Source: an uncultured Acidimicrobiales bacterium (GTDB taxonomy: Bacteria > Actinomycetota > Acidimicrobiia > Acidimicrobiales > SZUA-35). Taken from it: a DNA stretch of 64,000 nt. This document shows, in pieces, positions 1-64,000 of this stretch. A program made the position numbers and the translations under genes. Numbering within the stretch: the stretch's first letter is position 1; every line of letters begins with the position of its first letter. Location of the stretch: NCBI GenBank assembly GCA_937922785.1, contig CALAJQ010000017.1:1-64000 (forward strand). Direction: 5' to 3'. The notes under the pieces were generated by a model. It had not been told where the DNA came from, did not search any database, and saw nothing but the letters and a program-made list of their open reading frames with translations.

Positions 1-1
1 G

Positions 2-2479
2 ACCAACCAGGGCAGCCAGGACGCCACAGCCATCACGATCACCGACTACCTCCCCAATGGCTTCGTGCTGAACGACGGAGCGTGGACCGACAACGGCAAC
101 GGCACCGCGAGCCGACCAGGCTTTGGGCCGATCGCTGCTGGCAGCACTGCGTCGACGACGATCACGATGACCGCCACGACCGCCCCGATCGGGCAGAACA
201 AGAACATCGCCGAGATCTCTCGCGACGATGGCAACGACATCGACTCGAACGCCGATGGTGGCGCCAACAACGATCGTCAGCCAGCGAACCCTGGCGACCC
301 GACCGATGATGTGATCGACAACTCCGGTGGTGACGAGGACGACCACGACATCGCCGGGGTCTCAGTTGACGCATACGACTTGGCGCTTACCAAGGTCTAC
401 ACCTCTGATAGCAGTGCTGACGGAAACTCAAGTGACGGAGTGATCGGCGTAGGCGACGATGTTGTATTCACCATCACCGTCATAAACCAGGGCACCGCTG
501 ACGCAGCCTCTGTTGAAGTGACTGACTACCTGCCAACTGGATTTGTTCTGAACGACAGTGCGTGGACTGACAATGGAAACGGCACGGCGAGCATCACAGT
601 TGACAGCCTTGCTGCCGGTGCATCAGCCGATGTTTCGATCACGCTGACCGCCGCTGCTCCTAGTGTTGGCACTACGGTAAACCGGGCCGAAATTTCAGCT
701 GACAACGGCAACGATCTCGATTCGACGCCAAACTCTGACCCCGATGACGACGGTACTGTTGTTGATGACGTGACCGACAACACCGGTGGCGACCAAGACG
801 ATCACGATCCGGCGCCGGTAGAGGTTGTGGCCGACTTCGACTTGGCCCTCGTGAAGACCCTGAACGTAGCCACCACGACCTTGCCGGTGGCTCCAGGTCA
901 GACGGTTACTTTCGATCTGACAGTCATCAATCAGGGAACTACAACTGCAGACAGCATCAGCCTCGTGGACTATGTCGACACCGCTGACTGGACTGGCTTT
1001 GACATTGGTCTAAACCCAGCGGGAACAACAACAGGCGACGCAGCGCTTGGCTACACCTGGTCTGTGTCTGGCAGCGATGGTGCCGTAACGATTGCTGGAC
1101 TACTCGCGGGTGGTGAGTCAGTTACGCTTCCGGTGACACTAACCATTGCTAGTGGCGCCGACTTGACTGACCTCCTCAACACGGCCGAAATCTCGGCCGC
1201 CACAGCGGTTAACCCCGATGGGTCGCCGATTCCAGGCGTTGTTGATCGCGATTCAACTCCAGACACGACCAACGATGATGTCGTTGTAGATGACGTAACT
1301 GACAATTCCGGTGGTGACGAAGATGATCACGACATTGCAACCGTTGAAGCGCCCACGTTTAGCCTAGGCAACCAGGTCTGGCTAGATGTCAACAACAACG
1401 GACTTATCGACCCCGGTGAAGCAGGCATTGGTGGGGTCAGTGTTGGCTTGTTCACCGATACAAACCAAGATGGCCAACCTGATGATCTAAACGGCGACGG
1501 TGTCATAGACATGACTAACGACGCAGTGTTTACAACTGTTACCGACGGAAATGGTTTGTATCTGTTCGCTGGTCTTGATGCCGGTGAGTACATAGTCGGG
1601 ATTCCTCCGACTGAATGGAACACCGGAGGAACGCTTTCGGGTCACCTGTCTTCAGATCCCACTTCTGCTGACGCCAACGACGATGTTGACAACAACGACG
1701 ACGGAACGCCGTGCCAGTGCGCAGATGGATTGGTGCTTTCAAGTCCGCTGACTTTGGGCGATGGCGAACCCGTCGGAGAAAATCCAGACAACGACGCAAC
1801 CACCGCAGATCCGAACGAAAACCTGACTCTCGACTTCGGGTTCCACAGGCCAATCTTCGACTTGGCTGCTCGAAAGCAGCTTAAGGATGGGACTAACTCG
1901 GCCAATGTCAAGGTTGGCGACCTGGTTACCTTCACTATCACTGTCATTAACCAGGGCAACGTGGATGCATCGGGCGTTTCAATCATCGACTACGTACCGG
2001 CAGGCCTAACGTTGTCAGATACCGACTGGACGACAGCTGCCAACGGGGCTGTCGCTTCAATTCCTGGGACGATCCCAGCGGGTGGGTCGGCTTCAGTCGA
2101 CATAACCCTGAAGGTCGCGGCTGGTGCGAGCGGCAACGTTGTCAACCTGGCCGAGATCGCAGGCGCTACAGCAGTTGACGCCGGGGGAGTTGGCATCTTG
2201 ATGCCCAACAACCAGCCGCTGCCTGACATCGACTCGACTCCAGATGCCGACAACTCCGAGACACCGGTTGACGACGTAGTCGATAACACCTCCGGCGACG
2301 AGGACGACCATGACATCGCACAAGTTTCGGTGGCGGCGCCTGTAACCAGCACCCCGTCGCTGCCGGTTACCGGTTCCAGCACAGGTGTGATGGCCATGTT
2401 GGCTGTGTTCTTGTTGGCAGTTGGTGGCGGGTTTGTGTTGTGGTCAAAACGACGTGAGGACGAACCAGCTGAAGGCTAG
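2..2479 (+). CDS. DUF11/SdrD B-like repeat surface protein with C-terminal LPVTG sorting signal (5' truncated by window edge)
   Basis: Frame is open from base 2 (TNQGSQDATAITITDYLPNGFVLND...). Repeated ITVINQG...DYLPxG...NxAEIS...DSTPD...DDVxDNxGGDEDDHDIA units plus one SdrD B-like segment (LGNQVWLDVNNNGLIDPGEAGIGGVSVGLF). C-term LPVTG, hydrophobic segment, KRRE tail. Confidence 0.9.
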   Translation, partial: TNQGSQDATAITITDYLPNGFVLNDGAWTDNGNGTASRPGFGPIAAGSTASTTITMTATTAPIGQNKNIAEISRDDGNDIDSNADGGANNDRQPANPGDPTDDVIDNSGGDEDDHDIAGVSVDAYDLALTKVYTSDSSADGNSSDGVIGVGDDVVFTITVINQGTADAASVEVTDYLPTGFVLNDSAWTDNGNGTASITVDSLAAGASADVSITLTAAAPSVGTTVNRAEISADNGNDLDSTPNSDPDDDGTVVDDVTDNTGGDQDDHDPAPVEVVADFDLALVKTLNVATTTLPVAPGQTVTFDLTVINQGTTTADSISLVDYVDTADWTGFDIGLNPAGTTTGDAALGYTWSVSGSDGAVTIAGLLAGGESVTLPVTLTIASGADLTDLLNTAEISAATAVNPDGSPIPGVVDRDSTPDTTNDDVVVDDVTDNSGGDEDDHDIATVEAPTFSLGNQVWLDVNNNGLIDPGEAGIGGVSVGLFTDTNQDGQPDDLNGDGVIDMTNDAVFTTVTDGNGLYLFAGLDAGEYIVGIPPTEWNTGGTLSGHLSSDPTSADANDDVDNNDDGTPCQCADGLVLSSPLTLGDGEPVGENPDNDATTADPNENLTLDFGFHRPIFDLAARKQLKDGTNSANVKVGDLVTFTITVINQGNVDASGVSIIDYVPAGLTLSDTDWTTAANGAVASIPGTIPAGGSASVDITLKVAAGASGNVVNLAEIAGATAVDAGGVGILMPNNQPLPDIDSTPDADNSETPVDDVVDNTSGDEDDHDIAQVSVAAPVTSTPSLPVTGSSTGVMAMLAVFLLAVGGGFVLWSKRREDEPAEG

Positions 2480-4242
2480 GACAGCCTGCTTTTGCGGTGG
2501 TTGGCCCATTCCATGAAACTTGCACGATCTCTGGTGTTGACTACTAGGTCTTTGGGTGCCCAGCCGCGTTGGGCAGTCAGCACCCCGTATTCCATCCGGC
2601 CAAGTTCAGATGTGTGGTGGCTGTCAGTGTTGATCACTAGTTTCACTTGCCGTTCAACGGCCTTGCGAACGACGTCTGAAGCAGCATCTAGCCTTTGCAG
2701 CGCGCCGTTGACCTCTAACGCGACGTCGTAGTGCGCAAGCGCTTCAAGTACTGCGTCGTAGTCGATCTCGATACCGGGGCGTCGTCCGATGTAGCGCCCG
2801 GTCAAGTGTCCGATCGAATTGACCGTGGGATCGGCAATTGCGGCAATGAGCCGATCGGTCTGTTTCGGGATTGACTGGTCAAAGTGGGAGTGAACCGAAG
2901 CCACGGTGTAGTCAAACAGGGCGCGGAATTCATCGTCGTAGTCAAGCCCTCCGTCTGGCCCAATGTTCAACTCACAACCCCATAAGACCGTCATGTCTGG
3001 GTAATCAACCGCAATCTCAGCAATGCGGTCACGGTGTTCGAGCATTTCTTCAGCGGTAGACCCATTTATCGCCAGGTCGACGCCGTGGTCGGTGATTGCG
3101 AGGTACTCATAACCAAGAGCCGCAGCCTCGGCAATCATTTCAGCGACGGTGCTCCTTCCGTCACCGGACTGGTCTGTGTGGTAGTGCAGGTCGCCGCGAA
3201 TATGGCTGCGCTGAATCAGCTCGCCCAGTCCGTCACCTCCGGCGGCCTCAACTTCGCCGGTTGCCTCCCGCAACGGCGCCGGGATGAACTCGAGCTCCAA
3301 AGCAGCGTAGATCTCTGCTTCGGTCTTGCTGGCGATCACTGGCCGCTCAGAAGCCTCGAGATCTTCGTTGCTTGCATCCATCAGGCCGTATTCGTTTAGC
3401 AGCATCTTGCGATCGATTGCCCGTTGGCGCAGGGCTATGTTGTGCACTTTCGAACCGGTGAAGTACAAGATTGCGGCGCCAAACTGGTCAGGGCTGACAA
3501 CTCGGACGTCCACCTGAAGACCGGCCCGGGTTAAGAACGATGTCTTTGTCTCGCCGTTTACTACAAGGTCAGCAACTTCAGAATGCTGCACCACGAAGTC
3601 CATCACAACCGATGGCTCTAAGGAGGAAACTGTGATGTCTATGTCTCCAATAGTTTCTGACATACGCCGCAAGCTGCCACAAAACTGAACTTCCACAGTC
3701 TCGGGTAAAGCCTCCAAATCAGCGACCAGTCGTTCGGCTAGAGGCAGGGCGTCGGCGATCGGAGTTCTACGATCCTTCCCGGTTAAGCCAAGCCGTTGCA
3801 CGGCTTTGGCGATCTTTGCTTCACTGGTTGCCCCAAGACCGGGCAGTGTCCGCAGCTTCTCCGCCGCTATTGCCTCGGTTAACTGTTCAACGTTCTCTAT
3901 TCCCAATTCAGATCGGACCAGCTTGAGCGTCTTTGGCCCGAGACCGGGAATACGGCTCAATTCAACGAACTCCGGCGGATACTTGGCCCTGAGCTTTTCG
4001 AGCTTTTCAACCGTGCCGGACTCAACAAGTTCTCGTACCTTGCTGGCCGTCGCCTTGCCCACACCACTGATGCCGGTCAGCTCAGACAACTTGAGGGTCG
4101 TTATGTCACGGCCGTCAGACTCCAGACCAAGTGAGGCCTTCTCATAGGCTCTCACCTTGAATGATTGCGGGCTGCCCTCATCCAGAGCTGTCAGCGTTAT
4201 CAGCTCGCTCAGCATCGCCATAACATCGCGCTTGGTAGTCAT
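2476..4242 (-). CDS. polX: DNA polymerase/3'-5' exonuclease PolX (family X polymerase + PHP domain)
   Basis: 588 aa. HhH motifs (ISGVGKATASKV, IPGLGPKTLK), nucleotidyltransferase GSLRRMSETIGDIDI, PHP domain (GDLHYHTDQSGDG, AITDHG, NTDSHH). Confidence 0.95.
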   Translation of the reverse strand: MTTKRDVMAMLSELITLTALDEGSPQSFKVRAYEKASLGLESDGRDITTLKLSELTGISGVGKATASKVRELVESGTVEKLEKLRAKYPPEFVELSRIPGLGPKTLKLVRSELGIENVEQLTEAIAAEKLRTLPGLGATSEAKIAKAVQRLGLTGKDRRTPIADALPLAERLVADLEALPETVEVQFCGSLRRMSETIGDIDITVSSLEPSVVMDFVVQHSEVADLVVNGETKTSFLTRAGLQVDVRVVSPDQFGAAILYFTGSKVHNIALRQRAIDRKMLLNEYGLMDASNEDLEASERPVIASKTEAEIYAALELEFIPAPLREATGEVEAAGGDGLGELIQRSHIRGDLHYHTDQSGDGRSTVAEMIAEAAALGYEYLAITDHGVDLAINGSTAEEMLEHRDRIAEIAVDYPDMTVLWGCELNIGPDGGLDYDDEFRALFDYTVASVHSHFDQSIPKQTDRLIAAIADPTVNSIGHLTGRYIGRRPGIEIDYDAVLEALAHYDVALEVNGALQRLDAASDVVRKAVERQVKLVINTDSHHTSELGRMEYGVLTAQRGWAPKDLVVNTRDRASFMEWANHRKSRLS

Positions 4243-4308
4243 GTTCTGATCCTATGACGGCAGACGTCTTTCCTAAACTGATGTCATTCCTAAGTATGGT
4301 TGAAACAC

Positions 4309-7300
4309 ATGGCTATTAGTGAAGTTGAATACAAGCTCAGTGACCGTTTCAGGGCCGAACAGGGCAAAGTCCTGCTTACCGGCGTTCAGGCATTGGCCAG
4401 AATTCCGATAGACCAGCTGCGGCTTGACCAACTCGGTGGCCTGAATACCGCAGCTTTCCTCTCGGGCTATCCAGGTTCTCCACTCGGCGGATTCGACCTG
4501 GAGGTGGCTAGGGCTATCAAGCTGGTTCCCGAACTGCCGATTGTTCATCAGCCGGCCGTCAACGAAGAGCTCGGGGCGACCTCAGTAATGGGTTCCCAAC
4601 TGGCGCCTGGCCGACCCGATGCAACTTATGACGGAGTGGTCGGCTTCTGGTACGGCAAGGCTCCCGGACTTGACCGTGCTGGTGACTCTCTTCGGCACGG
4701 CGTGTTTGCTGGCGCTAGCCCCAAAGGCGGAGCGGTTGTGCTGGTCGGAGACGATCCAGACTGCAAGTCATCGACAATGCCCTCTTCTTCCGACGCCACC
4801 CTTGTCGACTTGCACATGCCAATTCTCTACCCAGGCAATGCTGCCGAATGCGTCGAGCTCGGCCTTCATGCGGTTGCTATCTCCAGAGCCTCGGGCTTGT
4901 GGTCATCGATGAAGATTGTTACATCAGTTGCCGATGGCTCGGGCACAGTCGATCTACCGGCCTTGTCAGCCACGCCAATTATGCCCACCATCGAGATTGA
5001 TGGCGTCAAGTGGCAATGCCAGCCGTCGGCTCAGTTTCTTGGCCAACGCATGGTTGAAGTCGAGCGAGAATTCCGCGAAGTCAGGCTTCCGCTGGCCCAT
5101 GAATATGGCGTTCTCAACAAACTAAACAGGGTGAGTGTTAACCCGACTGACGCTTGGATTGGGCTGGTAGCAACTGGCTTCACCTATTACGAAATGCTGG
5201 ACGCGCTTCGTCGCCTCGGGCTGGAGACTCCTGACGAAATTGCCAACGCTGGCATCCGGCTGCTGCAGCTGAGAATGCCTGTTCCCTTTGACGCTGGATT
5301 GGTAAGAGAATTCGCCATGGGGCTTGATGAAATCCTCGTAGTTGAAGAGAAAAACCCGACGCTCGAATGGTTGATTAAGGACGCGCTATATGGCGGACCC
5401 CATCAACCCCGAGTGTTGGGCAAGACCCATGAAGATGGTCGAACACTTATGCCATCGTGGGGTCGCCTAGATGCCGACACCATGTTGAGCGGCCTCAGGG
5501 AGCGATTGTCGCCTCGCCTGGGCGAGCGACTTGTGCCAGCAGCCCAAGAGCGCACAAGCATCAAGTTGATCCCGCTTGAGGTCAATCGAACTCCGTTTTT
5601 CTGTTCCGGTTGTCCTCACAACTGGGGTACCAAGGTTCCCGATGGCGCTCTGGTGGGAGCAGGCACCGGATGTCATGGAATGACGCTCTTAATGGAACCC
5701 GAGCGGGTTGGTGAAGGCATCGGAATCACAGCGATGGGCAACGAGGGGGCGCAGTGGATTGGAATGGAGCCTTTTGTTGAGGCGGGTCACATGTTCCAAA
5801 ACTACGGCGACGGAACGTTCATGCATTCGGCCCAATTGGCGCTCCAGTACTGCATTGGGGCAGGCAAGCACATGACGTTCAAGATTTTGTTCAACAGCAC
5901 GGTCGCCATGACCGGCGGACAAGACGCCACTTACTCGCTAGGTGTCAAAGAACTAGCAGCCATCTTGTTGGCCCAAGGCGTTTCGAAAGTAGCGGTAACC
6001 GCCGAAGACCTCGGGCGGTATGACGATGTCGACCTTCCCGCTGGGGTTGAGGTCCATGACCGGACCGAGATCGTTGCAGTCCAAGAGGATCTGCGCAGCA
6101 CACCAGGAGTGACCGTCCTAATTCACGACCAAGAATGTGCCGCTGAACTGAGGCGAGCGCGTCGTCGGGGCAAGCTCACGATGCCAAGCCGCCGAATCAT
6201 CATTAACCACCGGATTTGTGAAGGGTGTGGCGATTGTGGCGACGTCAGCAACTGCCTCTCGGTGCAACCAGTCGACACCCCACTGGGCCGCAAGACCACA
6301 ATTGACCAGGCGTCGTGCAACTATGACGAAAGTTGCCTCAACGGAGACTGCCCCGCATTCATGAGCGTTGAGGTTGAGCCTGGCAACCTCCCTGACCCAA
6401 ACCAGAATCGCAGTTCAGCGACGTCACCCTCGAGCTCTGTGCCGGATCCAGTCGTCGGTCGAGCGGATCGCGTGAACGTGCGGCTGGCGGGCATCGGTGG
6501 CACCGGAGTTGTCACGGTTGCTCAAATCCTCGCAACCGCTGCCATGTTTGATGGGTGGGAAGTCCAAGGACTTGATCAGACGGGGCTCAGTCAAAAAGCG
6601 GGCCCGGTGATAAGCGACGTTGTGCTTTCTCGTTCCGGAGTCGAATCGTCAAACTTCATTGGAGCGGGTCAGGCTGACGTCGTGTTGGGCTTTGACTCGC
6701 TTGTTGCCGCAGCCGATGGGACGATCAGGGCGGCAAGTGCCGATGCAACTCACGTGGTTGTCTCTACTCGTCGGACCCCGACTGGCAAAATGATCTCCGA
6801 TCCTGGTCTCGGCTATCCAGACGCCAGCGTTGGTGCCCGGCTTGAGGCGACGTCAGCCGGCACTCTGAGGCAGCTCGACTCGTCAGCGCTTTCTCATGCG
6901 CTTACCGGTAACTCGGCCCAAGCAAATGTCCTGCTTCTTGGGGTCGCTGTTCAAGACGGTCGAATCCCGGTATCAGTTGGGTCACTTGAAAGAGCGATTG
7001 AGCTGAACGGCGTTGCGGTGGAGGCAAATCTGGCAGCATTTGACTGGGGCCGGCGATGGGCTCATGACTCTGACGCAGTCGAGCAGTTGGCGGGCACGGG
7101 AACCGATGTGACTGCGTACCTGAACACTGTCACCGTTGCCGAGTTGCCAAAGTCTCTAAGCAAGCGAATCAAAAAGTTTGCCCATGACGCCAAGCTTGCC
7201 GAGCTTCTGGAAATGCTGGCAGCAGACCTTGTTGGATATCAGAACAAGGCCTATGCCGCCGATTTCATCGACGCGGTTGCAGCAGCCTCTGAATCTGAAC

Positions 7301-7812
7301 GAAGGGTCAGGCCCACTTCTGCAGCGCTTACTGAAGCCGTTGCCAGAAATCTGCACAAGTTGATGGCCTACAAGGACGAGTACGAGGTAGCGCGGCTGAT
7401 GCTGATGCCAGAAGCAATTGCGGCTGCGGAGTCTGTGGGTGGCGCAGATCCTGATTACAGCTGGCATCTGCACCCACCAATGCTTAAGGCCCTAGGTCTT
7501 GATTCCAAGCTCAAATTTGGGAGCAGTTCTAAGCCGGTCTTTACCACTCTTGCTGCGGGCAAGAGGCTGAGAGGTACGGCGCTGGACCCCTTCGGTCGTA
7601 ACGAGATGCGGCGGACCGAACGTGAACTTCCCGGCGAATACCTGGAAACGATGGCGTTTCTCTACGAACGTCTCAGTGATCTGAACCTTGATCAGGCAAT
7701 CGAGATCGCTAAACTGCCTGACCTCGTTCGCGGCTATGAGGAATTGAAGCTTCGCAGAGTTGCCGAATACCGCAGCAAGCTGACCGAAGCCCTATCTCGC
7801 TTCGCTGGCTAG
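4309..7812 (+). CDS. Indolepyruvate ferredoxin oxidoreductase family protein, fused alpha/beta subunits (start 4300 or 4309)
   Basis: About 1168 aa. TPP-enzyme architecture, Fe-S region CEGCGDCGDVSNC...CNYDESCLNGDC, C-terminal gamma-type domain GIGGTGVVTVAQILA. Confidence 0.9.
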   Translation: MAISEVEYKLSDRFRAEQGKVLLTGVQALARIPIDQLRLDQLGGLNTAAFLSGYPGSPLGGFDLEVARAIKLVPELPIVHQPAVNEELGATSVMGSQLAPGRPDATYDGVVGFWYGKAPGLDRAGDSLRHGVFAGASPKGGAVVLVGDDPDCKSSTMPSSSDATLVDLHMPILYPGNAAECVELGLHAVAISRASGLWSSMKIVTSVADGSGTVDLPALSATPIMPTIEIDGVKWQCQPSAQFLGQRMVEVEREFREVRLPLAHEYGVLNKLNRVSVNPTDAWIGLVATGFTYYEMLDALRRLGLETPDEIANAGIRLLQLRMPVPFDAGLVREFAMGLDEILVVEEKNPTLEWLIKDALYGGPHQPRVLGKTHEDGRTLMPSWGRLDADTMLSGLRERLSPRLGERLVPAAQERTSIKLIPLEVNRTPFFCSGCPHNWGTKVPDGALVGAGTGCHGMTLLMEPERVGEGIGITAMGNEGAQWIGMEPFVEAGHMFQNYGDGTFMHSAQLALQYCIGAGKHMTFKILFNSTVAMTGGQDATYSLGVKELAAILLAQGVSKVAVTAEDLGRYDDVDLPAGVEVHDRTEIVAVQEDLRSTPGVTVLIHDQECAAELRRARRRGKLTMPSRRIIINHRICEGCGDCGDVSNCLSVQPVDTPLGRKTTIDQASCNYDESCLNGDCPAFMSVEVEPGNLPDPNQNRSSATSPSSSVPDPVVGRADRVNVRLAGIGGTGVVTVAQILATAAMFDGWEVQGLDQTGLSQKAGPVISDVVLSRSGVESSNFIGAGQADVVLGFDSLVAAADGTIRAASADATHVVVSTRRTPTGKMISDPGLGYPDASVGARLEATSAGTLRQLDSSALSHALTGNSAQANVLLLGVAVQDGRIPVSVGSLERAIELNGVAVEANLAAFDWGRRWAHDSDAVEQLAGTGTDVTAYLNTVTVAELPKSLSKRIKKFAHDAKLAELLEMLAADLVGYQNKAYAADFIDAVAAASESERRVRPTSAALTEAVARNLHKLMAYKDEYEVARLMLMPEAIAAAESVGGADPDYSWHLHPPMLKALGLDSKLKFGSSSKPVFTTLAAGKRLRGTALDPFGRNEMRRTERELPGEYLETMAFLYERLSDLNLDQAIEIAKLPDLVRGYEELKLRRVAEYRSKLTEALSRFAG

Positions 7813-7864
7813 ATTCAAGCCGATCTGGATTCAAACCGGGGCGTGGACGTGACCTCTGATCAGC

Positions 7865-8323
7865 GTGTACGCTCCGATCAACACAACCACAATTGGGGGA
7901 TCAGTGAGCTCGAAGGCAGACGAAAAGGCACTAGTCGAAAGACTTCAGCGAATCCCGTTGTTTAGCGGTACCACTAAGAAGCAACGAGTCGCTTTGGCTC
8001 GTCTTGGTAAGATCGTCAACTGGAAAGACGGAAACGTAGGCGTTACCGAAGGCTCCAAAGGTGTTGCGTTCTTTCTCATTCTTGATGGCGCGGTTGAAGT
8101 GACTCGTAACGGTCAAGTGCTTGATCAACTACGCCCTGGCGGCTTCTTCGGCGAAGTCGGGTTACTAACGGGCGCTCCGCGAAACGCAACTGTTACCGCC
8201 ATTGACGCTTCGACGTTGTTTGTTCTAGGACGGCCTGCCTTTAGTGCTGCAGTCAAGTCCGATCCAGACATAGCGCTTCGTCTAATGGCTGCAATGGCCG
8301 AGCGGCAGCCAGCGAACGGCTAG
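7865..8323 (+). CDS. Cyclic nucleotide-binding (cNMP/Crp-like) domain protein; start possibly GTG 7904
   Basis: FFLILDGAVEVTRNGQVLDQLRPGGFFGEVGLLTGAPRNATVTA is a canonical cNMP-binding fold; no HTH. Confidence 0.85.
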   Translation: MYAPINTTTIGGSVSSKADEKALVERLQRIPLFSGTTKKQRVALARLGKIVNWKDGNVGVTEGSKGVAFFLILDGAVEVTRNGQVLDQLRPGGFFGEVGLLTGAPRNATVTAIDASTLFVLGRPAFSAAVKSDPDIALRLMAAMAERQPANG

Positions 8324-9403
8324 CTAGCTGCGAGTTATCGCCAAGATTCGCCCGTTCTGATGATCGGTGAGTAGGAGGCGATCGCCGTCGGCGAGCAAAT
8401 CCTGTGGTCGCCCTACGCCACTAACAATTTCTTCGGGTTCCCACGGCTCGGCGCCGTTCTGGGCTCCAATTGGGATGACAACAACTTGGTCGGTAACCCA
8501 CAACGCTACGACGAGAACTTGTGGGTCCCAAGGGGCGACCTTCACCGATGTCGGCGTTGCCTGCGGGCCAAAAAGCGCATGTGATGGCGGCGCTAGAGCG
8601 CATCGCTCTGGGGTGCCATTGAACTGTGTGACCGGTCGGTTGTTCTCCACACATGCTGGCCAGTCGAAGTTGTCTCCAGCTGACACTTTCACCAGTTCAT
8701 CCGAAGCTGGCAATTCATCAAAGGACCCATCAGTCATCTCTGTAGCCCACAACTGACCCGTCGAGTCGAACGTGTGGGCGTAGCCGTGTTTCAGGCCTGA
8801 GCCGACTACCTCTGCGTCCGAAGGTCCTATGTCGCTACCGACAGGATCAGCGTCAGACATTGAGAAGATCTGTCCTGAGCCTGGAACAACTTCTGATCCC
8901 CGTTTGCTGCCCGAAGTGTTATAGATCAAGGCGCCGTCATCAGAAACAGTGAGCGTGCCTTGAGACCGACCGTTGAACGGCATGCCGGAGGCGACTGTCG
9001 TCAGCGGGGCGCCGGGGTTAAGCGACGTGTAAGACAATGACCGCTCTTGCATGATCCAAAGCGTCTGGCCAACTACTGCTACGCCTGTGGGCTTAGACAG
9101 ACGGTCCTGAAGAACCATCCGGCGGTCAGTATTGCCCGTGCCCAATTCGTCCGCCGGGATCAGCAGAACGCGGCCTTGGCCCGAATCCTCAGGGCCAGCA
9201 AGCTCAGCAACAACCAAGTCGCCGTTTGAAGCAAACGCCATCTGGGTTGGGCGGTCTAGTTGGTCAAGAACCAGCGAAACTGAGTAGCCAGGTTGGGCCA
9301 CAACGCCGGGCACACTTGAGGAGTCGTCGTTGGCACAAGCACCGGTCGCCATCGCGAAGACGCACAGCACTGACAACCAGCGTGCGGCGAAACTGGTGAT
9401 CAT
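8324..9403 (-). CDS. Secreted lipoprotein beta-propeller (ScyD/ScyE or PQQ-dependent sugar dehydrogenase-like)
   Basis: MITSFAARWLSVLCVFAMATGAC lipobox; propeller repeats. ORF extends to 9496 but 9403 gives a signal peptide. Confidence 0.65.
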   Translation of the reverse strand: MITSFAARWLSVLCVFAMATGACANDDSSSVPGVVAQPGYSVSLVLDQLDRPTQMAFASNGDLVVAELAGPEDSGQGRVLLIPADELGTGNTDRRMVLQDRLSKPTGVAVVGQTLWIMQERSLSYTSLNPGAPLTTVASGMPFNGRSQGTLTVSDDGALIYNTSGSKRGSEVVPGSGQIFSMSDADPVGSDIGPSDAEVVGSGLKHGYAHTFDSTGQLWATEMTDGSFDELPASDELVKVSAGDNFDWPACVENNRPVTQFNGTPERCALAPPSHALFGPQATPTSVKVAPWDPQVLVVALWVTDQVVVIPIGAQNGAEPWEPEEIVSGVGRPQDLLADGDRLLLTDHQNGRILAITRS

Positions 9404-9439
9404 TAACCCACAGTAGTTCGCCCGTGCGATACTCGGCTG

Positions 9440-9940
9440 ATGGACACCTATGAAGCCATTCTCTCCAAGCGAGACATTCGGCACTACACCGACCAAGAAA
9501 TTGAAGATGAAGTGCTAGACCGAATCCTTCAAGCGGGCCGTATGGCTGGTAGCGCCAAGAACGAAGAAGTACTACGACTGATCGTAGTTAGGGATCAAAC
9601 AGTTCAGGATGCACTAGCCGAAGCCGGAGACTTTGTTTCTTGGATCGGCTCTTCGGCTGTAATTATTGGTTTCGCCGCTCCAAGCAGCTCTATGCGGCTG
9701 TTTGATGTCGGTCGCCAGGCTCAGAACATGATGGTTGCAGCTAATGCCGAAGGCGTAGCCACCTGCCCTGTAACTCTCCAGCACGCAGACAAGGCCCGAT
9801 CCGCAACCGGACTGCCTGACGACTGGGAAATGCCAATGGCGCTAACGCTCGGGTGGCCACTACCTGGTCGACCTGACAGCCCGCTTAAGCGCAAACGCGT
9901 CCCGTTAGCCGAACTCGTAGTTCACGACCGCTGGAGCTAG
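9440..9940 (+). CDS. Nitroreductase family protein
   Basis: MDTYEAILSKRDIRHYTDQEIEDEVLDRILQAGRMAGSAKN is nitroreductase N-term; 166 aa. Confidence 0.85.
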   Translation: MDTYEAILSKRDIRHYTDQEIEDEVLDRILQAGRMAGSAKNEEVLRLIVVRDQTVQDALAEAGDFVSWIGSSAVIIGFAAPSSSMRLFDVGRQAQNMMVAANAEGVATCPVTLQHADKARSATGLPDDWEMPMALTLGWPLPGRPDSPLKRKRVPLAELVVHDRWS

Positions 9941-9946
9941 CGGGCT

Positions 9947-11386
9947 CTAGGTTGGGATGCGATCTGCCCACGGGTAGGCGGCCTCAAGCTGGCTAGCGAC
10001 CCGGATGAGCAAGTCTTCTCGACCATAAGCTGCAACCAGCTGCACTCCGATAGGCAGTCCGTCGCTGTTCCAGAACAGCGGCAGACTGATAGCAGGCTGA
10101 CCTGAAGTGTTAAATGGGGGAGTGAACGGCACAAATGCCGTGGCGCGGCGCATGCCGGCCATCGGATCACCCGGCTGGGAATCGCACTCGCCGATGGCCA
10201 ACGGTGGCTCGCCCAAGGTTGGCGTCAGAAGGAGGTCCCAGCCATCCTGCCACCATTGATGGGTGGCCCTGCGGAAGTCTGCGGTGGCCTGAATTGCTGC
10301 TGCATGGTCAACAGCACTCAGTTGATGAGCGTGTTCGGCTAGCGCCCAATTCACCGGCTCGACTTCGGCCGCAGTTAGATCGCGCCCAATTGTGGCCCCC
10401 AAGGATCTGATGCCGCTTGCCATGTTCGCCGCCCAAAGTGCCATAAACCTCGGGGTGAACGAGCTGTCGCTAAGTGAAGCAGGGTAGTCGGCGGCTACAG
10501 AGTGTCCTAGTGCTTCAAGTTGGGTGGCTGCACTACGAACCGCAGCAACGCAGTCTTCATGAATGGCGCCGCCCTGAGGGTGGTGGTCCAGTAGCCCGAT
10601 TCGAAGTTGCCCCGGATCGGCACCGACTTCGGAAGCGTAAGGTCTTACTGGAGGCGCAGCGATGACTGTGTCGCCCACTGCCGGCCCGGCCACAGCGTCT
10701 AGAACTCGCGCAGTATCTCGGACGGTTCGGGTCACGGCCAATTCAACGCTGAGGTTTGACTCAGTAAGGAATGGTCCTTTGCTGATTCGGCCTTGAGTCG
10801 GCTTGAGGCCCACCAAGCCACAGCATGATGCCGGTATCCGTATTGAGCCGCCTCCATCAGAGGCATGCGCAATTGGCACCATGCCTGCAGCCACAGCGGC
10901 CGCAGCACCACCGCTGGAGCCCCCGGGAGTGCGACTAGTGTCCCAGGGGTTTCGGGTTGGTTCATAAGCCAAAGGCTCGGTTACCGGAAGGCTTCCGAGT
11001 TCGGGGCTAGCAGTTCGTCCTAGTGTTACAAAGCCACAATTGCGGAATCGTGAAACCAAAGTTGAGTCTGCATCGTCGATCGGTTTCTCGGCCTTGAGGG
11101 CGGAGTTTCCGTTTGACATCGTCTGGCCCTCATATGGAGCCCACAAGTTCTTAAGGAGGAACGGGACGCCTTTGAATGGTCCGTCAGGAAGAGGGCCAGA
11201 GGCGAGATCTCGGGCGTGATCAAACCAGCGGATCACCACCGAATTGAGGGCCCCATCGAGCTCTTCTATCCGTTCGATGGCCGCTTCAGTTAGTTCTGAT
11301 GGCTTGAGGTCGCCTGAGGCGATCAGCTCGGCTTGAGCGGTTGCGTCTAGCCAGCGGGTGTCGTCTGCGATCGATCGTGTGCTCAT
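9947..11386 (-). CDS. Amidase (amidase signature family)
   Basis: [42 protein letters not shown] amidase signature; 479 aa. Confidence 0.95.
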
Positions 11387-11757
11387 TGCAACTGTCTATC
11401 AGCAGGTCTCGTCCTGGGAAAATATTCAGAAAATTGACAGAAAATTGTGACTAGCTCTGACCAGGTTTAACCATCGAATTTCAACCGCGATCAACCCGGC
11501 TTGGGTCTTTGGACCCTGGACAATCAGTCGTGATTGAGACACAATCAGTTCAAGAGCAAGTCCTTCAACACTCGAAGGTCTGGGATCGAAAAACACCCTT
11601 TATGGGTGCGAAAAACGAGCCCGGCGTCGATGTCTCGGAACCTGCGCTCACTGCTCACCCTGCATAAGGGTCCCGGACTACGAGCCGGTCAAAAGTGGGC
11701 CCACCGGTGGCCGGGACATCGTCGCGATTAGGCCACAATCGAAGCTAGGTTCGGACG

Positions 11758-12438
11758 ATGTTAGAGAATTCCCACCTAGAGCTTGCCCGGCCACAGATCG
11801 AATGGCTAGAGGTGGCTGATTCCCCCCAGCTCTGGCGAGACCTGGGGTATGAGGTTGATGAACAGGGAAAGTGTTTTGTTGGCGGGGTCGAGCATCGCTT
11901 GGTTGGCTCAAGTGCCCAAGAGCGAGGTCTCACACGTTGGGCCCTCAGCGGCATTGACCCTGGGATCACCTCAATCGATGGCATCGCTACCGTTACTGTG
12001 GGTGCCGAATCTTCCCGGGTTAAGTCTCAGGCTTCACATCCGAATGGAGTCACCGCTATCGACCATCTGGTGATTCGTACGTCGTCCACCCCGCGAACAG
12101 CTTCTGCGTTACAGGCAATTGGGCTCGAGCGTCGTGGCCAAAGCGACTCAACATCTTCCGGTGAAAAGGTAGACATGACCTTCTTCTGGATCGGGAAGAC
12201 GCTGCTAGAGATTGTTGGACCAGCCGTGCCAAGCGATGATTCCAAGCCAGCATATTTTATGGGTGTGGCGTACGTTTCTGAAGATCTTGATGCCACGGCC
12301 AGTCATTTTGGTGACCTTTGCTCTCGGCCCAAGAACGCGGTGCAACCCGGAAGACGAATTGCGGCACTTAGATCTGAGGCGGGGTCAACGATGGCAACAG
12401 CTTTCATGACTCCGCACGTGAAGGCTGGCAACGATTGA
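11758..12438 (+). CDS. VOC/glyoxalase-like domain protein
   Basis: IDHLVIRTSSTPRTASALQAIGLERRGQ... VOC beta-alpha-beta pattern; 226 aa. Confidence 0.7.
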   Translation: MLENSHLELARPQIEWLEVADSPQLWRDLGYEVDEQGKCFVGGVEHRLVGSSAQERGLTRWALSGIDPGITSIDGIATVTVGAESSRVKSQASHPNGVTAIDHLVIRTSSTPRTASALQAIGLERRGQSDSTSSGEKVDMTFFWIGKTLLEIVGPAVPSDDSKPAYFMGVAYVSEDLDATASHFGDLCSRPKNAVQPGRRIAALRSEAGSTMATAFMTPHVKAGND

Positions 12439-12446
12439 GGCTCGTT

Positions 12447-13010
12447 CTACAGCGAATAGTTTTGCAGCGGCAGTCTGACCAAAACGGCCGTGGCATCGTC
12501 GGGGTCCCGATTGATCTCCGCGCCGCGGTTTGAAAAGAAGCTGATCATGCCGCGGTTCTCGCTAAGCACCGTTGCAGTAAAGGTCGAAATCCCGTTCGCT
12601 CGCGCAACTGCAGCACACCTTGCGAACATTGCCCCACCTAACCCTCGGCCTTGAAAGCTGTCTGAGACTGTCAGGGCAACCTCAGCTTCGTCGGTCCGCT
12701 TGTTGCTGCGGTAGTAGCGGACAACACCAACTAGATTGTCCGGCTGATCTGCTGGGTAAGCGACCACGGCGACTCGGTCAGAGGTGTCAACGTCTGAGAG
12801 GTAGTCAACCATCGAGTCTGACAACGTGGGCATTGGAGAGAAGAAGCGCAAGTAGCGGCTGCGGGCCGACAGTCGCTCGAACGCATTCACCAGCGAGCCG
12901 CGGTCGCTTGGCCGGCCGAATCGCATGGTGAATTTGTCTCCATCACCAAGCGTCACGGTGCCGAGATCCGGGCCGGTGAGGCAAGGGTGATTAATTGTGG
13001 CGGTAGCCAT
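12447..13010 (-). CDS. GNAT family N-acetyltransferase
   Basis: VSDSFQGRGLGGAMFARCAAVARANGI is GNAT motif A; likely start MATATINHP. Confidence 0.85.
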   Translation of the reverse strand: MATATINHPCLTGPDLGTVTLGDGDKFTMRFGRPSDRGSLVNAFERLSARSRYLRFFSPMPTLSDSMVDYLSDVDTSDRVAVVAYPADQPDNLVGVVRYYRSNKRTDEAEVALTVSDSFQGRGLGGAMFARCAAVARANGISTFTATVLSENRGMISFFSNRGAEINRDPDDATAVLVRLPLQNYSL

Positions 13011-13105
13011 ATATCTATTGAACCACCGACGTCTGCTAGGTATTCGCAGTTGCGTCAAGCGTCACGTGTGACGAGTGTCCTAGGAAAGGCTCGGTTTTTG
13101 GGAAC

Positions 13106-13164
13106 TCTGAAGTTAGGTCTGGTCTGAAGCACGGTCTTGTCTGAAGTTAGGTCTGGTCTGAAGC
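13106..13164. repeat. Two perfect 25-bp direct repeats (TCTGAAGTTAGGTCTGGTCTGAAGC) separated by 9 bp
   Basis: Copies at 13106-13130 and 13140-13164, read directly; the second contains the mnhG stop codon. Confidence 0.95.
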
Positions 13165-13461
13165 TAGGTCGTCAACAACGAGGTGATCGCTTGAGGAGGT
13201 GGCAGAAACCGCTCGGAACAGAAAGTGAACTCCAACCGGCAGGGTGAGGGTCATTGCTATCGCCGACAACACCAAGTAGCCACTGCTCGCTAGGCCAAGC
13301 TGGAATCCCGCTCCGACCGCTGCGATCAGGAAGCTAACCGGGGAGGCCTTTCCCGCTGCGTGGAATCTGGCATAGGTCGTGGGCAGTCGAAGAATCCCTA
13401 GTCCGGCCAACAACGCAACGATCCCGCCTAGCAGCATTAGCAAAGATCCAACGGTGCTCAT
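13147..13461 (-). CDS. mnhG: Na+/H+ antiporter subunit G
   Basis: 104 aa; position in the mrp operon; MLLGGIVALLAGLGILRLPTTYARFHAAGKAS. Confidence 0.93.
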   Translation of the reverse strand: MSTVGSLLMLLGGIVALLAGLGILRLPTTYARFHAAGKASPVSFLIAAVGAGFQLGLASSGYLVLSAIAMTLTLPVGVHFLFRAVSATSSSDHLVVDDLASDQT

Positions 13462-13724
13462 TTTGTCTCTTTCTGTGTGGAAGGACCTTCAATGAAGCGA
13501 GTGCCGGCAAGCGTCGCAGTGAATCCCACAATTGCGATCACAGCCAACATGATCAGATTCGTTGGATCGTTACGTCGAGCAGAATCAACAGTGATGGCGC
13601 CCATGAGAGAGATGAGCGACACATCCAGTGCCATGATTCGGTCAGCTAGGTCCGGGCCCACCAGTAGGCGGTAGAGGCCACACAGACCCGCAATTGTGAA
13701 GCAGATAATGGCAGCAAAGGTCAT
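13458..13724 (-). CDS. mnhF: Na+/H+ antiporter subunit F
   Basis: 88 aa; GLYRLLVGPDLADRIMALD. Confidence 0.93.
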   Translation of the reverse strand: MTFAAIICFTIAGLCGLYRLLVGPDLADRIMALDVSLISLMGAITVDSARRNDPTNLIMLAVIAIVGFTATLAGTRFIEGPSTQKETK

Positions 13725-14290
13725 TAGTTTACGCTCCGATTGGCTGACGCAGTTGCAGAAGCTGCACCAGGAGTACCGCTGCGGTGGCCGCCTGATTGGG
13801 AACCGTCAAATGGGAAAGCTCTGCACGCCAGCTCAGCAAGTTCCAACACATGCGCTCTAGTGGCATCGGCTTGGCGATGGTCAAGCAAGTGCAGGTAGAC
13901 CTTGTTGAGTGCAGGTTTTGTTTCGACAACGGCGGTTCCCGGAGTGAGAGTTACTGCTAGAACCAAGAACAGAAGGTGCCCATGAGATACAGGTGGCAGC
14001 TGAACAGCGATTATTGACTCGTTGGCCGAATTGGTTCTGGTCAAGATATGCCGTGTGACGTTCACCGTAGACACCGCCAAATCTTTGAGAACTAGCCAAT
14101 GGATTTGGGCGATGGCACCAAGCGGGCCCAGCGATCGACCAGATCCGGTGGGGGCAAGCAGTTGCACAATGATTGCAACTGTGACGCCTGCGAGAATGTT
14201 GGCAGCAGAAATCTCGCGCCATAAAGCACACCACGCAGCCGTGAGCAGAACGGTTCTGAGAATTCCCCTGGGGTTCAAGACGTTGCTCAC
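13724..14290 (-). CDS. mnhE: Na+/H+ antiporter subunit E
   Basis: LFLVLAVTLTPGTAVVE; 188 aa; operon position. Confidence 0.92.
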   Translation of the reverse strand: MSNVLNPRGILRTVLLTAAWCALWREISAANILAGVTVAIIVQLLAPTGSGRSLGPLGAIAQIHWLVLKDLAVSTVNVTRHILTRTNSANESIIAVQLPPVSHGHLLFLVLAVTLTPGTAVVETKPALNKVYLHLLDHRQADATRAHVLELAELACRAFPFDGSQSGGHRSGTPGAASATASANRSVN

Positions 14291-15768
14291 CGTAGGACCT
14301 CCGAAATGTAGACGTCTGAGTTGCGCAGTTCAGTGGCCGCCCTCTCGCCGAGTTCTACAAGAGTGCCTGCGTAGAAGGAGATGAAGAGAGAAAGCCCAAC
14401 GGCCAGACCTGTGGCTCCGAGCATCAGACGCCGGTTGGCCGCTGACACTCGAACAGGTTTTGACTTGTCCGGCTTTGATCCCCAGAACACTCCGAGCCAA
14501 ATTTTGGTCATTGACAGCAGGGTCAACGCACCCGCAATCAGGGCCATCACAACAACTGGAGTCGCCGCCTCAGCGATGCCAGCGGAGATAACTGAGAACT
14601 TGGCAACAAAACCTGAGAACGGAGGCAGACCGGCCAAGCTGAGTGCTGGAACGGCGAACAATCCGGCAATCAACGGTCGACGGGCAGCAAGGCCGCCGTT
14701 GCGGTCGAGGTTGGAAGTTCCCTGATCATTTTCGATGAGGCCGCCAACCAAAAACAACACTGTTTTCACCGGCATGTGGTGAATCAGAAACACAATCGCT
14801 CCCGTTGTTCCAGCCGCAGAAAACAAGCCAAGGCCCATCAACATGTAGCCGATCTGGGAAATGATGTGAAACGAGAGAATCCGTTTGACGTCGCTTTGTG
14901 CCAACGCTCCCAGCGCACCAACGATCATGGTTGCGCCGGCAATGATGAGTAACACAGGACCCATTGCGTCCATGCCAGTTAGCGTGTGGAACCGGATCAT
15001 GGCGTAGATGCCGATCTTCGTTAGGAGACCAGCAAATACAGCGGTGATTGTGGTTGGAGCGGTGGGGTAGGAATCGGGAAGCCATGAGAAGAGCGGAAAC
15101 ACTGCTGCTTTGGTTCCGAACACAACAAAGAACCAGGCCCCAATGCCCAATCTGACTCCGTCGCTGAGCTCGGGAATTCGCTCCGCTAGCAGGGCCATGT
15201 TTACGGTGCCTGTTGCGCTGTAAACGAAGGCGATGCCGAACAGGAAGAGCGTGGATGAAAAGAGGTTCATGACCACATAGGTCATGCCAGAGCGAATCTG
15301 GGCTTGTTGTCCTTGATGAGTCAGCAGTACGTAGCTGGAAACCAAGATCAGCTCAAAGGCCACGAATAGCGTGAACAGATCACCTGTAAGGACCGCAAGG
15401 GAGACGCCCATCGTGAGCACACCAAGGAGCGGTCCAGTCAGCTCGGGGTTGGCGCCCCATTCGGTGCGGCGCTGAGCAATCGCAAAGAGCTCGACAATCA
15501 AAATGATTGCCAACGCAACAGGCAGCATTAAGACCGCAAAAGTGTCAGCAACCAAGACGATGCCCAGCTCCGGTGACCAGTCGCCGACCCGAATCACTGA
15601 GGTGCCGTTGCGATAGACCTCGGCAAAGATGCCAAGTGAGGCAACAAAGGCTGACGCAAGCCCGGTAAGTGTCAAGACGTCACGAACTCGTGCCTTGTGG
15701 CGAACGGCGATGCCGAACGAGGCTGCGAGTAGAGGAGCAAGGATGACGGTGGCAACCAGGGCGTTCAC
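14287..15768 (-). CDS. mnhD: Na+/H+ antiporter subunit D
   Basis: NADH-quinone-oxidoreductase-like proton channel; 493 aa; operon position. Confidence 0.94.
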   Translation of the reverse strand: MNALVATVILAPLLAASFGIAVRHKARVRDVLTLTGLASAFVASLGIFAEVYRNGTSVIRVGDWSPELGIVLVADTFAVLMLPVALAIILIVELFAIAQRRTEWGANPELTGPLLGVLTMGVSLAVLTGDLFTLFVAFELILVSSYVLLTHQGQQAQIRSGMTYVVMNLFSSTLFLFGIAFVYSATGTVNMALLAERIPELSDGVRLGIGAWFFVVFGTKAAVFPLFSWLPDSYPTAPTTITAVFAGLLTKIGIYAMIRFHTLTGMDAMGPVLLIIAGATMIVGALGALAQSDVKRILSFHIISQIGYMLMGLGLFSAAGTTGAIVFLIHHMPVKTVLFLVGGLIENDQGTSNLDRNGGLAARRPLIAGLFAVPALSLAGLPPFSGFVAKFSVISAGIAEAATPVVVMALIAGALTLLSMTKIWLGVFWGSKPDKSKPVRVSAANRRLMLGATGLAVGLSLFISFYAGTLVELGERAATELRNSDVYISEVLR

Positions 15769-16118
15769 TGCTTCACCTCCGCGATTCGGCTGTCTTCTAT
15801 ATCGTCTTCGACCAGGTCGTCGCCGGTGTGATCTTTTTGTCGGCTGGCCAACGCCAAGAGGAACAGGGTCAGCCCGAAAGATATGACGATGGCAGTTAGG
15901 GCCAAAGCCTGAGGTAGGGGGTTAGCAAACCCGTCTGATCCTGAACCGTCAGCAATCGGGGCCCGTCCTGCGGGGCCACCTGACATCAGCAACGCCAGAA
16001 CTGAGGCGTGGCCAAGAAGGGCAAAGCCCAGGATGATTCGGCTCAGCGATCTGGAGGTGATCAGATACAACCCGACGCTTGTTAGCCCGCCGACGGTCAG
16101 CAGTAACGCAATGCTCAT
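15765..16118 (-). CDS. mnhC: Na+/H+ antiporter subunit C
   Basis: NuoK-like; DPLPQALALTAIVISF-type motif (ANPLPQALALTAIVISFG). Confidence 0.94.
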   Translation of the reverse strand: MSIALLLTVGGLTSVGLYLITSRSLSRIILGFALLGHASVLALLMSGGPAGRAPIADGSGSDGFANPLPQALALTAIVISFGLTLFLLALASRQKDHTGDDLVEDDIEDSRIAEVKQ

Positions 16119-16543
16119 GTCGTCAGGTCTCCATCGGCATCTATCAGCGATAGCCCATCCAGCAGCGATGCAACGAGTCCTATGACAATTGCGGTCACGC
16201 CAATGTCAAATGGCAAGGCACTTCCCGATTTGATTTTGCCCAGAATTGGCAGCTCGGCAGACACAACGGCCTGGTCACCGAAATAGTCCCCCCAGAAGAT
16301 CGGGGCGGCGGTCACAATTGCGATAACTATTAGTCCTGCTGCCATCAGGAGGGGAGCGTCCACAGGCTTCTGTACTCCGGCGATTGTGCGCAGAATTAAT
16401 ACGGCACCAAACACCAGCCCGGCGGCGAAGCCTCCACCCGGATTGTTGTGGCCAGCAAACAATAAGTAAGTGCCGATCAGAAGAGCAAGTGGCGTTATGG
16501 CAGCCACCGCGTGACCAACAATTGGGGACCGGTCTGCAATCAT
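16115..16543 (-). CDS. mnhB: Na+/H+ antiporter subunit B
   Basis: Start MIADRSPIVGHAVAAITPLAL at 16543 overlaps the mnhA stop (ATGA); HNNPGGGFAAGLV motif. Confidence 0.93.
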   Translation of the reverse strand: MIADRSPIVGHAVAAITPLALLIGTYLLFAGHNNPGGGFAAGLVFGAVLILRTIAGVQKPVDAPLLMAAGLIVIAIVTAAPIFWGDYFGDQAVVSAELPILGKIKSGSALPFDIGVTAIVIGLVASLLDGLSLIDADGDLTT

Positions 16544-18813
16544 GCCTCTGCCCTTCTTGTGTTGGCCAGGGCCAGAATGCCGATTGCAACTGTTGCTAGA
16601 ACGACCACTTCTCCTAGCGTGTCCAAAGCTCGAACATCGGTGAGGATCACGTTGACCACGTTGTTTCCTCCTCCGTCGTTCACCGCCCCTGCAGTCAGGT
16701 CCTCTATGGGCGCAACTCCGGAGGGATTTGCGCTCGATGCGGCCAAGCCTGCCATCACAGCCAAGCCCCCAAGCGTTGCAACCGCCAAACGAGTGGCACG
16801 CCACGCGTTGTCAACTGTTGGGAATTGGTTGGCGAGCTGGCCTAGTCCCAACACGAACCCGACTACAACGATGATCTCTACCAGAAGCTGAGTGAGTGCA
16901 AGATCGGGGGCCCCGTGGATGATGAATATGCCTGACATGCCAATGCCGGTGGCTCCGAGCGTCAGAGTCGCTCCCAAGCGAGACCTCACTGCTGCGCCAG
17001 CTGCGGCTGCTGCAACTATTCCCGCGGCCAGCACACCCTGCAAAGGGGTATCCCAAAGCTGCAGGTGCGAAAGACTCACCTGGTCAGTGAACGCAATGCC
17101 GGCGACTGCTACCGCTGCTGTCATCGTGGCCAAGTAAACCGGTAGCGATCCGTGTTGGACTACCGCAATAAACCGTGGAGTATTTGACAAGATTCCGTCG
17201 ATCAGGCCGTCCGCAGCATCGGCGCCAGTGGCATTGGGTGCAGATGCGACCTTTCGCGCCGCCGCCCCAACACCTAAAGCGAAACCGACAATCAATACTG
17301 CCATCGACACCACAAATGCAGTCTTGATTCCCGGCCAACGGACGAGGCCATAAACCTCTGACTTTGCGTTCAATTCAATTGCGGCCGGCCTGACGATGTC
17401 GTTCACCAGGCCAAGCGCAGCAAAGCCAGCGACGCTCAAGAACCCGAGAACGACTGCTGGAATGGTCATTGCTAAGCGCCGAGGTTTAACAATTGTGTCT
17501 GGGCCGGCACCAAACACGCCGATCAAGAAGCGGGTTGTGTAGGCCACGGTCAGCACTGCTCCGCCCACTACCGACACGACGCCGATTATCTGTTCCCAGC
17601 CGCTCAGTCCGAGCACGGCTTCAATTGCAGCTTCTTTGGCGGGAAAGCCAAGAAGCGGTGGCGCTCCCGCCATCGAGAGTCCCGACAAAAGTGCTACGGC
17701 AAAGGTGATTGGCATTGACTTCGCAAGCCCGCCGAGCTTGCGTATGTCACGGGTTCCGGTGCGGATGTCGACCTCTCCGACGATTAGGAACAGTCCAGCT
17801 TTGAAGATCGCGTGAGCAAACAGAATTGACGTGGCGGCGAACACTGCCTTACCGGTGCCTAGCGCCAGCAATGTAATCAGAAGTCCAAGCTGAGAAATTG
17901 TGCCCCAGGCCAGAATCAACTTTGCGTCAACATGCCTTAGCGCTCCCACGCCTCCCCAAATCATCGAGGCAATACCAAAAGCCAAGCCGAGAACTTTCCA
18001 AGCCTGAACATCGGCAAAGGTTGTTCCCATGACGGCTACAAGCAACACACCTGCCTTGACCATTGTGGCTGAGTGCAGATACGCGCTTACCGGGGTCGGG
18101 GCGGCCATGGCTCCGGGGAGCCAGACGTGGAACGGTACTTGTGCCGACTTCGTCGCGGCGCCGATCATCACGAGGATCGCGGCAAGTGTCGCTCTTGATC
18201 CCTCAGCGGCTGCCAAGTTTGTAAGTGTTGACGAGCCCACGTCCTGGGCAAGGATGATGAGCCCAGCGAGCAGCACCAACCCGCCGACACCGGTGATCAT
18301 CAGGGCCCTTCGTGCTGCGGTTTGAACGTTTGCGTCTGAGTTCTTGTGGCCAACTAGTAGAAACGAAGTAATTGAGGTGGCTTCCCAGAAGATGAACAAG
18401 GTCCAAATCGAGTCAGACCAAACGAGGCCCAACATCGATGCTGAAAAAGCAAGCAAAGTTGGCGGGAAGGTGGCGCCGCCAGCAGCATCGGGGGCGAAGT
18501 AGCCGATGGCATAAATAAAGACGAGAGCACCAATGCCAGAAACTAGAAGTGTCATCAATAACGCAAGCGAGTCAACCTGCATCCGGAAGGCCAAATCCAA
18601 CCCTTCTACCCATACCAGCTCACTTGTTGGCGGCCCGTCGGCACCAGCCAGCCCGTCTTGGGAGACAAATAGCCAGATTGCCCAGATGGCAGTGATTGTT
18701 GGTGCAAATGCAGCCACAGCAAGTCCGGCTCTGATAGACCTAAACCCGGCTATCGCGGCTAAAACTACTCCAGCTACGTGAGCGCCAAGAAGGGTCCAAA
18801 TCACCTGTTGCAC
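16540..18813 (-). CDS. mnhA: Na+/H+ antiporter subunit A
   Basis: Large MnhA-type protein; probable GTG start 18813 (MQQVIWTLLGAHV). Confidence 0.94.
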   Translation of the reverse strand: MQQVIWTLLGAHVAGVVLAAIAGFRSIRAGLAVAAFAPTITAIWAIWLFVSQDGLAGADGPPTSELVWVEGLDLAFRMQVDSLALLMTLLVSGIGALVFIYAIGYFAPDAAGGATFPPTLLAFSASMLGLVWSDSIWTLFIFWEATSITSFLLVGHKNSDANVQTAARRALMITGVGGLVLLAGLIILAQDVGSSTLTNLAAAEGSRATLAAILVMIGAATKSAQVPFHVWLPGAMAAPTPVSAYLHSATMVKAGVLLVAVMGTTFADVQAWKVLGLAFGIASMIWGGVGALRHVDAKLILAWGTISQLGLLITLLALGTGKAVFAATSILFAHAIFKAGLFLIVGEVDIRTGTRDIRKLGGLAKSMPITFAVALLSGLSMAGAPPLLGFPAKEAAIEAVLGLSGWEQIIGVVSVVGGAVLTVAYTTRFLIGVFGAGPDTIVKPRRLAMTIPAVVLGFLSVAGFAALGLVNDIVRPAAIELNAKSEVYGLVRWPGIKTAFVVSMAVLIVGFALGVGAAARKVASAPNATGADAADGLIDGILSNTPRFIAVVQHGSLPVYLATMTAAVAVAGIAFTDQVSLSHLQLWDTPLQGVLAAGIVAAAAAGAAVRSRLGATLTLGATGIGMSGIFIIHGAPDLALTQLLVEIIVVVGFVLGLGQLANQFPTVDNAWRATRLAVATLGGLAVMAGLAASSANPSGVAPIEDLTAGAVNDGGGNNVVNVILTDVRALDTLGEVVVLATVAIGILALANTRRAEA

Positions 18814-18848
18814 TATAGGTACTTTTGAACATCTATGCAACAAAAGAC

Positions 18849-18876
18849 TTGACTAAATACGCACTTTGAATAGTAT
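18849..18876 (+). promoter_or_regulatory. Putative sigma70-type promoter TTGACT-N16-TAGTAT
   Basis: Read directly upstream of the wHTH gene at 18964. Confidence 0.4.
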
Positions 18877-18963
18877 CTATTTTCATGTCGATGAGAGACG
18901 GCCTCGGTGCCGCACCAGACACACCATTTGAGATGAATTTGTTCCGAAAGCTATGATTGGGAT

Positions 18964-19260
18964 GTGGCATTGAGCGAACCTCAGTCCAGCCCGAGCTGGA
19001 CGTTCTTAACCAACCACACTCACGTTTTGATTGCCATCAGTCGTAATCCTGAGATTCGCCAGCGCGACGTTGCTGATCTAGTGGGCATCACTATTGGTGC
19101 AGTGCAACGAATCGTGCACGAGCTTGAACTCGGCGGCTACATAGAGAGCGAGCGGGTAGGGCGCCGCAATCGGTATCGGATCATTGATGACAAACCTCTG
19201 CGTCACCCGTTAGAGAGTCGCCACACGGTCCATGAACTGATCGAAGTGCTCGAGGAGTAG
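18964..19260 (+). CDS. Winged helix-turn-helix transcriptional regulator (MarR-like)
   Basis: HVLIAISRNPEIRQRDVADLVGITIGAVQRIVHELELGGYIESERVGRRNRYRI; 98 aa. Confidence 0.85.
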   Translation: MALSEPQSSPSWTFLTNHTHVLIAISRNPEIRQRDVADLVGITIGAVQRIVHELELGGYIESERVGRRNRYRIIDDKPLRHPLESRHTVHELIEVLEE

Positions 19261-19280
19261 CCGACTAGTAGCCTCGCTCC

Positions 19281-19637
19281 ATGTCAATAACGCGAATCGG
19301 TACCACTGAACGGGCAAGCAAGATCGTCATAAACAATGGGATCGTCTACCTGTCGGGTCAGGTTGCCGAAGATCCTGATGCTGATATTCAGGAACAGACA
19401 AGATCAACGCTTTCTCGTATCGATGCGGCTCTGACCGAGGCCGGGTCTGACAAAGAACATCTGCTGACGGTTTCAATCTTCGTTAGGGACATCGACAACC
19501 ACTTCGCTCTTATGAACGAGGTCTGGAATGATTGGGTGCCTACCGGTCACTCACCAGCTAGAGCGTGCGTCGAGGCTCACATGGCCCGGTCTGGGTTGCT
19601 AGTTGAGATCTGTGTGACAGCAGCAGTGGCCCAGTAG
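19281..19637 (+). CDS. RidA/YjgF family protein
   Basis: GIVYLSGQVAEDPDADIQEQT...SPARACVEA; 118 aa. Confidence 0.92.
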   Translation: MSITRIGTTERASKIVINNGIVYLSGQVAEDPDADIQEQTRSTLSRIDAALTEAGSDKEHLLTVSIFVRDIDNHFALMNEVWNDWVPTGHSPARACVEAHMARSGLLVEICVTAAVAQ

Positions 19638-19674
19638 AACCAGCGGTAGTAGAAGAGACTAGCGGTAGTAGAAG

Positions 19675-20487
19675 ATGGGTCTGGAGTACGAGAAGGGTCC
19701 GGTTATGAACTGGCAGACTCTTCTTAAGCTATGGAACGGCAGGCGGCAGCGCTCCCATGGGGCCGAACCTGACCGTGTGGCATCTTCTCAAGTTGCTGAT
19801 GGTGGTGTTGCTGATATAGGCAATGGCATGGCCGATCTGTATGAAACCATGAGCACTCTGCGAGCCGTCAGGCGTTTGCGGCCTGACCCAATCCCAGACG
19901 AAGTCCTAGAGCGCATTCTCCAAGCTGCTTGTTGGGCACCTACTGGCGGCAATCAGCAGCCTTGGCAAGTGGTTGTTGTTACCGATCCCGAGATCAAGCT
20001 GGCGTTGAAGAACATCTACGCGCCCGAATGGGAGAAGTACGCACAGAAGTTTCTTCACAATATTTCGGGCCTAGAAGGCGAGGCGTACGAGAAGTGGCTG
20101 AGGGTGGCTGACTCGGGTAACTATCTGGCCGAAAACCTCGAGAAGTCTCCTGCGATATTGGTGTTCTGCGCCAACCCAGCTGCGATGGCCATAACTGATG
20201 CCAAGCTGGACCGAGTTTCGATGGTGGGTGGTGGCTCGGTGTACCCAGCTGTGCAGAACCTGATGCTTGCATGTGTTGCCGAGGGATTGGGTTGCACGCT
20301 GACAACCTTGCATTGCCTGCGTGAGCCAGAGGTAAAAGATGTCCTGGGCGTGCCCGAGGGCTGGGCCACAGTTGCGTTGATTCCAATTGGGTACCCGGTA
20401 GGAAAAGGTCACGGACCGATCACACGCAAGCCGCCCTCGGCCATGGCCAGCAGGAATCGATTCGGCAATGCATGGGGCGGCGAGTGA
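19675..20487 (+). CDS. Nitroreductase family protein (N-terminal start uncertain)
   Basis: TLRAVRRLRPDPIPDEVLERILQAACWAPTGGNQQPWQVVVV. Confidence 0.88.
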   Translation: MGLEYEKGPVMNWQTLLKLWNGRRQRSHGAEPDRVASSQVADGGVADIGNGMADLYETMSTLRAVRRLRPDPIPDEVLERILQAACWAPTGGNQQPWQVVVVTDPEIKLALKNIYAPEWEKYAQKFLHNISGLEGEAYEKWLRVADSGNYLAENLEKSPAILVFCANPAAMAITDAKLDRVSMVGGGSVYPAVQNLMLACVAEGLGCTLTTLHCLREPEVKDVLGVPEGWATVALIPIGYPVGKGHGPITRKPPSAMASRNRFGNAWGGE

Positions 20488-22694
20488 CGCGTCCAGATCC
20501 GCATTGGCCTGCTGCGGCGTCGGCTCCGAACGGAGCCCCAAACGTTCTTGTCATGATGTTGGACGACGTGGGCTTTGCCGATTTTGGTTGTTATGGCTCA
20601 GAGATAGACACGCCAAACATTGATTCTCTGGCCAAGCGCGGTCTGCGTTACACGGGCTTTCACACGACGGCCATGTGTTCAACGACTCGCGCGGCCTTGT
20701 TGACCGGGCGTAATCACCATTCGGTCGGCATGGGCTGCCTCGCCAATTTCGATTCGGGCTATGAGGGGTACCGAGGCAAGATCAGCCCTCATTCGCCGAC
20801 CTTGGCGGAGTTGCTAAGGCCCCACGGCTACCGCACCTACTACACGGGAAAGTGGCACTGCACTCCGCTAACTGAAACCGGACCAACCGGACCGTTCGAC
20901 GGATGGCCACTTGGCCGGGGGTTTGATCGCTTCTACGGCTTTCTGGACGCCGAGACCGATCAGTACTCGCCCGAGCTGGTTCGAGACAACACCCACATCG
21001 AGGCCCCTGGCAACTACGAGACGGGGTATCACTTCACCGAAGACATGTTCAGAGAAGCGATTGCGTTTCTAAAGGGCCATGTTGCCGGGGTGCCCGATTC
21101 GCCGTGGTTCCTTATGGCAATGCCAGGTGCTTGTCATGCGCCGCACCAAGCTCCTGCCGATTTGATTCACAAGTACGACAAGGTTTTTGCAAAAGGCTGG
21201 GATCGAACGCGAGCTGATCGTCGCAGAAACCAGATCAATCTGGGTCTGGTCCCTTCAGGAACTGTTCTGCCCGAACGCAACTTCGGCGTATCGCCCTGGG
21301 CCGATCACTCTGAAGACGAGCAGAAGCTGTTCACCAGACTCGCAGCTGCCTATGGGGCAATGCTCGAGCATGCGGACCAACATTTCGGTCGAGTCTTGGA
21401 CTTCCTGGAAGAGTCAGGCCAAATAGATAACACCCTCATCTTTGTTCTAAGTGACAATGGCGCAAGTCAGGAAGGCGGACCGCTTGGCTTCATAAACGCG
21501 ATGGGTCCGTACAACATGGTGAAGGAGGACTTAGCGAAGAAGATCTCCCGGATTGACGACATTGGCGGGCCCGAGAGCCACAGCAACTTCCCTTGGGGTT
21601 GGGCCATGGCAGCCAACACGCCCTTGAAACGTTACAAACAAAACACCCACGGCGGAGGAGTGCGAGACCCACTTGTTGTTTCAGGACCCGGTGTTTCTGT
21701 AGGTGAGATCAGGCACAACTTCTGCCATGTTTCGGATCTCGCGCCGACAGTAATGGCGGCCATCGGGTTGGAATCGGTACAGGGATTTGAAGGCCGAAGC
21801 TTCGCCTCGACCCTGGCCACCGAAGGCGAGACCGACAAACTCACTCAGTACTTTGAGATGTTCGGCCACCGAGGCATCTGGCATGACGGATGGAAGGCCG
21901 TAGCGTTCCACCCGCCTGGCACTTCCTTCGACGAAGACCAGTGGGAGCTCTACCACCTCGATGCCGATTTCAACGAGACGCGCGATCTTGCTGGAGATCA
22001 ACCTGAGCGCTTAGCGAATCTAAAGCGACTTTGGTGGGAAGAGGCTGAGAAGTACAAAGTGCTTCCGCTGGATGATCGCTTCGCTGAGCGATTTTCTGAG
22101 AATGCCGAACGGCATAGGGGCGAGCGTACGAACTACACGTTTTGGCAGGGCATGGGTCACGTGCCGTCTGAGGTAGCGCCAGACTTGAGAAGCCGGAGCT
22201 ACACGATTGCCGCCGAGGTCGAAATCCCCGATGGCGGAGCCGAGGGTGTGCTCATTGCTCATGGTGACGCAACTTGTGGATACTCACTATTTGTCAGAGA
22301 TGGCTTGCTGGTGCATGACATGAACATTGGTGGCAACCACCAACTGTTGGAATCGACGCTGCCGATACCAACTGGTGGCTCTTGTACGCTTGGGTTTCAG
22401 ATGCGACGAACTGATAAAGGTGGCCCCTACCCCCACGGCGTCGGAACCCTGACTATCGACGGACAGCCCGCAGGGGAAATGCATACCGATCAGATCTTCT
22501 GGTTGATGATCTCGTGGTCGGGCCTCGACATCGGCTTCGATCGAGGCACAACTGTGAGCGATTATGACAACACCGGAAGGTTCATAGGCCCGTTCTCGTT
22601 TACAGGCGTGCTTCGGAAAGTAACCGTTGAGCTCAACGATGATCAGCAACTTGATCATGAAGCGGTGGGGAACAACGAATTGGCTCGTGACTAA
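20484..22694 (+). CDS. Arylsulfatase-type sulfatase
   Basis: NVLVMMLDDVGFADFGCYGSEIDTPNIDSLAKRGLRYTGFHTTAMCSTTRAALLTGRNHHSVGMG; GTGA overlap start at 20484. Confidence 0.93.
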   Translation: MTRPDPHWPAAASAPNGAPNVLVMMLDDVGFADFGCYGSEIDTPNIDSLAKRGLRYTGFHTTAMCSTTRAALLTGRNHHSVGMGCLANFDSGYEGYRGKISPHSPTLAELLRPHGYRTYYTGKWHCTPLTETGPTGPFDGWPLGRGFDRFYGFLDAETDQYSPELVRDNTHIEAPGNYETGYHFTEDMFREAIAFLKGHVAGVPDSPWFLMAMPGACHAPHQAPADLIHKYDKVFAKGWDRTRADRRRNQINLGLVPSGTVLPERNFGVSPWADHSEDEQKLFTRLAAAYGAMLEHADQHFGRVLDFLEESGQIDNTLIFVLSDNGASQEGGPLGFINAMGPYNMVKEDLAKKISRIDDIGGPESHSNFPWGWAMAANTPLKRYKQNTHGGGVRDPLVVSGPGVSVGEIRHNFCHVSDLAPTVMAAIGLESVQGFEGRSFASTLATEGETDKLTQYFEMFGHRGIWHDGWKAVAFHPPGTSFDEDQWELYHLDADFNETRDLAGDQPERLANLKRLWWEEAEKYKVLPLDDRFAERFSENAERHRGERTNYTFWQGMGHVPSEVAPDLRSRSYTIAAEVEIPDGGAEGVLIAHGDATCGYSLFVRDGLLVHDMNIGGNHQLLESTLPIPTGGSCTLGFQMRRTDKGGPYPHGVGTLTIDGQPAGEMHTDQIFWLMISWSGLDIGFDRGTTVSDYDNTGRFIGPFSFTGVLRKVTVELNDDQQLDHEAVGNNELARD

Positions 22695-23208
22695 TAGCTC
22701 ACCTCACAGGATTGAACTTGGCACGGCCAGTCAGATCGCCCGGATCCAGGCTGTGGAGGTCCAGGCGGGCGAGCTGTTTCGTGGCATAGGGATGGAGGAA
22801 ATCGCCGATGCTGAACCTCCTTCAGCTGCATCGATACAAACTCACATCGATGCTGGGACGTTATGGGTAGCGATCGTGGACGAGGTCGTTGTCGGGTACT
22901 TAACGGCTTCGTCACTGGACGGCGAGGGCCACATTGACCAGGTCAGCGTTACCCCTCAGATGAGCGGCCGTGGAATCGGTACCGAGCTGATCTCCGAGGC
23001 GTGCCGCTGGGCTAGTGCCAATGGATTCAGTTCTATCTCGCTCACAACCTTTGCCGAAGTTCCCTGGAACGGCCTGCTGTATGGCAGGCGAGGCTTTGTT
23101 GAAGTTGAGCAGGCTGACTTGTCCGCCGAGCTTGCCAGAATCCGCGCCCAAGAGACGGCTGAGGGTCTGGATATAGCGCCTCGCATAGTCATGCGCCGGA
23201 TGTTGTAG
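22687..23208 (+). CDS. GNAT family N-acetyltransferase
   Basis: IDQVSVTPQMSGRGIGTELISEACRWASANGF. Confidence 0.9.
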   Translation: MTNSSPHRIELGTASQIARIQAVEVQAGELFRGIGMEEIADAEPPSAASIQTHIDAGTLWVAIVDEVVVGYLTASSLDGEGHIDQVSVTPQMSGRGIGTELISEACRWASANGFSSISLTTFAEVPWNGLLYGRRGFVEVEQADLSAELARIRAQETAEGLDIAPRIVMRRML

Positions 23209-23220
23209 CTCAGGCCGGGG

Positions 23221-23922
23221 TTAGACCGCCAGGAAGTTCGTGTTTAGTAGCTCAGTGCTTTGGCCGGCCAAGGACCGGTCCGTTGCAACCAAATCGATTT
23301 GGCTGATGCCCTCACCACGCGCTCCGGCTTGAGTGAAGCGGATGTCGGCATCGTCGAGGCTGATGACTCCATCAATGGCGGGCCGGTCAACAATCGCCGC
23401 CCACGTTCTGCTTACTAGCTCGAGATCCTGCACTTGGATTTCGACCGCACTGATCGAGCTGAAGTTGACGGCGCCACTGTTTGTCCATTGGTCGCCAGCC
23501 CAAGGCCAAGCACTGGGCTCTTCGGTCTTGTCGATGGACAGTATCGCCCCGCCGTTGTCCTTCGGGTGGAGGTGAAGCCCCAAGACTCCCTCGCCCTGAG
23601 CTTCGAACACTGTTCGAATGTTGTTGTCTGAAAGTCGCCTTCGAAGCGACACCAGATCGTCCACCTGAAGAATGACCATGTAGCCGGTGTCACCGCCGCG
23701 CTTTTGGATATAGCGTCCGGCGGTCGTGTTGTCCTGTGTGGGTGAGACGATTTCCAGGAACTGATCACCAACAGCGAAAAGGCCGTTGTGTAGCCCGAAG
23801 TGGCCCACGCCGGGATCGCGAAAGCACACGCCAGCTCCGAGGTATCGGCTGAGCTGGGTCTCTGTGGTCTCTAGATCTGTGGCGGCAAGAGCGAGTTGGC
23901 GAAGTCGAAGCACAACAATCAA
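23221..23922 (-). CDS. VOC/glyoxalase-like domain protein
   Basis: VLRLRQLALAATDLETTETQLSRYLGAGVCFRDPGVGHFGLHN...; 233 aa. Confidence 0.8.
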   Translation of the reverse strand: MIVVLRLRQLALAATDLETTETQLSRYLGAGVCFRDPGVGHFGLHNGLFAVGDQFLEIVSPTQDNTTAGRYIQKRGGDTGYMVILQVDDLVSLRRRLSDNNIRTVFEAQGEGVLGLHLHPKDNGGAILSIDKTEEPSAWPWAGDQWTNSGAVNFSSISAVEIQVQDLELVSRTWAAIVDRPAIDGVISLDDADIRFTQAGARGEGISQIDLVATDRSLAGQSTELLNTNFLAV

Positions 23923-24947
23923 CCGAACCCGGTGAGGAACGCAGCGACATTGGTTCCAATGGCTTCAACTGCGTACCCGCCCTCTTGAACGACCACGGTT
24001 GGCAAGCCAAGGCCGGCAATCCGGGCCGCGATGACCGGATAGTCGCTTGTGTCTAGCAAGAACCGTGAAATCGGATCACCCTTGAACGTGTCTACCCCAA
24101 GTGACACGACTATGGCCTCGGCGCCGGAGTCGGCGATTCGGCCCAGCGCAAGATTTAGAGCAGCACCCCAGCTTTCAATTCCGGTTCCGTGGGGGAGCGG
24201 AAGGTTGAGATTCCAGCCGGCGCCGGCGCCGGTTCCTGTTTCGCCGGCGTGGCCCGCAAAGTAAGGAAACTCGACTTTGGGATCGGCATGAATTGAGGCA
24301 AACAATACATCGCTGCGTTCATAGAAGATCGATTGAGTCCCATTTCCGTGGTGATAATCGACGTCTAGCACCGCAACTCTTGAAGCGCCCTTATCAAGCA
24401 ATCGTTGGGCGGCAATCGCTGCGTTGTTTAGGTAGCAGTAGCCCCCAAACTGATCGACCCCGGCGTGGTGCCCAGGTGGTCGGCAAAGGCCAAACGCTGT
24501 GGGGTTTGGATCACTGGAGTTTATGACCGCGTCGGCGGCAGTCTGGGCGATCGCCGCAGCTTCGGATGCAGCGTTCCACGTGCCAGCAACGATCGAGCAA
24601 TCGGCAGCAAAGCTGTAGTAGCCAAGCTGGCCGATGAGGCTTTCTGGAATCGTCGAGTTCATGCCCCTCACTGGCCACGTGAAGCCAATCGCAGCACTTC
24701 CAGCATCGGGTTGCTCGGTCCAGCGACTCCAAGCTGTCTTCAAGAAGGTTATGTAGTCGGCGGAATGAACTCTGGTCAGGAGGTCACGGTCAAGAGTGTC
24801 AGGGGCAACGAATTCGTGCTCTGCTTCCATCAAGGCCGCGCTGATTAGATCGGCCCGATCGGGGCCATCCCAAGACTTTATGAGTTCCGAACCGGCTAGT
24901 TCGAGGCTGTGATGCTGGCGATGCACGTCTGAGCGAACAACCAACAT
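23919..24947 (-). CDS. Histone deacetylase family / acetylpolyamine amidohydrolase-like protein
   Basis: RPPGHHAGVDQFGGYCYLNNAAIAAQ; VAVLDVDYHHGNGTQSIFY; zinc-hydrolase motifs. Confidence 0.95.
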   Translation of the reverse strand: MLVVRSDVHRQHHSLELAGSELIKSWDGPDRADLISAALMEAEHEFVAPDTLDRDLLTRVHSADYITFLKTAWSRWTEQPDAGSAAIGFTWPVRGMNSTIPESLIGQLGYYSFAADCSIVAGTWNAASEAAAIAQTAADAVINSSDPNPTAFGLCRPPGHHAGVDQFGGYCYLNNAAIAAQRLLDKGASRVAVLDVDYHHGNGTQSIFYERSDVLFASIHADPKVEFPYFAGHAGETGTGAGAGWNLNLPLPHGTGIESWGAALNLALGRIADSGAEAIVVSLGVDTFKGDPISRFLLDTSDYPVIAARIAGLGLPTVVVQEGGYAVEAIGTNVAAFLTGFG

Positions 24948-24950
24948 CTC

Positions 24951-25247
24951 CTAGTCACTCAGGCCGAACGTTGCTAACAATCCGGTGATCTCCAGAATAC
25001 GTTTGACCGAGTCAGTAGGGTTCTTCAACACCAGCACAGCGCCGTCGCCCTCAAGCTCGGCTTTGATCTTTAGCACGGTGCTTATCCCTGAAGAGTCAAT
25101 AAAAGTCATCTGAGCCAGATCGACGGTGAGGGTGTCTCCCGATCGGGTGCCGCTGCGGAGCGCCTCAGCAAAGTCTGCACAGTTGTCAGCATCGACCTCG
25201 CCTATCACCGACGCACACCATCGGTCAGAAAACACCACTTGCATCAA
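24951..25247 (-). CDS. STAS-domain anti-sigma factor antagonist
   Basis: VDLAQMTFIDSSGISTVLKIKAELEG with intact phosphoacceptor Ser motif. Confidence 0.92.
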   Translation of the reverse strand: MMQVVFSDRWCASVIGEVDADNCADFAEALRSGTRSGDTLTVDLAQMTFIDSSGISTVLKIKAELEGDGAVLVLKNPTDSVKRILEITGLLATFGLSD

Positions 25248-25321
25248 ACGCCCCTTGCTCTCAAATTCAACATGAGTCTAGCCACCGTCAGTGCTCACTA
25301 TTGGATGTAGATTGATGATCT

Positions 25322-25729
25322 ATGACTTCAAACTCTTCTGCCGGAGTGTCCAGCCAGGTCGACGGGGTTGTTCTTCGCTTTCCAGCCAAGCCGGGATATC
25401 TATCGTTGTGCAGGGTTAACGCGTCAACCGTCGGATCGATGTTGGGCTTTAACCTTGATGAATTGGATGACTTGCGACTAGCGGTCAACGAGTCAGTGAC
25501 TTGGCTGTTATTGGGGTCCGGGTCAGCGGAAGGCATCGTTGAACTTGAACTAGAGGGTTCCGATGGTGAGCTTCGATTGGTGGCCACTCGACATCAGGCC
25601 GGCTTAACTGATGAGCCCGTGGACGATCTCGTGGGCGCAATACTGGGCGCAACGGTCGATTCGTATGCAACTTCAAGCAGTACTGACCGCAGGCAGATGA
25701 GGTTCGCCAAGCGGGCTAGCTTCGAATGA
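25322..25729 (+). CDS. RsbW/UsfX-like anti-sigma factor with degenerate HATPase N-box
   Basis: DLRLAVNESVTWLLLGSG; overlaps the downstream sigma gene by 4 bp (25726-25729). Confidence 0.8.
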   Translation: MTSNSSAGVSSQVDGVVLRFPAKPGYLSLCRVNASTVGSMLGFNLDELDDLRLAVNESVTWLLLGSGSAEGIVELELEGSDGELRLVATRHQAGLTDEPVDDLVGAILGATVDSYATSSSTDRRQMRFAKRASFE

Positions 25730-26472
25730 CCGAGGCGCGAGATCTCGAACGAGATCGGCTTTTCGCAAGATACTCAGACACCAAGATTGCCGCAGATAGA
25801 GATTCTCTACTGGCGTCGTACACGCCGCTGGCGAACTTCTTTGCCAATCGATACAGCAGGCGTGGTGTGGATCTTGAAGACCTGCGCCAAGTAGCTCAAC
25901 TCGGGCTCGTCGCTGCTCTGGATCGGTTCGATCCAGAGGTTGGCGTGAAGTTTGCAACCTTTGCTGGGCGAACCATAGATGGCGAACTCAAACGTTACTT
26001 TCGCGACAAGACCTGGGCCGTTCGCGTTCCTAGGTCACTCAAAGAGATTTCGGTCGAAGTTCGCGATGCCGCAGCACTTCTCACATCCGAGCTTGGGAAG
26101 TCTCCGACGGTACCCCAACTTGCCGAGGTAACCGGACACTCTGAGGATGTGGTGATCGAGGCGCTTGACGTTCAGTCGAGCGGCTACCGGGCTCACAGCC
26201 TGGAGGCCCCGGTTGGATCGGAGGACGGACTAACAATCGGTGATGGATTGGCGTCTGAGCGCCGTGAGATTGAGATTAGCGATATCAAGATGGCAGTTGA
26301 ATCGATGCTGTTGACCCTTGAAGATCGTGAACGCAGAATTCTGAAGTTGCGATTCTTCGAAGATAAGTCTCAACGCGAGATTGCCGACGAACTTGGAATC
26401 AGTCAAATGCACGTCAGCCGGATAATCAGAACCACGCTTGAAGGGCTCCGCACTGAACTTGACCCGTCCTAG
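25726..26472 (+). CDS. sigF: SigB/SigF/SigG-family RNA polymerase sigma factor
   Basis: Sigma-2 (DLRQVAQLGLVAALDRFDPEVGVKFATFAGRTIDGELKRYFRD), sigma-3, and sigma-4 HTH REIADELGISQMHVSRI. Confidence 0.93.
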   Translation: MTEARDLERDRLFARYSDTKIAADRDSLLASYTPLANFFANRYSRRGVDLEDLRQVAQLGLVAALDRFDPEVGVKFATFAGRTIDGELKRYFRDKTWAVRVPRSLKEISVEVRDAAALLTSELGKSPTVPQLAEVTGHSEDVVIEALDVQSSGYRAHSLEAPVGSEDGLTIGDGLASERREIEISDIKMAVESMLLTLEDRERRILKLRFFEDKSQREIADELGISQMHVSRIIRTTLEGLRTELDPS

Positions 26473-26490
26473 GCCGACAATGCCTAGTGT

Positions 26491-26934
26491 TTAAACTTCC
26501 AGCGAGACCGCAACAGTTGTTGACCCGTTAGCAACCGAAACTGCGACCGACTTAGCTACTGCCCGAACGATCGCTAGGCCGCGACCTCTGTCCGATTCTT
26601 CAGGGGGCATAGCGGCTGGGGTTGCCTCGAAGGGTTTGCCTTCGTTGCTGACCGTCAACAGAAGCTGATCCTCTAATTGGGCCTCGACTTTTATCATCGA
26701 ACCACCAACGGCAGCCTCGCTGGCGTTGCTCGCAAGCTCGTTAGCAACTAGCAATAGGTCAGCGCGGATATGGCCTAAGCCGGCATCGTCGATCCATTGC
26801 CCAAGCGCGCCACGAACATCTTTTAGTTTCAGATCACTTGCGGCTACAGCGAACTCAAATGCGTCAGGCGCTGGCTGGGCGGTTGGCACCCCGAGATCGT
26901 AGTTGCTCAGGCTTTCGTTCAATAGGTCCGCCAT
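26491..26934 (-). CDS. RsbW-like ATP-binding (HATPase_c) protein
   Basis: N-box ANELASNA, G-box DRGRGLAIV intact. Confidence 0.87.
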   Translation of the reverse strand: MADLLNESLSNYDLGVPTAQPAPDAFEFAVAASDLKLKDVRGALGQWIDDAGLGHIRADLLLVANELASNASEAAVGGSMIKVEAQLEDQLLLTVSNEGKPFEATPAAMPPEESDRGRGLAIVRAVAKSVAVSVANGSTTVAVSLEV

Positions 26935-27410
26935 ACGACCACGCTTGTTCGCTTCGAGTCATGGCTTGCGACTGTGCCATCGGTTAGTTCACTGATAAGA
27001 GCCAGTCCCCGGCCCCGATCGCTTGAGTCACCGGCCGCCTCCGGCAGAGTCTTGGCAAGTGTCACCAAGTTCGCCTCGGCCTTGTTCTCCAGCTTGGGGT
27101 GTTCCCAAGTGCCAACGTTCAGAACTTCACAGCGAATCCTCTTATTGTCTGTCTCGGCCCGCTCTATCTCAACTCGGTCTATCTCAACTTCGACGATTAG
27201 TTCAGACGCTGGCGGGGCGGCATTCACCGCATTCGAAAGCAACTCGGTGATTATAAGGTCCCAACCTTCGGCTGGAGCTCCGATAAAGACCAACCAACGG
27301 GTCACCCACAGGCGGGCAGGGCTCAAGAAAGTCGTGTCCGAAGGGAACTTCAGTCTGAAGTTGCTGTCGGACTGACTCAACTGGATGCCGCTGTCCAAAG
27401 AGGTTGTCAC
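26919..27410 (-). CDS. RsbW-like ATP-binding (HATPase_c) protein
   Basis: N-box ITELLSNAV, G-box DRGRGLALI intact. GTG start 27410 inferred from promoter geometry; the ORF extends to 27521. Confidence 0.85.
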   Translation of the reverse strand: MTTSLDSGIQLSQSDSNFRLKFPSDTTFLSPARLWVTRWLVFIGAPAEGWDLIITELLSNAVNAAPPASELIVEVEIDRVEIERAETDNKRIRCEVLNVGTWEHPKLENKAEANLVTLAKTLPEAAGDSSDRGRGLALISELTDGTVASHDSKRTSVVVWRTY

Positions 27411-27419
27411 ATTGGGTAC

Positions 27420-27444
27420 GTACCCAGATGAAACAGTCCTAAAC
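27420..27444 (-). promoter_or_regulatory. SigF-type promoter GGTTT-N15-GGGTAC
   Basis: Minus strand: GTTT 27444-27441, 15 nt, GGGTAC 27425-27420; 9 nt to GTG 27410. Matches the recalled actinobacterial SigF consensus GGTTT-N15-17-GGGTA. Confidence 0.75.
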
Positions 27445-27503
27445 CTTGTTGCTAAGAAATCTTGCGAACAAAATGTGTAAGGAAATAGATTCTTCGCACA
27501 AAG

Positions 27504-27528
27504 GTTTGAACTCGGTAGCACTGGGTAT
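27504..27528 (+). promoter_or_regulatory. SigF-type promoter GGTTT-N15-GGGTAT
   Basis: GTTT 27504-27507, 15 nt, GGGTAT 27523-27528; 9 nt to ATG 27538. Confidence 0.78.
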
Positions 27529-27537
27529 CACTTCAAC

Positions 27538-28302
27538 ATGAGTTCTTCTGTTGAATGGATGCACCAAGGGCCGCTTGCTGAGCAAGGTCAGTATGTCGTC
27601 AACGGTGTCTCTCTCCGAGATTTAGCAATGAAACCCGGACCGTTTTTGACCTACTACTTAGGCCAAGGTTCAGGGCACAAAGATCACCTGAGTCGCTTCC
27701 TCTCAGCCCACACCGATATGGCTCGTGATGCGGTAGATGCTGCGGTTCGTGCTTGCCCCGATGAAGTCTTGGAAGGTTCAGTATGTGTGGTCTCCAGCTC
27801 GAGCTGTTCGGGCCAAGTGTTCGCCTTGTCGGAGCCAATGTCAGTTGACGTCATCCGCTTCGGGACCGTGCCGTCGTTTGGTCTGCTTCTGCAGTCGATC
27901 CAGACCCCCTCACCTAGGGATGAAGCGATCACCGAAGAACTTGGCCGGTTCGCAGCCGCACGGGAACAAGGTATGGCCGCCGAGGAAAGTGATGTTATTC
28001 AGGCCGTCAGATCAGGATTGGCAACTTCTGTCCTGGTTCATGACGACCCAGCCGACAACAGATTGTTGGGTCAGGACAGAATGGTAGACCTCGTTACTAG
28101 CTCGGCTCTGCTGCACGGCCTGCCGCTGACCATAATTCCGTCGGTGGCAAGTGACCGAGGCCCACTTGGCGGGGTAGGGGCGATATTGCGCCCAGATGCC
28201 CTAGTCCGACAACTCAACCCCAAGATTATCGAGGCAGTTTCGGCTGCGACCTACAGGATCGATCGCGCGCCGCAGTATTCCCAGCGTGCCAAAGGCGCCT
28301 AG
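27538..28302 (+). CDS. Bacterial eRF1-like (baeRF/Vms1-type, Rv2629-like) protein
   Basis: Overall layout plus C-terminal VSSALLHGLPLTIIPSVASDRGPLGGVGAILR typical of baeRF proteins; 254 aa. Confidence 0.6.
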   Translation: MSSSVEWMHQGPLAEQGQYVVNGVSLRDLAMKPGPFLTYYLGQGSGHKDHLSRFLSAHTDMARDAVDAAVRACPDEVLEGSVCVVSSSSCSGQVFALSEPMSVDVIRFGTVPSFGLLLQSIQTPSPRDEAITEELGRFAAAREQGMAAEESDVIQAVRSGLATSVLVHDDPADNRLLGQDRMVDLVTSSALLHGLPLTIIPSVASDRGPLGGVGAILRPDALVRQLNPKIIEAVSAATYRIDRAPQYSQRAKGA

Positions 28303-28332
28303 GCGGAGGCTTTACAGCCAAAGTCGACGGCA

Positions 28333-28375
28333 GACAGCAACCCCTCTGTTGGACGAGGGGTTGCTGTCATTTTTC
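28333..28375 (+). terminator. Rho-independent terminator (14-bp perfect stem GACAGCAACCCCTC/GAGGGGTTGCTGTC, ATTTTT tail)
   Basis: Stem 28333-28346 / 28355-28368, 8-nt loop, T-tract. Confidence 0.95.
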
Positions 28376-28386
28376 GGCAGTCCTTT

Positions 28387-29358
28387 TTAGGTGAGTGGTG
28401 CCGCTATGTGGACCATTGCATCCCCCTGGTTCACTATGGGATCTAGGTTTAGTCCAATTACTACTCCGGTAATTGGTGCATTGATGCGGCTTAACCGGTG
28501 GCCAAACGTATTGTGCAGTTCGCCCATTATTTGGCCCTTGCTGACCGAGTCGCCCGGGCTGACAGTGAGCTGGGCGACCCCGCTTCGTCGAGCCCTGACC
28601 CACTTGGAACTACGGCTGAGGAAGTTGTCCGAATCAGTTCTAATATCGCTCGGATCGGGATCAATCATCTCCAAGTCAGCCAAAACCCGCAGCACGCCCC
28701 GAACTCCTATCCGTATCGATTCAGAGTCGAATCGCCAAGCCTCGCCCGCTTCATACAGCAGGACAGCAGCTCCGGCCTCGGCGGCCGCCTGACGGAGCGA
28801 GCCATCTCTAATGGAAGCGTGCAACAAGACCGGAGCGCCAAAGGAGTTGGCGAAGCGGGCGGTTTGTTCGTCGTCAAGGTTGCACCGAATTTGTGGCAAG
28901 TTGGTTCGGTGGGCCGACCCGGTATGAAGGTCGATGCCGAACGTGCATCGACTTACGATTTCGTTCATGAACAGATTGGCGATCCGGCTGCCCAACGAAC
29001 CCCGGGCTGAGCCAGGGAACAACCTGTTCAGATCTCGCCTGTCGGGCAGGTAGCGGGTTCCGGCCACGAATCCGGGAAGGTTCACCACTGGTACCGCGAT
29101 CACGGTGCCAGCGAGAGTGCGGGGGTTTAGCTTTGTCATCACGCGTCGAATGATCTCGATTCCGTTTAGCTCATCGCCGTGAATCGCGGCGCTCATCCAA
29201 ATCGTTGGCCCGTCGCTGGCGCCGTGGAACACTCTGACCGGAAGCGACAGCGGAGATCCAGTGACCGTAAGAGCGACCGGTAGTTCTATTTCGCTTCTGG
29301 TGCCAGCCTTGACAGAGAATGAGCCAATTTCAAACGGCGGTCGAGTGCTTGCCTTCAT
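28387..29358 (-). CDS. Succinylglutamate desuccinylase/aspartoacylase family protein
   Basis: SAAIHGDELNGIEIIRRVM; FGIDLHTGS; start 29358 overlaps the upstream HAD stop (ATGA). Confidence 0.9.
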   Translation of the reverse strand: MKASTRPPFEIGSFSVKAGTRSEIELPVALTVTGSPLSLPVRVFHGASDGPTIWMSAAIHGDELNGIEIIRRVMTKLNPRTLAGTVIAVPVVNLPGFVAGTRYLPDRRDLNRLFPGSARGSLGSRIANLFMNEIVSRCTFGIDLHTGSAHRTNLPQIRCNLDDEQTARFANSFGAPVLLHASIRDGSLRQAAAEAGAAVLLYEAGEAWRFDSESIRIGVRGVLRVLADLEMIDPDPSDIRTDSDNFLSRSSKWVRARRSGVAQLTVSPGDSVSKGQIMGELHNTFGHRLSRINAPITGVVIGLNLDPIVNQGDAMVHIAAPLT

Positions 29359-30029
29359 GCGTCCAGCCCCAGTGTCTGCGCAATCGAATCCCACGCCGAG
29401 GTGGCGTTCGCTATGTCGAACCACCTGCTGGGAATCCCGCACGCCTCGGCACCAGTTACATTCTTGGGTTGGTCATCAATAAAGAGAACCTTGTCTGCGC
29501 TTACGCCGATGATGTCTAACGCTCGGGAGAAGGCGCGCCTATCGGGCTTCAAGATGCCGGTGTCAGAACAATCCACCACATGGTCAACCATCCCCAACAG
29601 CTCGACGTCGTGCTCCCACTCAGTCCCGTGAAAAGAGCGCATATCGTTGGTAAGCACCGAAACACCAAAGCCAGCATCTAGCGCAGATGCCACCACCGAC
29701 ATTGCCTCGGGTCTGACTATCTCGGGAGTAGCTGGGTCAAACAGCAGTCGCATGTAGTCCTGAAGTGACATTTCGATTCCTGCTGCTTTACCAACGTCGG
29801 CCGCCCTAGTTGCCCAGTACTCAGGTTCAGATACGCCTTCATCGGCCACCAAGCGCTGCCAAAGGGGATCGGTCTCGGGTGCGATAGGGCCGAGCCATTC
29901 AAACGTTCCTGGATCGAGACCTAAGCGCGATTCGGTCAGGAAGTGAAGCTCAACCGGATTGAGTAAACACACCCCGCCGAAATCCAGCAACAGTACTTCG
30001 ACGTCTTGGATCGGGTCAGAAGTGCTCAT
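29355..30029 (-). CDS. HAD-family hydrolase
   Basis: VLLLDFGGV...VSVLTNDM...ILKPDRRAFSRAL...VLFIDDQPKNVTGA. Confidence 0.9.
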   Translation of the reverse strand: MSTSDPIQDVEVLLLDFGGVCLLNPVELHFLTESRLGLDPGTFEWLGPIAPETDPLWQRLVADEGVSEPEYWATRAADVGKAAGIEMSLQDYMRLLFDPATPEIVRPEAMSVVASALDAGFGVSVLTNDMRSFHGTEWEHDVELLGMVDHVVDCSDTGILKPDRRAFSRALDIIGVSADKVLFIDDQPKNVTGAEACGIPSRWFDIANATSAWDSIAQTLGLDA

Positions 30030-30031
30030 GG

Positions 30032-30808
30032 CTAACCGGTGTATCCGAGCCGGGACGAGGTCACACGCGATAGGGCAATTACTGCGTCGGTGACTGCCTG
30101 GTGTTGGGCATCTATTCGTTCGGCGGGGCCAGCGACGCTCATGGCCGCAATCGTCATACCGCTGGCATCACGAATTGGGGCAGCAATGGAAACAATCCCT
30201 ATCTCAGACTCATGACGGTTCTCCGAGTAGCCCCTTCGCCTTATTAGTGCGAGTTGTTTCTTTAGTTCCGGTACCGAAGTAATCGTGTGGGCGGTCCGCG
30301 CTGGTAAGACCCAGCTCTTTAGCACCCGGTCACGTAGCGGCGGTGCAGCAAAGGCCAGCAACGCTTTCCCAGATCCAGTGCAGTGGGCATCGTTGCGGCG
30401 GCCCATATCGGCGAAGAAGCGAAGCGTGTGTGGACTATCGAGCCGCTCCACATAGACCACTTGGCGGCCATCTAACACACCCACTTGAACTGTCTCTCCA
30501 GTTCGGTTGCGTAGTTCGGTCATTGGGAGCAGTAACGCCTCGTGTAATCCCCGTTGAGTAGGAGCGGCCGCCGCCAGGTCAAACATTGCAAGACCCACGC
30601 CGTAGCGTCCGTTTTGGTGTTGTTCCAGCATGGCTGAATCAACCAGGGTGCTCAGAATCCTGTGCACGCTTGACTTGGAGAGTTCAAGATGGTTCGCAAG
30701 TTCAGTAACCCCCCATGATGGATGTGAGGCCGTAAATGCTTTCAGGACCCTCGCCGCGTTAGCCACAGAGGACAAGCGATTGTTGCTCACGAGAACGCTC
30801 TCACACAC
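30032..30808 (-). CDS. IclR-family transcriptional regulator (start 30808 or GTG 30790)
   Basis: SSVANAARVLKAFTASHPSWGVTELANHLELSKSSVHRILSTLVDSAML and IclR effector domain. Confidence 0.93.
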   Translation of the reverse strand: MCESVLVSNNRLSSVANAARVLKAFTASHPSWGVTELANHLELSKSSVHRILSTLVDSAMLEQHQNGRYGVGLAMFDLAAAAPTQRGLHEALLLPMTELRNRTGETVQVGVLDGRQVVYVERLDSPHTLRFFADMGRRNDAHCTGSGKALLAFAAPPLRDRVLKSWVLPARTAHTITSVPELKKQLALIRRRGYSENRHESEIGIVSIAAPIRDASGMTIAAMSVAGPAERIDAQHQAVTDAVIALSRVTSSRLGYTG

Positions 30809-30832
30809 AGCACACGATGACAGTAACAGTTG

Positions 30833-30847
30833 TCCCGCTATGCGGAA
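30833..30847. promoter_or_regulatory. Candidate regulator operator TCCCGCTATGCGGAA in the IclR/dioxygenase divergent intergenic
   Basis: Imperfect palindrome (TCCCGC/GCGGAA), followed by a further CCTATCGGGA element. Confidence 0.45.
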
Positions 30848-30888
30848 TAGTCCTATCGGGAAGTGACCGGCGTCACTAAGTTGAGAAC

Positions 30889-31797
30889 ATGGGGATCTCG
30901 CGGTTAAGCCATGTTGATATCACGGTGCCAGATCTCGACCTGGCCGCCGCCTACTACACCGAGGTGCTCGGCCTGGACATAACCGAACGCACTGATGATC
31001 GGCTGTTTCTGAAGTGTTGGGATGAGCGAGACCATCATTGTTTGGCAATCCGTCACGACACGCGAGTCGGGCTTGACCGATTCTCTTTCAAGGTTGAGTA
31101 CTCCGATGACTTAGACAAGTTCGAGTCAAAGATCGAAGCTGTCGGCTATCCCGTCCAAAGAGTTGCCGACGGGGAAGAGATAGGGCAGGGGGAGTCAATT
31201 CGATTCGAGATTCCTTCAGGCCATGAGATGGAACTGGTGCACAAGGTGACGAAGGTCGGCGGCCGGCTGCCGCTAGTTAATCCTCCGCCGATTCCTTACG
31301 GGCTGGTCGGCATCGCTCCGCCCCGAATAGATCATCTTTTGGTGCACGCCGAAGAAGTGCCAGAGGCTGCCCGGTTTTTCCAGGACATTTTGGACTTTCG
31401 CCTGACCGAACAATTGCTGGATGGAGGCGGCCATCAGACCATTGCCTTCCTGGAGCGATCGGCTAAACCTCACGACATCGCTTTTGTGCAAGGACCGAAC
31501 GGTGCGTTGCATCACTTCTCGTTCTGGCTGGATGACTGGGATCATGTTCGCAGGGCGGCTGACATCCTGGCCTACAACGGTGTCACCATCGACGTTGGGC
31601 CCACCCGCCACGGCTTGACGAGAGGCTCAACCATCTATTTCTTCGACCCAATGGGAACCCGAAACGAAGTGTTTTCTGGTGGCTACCGGCCTGACCCGGA
31701 CTTTCCCACAATTACTTGGACTGATTCTGAGGCCGGTAGAGCAGTGTTCTACTACGAGGGCGTTCTCAACCAGAGATTTGCGACGGTGCACACATAA
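30889..31797 (+). CDS. Extradiol ring-cleavage dioxygenase, catechol 2,3-dioxygenase (XylE-like)
   Basis: XylE-type layout; IDHLLVH, HHFSFWLDDWD, KPHDIAF, GPTRHGLTRGSTIYFFDPMGTRNEVF. Confidence 0.92.
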   Translation: MGISRLSHVDITVPDLDLAAAYYTEVLGLDITERTDDRLFLKCWDERDHHCLAIRHDTRVGLDRFSFKVEYSDDLDKFESKIEAVGYPVQRVADGEEIGQGESIRFEIPSGHEMELVHKVTKVGGRLPLVNPPPIPYGLVGIAPPRIDHLLVHAEEVPEAARFFQDILDFRLTEQLLDGGGHQTIAFLERSAKPHDIAFVQGPNGALHHFSFWLDDWDHVRRAADILAYNGVTIDVGPTRHGLTRGSTIYFFDPMGTRNEVFSGGYRPDPDFPTITWTDSEAGRAVFYYEGVLNQRFATVHT

Positions 31798-32711
31798 TGT
31801 CTGGAATATTGCGTCTCTCTCATGCCGAAGTTCGGGTTCCGGATCTCGAACTGGCCTTAGCCTACTACAGCGAAGTGGTCGGCTTGGTAGTCACCCACTC
31901 AGAAGCGGACAAGGCCTACCTGAAGGGCTGGGATGAACACCAACACCACTCGCTGGTTCTAGCTGCCGCTCCGACCTATGGCCTGAACAGCCTGGCTTTC
32001 AAGGTTGTTGAACGCTCCGAACTAGACCGGCTACAGGACCGTTTGGTTGCAGCTGGCATTTCGACCAGTCGTCACGAGCCAGGTGAACTAGGCGAGGCAT
32101 CAGGAGAAACCGTTCGATTCCTGGCGCCAAGCGGGCACACGATCGACCTCGAACATGGGCAAGGCCAAGTTGGGAACGGTCTTCCCCTGCTCAACCCTCC
32201 GCCTGCTCCAGACAATTTGGTTGGGATGCACCCACCTCGGCTGGATCACATCTTCTTGTTGTGCGAAGACGTCGACGCAATCACGGCCTTCTTCACTGAT
32301 GTGCTTGAGTTTCGCCTGACCGAACAGATCATGGCCGACGATGGGCATCAGCTCACAACTTTCTTAGAACGGACTCATACGCCTCACGACATTGCTTTCC
32401 TGACCGGACCCGATGGGGGATTCCATCATCTTGCGTATTGGGTTGACGAATGGAATGATCTGCGCACCGCCGCAGACACCTGTGCCTACCACGGCATCCA
32501 GATTGACGCTGGGCCGACGCGCCACGGTGCGACGAGGGGTTGCGGTTTGTACTTCTTTGACCCGGCTGGCAATCGAAATGAGGTTTATACGGGTGGCTAC
32601 CACTTCGATCCAGACGACGAACCGACCACCTGGACCGAAGCTGAAATGGGTCGCGCAATATTCACCTACAAAGGTCAAGTCCAGCAGAGCTTTATGTCGG
32701 TGCATTCATGA
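31797..32711 (+). CDS. Extradiol ring-cleavage dioxygenase, tandem XylE-like paralog
   Basis: LDHIFLLCEDV, HHLAYWVDEWND, TPHDIAF, GPTRHGATRGCGLYFFDPAGNRNEVYTGG. Confidence 0.92.
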   Translation: MSGILRLSHAEVRVPDLELALAYYSEVVGLVVTHSEADKAYLKGWDEHQHHSLVLAAAPTYGLNSLAFKVVERSELDRLQDRLVAAGISTSRHEPGELGEASGETVRFLAPSGHTIDLEHGQGQVGNGLPLLNPPPAPDNLVGMHPPRLDHIFLLCEDVDAITAFFTDVLEFRLTEQIMADDGHQLTTFLERTHTPHDIAFLTGPDGGFHHLAYWVDEWNDLRTAADTCAYHGIQIDAGPTRHGATRGCGLYFFDPAGNRNEVYTGGYHFDPDDEPTTWTEAEMGRAIFTYKGQVQQSFMSVHS

Positions 32712-33799
32712 GTGATTCAACCGATCGTCGGGACGCCCCGCTATACCTGGCCCGCTATCGCGAGCGTGAGGCATCCCGGACCGAGTCCCAGTCAGACGCC
32801 AAGAACGAGCAATCTAAGAACCCACAATCTCAGAGCCAGCAGGACCCTCTCTATTTGCGCCAGTTCCGTCACCGCGCCGACGAGGTCGAGGAGCCGCTTT
32901 GGAAGCGAGCAAGCCTTAGCGTCCAGCAGTCACTTACTGAAGAGAACCGGAACAAAGAGATCTCTGCCCCTGCCGCGGCGGCTAGACAGCTTCTGAACGA
33001 CGTGTACCTGATTCGACACGGCGAAACTCAAGGCTACTCAACAGACTCTGGCCTGACTCCCCAAGGTGTCTGGCAAGCCCACACCTATGGCCACACAATG
33101 GCGAAGCGGGTTAAGTCGGGCGAAACAATTGTGTTCCGACACGCTGCAACTAACCGAGCCCGTGAGACCGCCGAGCAGATTCACCGGGGTCTCCACGACG
33201 GTCTGGCTCAGTATGAGAAGTCGGTCAAAATTGTGGAACCCGAACCGGCCGATGAGTTTCGCAACTTCGGGTTTGCGTCTCCAGATGGACTGAAGGATGT
33301 CACGGCCGCTTTCCGTGAGTACCACTCGATGCTGGAAGGGTTCGAGAGAACGGCCAAAGGCGATCGGCCGCTATGGCTGGTGGAGATGGACCGCTTTTGG
33401 CGAACTCAGCAAGGTGGCGCCGATCCGATTCAACATTGGTTGACCATTCCGCTGCTTCATTTCGAGCCCCCGTCCATGACGGTCCGACGCTTCTGGGCCG
33501 GGATCAATCGGTTGTCAGGTGAGTTTCCGGGCGCCCGTCTGGCGATCGCCACTCACTCTGGCTGTATTCGCGCCTTCGCAGTGTCAGCGCTGGGTTATGA
33601 CCCAGGGGAGCCGTACAACATCGAACATGTGCGGGTGAAGATGTTGGGCGATCCAGATAGCAGGCCAGACAGCGCAAACGGGAGTGATGCAACCGTGGCC
33701 TATCGCAACCGAGTTCAGGAAGTAAAGGTCCCCAACATCAATCAGCTGCCGGCCTGGTCAGTGGCTGACGATTGGCCTGGATTTACCGAGGGGTCATGA
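32708..33799 (+). CDS. Histidine phosphatase (phosphoglycerate mutase-like) family protein with N-terminal low-complexity extension
   Basis: VYLIRHGETQGYSTDSGLTPQGVWQA; FRHAATNRARETAEQI; LAIATHSGCIRAF. Confidence 0.88.
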   Translation: MSDSTDRRDAPLYLARYREREASRTESQSDAKNEQSKNPQSQSQQDPLYLRQFRHRADEVEEPLWKRASLSVQQSLTEENRNKEISAPAAAARQLLNDVYLIRHGETQGYSTDSGLTPQGVWQAHTYGHTMAKRVKSGETIVFRHAATNRARETAEQIHRGLHDGLAQYEKSVKIVEPEPADEFRNFGFASPDGLKDVTAAFREYHSMLEGFERTAKGDRPLWLVEMDRFWRTQQGGADPIQHWLTIPLLHFEPPSMTVRRFWAGINRLSGEFPGARLAIATHSGCIRAFAVSALGYDPGEPYNIEHVRVKMLGDPDSRPDSANGSDATVAYRNRVQEVKVPNINQLPAWSVADDWPGFTEGS

Positions 33800-33800
33800 G

Positions 33801-34973
33801 ATGTGTGAGGCGTGTCCGGTTATCGATTGGGAGAAAGAGCTTCCAACCGTCAGATCATTTACAGCGAGCAGGGTGGATTCAGAAATGACCGATCACATCG
33901 TTTGGTTCGATAGGTATGACCGAGACCTTCACAAAGAATTCGTTGGTGGCAAGAACTCGAGCCTCGGCGAAATGATGATGGCCGAGCTGCCGGTGCCGCC
34001 CGGGTTTGCAATCACTACCAACGCCTACACCCAGCTTTGGAACAACCGTGAGCTAGTGGAAGGTGTCAATGAACTACTGCGCGGCATAGATCATGATGAC
34101 TATGTCGCCAACATGAAGACCTCTGAAGCGATCCGAGCTTTGATCGAAGCTGAGCCGGTGCCCGATGACGTGGCAACCGATATTCGCGAGGCGTATGAGG
34201 CGTTGTGTGCCCATTGTGGGGTCGAAGATCTACCGGTTGCTGTTCGGTCATCCGCAACTGCTGAAGATCTGCCCGATGCGTCCTTTGCCGGCCAGCAAGA
34301 CACCTATCTATGGATCAAGTCTGCCGACCAGGTGATTGACCACGTACGCCGGTGTTGGTCCTCGATCTTTACTGACCGGGCCATTGCCTACCGCCACGGG
34401 ATGGGTTATCTACACACATCGATAGCAATGTCGGTTGGGGTTCAAAAGATGATCGACCCGATCGCTGCGGGTGTGGCCTTCACGCTCAACCCGACAAACG
34501 GAGACCGCTCGCAGGTTGCAATCGATGCAGCATGGGGGCTTGGTGAATCGGTCGTGTCAGGTGAAGTTACGCCAGACAATTTCCTCGTGGACAAGGTCTT
34601 GCGCGAAGTAGTCAAACGAGAGATCTCTGACAAACACATCGAATATGCGCTTACGCCCGATGGAGTGGTTGAGAAGCTCGAGGTTGACGAAGAGCGGCGC
34701 ATGGCCGCGTCAGTGACCGATGAAGATCTTGTGGGGATTGCCATCCTGGCTCGCCGGGCCGAGAAACATTACGGGTGTCCTCAAGATGTTGAGTGGGCGC
34801 TCGATCGGCATTTGCCGGTGGGGGAGAATGTGGTGATGCTGCAAAGCAGACCCGAGACCGTCTGGTCGCAAAAAGAAGTTAAGTCAGTTTCAAAGGGGGG
34901 TGACGTCATGTCGTCGATCGTTTCGACGCTGGTTTCACCGTTACACAACAAAACACAACAAGGGGACCAGTAA
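33801..34973 (+). CDS. PEP/pyruvate-binding (ATP-binding) subunit of a split PEP-synthase-like phosphotransferase (PpsB/CreH-like); start may be 33885
   Basis: FVGGKNSSLGEMMMAELPVPPGFAITTNAY; AVRSSATAEDLPDASFAGQQDTYL; ends after the ATP-binding domain, with no PEP TIM barrel. Confidence 0.85.
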   Translation: MCEACPVIDWEKELPTVRSFTASRVDSEMTDHIVWFDRYDRDLHKEFVGGKNSSLGEMMMAELPVPPGFAITTNAYTQLWNNRELVEGVNELLRGIDHDDYVANMKTSEAIRALIEAEPVPDDVATDIREAYEALCAHCGVEDLPVAVRSSATAEDLPDASFAGQQDTYLWIKSADQVIDHVRRCWSSIFTDRAIAYRHGMGYLHTSIAMSVGVQKMIDPIAAGVAFTLNPTNGDRSQVAIDAAWGLGESVVSGEVTPDNFLVDKVLREVVKREISDKHIEYALTPDGVVEKLEVDEERRMAASVTDEDLVGIAILARRAEKHYGCPQDVEWALDRHLPVGENVVMLQSRPETVWSQKEVKSVSKGGDVMSSIVSTLVSPLHNKTQQGDQ

Positions 34974-36769
34974 TGGCAGATAGCAGATTTCCAAGCCCGT
35001 TCGAGCTAGAAGGGCCAGAGGGTGTCGAAGGCTGGGAGGAGCTCTATCCATATTCGGTGAGCTTCGGCGAGGCCCGCCGCGACTATGAGGAGAATCGCTT
35101 CTGGTTCTGGGACTCAATGCACTGGGGTAAGGCGCTGACACCGTGGGACTCAACATTTATGGAAATGGCTCTGGCTTCCCTAAGTCAGATGAACAGCCGG
35201 CACTACCTGATACCACCAGCGGACGGCGTGGACTTCCGCGTACTTTATGGTTACGCGTTCCTGTCTCCAGTCGGAGTTGACCCGTCGAAAATTGAGGGCC
35301 GGGTTCCTCACTTCATGGAACGAGCTGGTCACTACTTCGGTAACTGGGACTCGCTTTATGAGAACTGGCTGGTGAAGGTCAAGGGCACAATCGATGAGAT
35401 TCAAGCTCTCGACTTCAGCCCACTTCCTGAAATGGAAGATCTCGAAGTGATCACCAGTGGTTCAGGAATGGGAACCGGCCACAAGCTCCAGTCCGAATAC
35501 AACAAGTTCAAGGATCTGATTCTCCAAACCTGGAACTATCACTTTGAGTTTCTAAACCTTGGTTACGCCGCCTACCTTGACTTCTTCGGGTTCTGCAAAG
35601 AGGCCTTCCCCTCTATTCCCGACCTTGGTATCGCCAAGATGGTCGCCGGTGTTGAAGTAGACCTATTCCGGCCAAACGAGGAGCTAAAGCTGTTGGCTCA
35701 AAAGGCAATAGACCTTGGCTTGGCCGATGCCTTCGCTGACCCAGCCAACGTATCGCTGACTGGCGACGCCGGCGCAGAGTTCCAGACTGCGTGGGACGTT
35801 GCCTCTGACCCTTGGTTCAACTTCACTTCCGGCAACGGCTTCTACCACTTCGACAAGATCTGGAAAGAACACCCTGAGATCCCATATGCATTCTTGAACG
35901 ACTACATCGTGAAGATTCAGGCTGGTCAAGATATCAGTAGGCCGATCGAGGCGATCACTGCCGAGCGTGATCGTATTGTTTCTGAATACCGTGACTTACT
36001 AGGAACCGATGAAGATCGAGAGGCCTTCGATGGCAAACTGGGTCTGGCCCGAGTTGTGTTCCCATATGTTGAGAACCACAACTTCTACATCGAACACTGG
36101 ACAATGTCTGTTGTGTGGCGCAAGCTGCGCGAGCTTGGTGCCACTTTGGCCAAGGACGGTCTGTTGGGCTCTGAGGATGACCTGTTCTACCTACGTCGTG
36201 ACGAAGTCGGCGAAGTTCTTTGGGACTACTACTCGAACTGGGCAGTCAACTCGCCAACGGCCAGCGCAGCCATCATGGGACCTAAGATCGCCCGCCGTCG
36301 TGAGATCCATCAGAAGCTGTCTGAGTGGAGCCCACCAAAGGCCCTGGGTGAGCCACCAGAAGTCATCACCGAGCCTTTCACCATCATGTTGTGGGGCATA
36401 ACCAGCGATTCGGTGTCGAACTGGCTGGGCTCTGACAGTGACGAAGAAGGTGTGATCAAGGGAATGGCGGCTTCTCCTGGTGCGGTTGAGGGCATTGCCC
36501 GACTTGTATTCGATCCAGAAGATGTGAATGACCTTCTGGATGGTGAGATATTGGTGGCGCCGATTACAGCGCCAAGCTGGGCTCCGGTTTTCCCCAAGAT
36601 TCAGGCCTGTGTTACCGATATAGGTGGGATCATGAGTCACGCTGCGATCGTTTGCCGCGAGTATGGAGTCCCCGCAGTTACTGGAACCGGATTTGGAACC
36701 AACAAAATCAAGACGGGCGACCGTATCCGGGTCGACGGCTCAGCCGGAACCGTCACGATCATTAGCTAG
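34973..36769 (+). CDS. PEP-utilizing mobile-domain subunit of the same system (PpsA/CreI-like)
   Basis: 598 aa. C-term phosphohistidine swivel domain CVTDIGGIMSHAAIVCREYGVPAVTGTGFGTNKIKTGDRIRVDGSAGTVTII; long N-terminal domain unlike the PEP synthase core. Confidence 0.82.
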   Translation: MADSRFPSPFELEGPEGVEGWEELYPYSVSFGEARRDYEENRFWFWDSMHWGKALTPWDSTFMEMALASLSQMNSRHYLIPPADGVDFRVLYGYAFLSPVGVDPSKIEGRVPHFMERAGHYFGNWDSLYENWLVKVKGTIDEIQALDFSPLPEMEDLEVITSGSGMGTGHKLQSEYNKFKDLILQTWNYHFEFLNLGYAAYLDFFGFCKEAFPSIPDLGIAKMVAGVEVDLFRPNEELKLLAQKAIDLGLADAFADPANVSLTGDAGAEFQTAWDVASDPWFNFTSGNGFYHFDKIWKEHPEIPYAFLNDYIVKIQAGQDISRPIEAITAERDRIVSEYRDLLGTDEDREAFDGKLGLARVVFPYVENHNFYIEHWTMSVVWRKLRELGATLAKDGLLGSEDDLFYLRRDEVGEVLWDYYSNWAVNSPTASAAIMGPKIARRREIHQKLSEWSPPKALGEPPEVITEPFTIMLWGITSDSVSNWLGSDSDEEGVIKGMAASPGAVEGIARLVFDPEDVNDLLDGEILVAPITAPSWAPVFPKIQACVTDIGGIMSHAAIVCREYGVPAVTGTGFGTNKIKTGDRIRVDGSAGTVTIIS

Positions 36770-36795
36770 CCAACACAGACGAGGAGTTAGTCGCC

Positions 36796-38058
36796 ATGAT
36801 GACCCAAGAAGAAAACGACCTTCTTACCCAGGTTGGTCCGGGCACGCCTATGGGCGATGTGCTCCGGCACTACTGGTATCCGGTTGCGTTTGCCCGAGAG
36901 CTTGAAGAGTTCCCTGTTAAGAGCGCTCGATTACTAGGTGAGAACTGGGCTGTGTTCAAAACCGGCGACGGGGGATACGGCATCGTCGATGAGAAGTGCC
37001 CCCATCGCGGCGCCTCTTTGGTTTATGGCATCGTCGAGAAGGACGGGCTTCGCTGCGGCTACCACGGATGGAAGTTTGATACCGACGGCCAATGCGTTGA
37101 GATCCTGGCAGAGCCCGACAGTTCACCAAAATTCCGTGAGAGTTGTGGTGTTCGAAACGGCCAGGCTCAGGAGCTTGGCGGGCTGGTTTGGGCATACATC
37201 GGTGACGGGCCAGCGCCAGAGCTGCCCCGTTATGAGGCCTATGTGATGGATGGCATCCGCGATATTGGCCATGCTGTAATTCCGTGCAACTGGCTCCAGA
37301 TCATGGAGAACGCTGTTGACCCCTATCACGTAGAGGCTCTGCACGGGAACTACTTCGAGTTCATCGCAGCTCATCAAGGCACGCCGATGCCTGAGTCATT
37401 TGGCGGCAACAAGCACGAGAAGGTTGCGTTCGACAATTTCGAGCACGGCATTATCAAGCGGCGCCTACTGGTTGGCCAATCTGAAGAAAGTGACGATTGG
37501 AAGATTGGTCACCCTCTGGTATTCCCATACAAGATGTGGGTTGGCGGCAATGGCGTCTACCAGATGCAGATTCGGGTTCCCGTTGACGACACCCATACCC
37601 ACGTCATGTTCTATAGCGTTCATGCTCCCGACGGCGTACCGGTAGCCGAAGGCGAAGATCGTTGCGTCGACTATGACATTGAGTGGGTCGACGCCGACGG
37701 CAAGTACATCGTTGACTACATCGAGGGCCAAGACATCATGGCTTGGGTGACCCAAGGCGAGGTTGCTGACCGCACGATCGAACACATCACCAAGAGTGAT
37801 GTTGGGGTGCTGGCGTGTCGTCGAATGTTCCGAGACGCAGTCGACGCGGTCGCTGACGGCAACGATCCGATTGCTGTGGTGCGCGAGCCTCATGAAGTAA
37901 TCAAGCTGCCTCTCGAAGGGTCCAAGTTTGGCCGTGGCGCGCAGTTTGCAACCGATTGGATCAACGACGGGTCTATGCGTTACAGCCCGCTAGCTGATGA
38001 GCTGAAGGCGTTACACATTGCCGCAGCTGACGAGCGCGCCAAGATAGCCGACGCCTAA
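36796..38058 (+). CDS. Rieske (2Fe-2S) aromatic ring-hydroxylating oxygenase, phthalate-dioxygenase-like
   Basis: Rieske CPHRGASLVYGIVEKDGLRCGYHGW; mononuclear Fe site ENAVDPYHVEALHGNY. Confidence 0.94.
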   Translation: MMTQEENDLLTQVGPGTPMGDVLRHYWYPVAFARELEEFPVKSARLLGENWAVFKTGDGGYGIVDEKCPHRGASLVYGIVEKDGLRCGYHGWKFDTDGQCVEILAEPDSSPKFRESCGVRNGQAQELGGLVWAYIGDGPAPELPRYEAYVMDGIRDIGHAVIPCNWLQIMENAVDPYHVEALHGNYFEFIAAHQGTPMPESFGGNKHEKVAFDNFEHGIIKRRLLVGQSEESDDWKIGHPLVFPYKMWVGGNGVYQMQIRVPVDDTHTHVMFYSVHAPDGVPVAEGEDRCVDYDIEWVDADGKYIVDYIEGQDIMAWVTQGEVADRTIEHITKSDVGVLACRRMFRDAVDAVADGNDPIAVVREPHEVIKLPLEGSKFGRGAQFATDWINDGSMRYSPLADELKALHIAAADERAKIADA

Positions 38059-38840
38059 TGCCGATCGATCATGTCAAGTGGGCTGAGTATCTGATTGCGG
38101 GAGTCGACGAGCGACGCGAACTTCAGGCAATTACTAAGCAGGTTGATGAGTTATCCATCGACGATGCTTACGCGATCCAAGCTGCGCTGCTAGAAATCCA
38201 GCTAGGTCGGGGAGACAAGTTGGCCGGGGCCAAACTCGGTCTGACGTCTTCGGCTAAGCAGGAACAAATGGGAGTGTCGGAGCCGGTTTATGGCTGGGTT
38301 CCAGCGTCTTCGGTTCTGGCCGACGGAGTCTCGGTAGAGCTAACCGAACTGATCCATCCTCGTTGTGAGCCGGAGTTTGTCTTTATCTTGGGTGAATCGC
38401 TTGCCGGCCCTGGGGTGACCGTGGCCGACGTGTTTGACGCAACCGACAAGATTGTGGGCGGAATCGAAGTCATTGACTCTAGATATGAGGCATTCTCGTT
38501 CACGCTGGCTGACGTAATAGCCGACAACACCTCAGCGGCTCGGGTCGCTATAGGTTCTGAAGGCATCAAGCCAGGTGAGGCTGATCTAACTACCCTCGGT
38601 TGTGTCTTCGAAGTGGACGGCGTTGTTACCGGGACCGCAACCGGCGCCGCCTTGCTGGGTGATCCAGCAGCGTGTGTTGCAATGTTGGCAAACCACCTTG
38701 GCAAGTACGGCCAACAACTCGAGGCAGGTTGGCTTGTGATGGCCGGGGCCGCCACCGATGCTCGCCCGTTGCTGGACGGCACGGTTGCTACTGCCCGCTA
38801 CTCGCATTTGGGTTCTGTTTCCATCGCAGGAAAGACGTAG
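38058..38840 (+). CDS. 2-keto-4-pentenoate hydratase / 4-oxalocrotonate decarboxylase family
   Basis: AGAKLGLTSSAKQEQMGVSEPVYGWV; HPRCEPEFVFIL; EVIDSRYEAFSF. Confidence 0.93.
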   Translation: MPIDHVKWAEYLIAGVDERRELQAITKQVDELSIDDAYAIQAALLEIQLGRGDKLAGAKLGLTSSAKQEQMGVSEPVYGWVPASSVLADGVSVELTELIHPRCEPEFVFILGESLAGPGVTVADVFDATDKIVGGIEVIDSRYEAFSFTLADVIADNTSAARVAIGSEGIKPGEADLTTLGCVFEVDGVVTGTATGAALLGDPAACVAMLANHLGKYGQQLEAGWLVMAGAATDARPLLDGTVATARYSHLGSVSIAGKT

Positions 38841-38844
38841 TTGT

Positions 38845-39069
38845 ATGCCTTTGGTTAATGTTCACATGGCTTCGGGGCGCACGCCCGAACAGAAGAGGGC
38901 ACTGATGGACGCCATAACCCAAGCCATGGTTGAACACATCGGCGCTCCGAAGTCTTCAGTTCGGGTCTGGATCGATGAGTTTCCAAACACCGACTTCATG
39001 GCCGGAGGCGAACTGTTGGCCGACAAGCAGGCTCGATTGGCTCGCGAGGCAGCTCAGCAATCAGACTGA
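38845..39069 (+). CDS. 4-oxalocrotonate tautomerase family protein
   Basis: MPLVNVHMASGRTPEQKRALMDAITQAMVEHIGAPKSSVRVWIDEFP with Pro-1. Confidence 0.93.
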   Translation: MPLVNVHMASGRTPEQKRALMDAITQAMVEHIGAPKSSVRVWIDEFPNTDFMAGGELLADKQARLAREAAQQSD

Positions 39070-39073
39070 GGTA

Positions 39074-40291
39074 ATGACAACACCCATCTTGGCGGGAATG
39101 CGAATCGTTGAGGGGTCGGCTTTTGTGGCTGCGCCGTCGGCCTCTATGTCTCTGGCATTGCTCGGCGCAGACGTTATTCGCTTTGACCAAATCGGCGGTG
39201 GGATTGATTACCACCGGTGGCCCCTAACCGAGGCCGGCGACTCGCTCTATTGGGCTGGCCTGAACAAGTCGAAACGATCCATCGCCGTGGATCTCCGTAG
39301 CGAACGGGGCCGTGAAATCGTCACGGCGCTGGTTGCTGCTCCGGGTCCTGACGCGGGGATGTTTGTTTCGAACTTTCCATCAAAGGGGTGGTTGAGCTAC
39401 GAAGCTTTGAAACAGAATCGTGAAGATCTGATCATGGTGACGATTACGGGCAACCCTGATGGGTCAAGTGCGGTCGACTACACGGTCAATTCGGCGGTTG
39501 GATACCCGCACGCAACGGGGCCGGCGGACTCGTCGGTGCCGACAAACCATGTGCTTCCAGCCTGGGACGTGATTTGTGGTCAAACCGCAGCCCTAGGACT
39601 TCTTGCCGCCGAGCGGCATCGGTCGCGGACCGGGGAGGGCCAGCATGTGACTCTGGCTCTGTCCGACACCGCAATCTCGACTGTTTCCAACTTGGGTCAT
39701 GTCGCTGAAGCCCAACTTAACCGGGAGCAAAGAGCGCGGCTTGGCAACGATCTTTACGGGGCTCTTGGCAGAGACTTTCCAACTAACGACGGCGAGCGCG
39801 TGATGCTGGTGGCTATCTCGGACAAGCAATGGACGGGGTTGCTCAAGGCGACCCAGTGCTCTGACTCAATTGCGAAGCTGGAACAACAGCTCGGGGCAGA
39901 TTTCTTTGACGAAGGTCAGAGGTTTGAGCACCGAGATGCAATCTGTGAAGAGCTGTCGCGGTGGGTAGCTAGCCACTCTTTAGCCGAGGTCGCCAGGAGC
40001 TTTGATGACCACCGAGTTTGTTGGGGCAGATACCAGTCTTTCATCGATCTGGTCGACGATGATCCTCGTTGCTCGGAGCAGAACCCGATGATGCAAACAA
40101 TCACTCACGAGCGAATTGGTGAACATCTTGCAGCAGGATCACCATTGGCGTTTTCCAAAGTTGATCGTCGGGCTTTGTCTACAGCACCCGTGCTGGGGCA
40201 ACACACAGAGGAGGTTCTTGTTGAACTTCTAGGGCTCTCAACAGGGGAAATAGCCACTTTGCACGATTCTGGTGTGGTGGCCAGCCCATAG
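39074..40291 (+). CDS. CaiB/BaiF-type class III CoA-transferase
   Basis: MRIVEGSAFVAAPSASMSLALLGADVIRFDQIGGGIDYHRWPL...GLNKSKRSIAVDL. Confidence 0.93.
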   Translation: MTTPILAGMRIVEGSAFVAAPSASMSLALLGADVIRFDQIGGGIDYHRWPLTEAGDSLYWAGLNKSKRSIAVDLRSERGREIVTALVAAPGPDAGMFVSNFPSKGWLSYEALKQNREDLIMVTITGNPDGSSAVDYTVNSAVGYPHATGPADSSVPTNHVLPAWDVICGQTAALGLLAAERHRSRTGEGQHVTLALSDTAISTVSNLGHVAEAQLNREQRARLGNDLYGALGRDFPTNDGERVMLVAISDKQWTGLLKATQCSDSIAKLEQQLGADFFDEGQRFEHRDAICEELSRWVASHSLAEVARSFDDHRVCWGRYQSFIDLVDDDPRCSEQNPMMQTITHERIGEHLAAGSPLAFSKVDRRALSTAPVLGQHTEEVLVELLGLSTGEIATLHDSGVVASP

Positions 40292-40332
40292 AGTCTGCGG
40301 TTTTAGCGTCGAGGCCGAGTGGGCTGGATTCG

Positions 40333-40355
40333 GCGCCAAAGTGGACTTTTGGCGC
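40333..40355. other. Inverted repeat GCGCCAAA-N7-TTTGGCGC
   Basis: 8-bp stem read directly; no T-tract on either side. Confidence 0.6.
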
Positions 40356-40433
40356 GTCGGTCGTTAAACGCGCCTACAGTTGGGCATCGGGCCCGCCACG
40401 TTGGTCAGCCCCAATCGAAAGAAGAGTAATTAA

Positions 40434-40631
40434 ATGCAAGGCACCGTTAAGTTTTTCAACGCCGAAAAGGGCTATGGCTTCATCTCGCGAGAGGGTGGCG
40501 ACGACGTGTTCGTTCACTACTCAAACATCGCAACCGAAGGCTACAAGTCACTCGACGAAGGTCAGACCGTAGAGTTCGACGTAGCTCCTGGTCGTAAGGG
40601 CGACGAAGCCCAGAACGTACGCCCAGTCTAA
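40434..40631 (+). CDS. Cold shock protein (CspA family)
   Basis: [32 protein letters not shown]. Confidence 0.97.
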
Positions 40632-40655
40632 ATAGACCGAGCAAAATTCTTATCG

Positions 40656-40695
40656 AACGCCGCCGCCCGCAGGGGCTGGCGGCGTTTGTATTTTT
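40656..40695 (+). terminator. Rho-independent terminator downstream of csp
   Basis: AACGCCGCC...GGCGGCGTT stem followed by TGTATTTTT. Confidence 0.92.
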
Positions 40696-40697
40696 GG

Positions 40698-41108
40698 CTA
40701 GTGGTCAAGACTGACTGTTCCGTCCTGTCTGACCGTTACTGTCTGACCCTCAACGAGCGCTTCTAGTTCCTTTAGTGCTACTAGTACCACTGGACATTGC
40801 GTGCCATACAAGGTGTCGGCCACGAGCGCGCCTGCAGTCAGATTGATGTCGGCCTTGGCCACAATCAGGCCCGCTGGGCCGGTACCCAACCTGATCGATT
40901 CACCAAGGACTCCGGGTGTGCCAGCAGAACCTCGAGACCCGGGCATTGACACAATCCGCCCTGTCATGAAGGCTCCAACCTGAGGGTGTGCTCGGTCAAT
41001 AATGGCGCCAGTGACGGGATCCAGTCCGCCCCAGAAACTCAGAGGTGCGGTGAGCCGGAGCACGGGGCCCGACGCTTCGCCGCGGTTGAGGATTCGGCCG
41101 GAGATCAC
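40698..41108 (-). CDS. Aconitase X swivel (DUF126) subunit
   Basis: VISGRILNRGEASGPVLRLTAPLSFWGGLDPVTGAIIDRAHPQVG; GTG start 41108 overlaps the large-subunit stop (GTGA). Confidence 0.88.
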   Translation of the reverse strand: MISGRILNRGEASGPVLRLTAPLSFWGGLDPVTGAIIDRAHPQVGAFMTGRIVSMPGSRGSAGTPGVLGESIRLGTGPAGLIVAKADINLTAGALVADTLYGTQCPVVLVALKELEALVEGQTVTVRQDGTVSLDH

Positions 41109-42397
41109 GACCAATCCTCCTGACGGTGTACAAATCCCCGAATCGCTGATTCTACGCATTCGCTTTGATTGCCAAACGCCACCGGTACCCCGAGAATACC
41201 GGGAGCGTAGTAGGCCCACTTGGCGGAACTAGTCATAACGAGGCCGTGTATTCCTGTTGTCAGCGGAGTGAAGTAGGTGCAGGTATCGAGCGCAACTTGA
41301 ACACCAGCGCTGGTTAGCACTGCGTCCCATCCACGCAACTGAAGTTCGGTGAACACGGCCCGACTGGTCGTGACGATCATTGAGATGCCGTCGGCCACCC
41401 GTCGACCTCCGAATTGCCCGATAAGAGCTTCAAACTCGCTAACCGAGAAATGCGGGGTGCCCAGGCAAACCGCACTCAGTGGCCCATTCGCGTCTGTAGT
41501 CAGGTTTTTGCGTACACGATGCACATCTGAATCGGTCAGGGCCGTCTGCCGTTTTGGTGTTCGTCCGCCTGTGGCCTCGTCCAAAGTCGCTGCCTCAGGG
41601 GTTATGCCGATTGCATGGAACATTTCAACAGCCCCCGACGTGGCGGCCGCTGCCGCAATTGCCTTGAGCTGGTCTTCATCGGCGCTCTCCAGTCCGTGGA
41701 TTGCAGGAATATCGGCCGCCGCCATTTCACCGATGATGATTCCCAGCAGGTGATGGAAGCTGGGATCTCCTAACACGGAGTCAGACAAGTTCTCCAAGTG
41801 GAAGACGTGGGTCGCCAGCCGACCCTCGTCGGTGTGCAGACCAGCGAAGGGAACGCGGCCAACAATTGCGCCGCATATATCGAGGAAGTCTCCATACTTG
41901 TTTGTCCGAGCTCCCAGCACCGAGTTGTAGAACGAGACGGCATTCGATTCTGATCCAATGATTTGAGAACCGAACTCGGGTCGGCCGTCGAGTTGGTGAT
42001 AGGGGGCGCAGCTCCATGTCGGTTGGCAACCCAACTCTTCGTAGATCTGCATCAACCGTCTAGCACCGTGAGTCTCGGTTGGATATGAGCTATGCGGTCG
42101 CAAGTTCGGGTGAGCAAAGTCGATCAGGCTTGAGTTGGTTTGGGTCGGCACAGAGACGGCGCCGCTCTCGCGTAACAAGAACTCGGCAAAGTCAAGAGAT
42201 ACCTGGCCCGCATAGAAGCCGCTTCCCACGTGAGCGAAAGAAACATCTACGAAACTGGTTGCCTCCGCAACCGTGGCAGCAGCAACCATCATCTTCATGG
42301 CCAGTTGTTTGGCCTTGCCCTCGGACCCGGCAAGTAGTTCAGTTTCGTAATCTGTTAACTCAAGCACCTTAAGTGCTCCTGATTCTGCCGACGACAT
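41105..42397 (-). CDS. Aconitase X catalytic (DUF521) subunit
   Basis: FAHVGSGFYAGQVSLDFAEFLLRESGAVSVPTQTNSS; CAPYHQLDGRPEFGSQIIGSESNAVSFYNSVLGARTNKYGDF. Confidence 0.88.
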   Translation of the reverse strand: MSSAESGALKVLELTDYETELLAGSEGKAKQLAMKMMVAAATVAEATSFVDVSFAHVGSGFYAGQVSLDFAEFLLRESGAVSVPTQTNSSLIDFAHPNLRPHSSYPTETHGARRLMQIYEELGCQPTWSCAPYHQLDGRPEFGSQIIGSESNAVSFYNSVLGARTNKYGDFLDICGAIVGRVPFAGLHTDEGRLATHVFHLENLSDSVLGDPSFHHLLGIIIGEMAAADIPAIHGLESADEDQLKAIAAAAATSGAVEMFHAIGITPEAATLDEATGGRTPKRQTALTDSDVHRVRKNLTTDANGPLSAVCLGTPHFSVSEFEALIGQFGGRRVADGISMIVTTSRAVFTELQLRGWDAVLTSAGVQVALDTCTYFTPLTTGIHGLVMTSSAKWAYYAPGILGVPVAFGNQSECVESAIRGFVHRQEDWS

Positions 42398-42530
42398 TGG
42401 CGGTAGTGGAACCGATCAAAACTATCTCGCGTTCATGCTCGTGGCTAGATAGAGCTGTCGTTTCAGCGCTGCGGCAATCTGGTTTTGTCTCGGTTTCCCA
42501 TACTCGCCGCAAAAAACTAGGATCAATGTC

Positions 42531-42547
42531 AGTAGGGGGGACCTACT
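42531..42547. promoter_or_regulatory. Inverted repeat AGTAGG-GGGGA-CCTACT upstream of coxM
   Basis: 6-bp arms immediately before the coxM RBS (AAGGGG). Confidence 0.35.
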
Positions 42548-42563
42548 AGACAAGGGGATTTAT

Positions 42564-43439
42564 ATGCAGGTGCCAGCACCGTTCGAATACGAGCGGGCAA
42601 CCAGCGTGGAACAAGCAATTGCACTCCGCGCAAAACTGGGCGACGAGGCGAGATTCATCGCCGGTGGTCACAGTCTGTTGCCCATGATGAAGCTACGGCT
42701 CGCCAATCCGGAACACCTGATCGATATCAACGATCTTGAGGAACTGTTCTACATCAAGGAAGAAGCAGGCGAGATTCGAATTGGCGCAATGAGTCGTCAC
42801 CGCGACCTGCTTGACTCAGAACTTCTTTATCAGCACTTCCCAATCTTCCGAGATGCCGAGAAGCTAATTGCTGACCCCGTAGTGCGAAACCGCGGCACCA
42901 TCGGTGGGTCGCTTTGCCAAGCCGACCCGGCCGAAGACCTTTCTGCCGTTTGTGCCACTTTGGGGGCAACGTGTGTGATCAAGTCTGAAACGGGCGAGCG
43001 AGTGGTCGACATGAAAGAGTTCCACGTCGGCCCTTATGAAACCGCTGTAGGCGACGCCGAGATGCTCACCGAGATCAGGATTCCCACTGCCTCAAATGGT
43101 GGCAGCGCGTATGAAAAGGTTGAGCGCCGAGCCGGTGACTGGGCCGTTGTTTCATCGGGAGCGTCGGTTTGGATGGACGGTGACACGATCACCGCAGGCC
43201 GTGTAGGCCTGGCCGCAGTTGGAGACAACACCACTCAACTTGATGGAGTAGCCGAACTTCTGGCCGGCAAGACGGCCTCCGAAGAGCTCTACACCCAGGC
43301 GGGAGAACTGGCCGCTGCCAGCTGTAGCCCCCAGACTGACAACCGAGGAACCGAAGCGTACAAACGACATTTGGCAATGGAACTCACCCGGCGGTCACTT
43401 CGCCGAGCAGTGGCCCGAGCCCAGGGCCAGGAGGCTTGA
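42564..43439 (+). CDS. coxM: Carbon monoxide dehydrogenase medium (FAD) subunit
   Basis: ARFIAGGHSLLPMMKLRLANPEHLIDI; TIGGSLCQADPAEDLSAV. Confidence 0.95.
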   Translation: MQVPAPFEYERATSVEQAIALRAKLGDEARFIAGGHSLLPMMKLRLANPEHLIDINDLEELFYIKEEAGEIRIGAMSRHRDLLDSELLYQHFPIFRDAEKLIADPVVRNRGTIGGSLCQADPAEDLSAVCATLGATCVIKSETGERVVDMKEFHVGPYETAVGDAEMLTEIRIPTASNGGSAYEKVERRAGDWAVVSSGASVWMDGDTITAGRVGLAAVGDNTTQLDGVAELLAGKTASEELYTQAGELAAASCSPQTDNRGTEAYKRHLAMELTRRSLRRAVARAQGQEA

Positions 43440-43440
43440 A

Positions 43441-43920
43441 ATGCAAGTAAACATGAACATCAACGGCGAAGCCGTAAGCGAAGATGTAGAAGCCCGGACA
43501 CTATTGGTTCACTTCATCCGAGACGATGTGGGGCTTACCGGCACCCACTGGGGTTGCGACACCAGCAACTGTGGAACCTGTGTAGTCCTCATTGACGGTG
43601 AACCAGTGAAGTCCTGCACAACCTTGGCAGCAATGGCCAGCGGTCACGACATCACCACGGTTGAAGGCCTTGAAGTAGACAACGTGCTCGACCCAGTGCA
43701 AGAAGGCTTCATGCAGTGCCACGGCCTGCAATGTGGCTTCTGTACCCCCGGCATGATGCTTACTGCCCGCGCGCTGCTTAACAACAATCCAAACCCAAGC
43801 GAGGAAGTGATACGGGAAGCAATCTCGGGTCAGATCTGCCGCTGTACCGGCTATTCAACAATCGTTAGGTCCATCCAATGGGCCGCAGAACACGGGACGC
43901 CTGTCTCGGTGGGGAACTAG
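43441..43920 (+). CDS. coxS: Carbon monoxide dehydrogenase small (2Fe-2S) subunit
   Basis: GCDTSNCGTCVVLIDGEPVKSCTTLA; CGFCTPGMMLTARALL; CRCTGY. Confidence 0.96.
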   Translation: MQVNMNINGEAVSEDVEARTLLVHFIRDDVGLTGTHWGCDTSNCGTCVVLIDGEPVKSCTTLAAMASGHDITTVEGLEVDNVLDPVQEGFMQCHGLQCGFCTPGMMLTARALLNNNPNPSEEVIREAISGQICRCTGYSTIVRSIQWAAEHGTPVSVGN

Positions 43921-43923
43921 AAC

Positions 43924-46299
43924 ATGACAACAACAGAACCAGCACCAACAGAGGAACGACCGATTGGTTTCGGGAAGCTGCTTCGCAAGGAAGACCCTCG
44001 CCTAATTCGAGGCATGGGCAACTTCGTTGACGACATTCAGCTTAAGGGAATGCTCCATCTGGCCATTCTCCGCTCACCAATGGCTCACGCCAAGATTGTC
44101 AGCATCGACAAGTCCGCGGCAGAAGCAATGGAAGGCGTAGTAGCAGTCGTCACTGGTGAAGACCTCGCTGGCCATGGCCTAGCTTGGATGCCAACACTTT
44201 CAAACGACGTGCAGGCCGTGTTAGCTACCGACAAGGTTCGCTTCCAGCATCAAGAAGTTGCATTTGTTGTTGCCACCGACCGTTACATCGCTCGAGACGC
44301 ACTTGAGCAGATCGACGTTGAGTACGAATGGATCGACCCAGTAGTCGACGTTCGCACTGCAATGAACCCAGACGTTCCGGTAATCCGGACCGATCTTGAA
44401 GGCAAAACCGACAACCACGTTTTCGACTGGGAAACCGGCGACGCGGCGGCAACACAAGCCGTTTTCGACAACGCCGATGTTGTCGTTAAACAGGAAGTCA
44501 TCTACCCCCGTTCACATCCAGCTCCGATGGAGACATGCGGCTGTGTCGCTGACCTCAATCGGGTGTCAGGGCAGCTAAACCTGTGGAGCACCACTCAGGC
44601 GCCCCACGCCCACCGGACCGTTTATGCGTTGGTGGCAGGTCTTCCCGAGCACAAGATCAGAGTGATTGCCCCCGACATTGGCGGCGGCTTTGGCAACAAG
44701 GTACCGATCTACCCCGGATATGTGTGCGCTATTGTTGCGTCGCTTCTCATCGGCAAGCCAGTTAAGTGGATGGAAGACCGTACCGAGAACCTCGTAACCA
44801 CCGGCTTCGCCCGTGATTATGTGATGCAAGGCGAGATCGCCGCCACTAAGGAAGGCAAGATCCTTGCTATCAGAACCGACGTCCTAGCCGACCACGGTGC
44901 CTTCAACGGCGTTGCTGCTCCAGTGAAGTACCCGGCCGGATTCTTCGGCGTGTTCACCGGCAGCTACGACATCGAAGCTGCGTATTGTTCGATGAAGGCC
45001 GTCTACACCAACAAGGCGCCGGGTGGCGTCGCCTACGCATGTTCGTTCCGAATCACCGAAGCGGTGTATCTGGTTGAACGCATGGTCGACGTGCTAGCCC
45101 TCGAGCTAGACATGGATTCGGCCGAACTCAGGCTGAAGAACCTGATCAAAGAAGATCAATTCCCGTATGAGACTAAGACCGGTTGGGTCTATGACTCGGG
45201 CAACTACGAGCCGGCCCTGCGTAAAGCCATGGAGATGGCTGGTTACGACGAGCTTCGTCGTGAACAGGCCGAAAAGCGTGAACGGGGCGAGCTGATGGGT
45301 ATTGGCCTGTCGTTCTTCACCGAAGCCGTTGGTGCCGGTCCTCGTAAGGACATGGACATCTTGGGTCTAGGCATGGCCGATGGTTGCGAGCTTCGTATCC
45401 ACCCAACGGGTAAGGCCGTCGTTCGGCTTTCAGTTAAGACTCAGGGGCAAGGCCACGAAACCACGTTCGCTCAGATCGTGGCGGAGGAAATCGGCATCCC
45501 GCCTGAAGACATCGAAGTAGTGCATGGCGATACCGATAACACACCGTTTGGCCTTGGTACCTATGGGTCTCGGTCAACTCCGGTTTCGGGTGCGGCGGCT
45601 GCTTTGGTAACCCGTAAGGTTCGTGACAAGGCGCAGATCATTGCTTCGGGAATGCTTGAAGTTTCGGTGGCCGACCTTGAATGGAACAAGGGTTCATTCA
45701 GCGTTAAGGGCGACCCGTCCAAGTCTGTAACTATTCAAGACATCGCCATGAAGGCCCACGGCGCAGGCGATCTGCCCGAAGGAATCGAAGGCGGCTTGGA
45801 AGCTCAGATTTGTTACAACCCTGAGAATCTGACCTATCCGTTTGGTGCTTACATTTGTGTTGTCGACGTTGACCCTGGAACTGCCGAAGTAAAGGTCCGC
45901 CGCTTCATTGCGGTTGACGACTGCGGCACCCAAATCAACCCGATGATCATTGAGGGTCAGGTGCATGGTGGCTTGGCTGACGGTGTTGGCATGGCCCTGA
46001 TGCAGATGATTTCGTTCGACGAAGACGGCAACTGCCTGTCTGGTTCGTTGATGGAATACCTCATCCCAACTGCTTTGGAAACTCCAGATTGGGAGACAGG
46101 GCACACGGTTACTCCGTCGCCTCACCACCCAATTGGAGCTAAGGGTGTAGGCGAGTCCGCAACGGTTGGCTCACCGCCAGCAGTTGTAAACGCAGTTGTT
46201 GATGCGCTTCGCCCTTACGGGGTCAAGCACGCTGACATGCCGCTCACGCCTTCACGGGTTTGGGAAGCAATGCAGGGCAACCACACGCCACCTATCTAG
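43924..46299 (+). CDS. coxL: Form I aerobic carbon monoxide dehydrogenase large subunit
   Basis: 791 aa molybdenum hydroxylase; active-site motif AYACSFR (form I signature AYXCSFR) at 45031-45051. Confidence 0.96.
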   Translation: MTTTEPAPTEERPIGFGKLLRKEDPRLIRGMGNFVDDIQLKGMLHLAILRSPMAHAKIVSIDKSAAEAMEGVVAVVTGEDLAGHGLAWMPTLSNDVQAVLATDKVRFQHQEVAFVVATDRYIARDALEQIDVEYEWIDPVVDVRTAMNPDVPVIRTDLEGKTDNHVFDWETGDAAATQAVFDNADVVVKQEVIYPRSHPAPMETCGCVADLNRVSGQLNLWSTTQAPHAHRTVYALVAGLPEHKIRVIAPDIGGGFGNKVPIYPGYVCAIVASLLIGKPVKWMEDRTENLVTTGFARDYVMQGEIAATKEGKILAIRTDVLADHGAFNGVAAPVKYPAGFFGVFTGSYDIEAAYCSMKAVYTNKAPGGVAYACSFRITEAVYLVERMVDVLALELDMDSAELRLKNLIKEDQFPYETKTGWVYDSGNYEPALRKAMEMAGYDELRREQAEKRERGELMGIGLSFFTEAVGAGPRKDMDILGLGMADGCELRIHPTGKAVVRLSVKTQGQGHETTFAQIVAEEIGIPPEDIEVVHGDTDNTPFGLGTYGSRSTPVSGAAAALVTRKVRDKAQIIASGMLEVSVADLEWNKGSFSVKGDPSKSVTIQDIAMKAHGAGDLPEGIEGGLEAQICYNPENLTYPFGAYICVVDVDPGTAEVKVRRFIAVDDCGTQINPMIIEGQVHGGLADGVGMALMQMISFDEDGNCLSGSLMEYLIPTALETPDWETGHTVTPSPHHPIGAKGVGESATVGSPPAVVNAVVDALRPYGVKHADMPLTPSRVWEAMQGNHTPPI

Positions 46300-46317
46300 G
46301 GCGTACCCTCTCCGTAT

Positions 46318-47220
46318 ATGACTGCACAAAGCCGCCATGCCGCCCGCAAGGGCGAACTGATAGAACAAGGCGTGCCATTCGTTCAGGCCACCGTCGTTCG
46401 GGCCCAGTGCCCGACGTCGGCTCGGCCTGGCGATGCCGCCATCGTTTTGGCCGACGGATCAATCGAAGGGTTCATCGGTGGCCAATGCGCCGAAGGCTCA
46501 GTTCGGGTGGCATCGGTGCCTTTGTTGGAATCGGGCTCTACTTTGTTGCTCCGGATATTGCCCGAAAGTAGCGACGAATATCCAGACGCTGAAGGCGCAA
46601 TCACTGTTGTGAACGAGTGCTTATCTGGGGGAGCGATAGAGATCTTCCTTGAGCCCAACCTGCCAGCGCCGCGTCTGGCCATTGTTGGCAGTACACCGAT
46701 TGCTGATGCCCTGGCCCAATTCGGGGCGCCGCTCGGTTTTGGAGTTGACGTAACAGCAAGTGGGGTTCCCGAAGTCCGAGGCAGCCTGGCTGTACTTATC
46801 TCAAGCCACGGCCGTAACGAGCCCGAGACGATCCGTGCCGCACTAGATGCTGGTGTCGGCTTCATTGGTTTGGTTGCAAGTCCTAAGCGGGGCAGTGCAG
46901 TGTTGGCCGAGTTAGAGCTATCCAGTGAAGAGCTCAAACGGGTTCATTCGCCCGTCGGTTTCGATATTGGAGCGAAGACCGCCGAAGAGATCGCAATCTC
47001 GATTCTGGCCAGTGTTGTTCAGGCCGTTCGCCAAGACGGCTTGAAGCCGGCTCAAACCGAAGCGCCAACTCGGCCCGAGTCAGCGATCGATCCGGTGTGC
47101 GGCATGACTGTCATGGTTGCTCCTGACACATCCCACCTTGAGGTAGACGGCACCGACTACTGGTTCTGTAACCCAGGCTGTCGAACTCGATACGCCGAAG
47201 AAGTCGGCGTCGCCGGGTGA
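46318..47220 (+). CDS. XdhC/CoxF-family protein with C-terminal YHS domain
   Basis: XdhC-like N-term (QATVVRAQCPTSARPGDAAIVLADGSIEGFIGGQCAEGSVR) and DPVCGMTVMVAPDTSHLEVDGTDYWFCNPGCRTRYAEE. Confidence 0.88.
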   Translation: MTAQSRHAARKGELIEQGVPFVQATVVRAQCPTSARPGDAAIVLADGSIEGFIGGQCAEGSVRVASVPLLESGSTLLLRILPESSDEYPDAEGAITVVNECLSGGAIEIFLEPNLPAPRLAIVGSTPIADALAQFGAPLGFGVDVTASGVPEVRGSLAVLISSHGRNEPETIRAALDAGVGFIGLVASPKRGSAVLAELELSSEELKRVHSPVGFDIGAKTAEEIAISILASVVQAVRQDGLKPAQTEAPTRPESAIDPVCGMTVMVAPDTSHLEVDGTDYWFCNPGCRTRYAEEVGVAG

Positions 47221-48113
47221 CATTCAGCAGTAGGCAAGAACTGGTCAACGCGCTTGAGGGCGTCGACTACCTGGTGGACGAAGGCCTGGCCACAGCACTG
47301 TTCCTGGCGCAGTCGATCCGTCAGCCCTTGCTGCTTGAAGGCGAACCTGGCGTTGGCAAGACAACCGCAGCCAAGGCGATGGCCTCGGTTCTGGGTGGTC
47401 CGCTCATCCGTCTCCAGTGTTATGAAGGCGTCAGTGCTAACGAGGCCCTGTACGAGTGGAACTACTCTCAGCAGCTTCTGGCTATTCAGCTTGCTGGTCA
47501 GGCTGATGACGGGTCTAGCAAGCCCTGGTTGGCGGCTGATGACCTATTCACCGAGGACTACCTGCTTGACCGGCCGCTGCTGAAAGCAGTCCGTCATCCT
47601 GGGCCAGCGCCTGCGGTGTTGCTGATTGATGAGATCGACCGGTCCGATGATGAGTTCGAAGCCTTGCTGTTTGAATTCCTGGGTGAACAGTCTGTGACGG
47701 TTCCCGAAATCGGAACCTTCTCAGCAGTCGTCGACCCAGTGGTGATCCTGACCTCCAACCGGTCCCGTGAGCTGCATGATGCGCTTAAGCGACGGTGTCT
47801 TTACCACTGGATCGAGTTTCCAAGCTTGGAACGAACCGCCGAAATCGTCCGCCGCAATGTCGATGCTGCCGCTCACCCTCTGGTCACAGCCGCAACCGCC
47901 TTTGTGTCTGACGCTCGAGCGCTCGATCTGGATAAGCCGCCTGGTGTGGCCGAGGCAATAGATTGGGTTGGGGCTTTGTCTGCGTTGGGCGTCACAAATC
48001 TTGATGACAGCGAAGCTCGGTCAACTTTAAGCGCTGTTATCAAAACTCCCGATGACATTCGGACGGCAAACGAAGCGATGGACGCCGGGGAACTCTCGGT
48101 CTCTGTTTCCTAG
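47217..48113 (+). CDS. coxD: MoxR-family AAA+ ATPase (CoxD-like)
   Basis: LLLEGEPGVGKTTAAKAMASVLG; LLIDEIDRSDDEFEALLFEFL. Confidence 0.93.
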   Translation: MTFSSRQELVNALEGVDYLVDEGLATALFLAQSIRQPLLLEGEPGVGKTTAAKAMASVLGGPLIRLQCYEGVSANEALYEWNYSQQLLAIQLAGQADDGSSKPWLAADDLFTEDYLLDRPLLKAVRHPGPAPAVLLIDEIDRSDDEFEALLFEFLGEQSVTVPEIGTFSAVVDPVVILTSNRSRELHDALKRRCLYHWIEFPSLERTAEIVRRNVDAAAHPLVTAATAFVSDARALDLDKPPGVAEAIDWVGALSALGVTNLDDSEARSTLSAVIKTPDDIRTANEAMDAGELSVSVS

Positions 48114-48121
48114 ATAACTGC

Positions 48122-49330
48122 ATGACTGAGGCCGTCCTATTTCGCTCGGTCGACATTGGCATCTTTGCTTCAGCGATAATCGCCCGATTGCGTTCGGCAG
48201 GTCTAGAGGTTGGCCTGGCCTCGGCCAACAGTTTCAGCGATGGCCTTGCTTGCTGTCCGCCAACTGACGTCTCGACGCTTTATTGGGTTTCACGAACGTG
48301 TCTGGTCAGAGACAAGTCAGACTTTGAAGTCTTTGATCAGGTCTTTGACGCTCTCTTCAACGATTTCAGCTTGGCCATTGCTGAGACTCGAGCCAACGTC
48401 GGCCGGGCCGAAGTGAAGGCTGAAGGATCGATGTTGAAACGCTCCTCCCCAGTTGACGGTCTGGAGATAATGGCTGGACGGGCGCGAAATACCCAGACTC
48501 CGGAGGTCACCGACGACGAAGAAGCAGCGTCGGAGTCCGACGAAGATATTGCGCTGCCCGAATTGTTGCCCAGTGAGTTCGCCGAATTGGCCGAGACTCC
48601 GTTCGACGAACTGAGCCCAGAACAGTTGGATGAGATCGGGTTATGGCTTCCGAGCGTTGTGGCCCACTTCCCGACCCGGCAGAGTCGCAGGCGGCGATCC
48701 GCACATCGGGGCACCAAGATCGATCTGCGCCGCACAATGACCGCAGCGAAATCCACGGGCGGCGTGCCCATGACGTTGGCCCGTCAAGAGGTCCGCAAAA
48801 AGCCACGATCTCTGGTGATGGTCGGCGACGTTAGCGGCTCAATGGAGAGCTTCACACGGATCTACCTGCACCTGATGCGGAGCCTTGTGGTGTTTGGCGA
48901 CGCTGAAGTCTTCACCTTCTCAACCGAACTGCGTCGGGTGACAGTTCCGTTGCGAGACAAGGACCCTCAAGCCGCGATCGACCGCATGACCGCCGAAGTT
49001 GAAGACAGATTCGGTGGCACCAGGATTGCCCAAAGTATCGGTCAGTTGGTGTCCAGCCCCGTGTGGTCTAACTCGCTAAGGGGCGCAGTTGTCCTGGTTG
49101 CTTCTGACGGATGGGATAGCGACACGCCCGAGGCACTCGACCATCAGATGCGAAGGCTTCGGCGGATGGCCCATCGAGTGATCTGGATCAACCCGCGTTC
49201 AGCAGCCACCGACTTCGAACCACTTGTGGCAGGCATGGCCGCAGCGATGGCCCACGTCGATGACCTTGTTAGCGGTCACTCTTTGGCTGCAGTGCGAGAG
49301 CTATTGGCCGCCCTGTCTCAGAGGCGGTAA
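48122..49330 (+). CDS. coxE: VWA-domain CoxE-like protein
   Basis: LVMVGDVSGSMESFTRIYLHLMRSL MIDAS; downstream of moxR/coxD. Confidence 0.92.
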   Translation: MTEAVLFRSVDIGIFASAIIARLRSAGLEVGLASANSFSDGLACCPPTDVSTLYWVSRTCLVRDKSDFEVFDQVFDALFNDFSLAIAETRANVGRAEVKAEGSMLKRSSPVDGLEIMAGRARNTQTPEVTDDEEAASESDEDIALPELLPSEFAELAETPFDELSPEQLDEIGLWLPSVVAHFPTRQSRRRRSAHRGTKIDLRRTMTAAKSTGGVPMTLARQEVRKKPRSLVMVGDVSGSMESFTRIYLHLMRSLVVFGDAEVFTFSTELRRVTVPLRDKDPQAAIDRMTAEVEDRFGGTRIAQSIGQLVSSPVWSNSLRGAVVLVASDGWDSDTPEALDHQMRRLRRMAHRVIWINPRSAATDFEPLVAGMAAAMAHVDDLVSGHSLAAVRELLAALSQRR

Positions 49331-50370
49331 AACGACTCGGCAGTACCGGCGAACATCTGAGCTTGGGCTGCTTGACCATCTTCGGCTGTGAGTTCGACCA
49401 TCGCATCAAAGACGTCTGAGTAGTTGGCCGACACCCGGTCGACTGGGAAGTTCGACGCCACCATGCAGCGCTCGGGCCCAAAAGTGTCAATACAGAACCG
49501 AACGAGCGGCCCAAGTTTGTCCACTAATTCTGGGACACCGGGCTTAGTCGCTGCGTTCTCGTATCCAAAGCCAAGAACCGGCATTAGTAATCCGGAGAGC
49601 TTCACACGGACGTGGGGCTGGGCGGCCACCATAAGCATTCCGTTGCGCCATTGGGCTGCGATTTGGTTTCGAGCAGCCTCGGTAGCGCCGACTCCCTGAA
49701 AATCACCGCCGTACCCGACTGGAGTGCCTGCGTGGCAGAGCACCATTGGAACCTCGGGAATGGCCTCGGCTAATTCGGCGATCTGGCTGAGTTGGGTACT
49801 GTAGGCCCACGCGTCATAAGACAATTCGTGTTCGGCCAGTTGTTCGTAGCCTTTGCGGAAATTGGCGGTCCTGCTCATGTCAGCGTCCTCGGCAAACGGC
49901 ATCACCGCGGGGTTGACGTGAACCGACAACGTGTGGCGGATACCTCTTACTTGGCTGCTCGCAGCCTTGTGTGCTTTGAGAACCGGCGCAACAGCGGCGC
50001 CAAGATTTAGGTCAGCGTGAGCGACGATTCCCGCTGGCGGATCGGCAAGCGTTTCCAGCCATTCAGTTTCGCCGACGGGGTCAAGCGGATCTTTGTCCTT
50101 CCAGCCGGCCTCAATGTGGACGTAACGGCCAACTTTGGACGATGCCGTGTCGGCCCGATAATCCGGAGGCATGTAGTCAGACAACAAGTTGTTGTCTTCG
50201 CCAAAGAAATGCATTGTCGGCTTCGGGAACAAAACCTTGGCGGCTGTCCTGAGGACCTTGTCGTTCCAGCCAAACATCTTCGCTAGAGGCTGTGTGGGGC
50301 GGGGAGTGCCGGCCACGTCGAAGAGGTGGATGTGGGGATCGATTACTTCGTCAAGGTGCAGCTCAGCCAT
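49318..50370 (-). CDS. Amidohydrolase family (amidohydrolase 2, TIM-barrel)
   Basis: VIDPHIHLFD; MVLCHAGTPVGYGG; VASNFPVDR. Confidence 0.9.
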   Translation of the reverse strand: MAELHLDEVIDPHIHLFDVAGTPRPTQPLAKMFGWNDKVLRTAAKVLFPKPTMHFFGEDNNLLSDYMPPDYRADTASSKVGRYVHIEAGWKDKDPLDPVGETEWLETLADPPAGIVAHADLNLGAAVAPVLKAHKAASSQVRGIRHTLSVHVNPAVMPFAEDADMSRTANFRKGYEQLAEHELSYDAWAYSTQLSQIAELAEAIPEVPMVLCHAGTPVGYGGDFQGVGATEAARNQIAAQWRNGMLMVAAQPHVRVKLSGLLMPVLGFGYENAATKPGVPELVDKLGPLVRFCIDTFGPERCMVASNFPVDRVSANYSDVFDAMVELTAEDGQAAQAQMFAGTAESFYRL

Positions 50371-50556
50371 CAGTTGAAACTAGTGGCCGACGCCAGCGAG
50401 GGCTATTTGGTTGTCAAGAATCTGGGGTTGTCGACGGGGTGTAGCGCTGCCGCTCGTTGGCGTGTGATGTGCAGTTACTGGTCGACCTGGTTGGATGGCT
50501 ACGGGTTTCTTTTCGGGGAGTCCGGTCTCTTCGGGACGCCGATCCCTTTTGCGTCA

Positions 50557-51885
50557 TTAGGCGGCGAGGGTGTGATCGGCCTCCCGCTGGTAGAGAACTG
50601 GCACTGGAGGAGCGATGGTTTTGTGCAGATGTCCGCCGCTCGCTCCGCTCACTAACCGAGTTTCGGCCTGCGGCCGAAACGTCGCAGGTTCAGGGCGATA
50701 CAGAGTCAACCTCCGGTCCGATGCCATTTCTAGCGTCCAGCCTTTGTCATGAATCAGGTGGTGCCAGCGGCGTGAGATGGGTACGAGGTTAGAGAGTTCT
50801 GTCTCGCCTCCGTGGGACGAAAAGTGGACGTGATGTATTTCGATCTGGCTCCACGGCGCCCCGCTAATGGGGCAGCATCCATAGAGCGCTCGAAGTGCTG
50901 CTCTCTGGGATGCAGTGGCCGTCCTAGATTTCCGAGAAGCATTCACATCACCGTCGGGCAGCGAGTCAATTCTTTCTAAGACACAGTCACAAGCCAATTG
51001 TCCCAACGTGCCCGGACTAAGCGGAATGCCGTCGACCGTTTCCATGATCGAGTTCTCGTGCGGACCGCTCGCAAGAGTTTGGCCGTCAGTGATGACGTGC
51101 AGCACGACGCCGGGTTGGTTGTTGTCAGCGGTCGGTTCCACAGCTGCGCCGCGAACAATAAGGTCATGAAGGGCCTGGGCTGAGATGTTGTCGGGCGTCA
51201 GCCCGTGCCCGGAGCCAAGGTCGTCGCACAGCCGACGGTATTCACTAATTAGGGCCGATCGGACTGCGGTTCCTTGAAGCGGGTCAAATACTCCTCCAAT
51301 CCGGAAGGTTTGGTTGTCCCGGGAGGCTGAGACAGAAGCATAAGTTTCTGCCCTAGCCATTTCTTCTGCAGTCTGGCCATGGTCTTTGCGGATCTTGTCT
51401 CGGTAGCGCTGCACTCGCTTGCGGAAGCTATCGACTCCAAGCCGGCTCGCAGCCGACGCCAGTTTGATGTCCTGTTCTGCCAGGACATCAATTTCCGCTG
51501 GTGTCATCCGGCTGGTGATCCGAGCCAAGATGTCCAAGTTCTCAGGAATCACCTCACCCTTGGCAACCGCTTCGCCTAACAACGGGAATCGATTCACAGC
51601 CCGGACCCGGGCTCGGTCGCTCTGAACCGTCGCGTCTGAAACTGAGTTCTTGTCTTTCAACACAACCTCAGCCGGAGGACCGACGCCAGAGTCTTCATGA
51701 GCTTTGGCTTTGTTGCCCAAGCCAACAAGTAGGCCCACGGCATGTCTCTGGAGAAGGCGTGTGCCCGCCACAAGATTGGCAACCGTTTCCGGGGTCGGGT
51801 CTGCTGAGTTGAGGCCCACAATTACCGCTGCAACCTCTGCACAAGCCACTTCTAGATGCTGTTCAAAATCCGCCGATTTAGTCAT
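50557..51885 (-). CDS. DUF222 / HNH endonuclease domain protein (13E12-type)
   Basis: DUF222 region plus CCPISGAPWSQIEIHHVHFSSHGGETELSNLVPISRRWHHLIHDKGW HNH motif. Confidence 0.9.
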   Translation of the reverse strand: MTKSADFEQHLEVACAEVAAVIVGLNSADPTPETVANLVAGTRLLQRHAVGLLVGLGNKAKAHEDSGVGPPAEVVLKDKNSVSDATVQSDRARVRAVNRFPLLGEAVAKGEVIPENLDILARITSRMTPAEIDVLAEQDIKLASAASRLGVDSFRKRVQRYRDKIRKDHGQTAEEMARAETYASVSASRDNQTFRIGGVFDPLQGTAVRSALISEYRRLCDDLGSGHGLTPDNISAQALHDLIVRGAAVEPTADNNQPGVVLHVITDGQTLASGPHENSIMETVDGIPLSPGTLGQLACDCVLERIDSLPDGDVNASRKSRTATASQRAALRALYGCCPISGAPWSQIEIHHVHFSSHGGETELSNLVPISRRWHHLIHDKGWTLEMASDRRLTLYRPEPATFRPQAETRLVSGASGGHLHKTIAPPVPVLYQREADHTLAA

Positions 51886-52022
51886 AAGAACAGTATGACG
51901 ATGGGGTATGACACTATTGATTCGCCCGCTAGCTAAGCGGCCAAGCCGCCCAGTAAATCGAATCGCTGCACCCAATCTTATACCGCGGTGAAAGAACGCG
52001 AAGCCTGTCGTAACTTGGATTC

Positions 52023-52583
52023 ATGGTCCGCTTCGCTCGATTGATGGTGATTGGATTCTTTGCAGTGCTGGCATCAAGCTGCACCGCTGATGAGGTCTTG
52101 ATCGAAGGTCAGGAAGAAGTCCAGCAACAACCCAGCACGACAAAGACCACTACTACCGAAGCCCCCCAGCAGCGTGGGACGGTAACCACCGAAAGTTCTG
52201 ACTCACAAACTGATACCGAGCCACCTTGTATCCCGACGACTGATGGGACCCGTGTGGTCGCTGATCCAGAGAACTGGGTTGGCTATCTCGAAGACTGCTC
52301 GACGCGGGACCCGCTATGGCTTGCCTCTGTCAGTTTGGCCTGTGGTTCCACACCAGACCTAAGGGTAGTTGAGAGTTTCACGGCCGACACCAATAACCGG
52401 GGCACCGAGACACAGCTCTATTCGTCGGAGTCGAGTGGGAACATATGGCCGCTCGAAGTTGGTGCTGAGTTCCCCGCCGAACGCAGACTCGCTTGGCAGA
52501 TTCCCGGCTTTCTTCTCGGGCCGTGGGAAGTAGAAGAGGTCATAGACCACTGCGATGAATCTTCCACAACTCAGAGCTCGTAA
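52023..52583 (+). CDS. Putative lipoprotein, function unknown
   Basis: MVRFARLMVIGFFAVLASSCTADE lipobox; STTKTTTTEA linker. Confidence 0.7.
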   Translation: MVRFARLMVIGFFAVLASSCTADEVLIEGQEEVQQQPSTTKTTTTEAPQQRGTVTTESSDSQTDTEPPCIPTTDGTRVVADPENWVGYLEDCSTRDPLWLASVSLACGSTPDLRVVESFTADTNNRGTETQLYSSESSGNIWPLEVGAEFPAERRLAWQIPGFLLGPWEVEEVIDHCDESSTTQSS

Positions 52584-52607
52584 TTGCAGAGGCTGAACCT
52601 TTTAGAG

Positions 52608-53420
52608 CTATGGAACGATAATCGAACCAGTGGACGAGTAGAGGGTGTACCGCTCCACTTCAGAATCGTTGCGTCTAAAGATGACCGTTCGGCCGACTGG
52701 GCGCTGCCACTGAACGGATCCATCTTCAAAGTGGGCCACTACAACCGAAGTTCGTGACGGTAAACCGACATAACCAGTCCACAGCCCCACCGGTGGGTCG
52801 ACAGACGGCACCCGGTTGCTTAAGATCACAGAGCTTCGTCCGTCCTGCTGATCACACTCACCCCCGCCGTAAACCGAAGTGTTGTTGCCAAGGAAAACAC
52901 AAAGTCGGGAATCGTTGGCGTTCAAGCCAATTTGGAAACCGTCAATTGCGCCAAGAAGGATGAACCTGGGGCCCAATTGAGAACGGTTCCAAAAAAGGAA
53001 GCGCTCGGTCGGTACAACAAACTCGGCAGGGTCGATCGATTCAAGGGTGAACTCGGGTCCGAACTCGGATGTGTCGAATTGCGGCTCCGGTCCGAAGACG
53101 GCCTGATAGATAGTTGTGCCCGCCTCGCGCCTTTGGATCCCCGTGACGTCGACGGTGAAACTGTTCACCAGGTTCACGCTCGTCGCTCCAGATGTTGTCT
53201 CTGAAGTGTCTAAGTCTGACCCGACTGACAGTGCGAAACCGGCGAGAATCGCGAAGGCCGCTGCCGCTGCCAGAAAAACCGCCCGCTGCCTTATTCGAGC
53301 CGGTCTGGCTCTGGTCAGATAACCAGATCCATCAGGTCCTGACACATCGGCCTCAGAAGCAAGCACCACTAGTTGGGCCGATAGCCAGTCTTCGAATTCA
53401 GTTGTTGTTTGCTGACTCAT
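52608..53420 (-). CDS. Single-pass membrane protein, probable anti-sigma partner of the adjacent ECF sigma factor
   Basis: TM AVFLAAAAAFAILAGFALSVG; overlaps the sigma gene by 4 bp. Confidence 0.6.
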   Translation of the reverse strand: MSQQTTTEFEDWLSAQLVVLASEADVSGPDGSGYLTRARPARIRQRAVFLAAAAAFAILAGFALSVGSDLDTSETTSGATSVNLVNSFTVDVTGIQRREAGTTIYQAVFGPEPQFDTSEFGPEFTLESIDPAEFVVPTERFLFWNRSQLGPRFILLGAIDGFQIGLNANDSRLCVFLGNNTSVYGGGECDQQDGRSSVILSNRVPSVDPPVGLWTGYVGLPSRTSVVVAHFEDGSVQWQRPVGRTVIFRRNDSEVERYTLYSSTGSIIVP

Positions 53421-53929
53421 TTCAGCACCTCTCGTAGTTGTCGCATACTTCTTGACAGCCCCGACTTCACCGTTCCGGCTGGCACGTTCAAGATCTGCGC
53501 GATCTCATCAACTGTCATCCGCTCGTAAAAGCGAAGCACCACAATGGCCCTGCGCTGCTTTGACAGGCCACTCAACGCATCCGCCAGATAGTCCGTCTCT
53601 GAAAGGGCAGGCTCTGACTTGTCGGCTCGACTCAAGAACCGGCGCCGCACCTGCAAGTGGCGGCTGTGGTCTCGGATCTGATTCACCACAACCGTCCTCA
53701 CGAAGCCAGCCGGGTTGGCTACTGAAGCCCACTGTTGGAACAACCGGGCGAACGCCTCCTGTGTTGCATCCTGCGCCTCCGCGTTGGAGCGGGTCATCGC
53801 GTAGGCAAACCGGACGACTTGGGCGAACTCGCGCCTAAAGAACTCGTCGAATGACGTCTCGGCCCCATCACCGACGGTCAGGTCGACTCGAGATTGTGAC
53901 TGCGTAGTCAACTTGGGCGAATTGTTCAT
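53417..53929 (-). CDS. ECF RNA polymerase sigma factor (SigE-family)
   Basis: FDEFFRREFAQVVRFAYAMTRSNAEAQDATQEAFARLFQQW; RFYERMTVDEIAQILNVPAGTVKSGLSRSMRQLR. Confidence 0.92.
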   Translation of the reverse strand: MNNSPKLTTQSQSRVDLTVGDGAETSFDEFFRREFAQVVRFAYAMTRSNAEAQDATQEAFARLFQQWASVANPAGFVRTVVVNQIRDHSRHLQVRRRFLSRADKSEPALSETDYLADALSGLSKQRRAIVVLRFYERMTVDEIAQILNVPAGTVKSGLSRSMRQLREVLK

Positions 53930-54106
53930 ACCTACGGCTGACGAGCTACCCGGTCGGATCGTTCCATGCTTCACAAGGTTTGTGCGACCTTTGCCATGTT
54001 GAGCTTAAACGCATATAGTTTGCTCGCATAGAGCGGTGGGCTATGGGCTGAGGGCGGTTGTACGACTGGCTGGTCTCGACTGACGGGGCTCAACCCAACA
54101 AAGCAA

Positions 54107-55897
54107 ATGGAGAACTTGATGATTAAGCGGCGGAGTTTTAGAGGCGGACTTAGGTCAGTATCACTGGGCCTCGTAATGGCATTGGGGGCAGTGGCAGGAA
54201 TCCCGGCACAGGCATCTCCAGTCGACGCACAAAGTGCGGAGTTTGCCTGCACAGTCGTTGCATCACCTGACGGTTTCGACGTGAACTGGACACCCGGAGC
54301 TTGGGCTGGCGGCTCCGGTGGGGATAGTGCCGACCGCTTCATCGTTGAACGAAAGGTATTTCGCAGCTTCTTCTGGAGGGGTCGAACCGACGTCGACAAA
54401 TCGTCATTCCAGGATTCAGGAACACCAAAGAACGTTGGTCAAGTTAGCTACCGCGTATCGGCTCGACTGGGATCCAAAACTCTTGAGCAAGTTCAATGCT
54501 CAGCTGGCGATACGCCCGGTTTCACATGTGACCAAGTTCAGCTAGACAACGGCCGATTTGATGTCTCGTGGCAAAGCCCGGCGGCTCCCAGCGGTGCAAA
54601 GGTTGACTTCGTGCTGCGGCGGTCAGTCAAACCTGAGGGCGCCTTGTTCTGGAGAACCCGAACGGACGCAACCGCCTATTCGGATAGCGCCTCGCCAACC
54701 GGCTCAGCGAATTACGTCGTACTTCAGCGAGTCGACCGACGAGTTGTTGGCATGACCAACTGCACAGCTGGCGATGTGACTCCGCCGAACGAATGCCAGC
54801 TTGTTCGCACCCTGGGTCCAGAAAGACCTCGATTTAGCGTCGGTCGGCCGTTCACTGACGGCAGCCTCTACTACAGAACCGAAAGCTTCGACCCTGCAGT
54901 GCCCGAGGTCTTGGTGCAGATCGATGCCGCAGTGGCTGAAACCGCAGTGTTGGGTGCCCTTCCCGGTGCGTTCGCAACTCCATTGTTCGTCGAACCAGAC
55001 GGATCGGTCGTGCTCACTCTTCGTACTGAAGAGTTGGGTGCCGAGCTTTGGCGCTTCGACCGCCCAACCGGGACGTTCGCACTTATCGAAGACATCAACC
55101 CGGGCCCAGCAAACTCGTTCCCGGCGGGGTATGCAGTGTCGAGTGGCCCACCTCTTGTCTCAGCATCTGATGGGTCCGGTCAACAACTGTATTCATATGA
55201 CGTTGCAACGAAATCCCTTTCGAAGATCGACAGCTTTTCTGAATTGGGTTTCTTCAATGTGTTCGTAATGGCCGACGGGCCAGGCAATCGCATATACCTA
55301 ACAGGACTGAATCAGGATTTCATTAGGACCTTTGTAGAATACGACCGAAACAACGACACGTATAAAGACCTGGGGTACACCGAAGTCAACCGAGTTCTGT
55401 CCGCTCCTGATGGGAACATCTACTTTGGATCCGACGGGGATCTTGATGATGAGGGTCTGTTCCGACTTAACCCAGCGACCGGGGTGATCGACAAGGTCGT
55501 CAACACCTTTGATGTTCAAAGCATCGGCCAACTTGCCGCCGGCCCTGGAGATCTCATCTTCTATAGCATCGTGGACGAGCGAAGCTTCGGGCGGCTGTGG
55601 GCTTATGACACCTCTACTGGAGAATCGATAGCGATCGACAACCCCTCCACCTCCAGCCCAACGCAACCGTTGTTGGGGAACGACGGTCGCTATTACCTAA
55701 CAAGCACACGAGGTGGGATAGCAACCGTCTATTGGTCATGGGATCCAGCGCTTGGGATTACCGAGGTGCTCGACACAGCCGCCATCGGGGTCGATCCCGT
55801 CGGTCAACTTGCAGTTGGCGGCGACGGCAGTCTGATTGTTGTGGATGGGGCAGATGGCTTGGTCAAGGCCATCGATCCGAGCTGTTTGTCGGGCTGA
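54107..55897 (+). CDS. Secreted protein with two Cys-containing FnIII-like repeats and a beta-propeller-like C-terminal half
   Basis: Signal peptide SLGLVMALGAVAGIPAQASPVDAQS; FACTVVASPDGFDVNW / FTCDQVQLDNGRFDVSW repeat pair; NPATGVIDKV, YDTSTGESIAID propeller motifs. Confidence 0.6.
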   Translation: MENLMIKRRSFRGGLRSVSLGLVMALGAVAGIPAQASPVDAQSAEFACTVVASPDGFDVNWTPGAWAGGSGGDSADRFIVERKVFRSFFWRGRTDVDKSSFQDSGTPKNVGQVSYRVSARLGSKTLEQVQCSAGDTPGFTCDQVQLDNGRFDVSWQSPAAPSGAKVDFVLRRSVKPEGALFWRTRTDATAYSDSASPTGSANYVVLQRVDRRVVGMTNCTAGDVTPPNECQLVRTLGPERPRFSVGRPFTDGSLYYRTESFDPAVPEVLVQIDAAVAETAVLGALPGAFATPLFVEPDGSVVLTLRTEELGAELWRFDRPTGTFALIEDINPGPANSFPAGYAVSSGPPLVSASDGSGQQLYSYDVATKSLSKIDSFSELGFFNVFVMADGPGNRIYLTGLNQDFIRTFVEYDRNNDTYKDLGYTEVNRVLSAPDGNIYFGSDGDLDDEGLFRLNPATGVIDKVVNTFDVQSIGQLAAGPGDLIFYSIVDERSFGRLWAYDTSTGESIAIDNPSTSSPTQPLLGNDGRYYLTSTRGGIATVYWSWDPALGITEVLDTAAIGVDPVGQLAVGGDGSLIVVDGADGLVKAIDPSCLSG

Positions 55898-55944
55898 GCG
55901 ATAGTTGCGTCTGTAGTGTTTACGTCTTGTTTGGGTTTCATTCG

Positions 55945-55977
55945 GGGGTCGGGTCTCTTCGAGACGCCGACCCCTTT
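55945..55977 (+). terminator. Hairpin terminator GGGGTCGG-GTCTC-TTC-GAGAC-G-CCGACCCC-TTT
   Basis: Near-perfect stem between convergent genes; related GTCTCTTCGxGACGCCGA sequence at 50515-50547. Confidence 0.8.
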
Positions 55978-55983
55978 GTGCGA

Positions 55984-57225
55984 CTAGCGCTTGGCGGTTT
56001 TGCCGAACATGATTCCGGCTACCCGACGGATTTGGATCTCTTCGGCGCCTTCGGTGATCCGGTACCGGCGGTGATGGCGATAGATGTGTTCAAAGGGCAT
56101 GTGGCGTGAATAACCCATGCCGCCACAAGTCTGCATGGCTTGATCGGCAGCGTTACACACCAACCGGTTGGCCCGGTAGTTGCACATACTCACAAGGTCA
56201 GTAACTTCCATGTGATGTTGGCGGTCCATCTGCCAGGCCGTCTTGTGAATCAAAGCCCGCAACATTGCCGCTTCGGTCTGTAGCTCGGCCAAAGGAAACT
56301 GAATTGCCTGGTTTAGCCAAAGAGGTTTGCCAAATGGTGCTCTGTCCTTGGCATAAGCCACAGCAGTGTCGATACAAAACTGGGCTGCTCCCAACGAGCT
56401 GGCGGCCTGACGGATCCGGTTCTCGTGCACAAAGATTTGCGCCAGTTCTAGGCCTCGGCCTTCTTCGCCCAAGATGGCGTCGTTGCTGACACGAACATCT
56501 TTGAACCGGACGTCAGGATGGTCCGTTGGCATGTTGAACGTCCACCAGTACGGCCCGATCTCAACTCCGGGGGCATCAGCTGGCACCAAGAAACAAGTGA
56601 TCCCGTTGGCGTCGCCGTCTTCGCCCGAGGTGCGCACAAATAGCGCATCATGGGTTGCGTGATGCATTCCGGTGTTCCAGCGTTTGTGAGCGTTGATGAC
56701 CCACTCGTCACCATCTCGCACGGCAGTGGAATCCATGTGGGTTGCGTCAGAACCGTGCTCGGGTTCGGTCAACCCGAAAGCAACCCGCCGTTCGCCCCGA
56801 AAACTGGCTTCGATGAACTCTTCTTTTTGGGCTTCGGTTCCTTTGGCCAGCATCATCATGACCGTCGGGAAGTTGCCTACGATCGAAGACTCGTTCTGAA
56901 GATCGTTGTGTAGGCCAAGCCCCTTGCTGGCGAGATGCTCACGAATTACGGCCATGCCCAGATTGGTGCCGTCCTTGCCGCCCACACTCGCCGGTAGGGC
57001 ATACCGCAGATGACCGGCGGCGTCAGCCCGGCGCCTCATCTCACCTAACAGATCTTCCCAAGCTTGTTGGGGTTTGCCTTCATCATCCCAGTTGGTTCGG
57101 GCGTGTTCACGGCGATGGTCGAAGTACTGAATGTTCTCAGCTTCCAACGGCTTGATCTCGGCCTCGATAAAGGCGTCAAGCTCGCCGAGGTAAGCAACAA
57201 GGTCTGCGGGTAGTTCAAAATCCAC
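55984..57225 (-). CDS. Acyl-CoA dehydrogenase family protein
   Basis: FGLTEPEHGSDATHMDSTAVRDGDEWVINAHKRW; CGGMGYSRHMPFEHIYRHHRRYRITEGAEEIQ. Confidence 0.94.
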   Translation of the reverse strand: MDFELPADLVAYLGELDAFIEAEIKPLEAENIQYFDHRREHARTNWDDEGKPQQAWEDLLGEMRRRADAAGHLRYALPASVGGKDGTNLGMAVIREHLASKGLGLHNDLQNESSIVGNFPTVMMMLAKGTEAQKEEFIEASFRGERRVAFGLTEPEHGSDATHMDSTAVRDGDEWVINAHKRWNTGMHHATHDALFVRTSGEDGDANGITCFLVPADAPGVEIGPYWWTFNMPTDHPDVRFKDVRVSNDAILGEEGRGLELAQIFVHENRIRQAASSLGAAQFCIDTAVAYAKDRAPFGKPLWLNQAIQFPLAELQTEAAMLRALIHKTAWQMDRQHHMEVTDLVSMCNYRANRLVCNAADQAMQTCGGMGYSRHMPFEHIYRHHRRYRITEGAEEIQIRRVAGIMFGKTAKR

Positions 57226-58255
57226 TGTGTTCTCCAATACCACGGTGTTCGCCAATAAGAGTAAGAAGGTCATATTCCAGTTCGACCACTCGCCGGCCAC
57301 TGGCGGCGTGAACAATCGAGTTGCTTTCGCCATCGGTAAATCGCTTAGCTTGGGCCGCCAGGCCCTGGCCCCACCAAATGGTGCGGGCCATAGTCCACCA
57401 ATCAAAAGCGTCTTGTCGCCATCGTCCGCCAGCCCCTTCATAGGCAGCCTTCAAATCCTCAAGCAGCCCGAAGCCCCCAACCGGCAAGTCGTCATTGCCG
57501 AAGCGCCAGAAACGTAGACACAACCAGGCCAGGTCTTCCATCGGGTCGCCCCGGTGAGCCAGCTCCCAGTCCAGCACGGCGGCCAAGCCATTGTCGTCAA
57601 CAATCAAATTGCCATTACGAAAGTCACCATGAATCAGGGACACTTCAGCCTGCTCCTGGGGCAGGATCGTTCTCAAATAGCGCAATCCGTATCGGAAGAC
57701 CGGATACGGGTGCCCAAGTTGATCCAGACTTTCTTCAAGCAGATCCAGATAGGCGCCGGGATGCTGAGGTGTACCCAGCGCAGCCAAACCCGGGCCTTGA
57801 CTGCCCAGCGCCATGGCGTGCAATCGGGCCAATGCGTCGCCGCATTGGGCGGTTAGCCGCTTTGCGCTGCCGTCCACGCTTTCAAGCATTCGAAGAACCC
57901 GTCGGGGGATTGTCTCGCCCGGGATCCTTGACGCGATAAGCACTTCGGCACCTATCGGTTCGGCATAGCCGGCCGCAATGAGTCGGGCGGCAGGGACCGC
58001 CGCCTCGGCGGCCAGTGTCAGCAGAGCAGCTTCGGTGGCAGCATCAGCCAGTACGGCAGTTGATTCGATCGTTCGCAACTGCGCAACAGCTTCAAGAACA
58101 ACATCGCCTTGAACTATGTCCACTAACAATGTGGACCGTGTGGCTCCCGCTGACGCCACTGCAACTATCTGAACTGACGCCTCATCAGAGCCAGACGAAG
58201 CTAGTACCTCTTCGATGGCGGCAACGTAAGCAACCTGGTCTGGTTCAGAGGTCAT
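57215..58255 (-). CDS. Phosphotransferase (APH) family protein, ACAD10/11-type kinase
   Basis: SLIHGDFRNGNLIVDDNGLAAVLDWELAHRGDPMEDLAWLCLRFWRFG. Confidence 0.93.
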   Translation of the reverse strand: MTSEPDQVAYVAAIEEVLASSGSDEASVQIVAVASAGATRSTLLVDIVQGDVVLEAVAQLRTIESTAVLADAATEAALLTLAAEAAVPAARLIAAGYAEPIGAEVLIASRIPGETIPRRVLRMLESVDGSAKRLTAQCGDALARLHAMALGSQGPGLAALGTPQHPGAYLDLLEESLDQLGHPYPVFRYGLRYLRTILPQEQAEVSLIHGDFRNGNLIVDDNGLAAVLDWELAHRGDPMEDLAWLCLRFWRFGNDDLPVGGFGLLEDLKAAYEGAGGRWRQDAFDWWTMARTIWWGQGLAAQAKRFTDGESNSIVHAASGRRVVELEYDLLTLIGEHRGIGEHSGF

Positions 58256-58599
58256 GAGTAATTCGGCCGACCAATCGCCAGCCGATGCTCAACGTCTCTC
58301 ATCAGTAACTGATGCAACGCCCGGTCGTCATCGAGAGCGTTTACTGCAATCAGAGAGTCCAACCAACCTGTCATTTGTGCCAGATCGCCAGAGTGCTCGG
58401 GCAAGAAGTCTCGTAGGAGTTCCAGTCGCAGGTGATCGTCGGCTGCGTCTACATCAAATTCGCGCGCCACTACCAAACACAAATTTGCCACAATGCGGGA
58501 CGTATATTGCGCCTGATCGGTTGTGTTGGGGACGACGTCGGTGGTCAACGCTTCGGCCATGGCCCTTAGCAGATCCCCTCCCTTGGGCAGATCGATCAC
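58252..58599 (-). CDS. DUF6285-type small protein
   Basis: 115 aa downstream of acyl-CoA dehydrogenase and upstream of APH; GGDLLRAMAEALTTDVVPNT...YTSRIVANLCLVVARE. Confidence 0.65.
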   Translation of the reverse strand: MIDLPKGGDLLRAMAEALTTDVVPNTTDQAQYTSRIVANLCLVVAREFDVDAADDHLRLELLRDFLPEHSGDLAQMTGWLDSLIAVNALDDDRALHQLLMRDVEHRLAIGRPNYS

Positions 58600-59744
58600 T
58601 AGCTCAGCACGTCCTTGGAGATGATCGTCTTCATGATCTCTGAGGTTCCGCCGTAGATGGAGGAAATTCGGGCGTCAACATAGGCAGTTCCAATTGGGTA
58701 CTCACTCATGTAGCCGTAACCCCCGAACAGCTGAAGGCAGCGGTCAGTAATCCTGGTTTGCATCTCGCTTCCCCAAAGCTTGGCCATGGCGGCTTCAGCG
58801 GGGCTCAGTTCGCCGGCGTTCAACTTCATTACGCACTGATCCATGAACGGTTGGGTAACTGCCACTTCGGTCGCAACTTCTGAAAGTACGAACTTTGTGT
58901 TCTGGAATGAGGCGATGGGTTGACCAAAAGCTGTTCGCTCCTTCACATACTCAATAGTCCAATCCAGAGCAGCTTGGGCCACCGCTATTCCCGTTATGCC
59001 AATGGACAGGCGTTCTTGAGCAAGGTTGAAAGCCAGGTACTCCATGGCTCGGCCCTCTTCGCCCAGAAGGTTTGCCGCCGGCACGTGTACGTCGGTAAAG
59101 GACAGCTCAGCGGTGTCGGCCGAATGCTGGCCGATCTTGTCGAGGTTGCGGCCCCGCTCGAAGCCTTCCATGCCCCGCTCGACAACTATCAGCGACATGC
59201 CGTTGCGACCTGCGTCTGGATCGGTGCGAGCCACAACGATTACGAGGTCTGAGTTAATGCCATTAGTTATGAAAGTCTTTGCACCGTTGACGATGTAAGT
59301 CTCGCCATCGCGTATGGCTGTTGTTTGAATACCCGCAAGGTCTGAGCCCGTGCCGGGTTCGGTCATAGCGATTGCGGTGATTAGCTCACCCCTGGCCATT
59401 CCCGGTATCCACCGGGCGGCCTGTTCTTCGTTGCAGTAGGTGGAAAAGTACGGAGTGGTGATGTCGTTCACCAGACACATGCTGTTGCCGGCCCCACCTA
59501 ACCCGGCCCGGGCAAACTCTTCACCAATAATCGTGTTGAACCTGAAATCTTCACTGCCTCCGCCCCCGTGGGCTTCGGGCAAGTTGAATCCAACGAATCC
59601 ATACTGAGCAGCGTCGGCAAAGACCTGGCGATCCATAATCCCCGCCTTCTCCCATTCGCTGAAGTGCGGCTTCATCCGGTTCTCGGCGAAATCACGAAAG
59701 CTCTGGCGGAATAGGTCGTGCTCTTCTTCGAAAATTCGGTTCAC
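58599..59744 (-). CDS. Acyl-CoA dehydrogenase
   Basis: AMTEPGTGSDLAGIQTTAIRDGETYIVNGAKTFITNG; QLFGGYGYMSEYPIGTAYVDARISSIYGGTSEIMK. Confidence 0.96.
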   Translation of the reverse strand: MNRIFEEEHDLFRQSFRDFAENRMKPHFSEWEKAGIMDRQVFADAAQYGFVGFNLPEAHGGGGSEDFRFNTIIGEEFARAGLGGAGNSMCLVNDITTPYFSTYCNEEQAARWIPGMARGELITAIAMTEPGTGSDLAGIQTTAIRDGETYIVNGAKTFITNGINSDLVIVVARTDPDAGRNGMSLIVVERGMEGFERGRNLDKIGQHSADTAELSFTDVHVPAANLLGEEGRAMEYLAFNLAQERLSIGITGIAVAQAALDWTIEYVKERTAFGQPIASFQNTKFVLSEVATEVAVTQPFMDQCVMKLNAGELSPAEAAMAKLWGSEMQTRITDRCLQLFGGYGYMSEYPIGTAYVDARISSIYGGTSEIMKTIISKDVLS

Positions 59745-59801
59745 TCCACAAAACTAATTCAAGATGTAGCCGGTAGCCCATTTGGTGCAACACTGGGTTC
59801 G

Positions 59802-60452
59802 ATGCTCGACCAGCTTGCGCCCCGTGGAATCGGAATCTTTGAGACCTACGACAGCAGCATCGCCGGGGACCTCTTTGAAGAAGAGGAACAAGCGGTAGTC
59901 AACGCAGTTGAGTCACGAGTTGATGAGTTTCGCCTGGGCCGCAATTGTGCCCGGAAGGCGCTCGAGCACATTGGTGCACCGCAGCGGGCAATCCCAGTAG
60001 GAAAGTCGCGGGCCCCTGTATGGCCCAACGGAGTGATTGGGTCGATCACCCACACTGGGTTCTATTGCGCAGCTGCGGTCGGCTGGAGAAGTGAGTTCGG
60101 GGGCATCGGTATTGATGCCGCTGACAATCGTCCACTTCCAACAGACATTTTGGAACAGGTGACGTCTCGGGCTGAGCGAGTGTGGGTTCAGAAACACCTT
60201 CGCAGTGCTCAGGGCCACCACCTTGCAGCCGATTCGTTGATTTTCAGCATCAAAGAGTCCATTTACAAGGCGTGGAATCCAATCACTGGTCAGTGGCTTG
60301 GCTTCGAGGATGCCTTTGTTGTGGTTGATGCCGGGGCTAAGACGTTTGTGGCTGAGCTGAACAAGCAGGCAGTGGGTTTCCCGACTCGAGTTACGGGCGA
60401 ATTCACCTACGACGAGAGCACGATTGTGTCTTCAATCTTTCTAAAACTATAA
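59802..60452 (+). CDS. 4'-phosphopantetheinyl transferase (Sfp/EntD-like)
   Basis: FRLGRNCARKAL; PVWPNGVIGSITHTGFYCAAAVG; GIGIDAADNRPL; FSIKESIYKAWNPITG. Confidence 0.9.
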   Translation: MLDQLAPRGIGIFETYDSSIAGDLFEEEEQAVVNAVESRVDEFRLGRNCARKALEHIGAPQRAIPVGKSRAPVWPNGVIGSITHTGFYCAAAVGWRSEFGGIGIDAADNRPLPTDILEQVTSRAERVWVQKHLRSAQGHHLAADSLIFSIKESIYKAWNPITGQWLGFEDAFVVVDAGAKTFVAELNKQAVGFPTRVTGEFTYDESTIVSSIFLKL

Positions 60453-60613
60453 AATCATGCAATTGTTTAGCGCTTAGGTCGCACAAGTCGATTTAAAGTC
60501 GCCACTTTTATCATTTACGGCGAAAGAATGTGGAAAGTTAGCTAGATATTTCCTAGAAATGTCCTTGGCGGTGCGGCACAGTGTCTTTATCACACCGAGC
60601 GGAGGACATTCCG

Positions 60614-60763
60614 ATGACACCAGCAACTGCTTTCTCAAACTCTTTCAACCTTGACCAGGACAACGCAGAATTGATCAGCGACCTGACTCTTGATGAACTG
60701 CGTGAGCTTCCAGTGCGAACTCAAATGGGTCTCGACGTCACTGCATGCGAAGACTGGGACTGA
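60614..60763 (+). CDS. Small 49-aa peptide MTPATAFSNSFNLDQDNAELISDLTLDELRELPVRTQMGLDVTACEDWD, function unknown
   Basis: Strong RBS GGAGG (60601-60605) 8 nt before ATG 60614; followed by its own terminator. Confidence 0.6.
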   Translation: MTPATAFSNSFNLDQDNAELISDLTLDELRELPVRTQMGLDVTACEDWD

Positions 60764-60867
60764 TACTCCCGCTTGATCAGCCCGTCACTAGGGATTTAAG
60801 CTCTCCGACTTACTCGTCGATGTTCTGGGTATCCAGAGCGATCCGAGACCAAGTTCATGAGCACAGA

Positions 60868-60898
60868 GGGGCCGCCTTGTGGCGGTCTTTCGTTTTTA
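60868..60898 (+). terminator. Rho-independent terminator GGCCGCC-TTGT-GGCGGTC with TTTCGTTTTT tail
   Basis: 7-bp stem, 4-nt loop, T-tract before aceA. Confidence 0.85.
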
Positions 60899-60938
60899 GA
60901 AACAACAAGTCTCCCCAAATATGAAAGTTAAGCAACCA

Positions 60939-62531
60939 ATGACTAGCTATATAAACGACGTGCAGAGCTACGCAAAGCTCCGCGAAACCGCCGGCAGTGC
61001 GTGGAACGCAATCTCGCCTGAGAACGCCACACGCATGAAGCACCAGAACCGCTTTCGCACAGGCCTTGACATTGCTCGCTACACCGCAGCGATTATGCGC
61101 AAGGACATGGCCGACTACGACGCTGACGTTACTCAATACACCCAAAGCCTTGGTTGCTGGCACGGGTTTGTAGGGCAACAGAAGATGATCGCAGTGAAGA
61201 AGCACCGCGGCACCGTAGACAAGAGCTACCTATATCTGTCTGGCTGGATGGTTGCTGCCCTTCGCTCTGAATTCGGTCCGTTGCCTGATCAGTCAATGCA
61301 TGAGAAGACTTCGGTGCCGGCGCTGATCGAAGAGCTTTACACCTTCCTAAAGCAGGCCGACGCTCGCGAGCTAAACCACATCTACCGTGACCTTGACGCT
61401 GCCCGCGAATCGGGCGATGCAGCTGCTGAAGCCGCAGCCATTGAGGCCATCGACAACTTTGAGACTCACGTAGTTCCAATCATTGCCGACATCGACGCTG
61501 GTTTCGGAAACGAAGAAGCCACGTACCTGCTAGCTAAGAAGATGATCGAGGCCGGAGCGGCCTGCATCCAGATTGAGAATCAGGTCTCTGACGCAAAGCA
61601 GTGTGGTCATCAAGACGGCAAGGTGACCGTTCCTCACGAGGACTTCCTGGCAAAGATCAATGCTGTTCGTTACGCCTTCCTTGAGCTAGGCGTAGACGAC
61701 GGTGTAATCGTCGCTCGAACCGACTCTTTGGGTGCCGGCCTTACTCAGAAGCTTCCAGTTTCTGACACACCCGGCGACATGGCTTCTAAGTACATGGCGT
61801 TCCTCGAGCTGGAAGAAGTTGGCATCGAAGACGCTCGTGAAGACGAAGTCCTTATCAAGCGTGACGGCAAGCTTCAGCGCCCGGTTCGTCTGCCTAACGG
61901 CCTCTACAAGTTCCGTGACGGAACAGGCGAAGAGCGTGTGGTTCTTGACTGCATCACCAGCCTTCAGAACGGTGCCGATCTTCTTTGGATCGAAACCGCA
62001 ACTCCGAACGTTGGCGATATCAAAGCAATGGTTGACGCCGTTCGGCTTGAGGCTCCTCAGGCCAAGCTCGTTTACAACAACTCGCCTTCGTTCAACTGGA
62101 CACTCAACTTCCGCCAGCAGGTATATGACGCATGGGCCGAAGAAGGTAAGGACCTTTCAGACTACAACCGTGACGAGCTGATGGCCGCCAAGTACGACGA
62201 GACTCCGCTTTCGGTAGAAGCTGACAGCCAAATCCAGTCATTCCAGGCTGACGCCTCACGCGACGCTGGCATGTTCCACCACCTGATCACTCTTCCGACC
62301 TACCACACCACAGCGCTGTCCATGGACAACTTGGCTCGTGGCTACTTCGGTAAAGAAGGAATGCTTGCATACGTTGCAAACGTTCAGCGCCAGGAGATTC
62401 GCCAGGGCGTTCAGTGCGTAAAGCACCAGGACATGGCTGGATCGAACATGGGTGACGATCACAAGGAGTACTTCGCCGGCGACCAGGCTCTAAAGGCCGG
62501 CGGCAAAGACAACACCATGAATCAATTTTGA
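60939..62531 (+). CDS. aceA: Isocitrate lyase, long KQCGH-type subfamily (start 60921 or 60939)
   Basis: SDAKQCGHQDGKVTVPHEDFLAKINAVRYAF; YNNSPSFNW; about 530 aa. Confidence 0.95.
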   Translation: MTSYINDVQSYAKLRETAGSAWNAISPENATRMKHQNRFRTGLDIARYTAAIMRKDMADYDADVTQYTQSLGCWHGFVGQQKMIAVKKHRGTVDKSYLYLSGWMVAALRSEFGPLPDQSMHEKTSVPALIEELYTFLKQADARELNHIYRDLDAARESGDAAAEAAAIEAIDNFETHVVPIIADIDAGFGNEEATYLLAKKMIEAGAACIQIENQVSDAKQCGHQDGKVTVPHEDFLAKINAVRYAFLELGVDDGVIVARTDSLGAGLTQKLPVSDTPGDMASKYMAFLELEEVGIEDAREDEVLIKRDGKLQRPVRLPNGLYKFRDGTGEERVVLDCITSLQNGADLLWIETATPNVGDIKAMVDAVRLEAPQAKLVYNNSPSFNWTLNFRQQVYDAWAEEGKDLSDYNRDELMAAKYDETPLSVEADSQIQSFQADASRDAGMFHHLITLPTYHTTALSMDNLARGYFGKEGMLAYVANVQRQEIRQGVQCVKHQDMAGSNMGDDHKEYFAGDQALKAGGKDNTMNQF

Positions 62532-62548
62532 TGGTGAGTTAGGCTGAC

Positions 62549-62569
62549 GGTAACGATTTCACCGTTACC
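62549..62569. other. Hairpin GGTAACG-N7-CGTTACC downstream of aceA
   Basis: 7-bp inverted repeat read directly. Confidence 0.6.
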
Positions 62570-62590
62570 AAATACTTCCTAACAACGCTT

Positions 62591-62634
62591 CTGTCAGAGG
62601 TTTATCGGTCTATAGACCGATAAACCTCTGACAG
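62591..62634. terminator. 44-bp perfect palindrome CTGTCAGAGGTTTATCGGTCTATAGACCGATAAACCTCTGACAG followed by TTTGCGTTTT
   Basis: 22+22 bp perfect inverted repeat; likely strong terminator/cruciform. Confidence 0.85.
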
Positions 62635-62663
62635 TTTGCGTTTTGGGGACATATTCTGAGGTC

Positions 62664-63440
62664 ATGGCAGTGTCTGAAGTGGAACAGATCGAAGCGTTCC
62701 AAGAGCGGTTTGCGAAGGCCCAGGCCAGTGAAGTGATAGATCTGCCTTGGGGCTACGCCTTGCTACAAAGTGAGTTCCCGACGTCCCATGATCACAACCG
62801 GGTAGTGGTCACCTCAGCTGCGGAAGCTGAAGAGATTGTCTCGACCGTCGACGCTGTGTTGGGTGATGCGGGCCTTACTCATCGGTTTCTGTCGCTGCCC
62901 GATGATGCCTCCTTTGTTGGTATCAGCGACCAATTGGTGGCATCTGGGTACGAACTTGAGACGATCGCAACGATGATTTTCAAGGGCGATCCGGTTAGGC
63001 CGCCTGAGAACAAGGTGAAGTCGGTGTCGCCAGCGACACTTCGGTCTGCGCTACTGAGTGAATGGAAGGCGTTGTTGCCTGAGTCGGCCGATGCGGTTCA
63101 CGAGCAATTGGCCGACCGAATCCGCCTATATGCCAACGGAGCGGAAGTGGAGCGGCTAGTCGTATTTGACGATCTCGAAATCGCGGCTCACGTTGATCTG
63201 TTTATTGACAGAGCGAACGGCATTGCCCAGATCGAGAATCTGACCACAGATGCCAATCATCGAGGTCACGGGTATGCGACTTCATTAATCGGTGAAGCTC
63301 ACGGGCGAAGCGAAGCCGCTGGAAGCAGGCTCTTGTTCCTCGCTGCGGATCTCAATGATTGGCCTTACTCGTGGTACGAGCGTCTCGGCTACGTTGACGT
63401 AGCGCACACCCACTACTTCACGCTTGCTTCGGTCCCGTAG
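62664..63440 (+). CDS. GNAT family N-acetyltransferase
   Basis: AQIENLTTDANHRGHGYATSLIGEAHGRSEAAGSRLLFL. Confidence 0.88.
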   Translation: MAVSEVEQIEAFQERFAKAQASEVIDLPWGYALLQSEFPTSHDHNRVVVTSAAEAEEIVSTVDAVLGDAGLTHRFLSLPDDASFVGISDQLVASGYELETIATMIFKGDPVRPPENKVKSVSPATLRSALLSEWKALLPESADAVHEQLADRIRLYANGAEVERLVVFDDLEIAAHVDLFIDRANGIAQIENLTTDANHRGHGYATSLIGEAHGRSEAAGSRLLFLAADLNDWPYSWYERLGYVDVAHTHYFTLASVP

Positions 63441-63449
63441 TAAGCAGCT

Positions 63450-64000
63450 CTAGTTTGGCGGGATCTCTCGGAAGTTGCCGTCGGGGCCATCACCAAAAAA
63501 CAGCACGCCTCTAATTACCGAGAAATACGCTCCCATCAGTTCGAGCGTCCCTGACTCGACTCGAGTCCGGACGCAGTCGAAGCTCATCAGGTTCTTCAGT
63601 GACTCGCGGATGCCTTCGAATTCCATCTCGCTCTGGTGAGCGTCGGGGGAGTGAGCAGCTTTGATCACGACTCGTGGCTCGTCCAGGATCGAGATCCACT
63701 TGTCGATGTAACCTCCGGGCTTAGGCGCCCCTTCTAGGCATGCCTTGATGCCGCCGCAACTCTCGTGACCCATCACAATGATCGCGTCCACTTCAAGAGA
63801 TTCGACGGCGAACTCAAGCGCGGCACTGGTGCCGTGGTAGCCAGCGGTTTCATCCTTTGGTGGGACCAGGTTTGCGACGTTGCGAACCACAAACATCTCG
63901 CCAGGAATGGTGTCAAAAATATCGCCCGGTTCGACGCGGCTGTCGGCGCAGGCGATCAGCATCACCTTGGGCGATTGACCGTGACGTCCTAGTTCCTCAT
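63450..64000 (-). CDS. Beta-carbonic anhydrase (5' end truncated by window edge)
   Basis: EELGRHGQSPKVMLIACADSRVEPGDIFDTIPGEMFVVRNVANLVPP; GHESCGGIKA; frame open to base 64000. Confidence 0.94.
   Translation of the reverse strand, partial: EELGRHGQSPKVMLIACADSRVEPGDIFDTIPGEMFVVRNVANLVPPKDETAGYHGTSAALEFAVESLEVDAIIVMGHESCGGIKACLEGAPKPGGYIDKWISILDEPRVVIKAAHSPDAHQSEMEFEGIRESLKNLMSFDCVRTRVESGTLELMGAYFSVIRGVLFFGDGPDGNFREIPPN

Follow-up and report, generated by a model that had tools for sequence, protein, structure and literature searches.

A two-component phenolic kinase gene pair conserved with a Rieske oxygenase and a histidine phosphatase in Actinomycetota: a proposed phosphorylation-initiated route to catechol

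Phosphorylation of phenols is known to lead to carboxylation, in the Pps and Hpe systems, or to side-chain oxidation by a cytochrome P450, in the Cre system. The Cre-type 4-cresol pathway of Corynebacterium glutamicum combines the CreHI kinase with a P450 and its ferredoxin and reductase and with a phosphohydrolase. Phthalate-type Rieske dioxygenases recognise anionic aromatics. Phenol is among the substrates of HpeHI and is the one that PpsAB phosphorylates, and why phenol catabolism begins with phosphorylation has been called unclear (PMC12167813). Here, we describe a gene cluster from an uncultured Acidimicrobiales bacterium (assembly GCA_937922785.1, contig CALAJQ010000017.1, positions 1 to 64,000; this stretch of 64,000 nucleotides is referred to below as the window), which we regard as a new variation on aromatic catabolism that starts with phosphorylation.

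Gene organization and described systems

A single operon on the + strand spans 30889–39069 of the window and encodes, in order, two catechol 2,3-dioxygenases (C23Os; 30889–31797 and a tandem paralog at 31797–32711), a histidine phosphatase (HPase; 32708–33799, 363 residues), a split ATP-grasp/swivel dikinase (33801–34973, 390 residues, and 34973–36769, 598 residues), a Rieske oxygenase α subunit (36796–38058, 420 residues) and meta-cleavage enzymes. The four ORFs from the HPase to the Rieske oxygenase lie where the preliminary description had placed them, and neighbouring ORFs overlap by 1–4 bases or are separated by gaps of at most 26 bases. The meta-cleavage enzymes, which belong to catechol metabolism, comprise a 2-oxo-3-hexenedioate decarboxylase/hydratase-like protein of the DmpH/DmpE family (38058–38840; TIGR03218 253.8 bits, under the cut-off of 350.55) and a 4-oxalocrotonate tautomerase-like protein (38845–39069; TIGR00013 63.1 bits against a cut-off of 56.9, scored on the longer ORF 38758–39069). 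No relatives of the Cre-type P450, HD phosphohydrolase, UbiD/Ppc subunits, UbiX or HpeCBA are encoded in the window, as had been noted earlier for a UbiD-type carboxylase and a P450. The cluster likewise contains no reductase or ferredoxin gene. A search of its own genome with PF00175 returned three ORFs, none of them linked to the cluster: a 607-residue ORF ending in a reductase domain, a 485-residue membrane-type protein and a 571-residue Rieske domain–reductase fusion. No semialdehyde dehydrogenase in this genome scored above the curated cut-off.

The nearest kinase relatives are those of Cre clusters, with the R. oxybenzonivorans pair showing 53% (CreH-like) and 52% (CreI-like) identity to the window pair, and the two cluster types share an aerobic logic of phosphorylation, oxidation with O2 and dephosphorylation. 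They differ in that a P450 and an HD protein in the Cre system stand against a Rieske oxygenase and a histidine phosphatase in the window, and their kinases fall into separate clades. The P450/ferredoxin/reductase set, the HD phosphohydrolase and the alcohol and aldehyde dehydrogenases of Cre clusters are all missing from the window, where the end point would be meta-cleavage of catechol. Two Rhodococcus plasmid loci were called Cre-type by gene content, and the genes that we take to be CreD and CreJ were assigned from gene content. The PpsABC system of anaerobic phenol degradation, represented by an operon of Azoarcus sp. KH32C, has a split kinase of the same family (47% identity for the PpsA-like and 52% for the PpsB-like subunit), but its gene order is A–B–C rather than B–A as in the window, which carries oxygen-dependent enzymes downstream instead of a CBS-domain PpsC and a Ppc carboxylase; no relatives of PpsC, Ppc or UbiX were found in the window. 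The Hpe pathway for hydroxyphenylethanones (HpeHI, HpeCBA and HpeD) also has a two-component phenolic dikinase, but the window and Hpe-context kinases are only 41–44% identical, and a biotin carboxylase and an HAD phosphatase take the places of the Rieske oxygenase and the histidine phosphatase. A mechanistic analogue is provided by the aniline dioxygenase systems (AtdA1–A5 and NpaA1–A5), in which a substrate tagged at the expense of ATP is held at low levels by a hydrolase and converted to catechol by a Rieske enzyme (PMC11335346); these systems differ in using a glutamine-synthetase-like ligase and a glutamyl tag, and have the Rieske superfamily alone in common with the window.

The kinase pair

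The 390-residue ORF contains PPDK_N as its sole Pfam domain (378.7 bits) and the 598-residue ORF the mobile PEP-utilisers domain (residues 523–592), also as its sole domain; the Pfam search found a PEP/pyruvate TIM barrel in neither. Separate ATP-grasp (∼40 kDa; PpsB/CreI/HpeI-like) and substrate-binding/swivel (∼70 kDa; PpsA/CreH/HpeH-like) subunits are the architecture of two-component phenolic dikinases, and the domains and lengths agree with the split into ATP-binding and swivel ORFs without a pyruvate barrel that had been described initially. The start of the 390-residue ORF is a soft point: translation may in fact begin at an internal ATG some 28 codons downstream. The swivel motif of the 598-residue ORF, TDIGGIMSHAAIV, fits T/SxxGGxxxH with Met at the position of the regulatory Thr of PEP synthase, and Ser precedes His, as in CreH and PpsA. 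H556, which is invariant among orthologs of the swivel subunit, is its predicted phospho-acceptor. The top PDB sequence match of the ATP-grasp subunit is HpeI (9goj; E = 2.3e-80). Structure prediction used no plasmid-derived alignment rows. The predicted fold of the swivel subunit aligns almost end to end in Foldseek with rifampin phosphotransferase (RPH), over 602–616 columns (E = 5e-17, TMq 0.42–0.58) with a large r.m.s.d., consistent with a domain swivel, and in this model the middle domain is akin to the domain with which RPH binds rifampin.

Profile score, PDB match, motif and tree together assign the window pair to the two-component phenolic kinase family (PpsAB, CreHI and HpeHI). The 598-residue ORF scores 823 bits with NF006150 (cut-off 650). 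Rifampin phosphotransferase was rejected through profile score and not through the tree, with the RPH model giving 284.3 and 118.7 bits against a cut-off of 999, and PEP synthase or another central-metabolism dikinase was rejected on PEP synthase equivalog scores that are also under the cut-off. In the kinase tree, in which the reference kinases were assigned by operon context, the window pair groups with Cre-cluster kinases (support 100/99) and, one step further out, with a phenylphosphate synthase encoded in a ppc operon (Azoarcus PpsA; support 99/94); the window-type kinases form their own clade, sister to the kinases of Cre-type (P450) clusters. The preliminary description had considered that the pair might belong with rifampicin phosphotransferase or other non-phenolic dikinases; neither the scores nor the Cre/Pps grouping place it there.

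Conservation of the cluster

Full-length orthologs with 57–86% identity occur in the same gene order in dozens of genomes, and the gene set is strongly conserved in marine and soil Actinomycetota; synteny over several actinobacterial classes rules out a chance neighbourhood. Nocardioides agariphilus KCTC 19276 is one of the carriers. Synteny with the Rieske gene, a point raised in the preliminary description, is near-perfect: this gene lies directly downstream of the clade's kinase in 45 of 45 fetched loci with enough sequence. A PpsB-type gene is upstream in 42 of 42 testable loci and the HPase gene is in place in 37 of 40, and in the three exceptions the HPase and both C23Os turn up at another position of the locus or of its contig. 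Kineosporia and a Pseudonocardiaceae MAG were rejected as cases lacking HPase and C23O, the genes being found elsewhere on the same contig. Among 296 Acidimicrobiia genomes, orthologs of the Rieske enzyme and of the HPase occur in the same 16, in one cluster, and those of the HPase are confined to genomes carrying the cluster. Genes for a P450, an HD phosphohydrolase and UbiD are each present in none of the 40 Rieske-type loci counted (each at least 12 kb), and neither the HPase nor a C23O of the window kind is present in any of the 45 Cre-type (P450) loci. The sister-clade kinases sit in P450/ferredoxin/reductase/HD-phosphohydrolase/dehydrogenase clusters, and in the window clade the Rieske oxygenase, HPase and C23O stand in place of the P450, HD and dehydrogenase set.

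Genome G292, a candidate for a Rieske gene without a kinase, was rejected as such: parts of its cluster lie on two contigs, C112 and C159. A genuine exception is G290, which has a clade kinase but no Rieske gene, in a UbiD operon. Its kinase nests within the Rieske clade (100/100) and is accompanied by UbiX, an HAD phosphatase and a UbiD protein nearest to the phenylphosphate carboxylase β subunit (409.6, below the cut-off of 468.95). G249 has kept C23O1–C23O2–HPase–Rieske, with a distant phenolic kinase in between; its ATP-grasp gene is broken across several frames. These kinase swaps suggest phenol as the substrate.

Downstream enzymes and proposed pathway

The Rieske oxygenase possesses the CxH…CxxH motif and, in alignment with 7fjl, a 2-His-1-Asp iron site with a bridging Asp; the ligands C68, H70, C87 and H90 and residues D175, H178, H183 and D313 are invariant in 23 orthologs. 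It also gives weak but real matches to LigXa_C and VanA_C, domain families with O-demethylase names. The top Foldseek matches are 7v28, 7v25 and 9ina, and among solved structures phthalate and isophthalate dioxygenases come nearest, those of Comamonas testosteroni KF1 having the closest fold and the same iron and cluster ligands at ∼25–30% identity in structural alignment. The KF1 enzymes differ in that R207 and R244, named as the arginines that bind the substrate carboxylate in phthalate dioxygenase (PMC12445078), have no conserved equivalents in the window enzyme, according to a profile alignment that is uncertain in this region, and in that the window Rieske gene has no adjoining cognate reductase gene. 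No phosphate-binding residue was identified in the window enzyme.

The HPase (PF00300, His_Phos_1) has an N-terminal extension of ∼95 residues and belongs to branch 1 by its RHG motif and active-site Arg/Glu/His; its candidate catalytic residues R103, H104, R150, E226 and H283 are invariant in 17 orthologs. It is the proposed aryl phosphate phosphatase, an assignment that is not unique because a second candidate, an HAD-family hydrolase encoded on the − strand (29355–30029; PF00702, 44.7 bits), is a conserved neighbour, with homologs in 27 of the 40 long Rieske-type loci and nowhere among the 45 Cre-type loci. Both extradiol dioxygenases score above the catechol 2,3-dioxygenase equivalog cut-off (TIGR03211; 359.0 and 340.2 against 320.2 bits) and are ∼50% identical to each other; the candidate metal ligands of the first, from sequence, are H149, H208/H209 and E260.

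The cluster probably serves the aerobic breakdown of phenol or a simple alkylphenol by a route that starts with phosphorylation. With H556 as carrier, the ATP-grasp and swivel subunits would move the β-phosphate of ATP onto the phenolic hydroxyl; the products would be aryl phosphate, AMP and Pi. The Rieske oxygenase, descended from phthalate-type dioxygenases, which already take anionic aromatics, would bind the dianionic aryl phosphate and oxidize the ring adjacent to the phosphate-bearing carbon. The HPase would then strip the phosphate to give catechol, which one or both C23Os would cleave, followed by the meta pathway (semialdehyde dehydrogenase, tautomerase, decarboxylase, hydratase, aldolase and acetaldehyde dehydrogenase). 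This chain of phosphorylation, Rieske oxidation, dephosphorylation and meta-cleavage, as put forward in the preliminary description, fits all of the comparative evidence. What the sequences show directly are the genes present, their domains and catalytic residues, their phylogeny and their linkage; we infer the chemistry of the chain, including the individual steps, the substrate, the regiochemistry, the action of the Rieske enzyme on a phosphate ester and the order of oxidation and dephosphorylation. That an aryl phosphate is the true Rieske substrate, with the phosphate serving for binding and also as the leaving group in the conversion of phenyl phosphate to catechol, is a tentative suggestion with a modest chance of being right. 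The open-access literature searched yielded no description of a pathway joining phenyl phosphate to a Rieske enzyme, nor anything at odds with the earlier statement that no pathway with a Rieske enzyme in this role was known. If the Rieske branch is real, phosphate tagging would be a general entry to aerobic aromatic catabolism, aryl phosphates would be a new substrate class for Rieske chemistry and many uncultured Acidimicrobiia would have a concrete carbon source; with an aryl phosphate as the Rieske substrate, phenol would be degraded aerobically, in a pathway conserved in marine and soil Actinomycetota, with no need of the usual phenol hydroxylase of the flavin or diiron type. One kinase family would then serve three downstream modules, and the question of why phosphorylation comes first therefore becomes testable.

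The Rieske enzyme might instead dihydroxylate C1 and C2 of phenyl phosphate, leaving a hydroxyl and the phosphate on one carbon, so that phosphate is lost spontaneously to give catechol and the HPase is a safety valve for excess aryl phosphate. This follows the logic of the aniline dioxygenase systems (PMC11335346), the safety valve being paralleled by the amidotransferase-like enzyme that hydrolyses γ-glutamylanilide in aniline oxidation; the fold matches a dihydroxylating enzyme, and the labelled genes of the cluster include none recognised as a cis-dihydrodiol dehydrogenase. It is nevertheless doubtful, since the HPase is conserved as strictly as the Rieske gene, which an obligatory step fits at least equally well, and the sister Cre clusters retain a dedicated phosphohydrolase. 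O-demethylation by the Rieske enzyme, with the phosphate ester of guaiacol (2-methoxyphenol) giving catechol monophosphate for subsequent dephosphorylation, would be in keeping with the LigXa_C and VanA_C matches, would still yield catechol and recalls the relative HpeHI, which takes methoxyphenols (PMC12167813). We consider it unlikely in view of the phthalate/isophthalate dioxygenase structures nearest to the enzyme; moreover, the genes examined include none recognised as handling formaldehyde, and clade kinases beside a phenylphosphate-carboxylase-like set point to an unsubstituted para position, with which guaiacol is still compatible.

Phosphorylation could also serve for trapping or detoxification. 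The kinase and HPase would then convert phenol to phenyl phosphate and back, and hydroxylation by the Rieske enzyme would fall on free phenol or a different anionic aromatic. Phenolic kinases have been suggested to help substrate scavenging (PMC12167813), and the Rieske enzyme has no identified phosphate pocket, in agreement with such a role. It is improbable, however, given that the next enzyme in the related Hpe pathway takes the phosphorylated substrate only (PMC9618137), that phthalate-type Rieske enzymes rely on an anionic handle, which free phenol lacks, and that the kinase–Rieske linkage is tighter than storage or detoxification requires. Activation of an aromatic amine to a phosphoramidate, in an aniline-type pathway, has a precedent in Desulfatiglans anilini, in which aniline is reported to be activated as phenylphosphoamidate, with the synthases and the carboxylases encoded in separate gene clusters (PMC7500099), but is very improbable here: the clade is sister to the kinases of Cre-type (alkylphenol) clusters and the window cluster bears no sign of amine or ammonia handling.

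Two further genes flank the operon. Downstream, a co-directional Family III CoA-transferase (39077–40291, + strand; PF02515, 201 bits), of uncertain membership in the pathway, has two matches only, both distant (∼25% identity), in the 40 long Rieske-type loci. Upstream, an IclR-family regulator (30032–30808, − strand; IclR_C, 138.3 bits) is divergent from the operon, and a relative is present in 33 of the 40 long Rieske-type loci, mostly in the same divergent arrangement.

Operon organization and identity of the kinase

The window (on contig C17) belongs to a 4.9 Mb actinobacterial genome whose nearest relatives are Acidimicrobiales MAGs. The operon starts at position 30889 on the forward strand and encodes, in order, two catechol 2,3-dioxygenases (C23O1, 30889–31797; C23O2, 31797–32711), each scoring above the TIGR03211 cut-off, a histidine phosphatase with a long N-terminal extension (32708–33799), an ATP-grasp protein (33801–34973), a swivel protein of 598 residues (34973–36769), a Rieske oxygenase (36796–38058), a DmpH-like protein and a 4-oxalocrotonate tautomerase. 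It is preceded by a divergent IclR regulator gene and a HAD hydrolase gene. The ORF coordinates of the preliminary description were exact on re-checking, and the operon displays the order reported there, with the kinase pair between the phosphatase and the Rieske oxygenase and accompanied by two extradiol dioxygenases. As described, the kinase pair lacks the PEP-synthase pyruvate barrel, since PPDK_N and the mobile PEP-utilizers domain are the sole domains of the ATP-grasp and swivel ORFs, respectively. The HAD hydrolase (29355–30029) is a second candidate phosphatase; its homologs, lying next to the IclR gene or at another position within the locus, occur in 27 of 40 loci with the window's arrangement (Rieske-type) and in none of the Cre-type loci.

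Profile scores, the closest solved structure, the swivel motif and phylogeny place the pair among the two-component phenolic kinases, with PpsA/PpsB and CreI/CreH as proposed, and the profile scores set it apart from rifampin phosphotransferase. The top match of the ATP-grasp subunit among solved structures is 9goj, the structure of HpeI (PMC12167813). Against NF006150 (cut-off 650) the swivel subunit reaches 823 bits, compared with just 118.7 against the rifampin phosphotransferase model. Its motif, TDIGGIMSHAAIV, agrees with the swivel motif described for phenolic kinases (PMC12167813), in which Met replaces the regulatory Thr and Ser precedes His. Rifampin phosphotransferase aligned to the predicted fold of the swivel subunit across almost its full length, a likeness also reported for HpeH. 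Operon context served to define the reference clades of the kinase tree (the ppc operon of Azoarcus KH32C, Rhodococcus Cre-type P450 clusters, and Hpe-type clusters from Rhizobium and Rhodococcus JS3073). The window's clade is the sister of the Cre clade (support 100/99 for the pair, 100/100 for the Cre clade and 99/98 for the Rieske-linked clade), and Azoarcus phenylphosphate synthase is the next branch outside both (99/94); long branches make the deepest placements less secure. The same picture emerged from a quick 58-row tree.

Conservation and distribution of the cluster

A scan of genome contigs yielded 80 loci. Those with a kinase of at least 59% PpsA identity to that of the window share its arrangement; those at 54–57% carry a P450, an HD protein, an aldehyde dehydrogenase and an SDR, often with ferredoxin and reductase. 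Counting only loci with enough sequence for the gene in question, window-type kinases have PpsB upstream in 42 of 42, the histidine phosphatase in 37 of 40 and the Rieske gene downstream in 45 of 45; the synteny that the preliminary description named as a check is conserved. Genome G290, added after the last count, is the sole Rieske exception. The Rieske and Cre contexts do not mix: P450, HD and UbiD genes are all absent from the 40 long Rieske loci, and the 45 Cre loci contain P450 (45) and HD (44) genes and no C23O or histidine phosphatase of the window's kind.

The hosts are Actinomycetota, among them Acidimicrobiia, Nocardioides, Nitriliruptoraceae, Pseudonocardiaceae and Kineosporia, joined by a single MAG that carries the label Acidobacteriota. 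Across 296 genomes sampled evenly from the window's class, the Rieske enzyme (orthologs at ≥56% identity) and the phosphatase have orthologs in an identical set of 16 genomes, related to one another and spanning at least four families, with the genes clustered together; contig ends break up the cluster in G292 and G278. All component proteins belong to known families, and we rate the cluster as a variant of phosphorylation-initiated aromatic catabolism, its newness lying in the gene combination and the implied Rieske substrate. Neither was found in the open-access literature searched, nor was any pathway with a Rieske enzyme in such a role, of which the preliminary description knew none.

The Rieske enzyme and the proposed pathway

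The Rieske cluster ligands and iron ligands are all invariant across 23 orthologs. The predicted model (mean pLDDT 84.6) most closely resembles phthalate and isophthalate dioxygenases. A phthalate dioxygenase role seems unlikely, since the alignment shows no conservation of the phthalate-binding arginines of the KF1 enzyme (PMC12445078). The window's cluster contains no electron-donor gene, and candidates in its own genome are all unlinked to it. Contig C23 of this genome (locus L190, ∼37 kb) encodes a 571-residue protein in which a Rieske domain at the N terminus is fused to a module resembling phthalate reductase (flavin/NAD domain and C-terminal 2Fe–2S), adjoined by a glutathione-transferase-like gene; the fusion is possibly a donor for orphan Rieske enzymes. 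Directly 3′ of the Rieske gene, 14 of 40 long loci carry a small Cys-rich ORF (CPxCG...CxxC, often HWWDPDR; L061:13268–13522, L142:12549–12944, L066:12995–13423, L179:10424–10684), without a Pfam match and absent from Cre loci and not observed in the window's lineage, which may encode a zinc ribbon or rubredoxin-like electron carrier.

Downstream genes within the window are the DmpH-like and tautomerase genes; related loci also carry hydratase, aldolase, acetaldehyde dehydrogenase and semialdehyde dehydrogenase genes, and contig C16 of the same genome encodes an aldolase above its cut-off with an adjoining acetaldehyde dehydrogenase relative. From this meta-pathway gene set we therefore infer that the ring-cleavage substrate is catechol or a simple alkylcatechol. 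On the most economical reading, the kinase pair would phosphorylate phenol, the Rieske enzyme would oxidize the aryl phosphate, the phosphate would be lost either spontaneously upon ipso-dioxygenation or, after ortho-hydroxylation, through cleavage by the histidine phosphatase, and the resulting catechol would undergo meta-cleavage. Rival uses would have the Rieske enzyme O-demethylate guaiacyl phosphate, phosphorylation serve for trapping only or the kinase activate an amine. For oxidation of an aryl phosphate, the Cre pathway reportedly offers a precedent. In the Hpe pathway a downstream enzyme can require the phosphorylated substrate (PMC9618137), and the aniline dioxygenase system, in which ATP-dependent tagging precedes Rieske oxidation to catechol (PMC11335346), is a precedent for a tag ahead of the Rieske step.

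Exchanged kinases and neighboring genes

Kinases have been exchanged between the Rieske module and a phenylphosphate-carboxylase-like module. Genome G249 (L142) retains the order C23O1–C23O2–phosphatase–kinase–Rieske, with a distant phenolic kinase (contig C1, 8468–11379) in place of the usual pair and in the order A–B, opposite to that of the window; its ATP-grasp gene is split across several frames, through either assembly error or decay. The G290 kinase (L201) is nested within the Rieske-linked clade (100/100). Its gene neighbors are UbiX, a HAD phosphatase and a UbiD protein that scores highest as phenylphosphate carboxylase beta (409.6 bits, under the cut-off of 468.95). The simplest account of this movement would be a common starting aryl phosphate for the two modules, plausibly phenyl phosphate.

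Similar operons in Acidimicrobiia, L201 (G290, contig C7, 1720–8620), L145 and L146, contain a split phenolic kinase together with UbiX, a HAD phosphatase and a UbiD protein related to phenylphosphate carboxylase beta; only the UbiD, HAD and kinase genes are visible in L152. Unlike the Azoarcus system, all four lack PpsC and the further Ppc subunits, and they look like another phosphate-first module. Two phenolic kinase genes lie near each other in several genomes (L179, L177/L178, L180, L181): G322 and G522 have a second, divergent copy close to the Rieske cluster, and two PpsA-like genes are separated by 4–9 kb in G588 and G399.

Elsewhere in the window, overlapping genes on the reverse strand (40698–42397) encode aconitase X split into a large and a swivel subunit (AcnX, AcnX_swivel) and adjoin a CoA-transferase gene. 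A molybdenum hydroxylase set of the xanthine/CO-dehydrogenase type, then XdhC and an AAA ATPase, occupies 42564–48113. Phenols are released by aryl sulfatases, and a sulfatase of 740 residues is encoded at 20472–22694.
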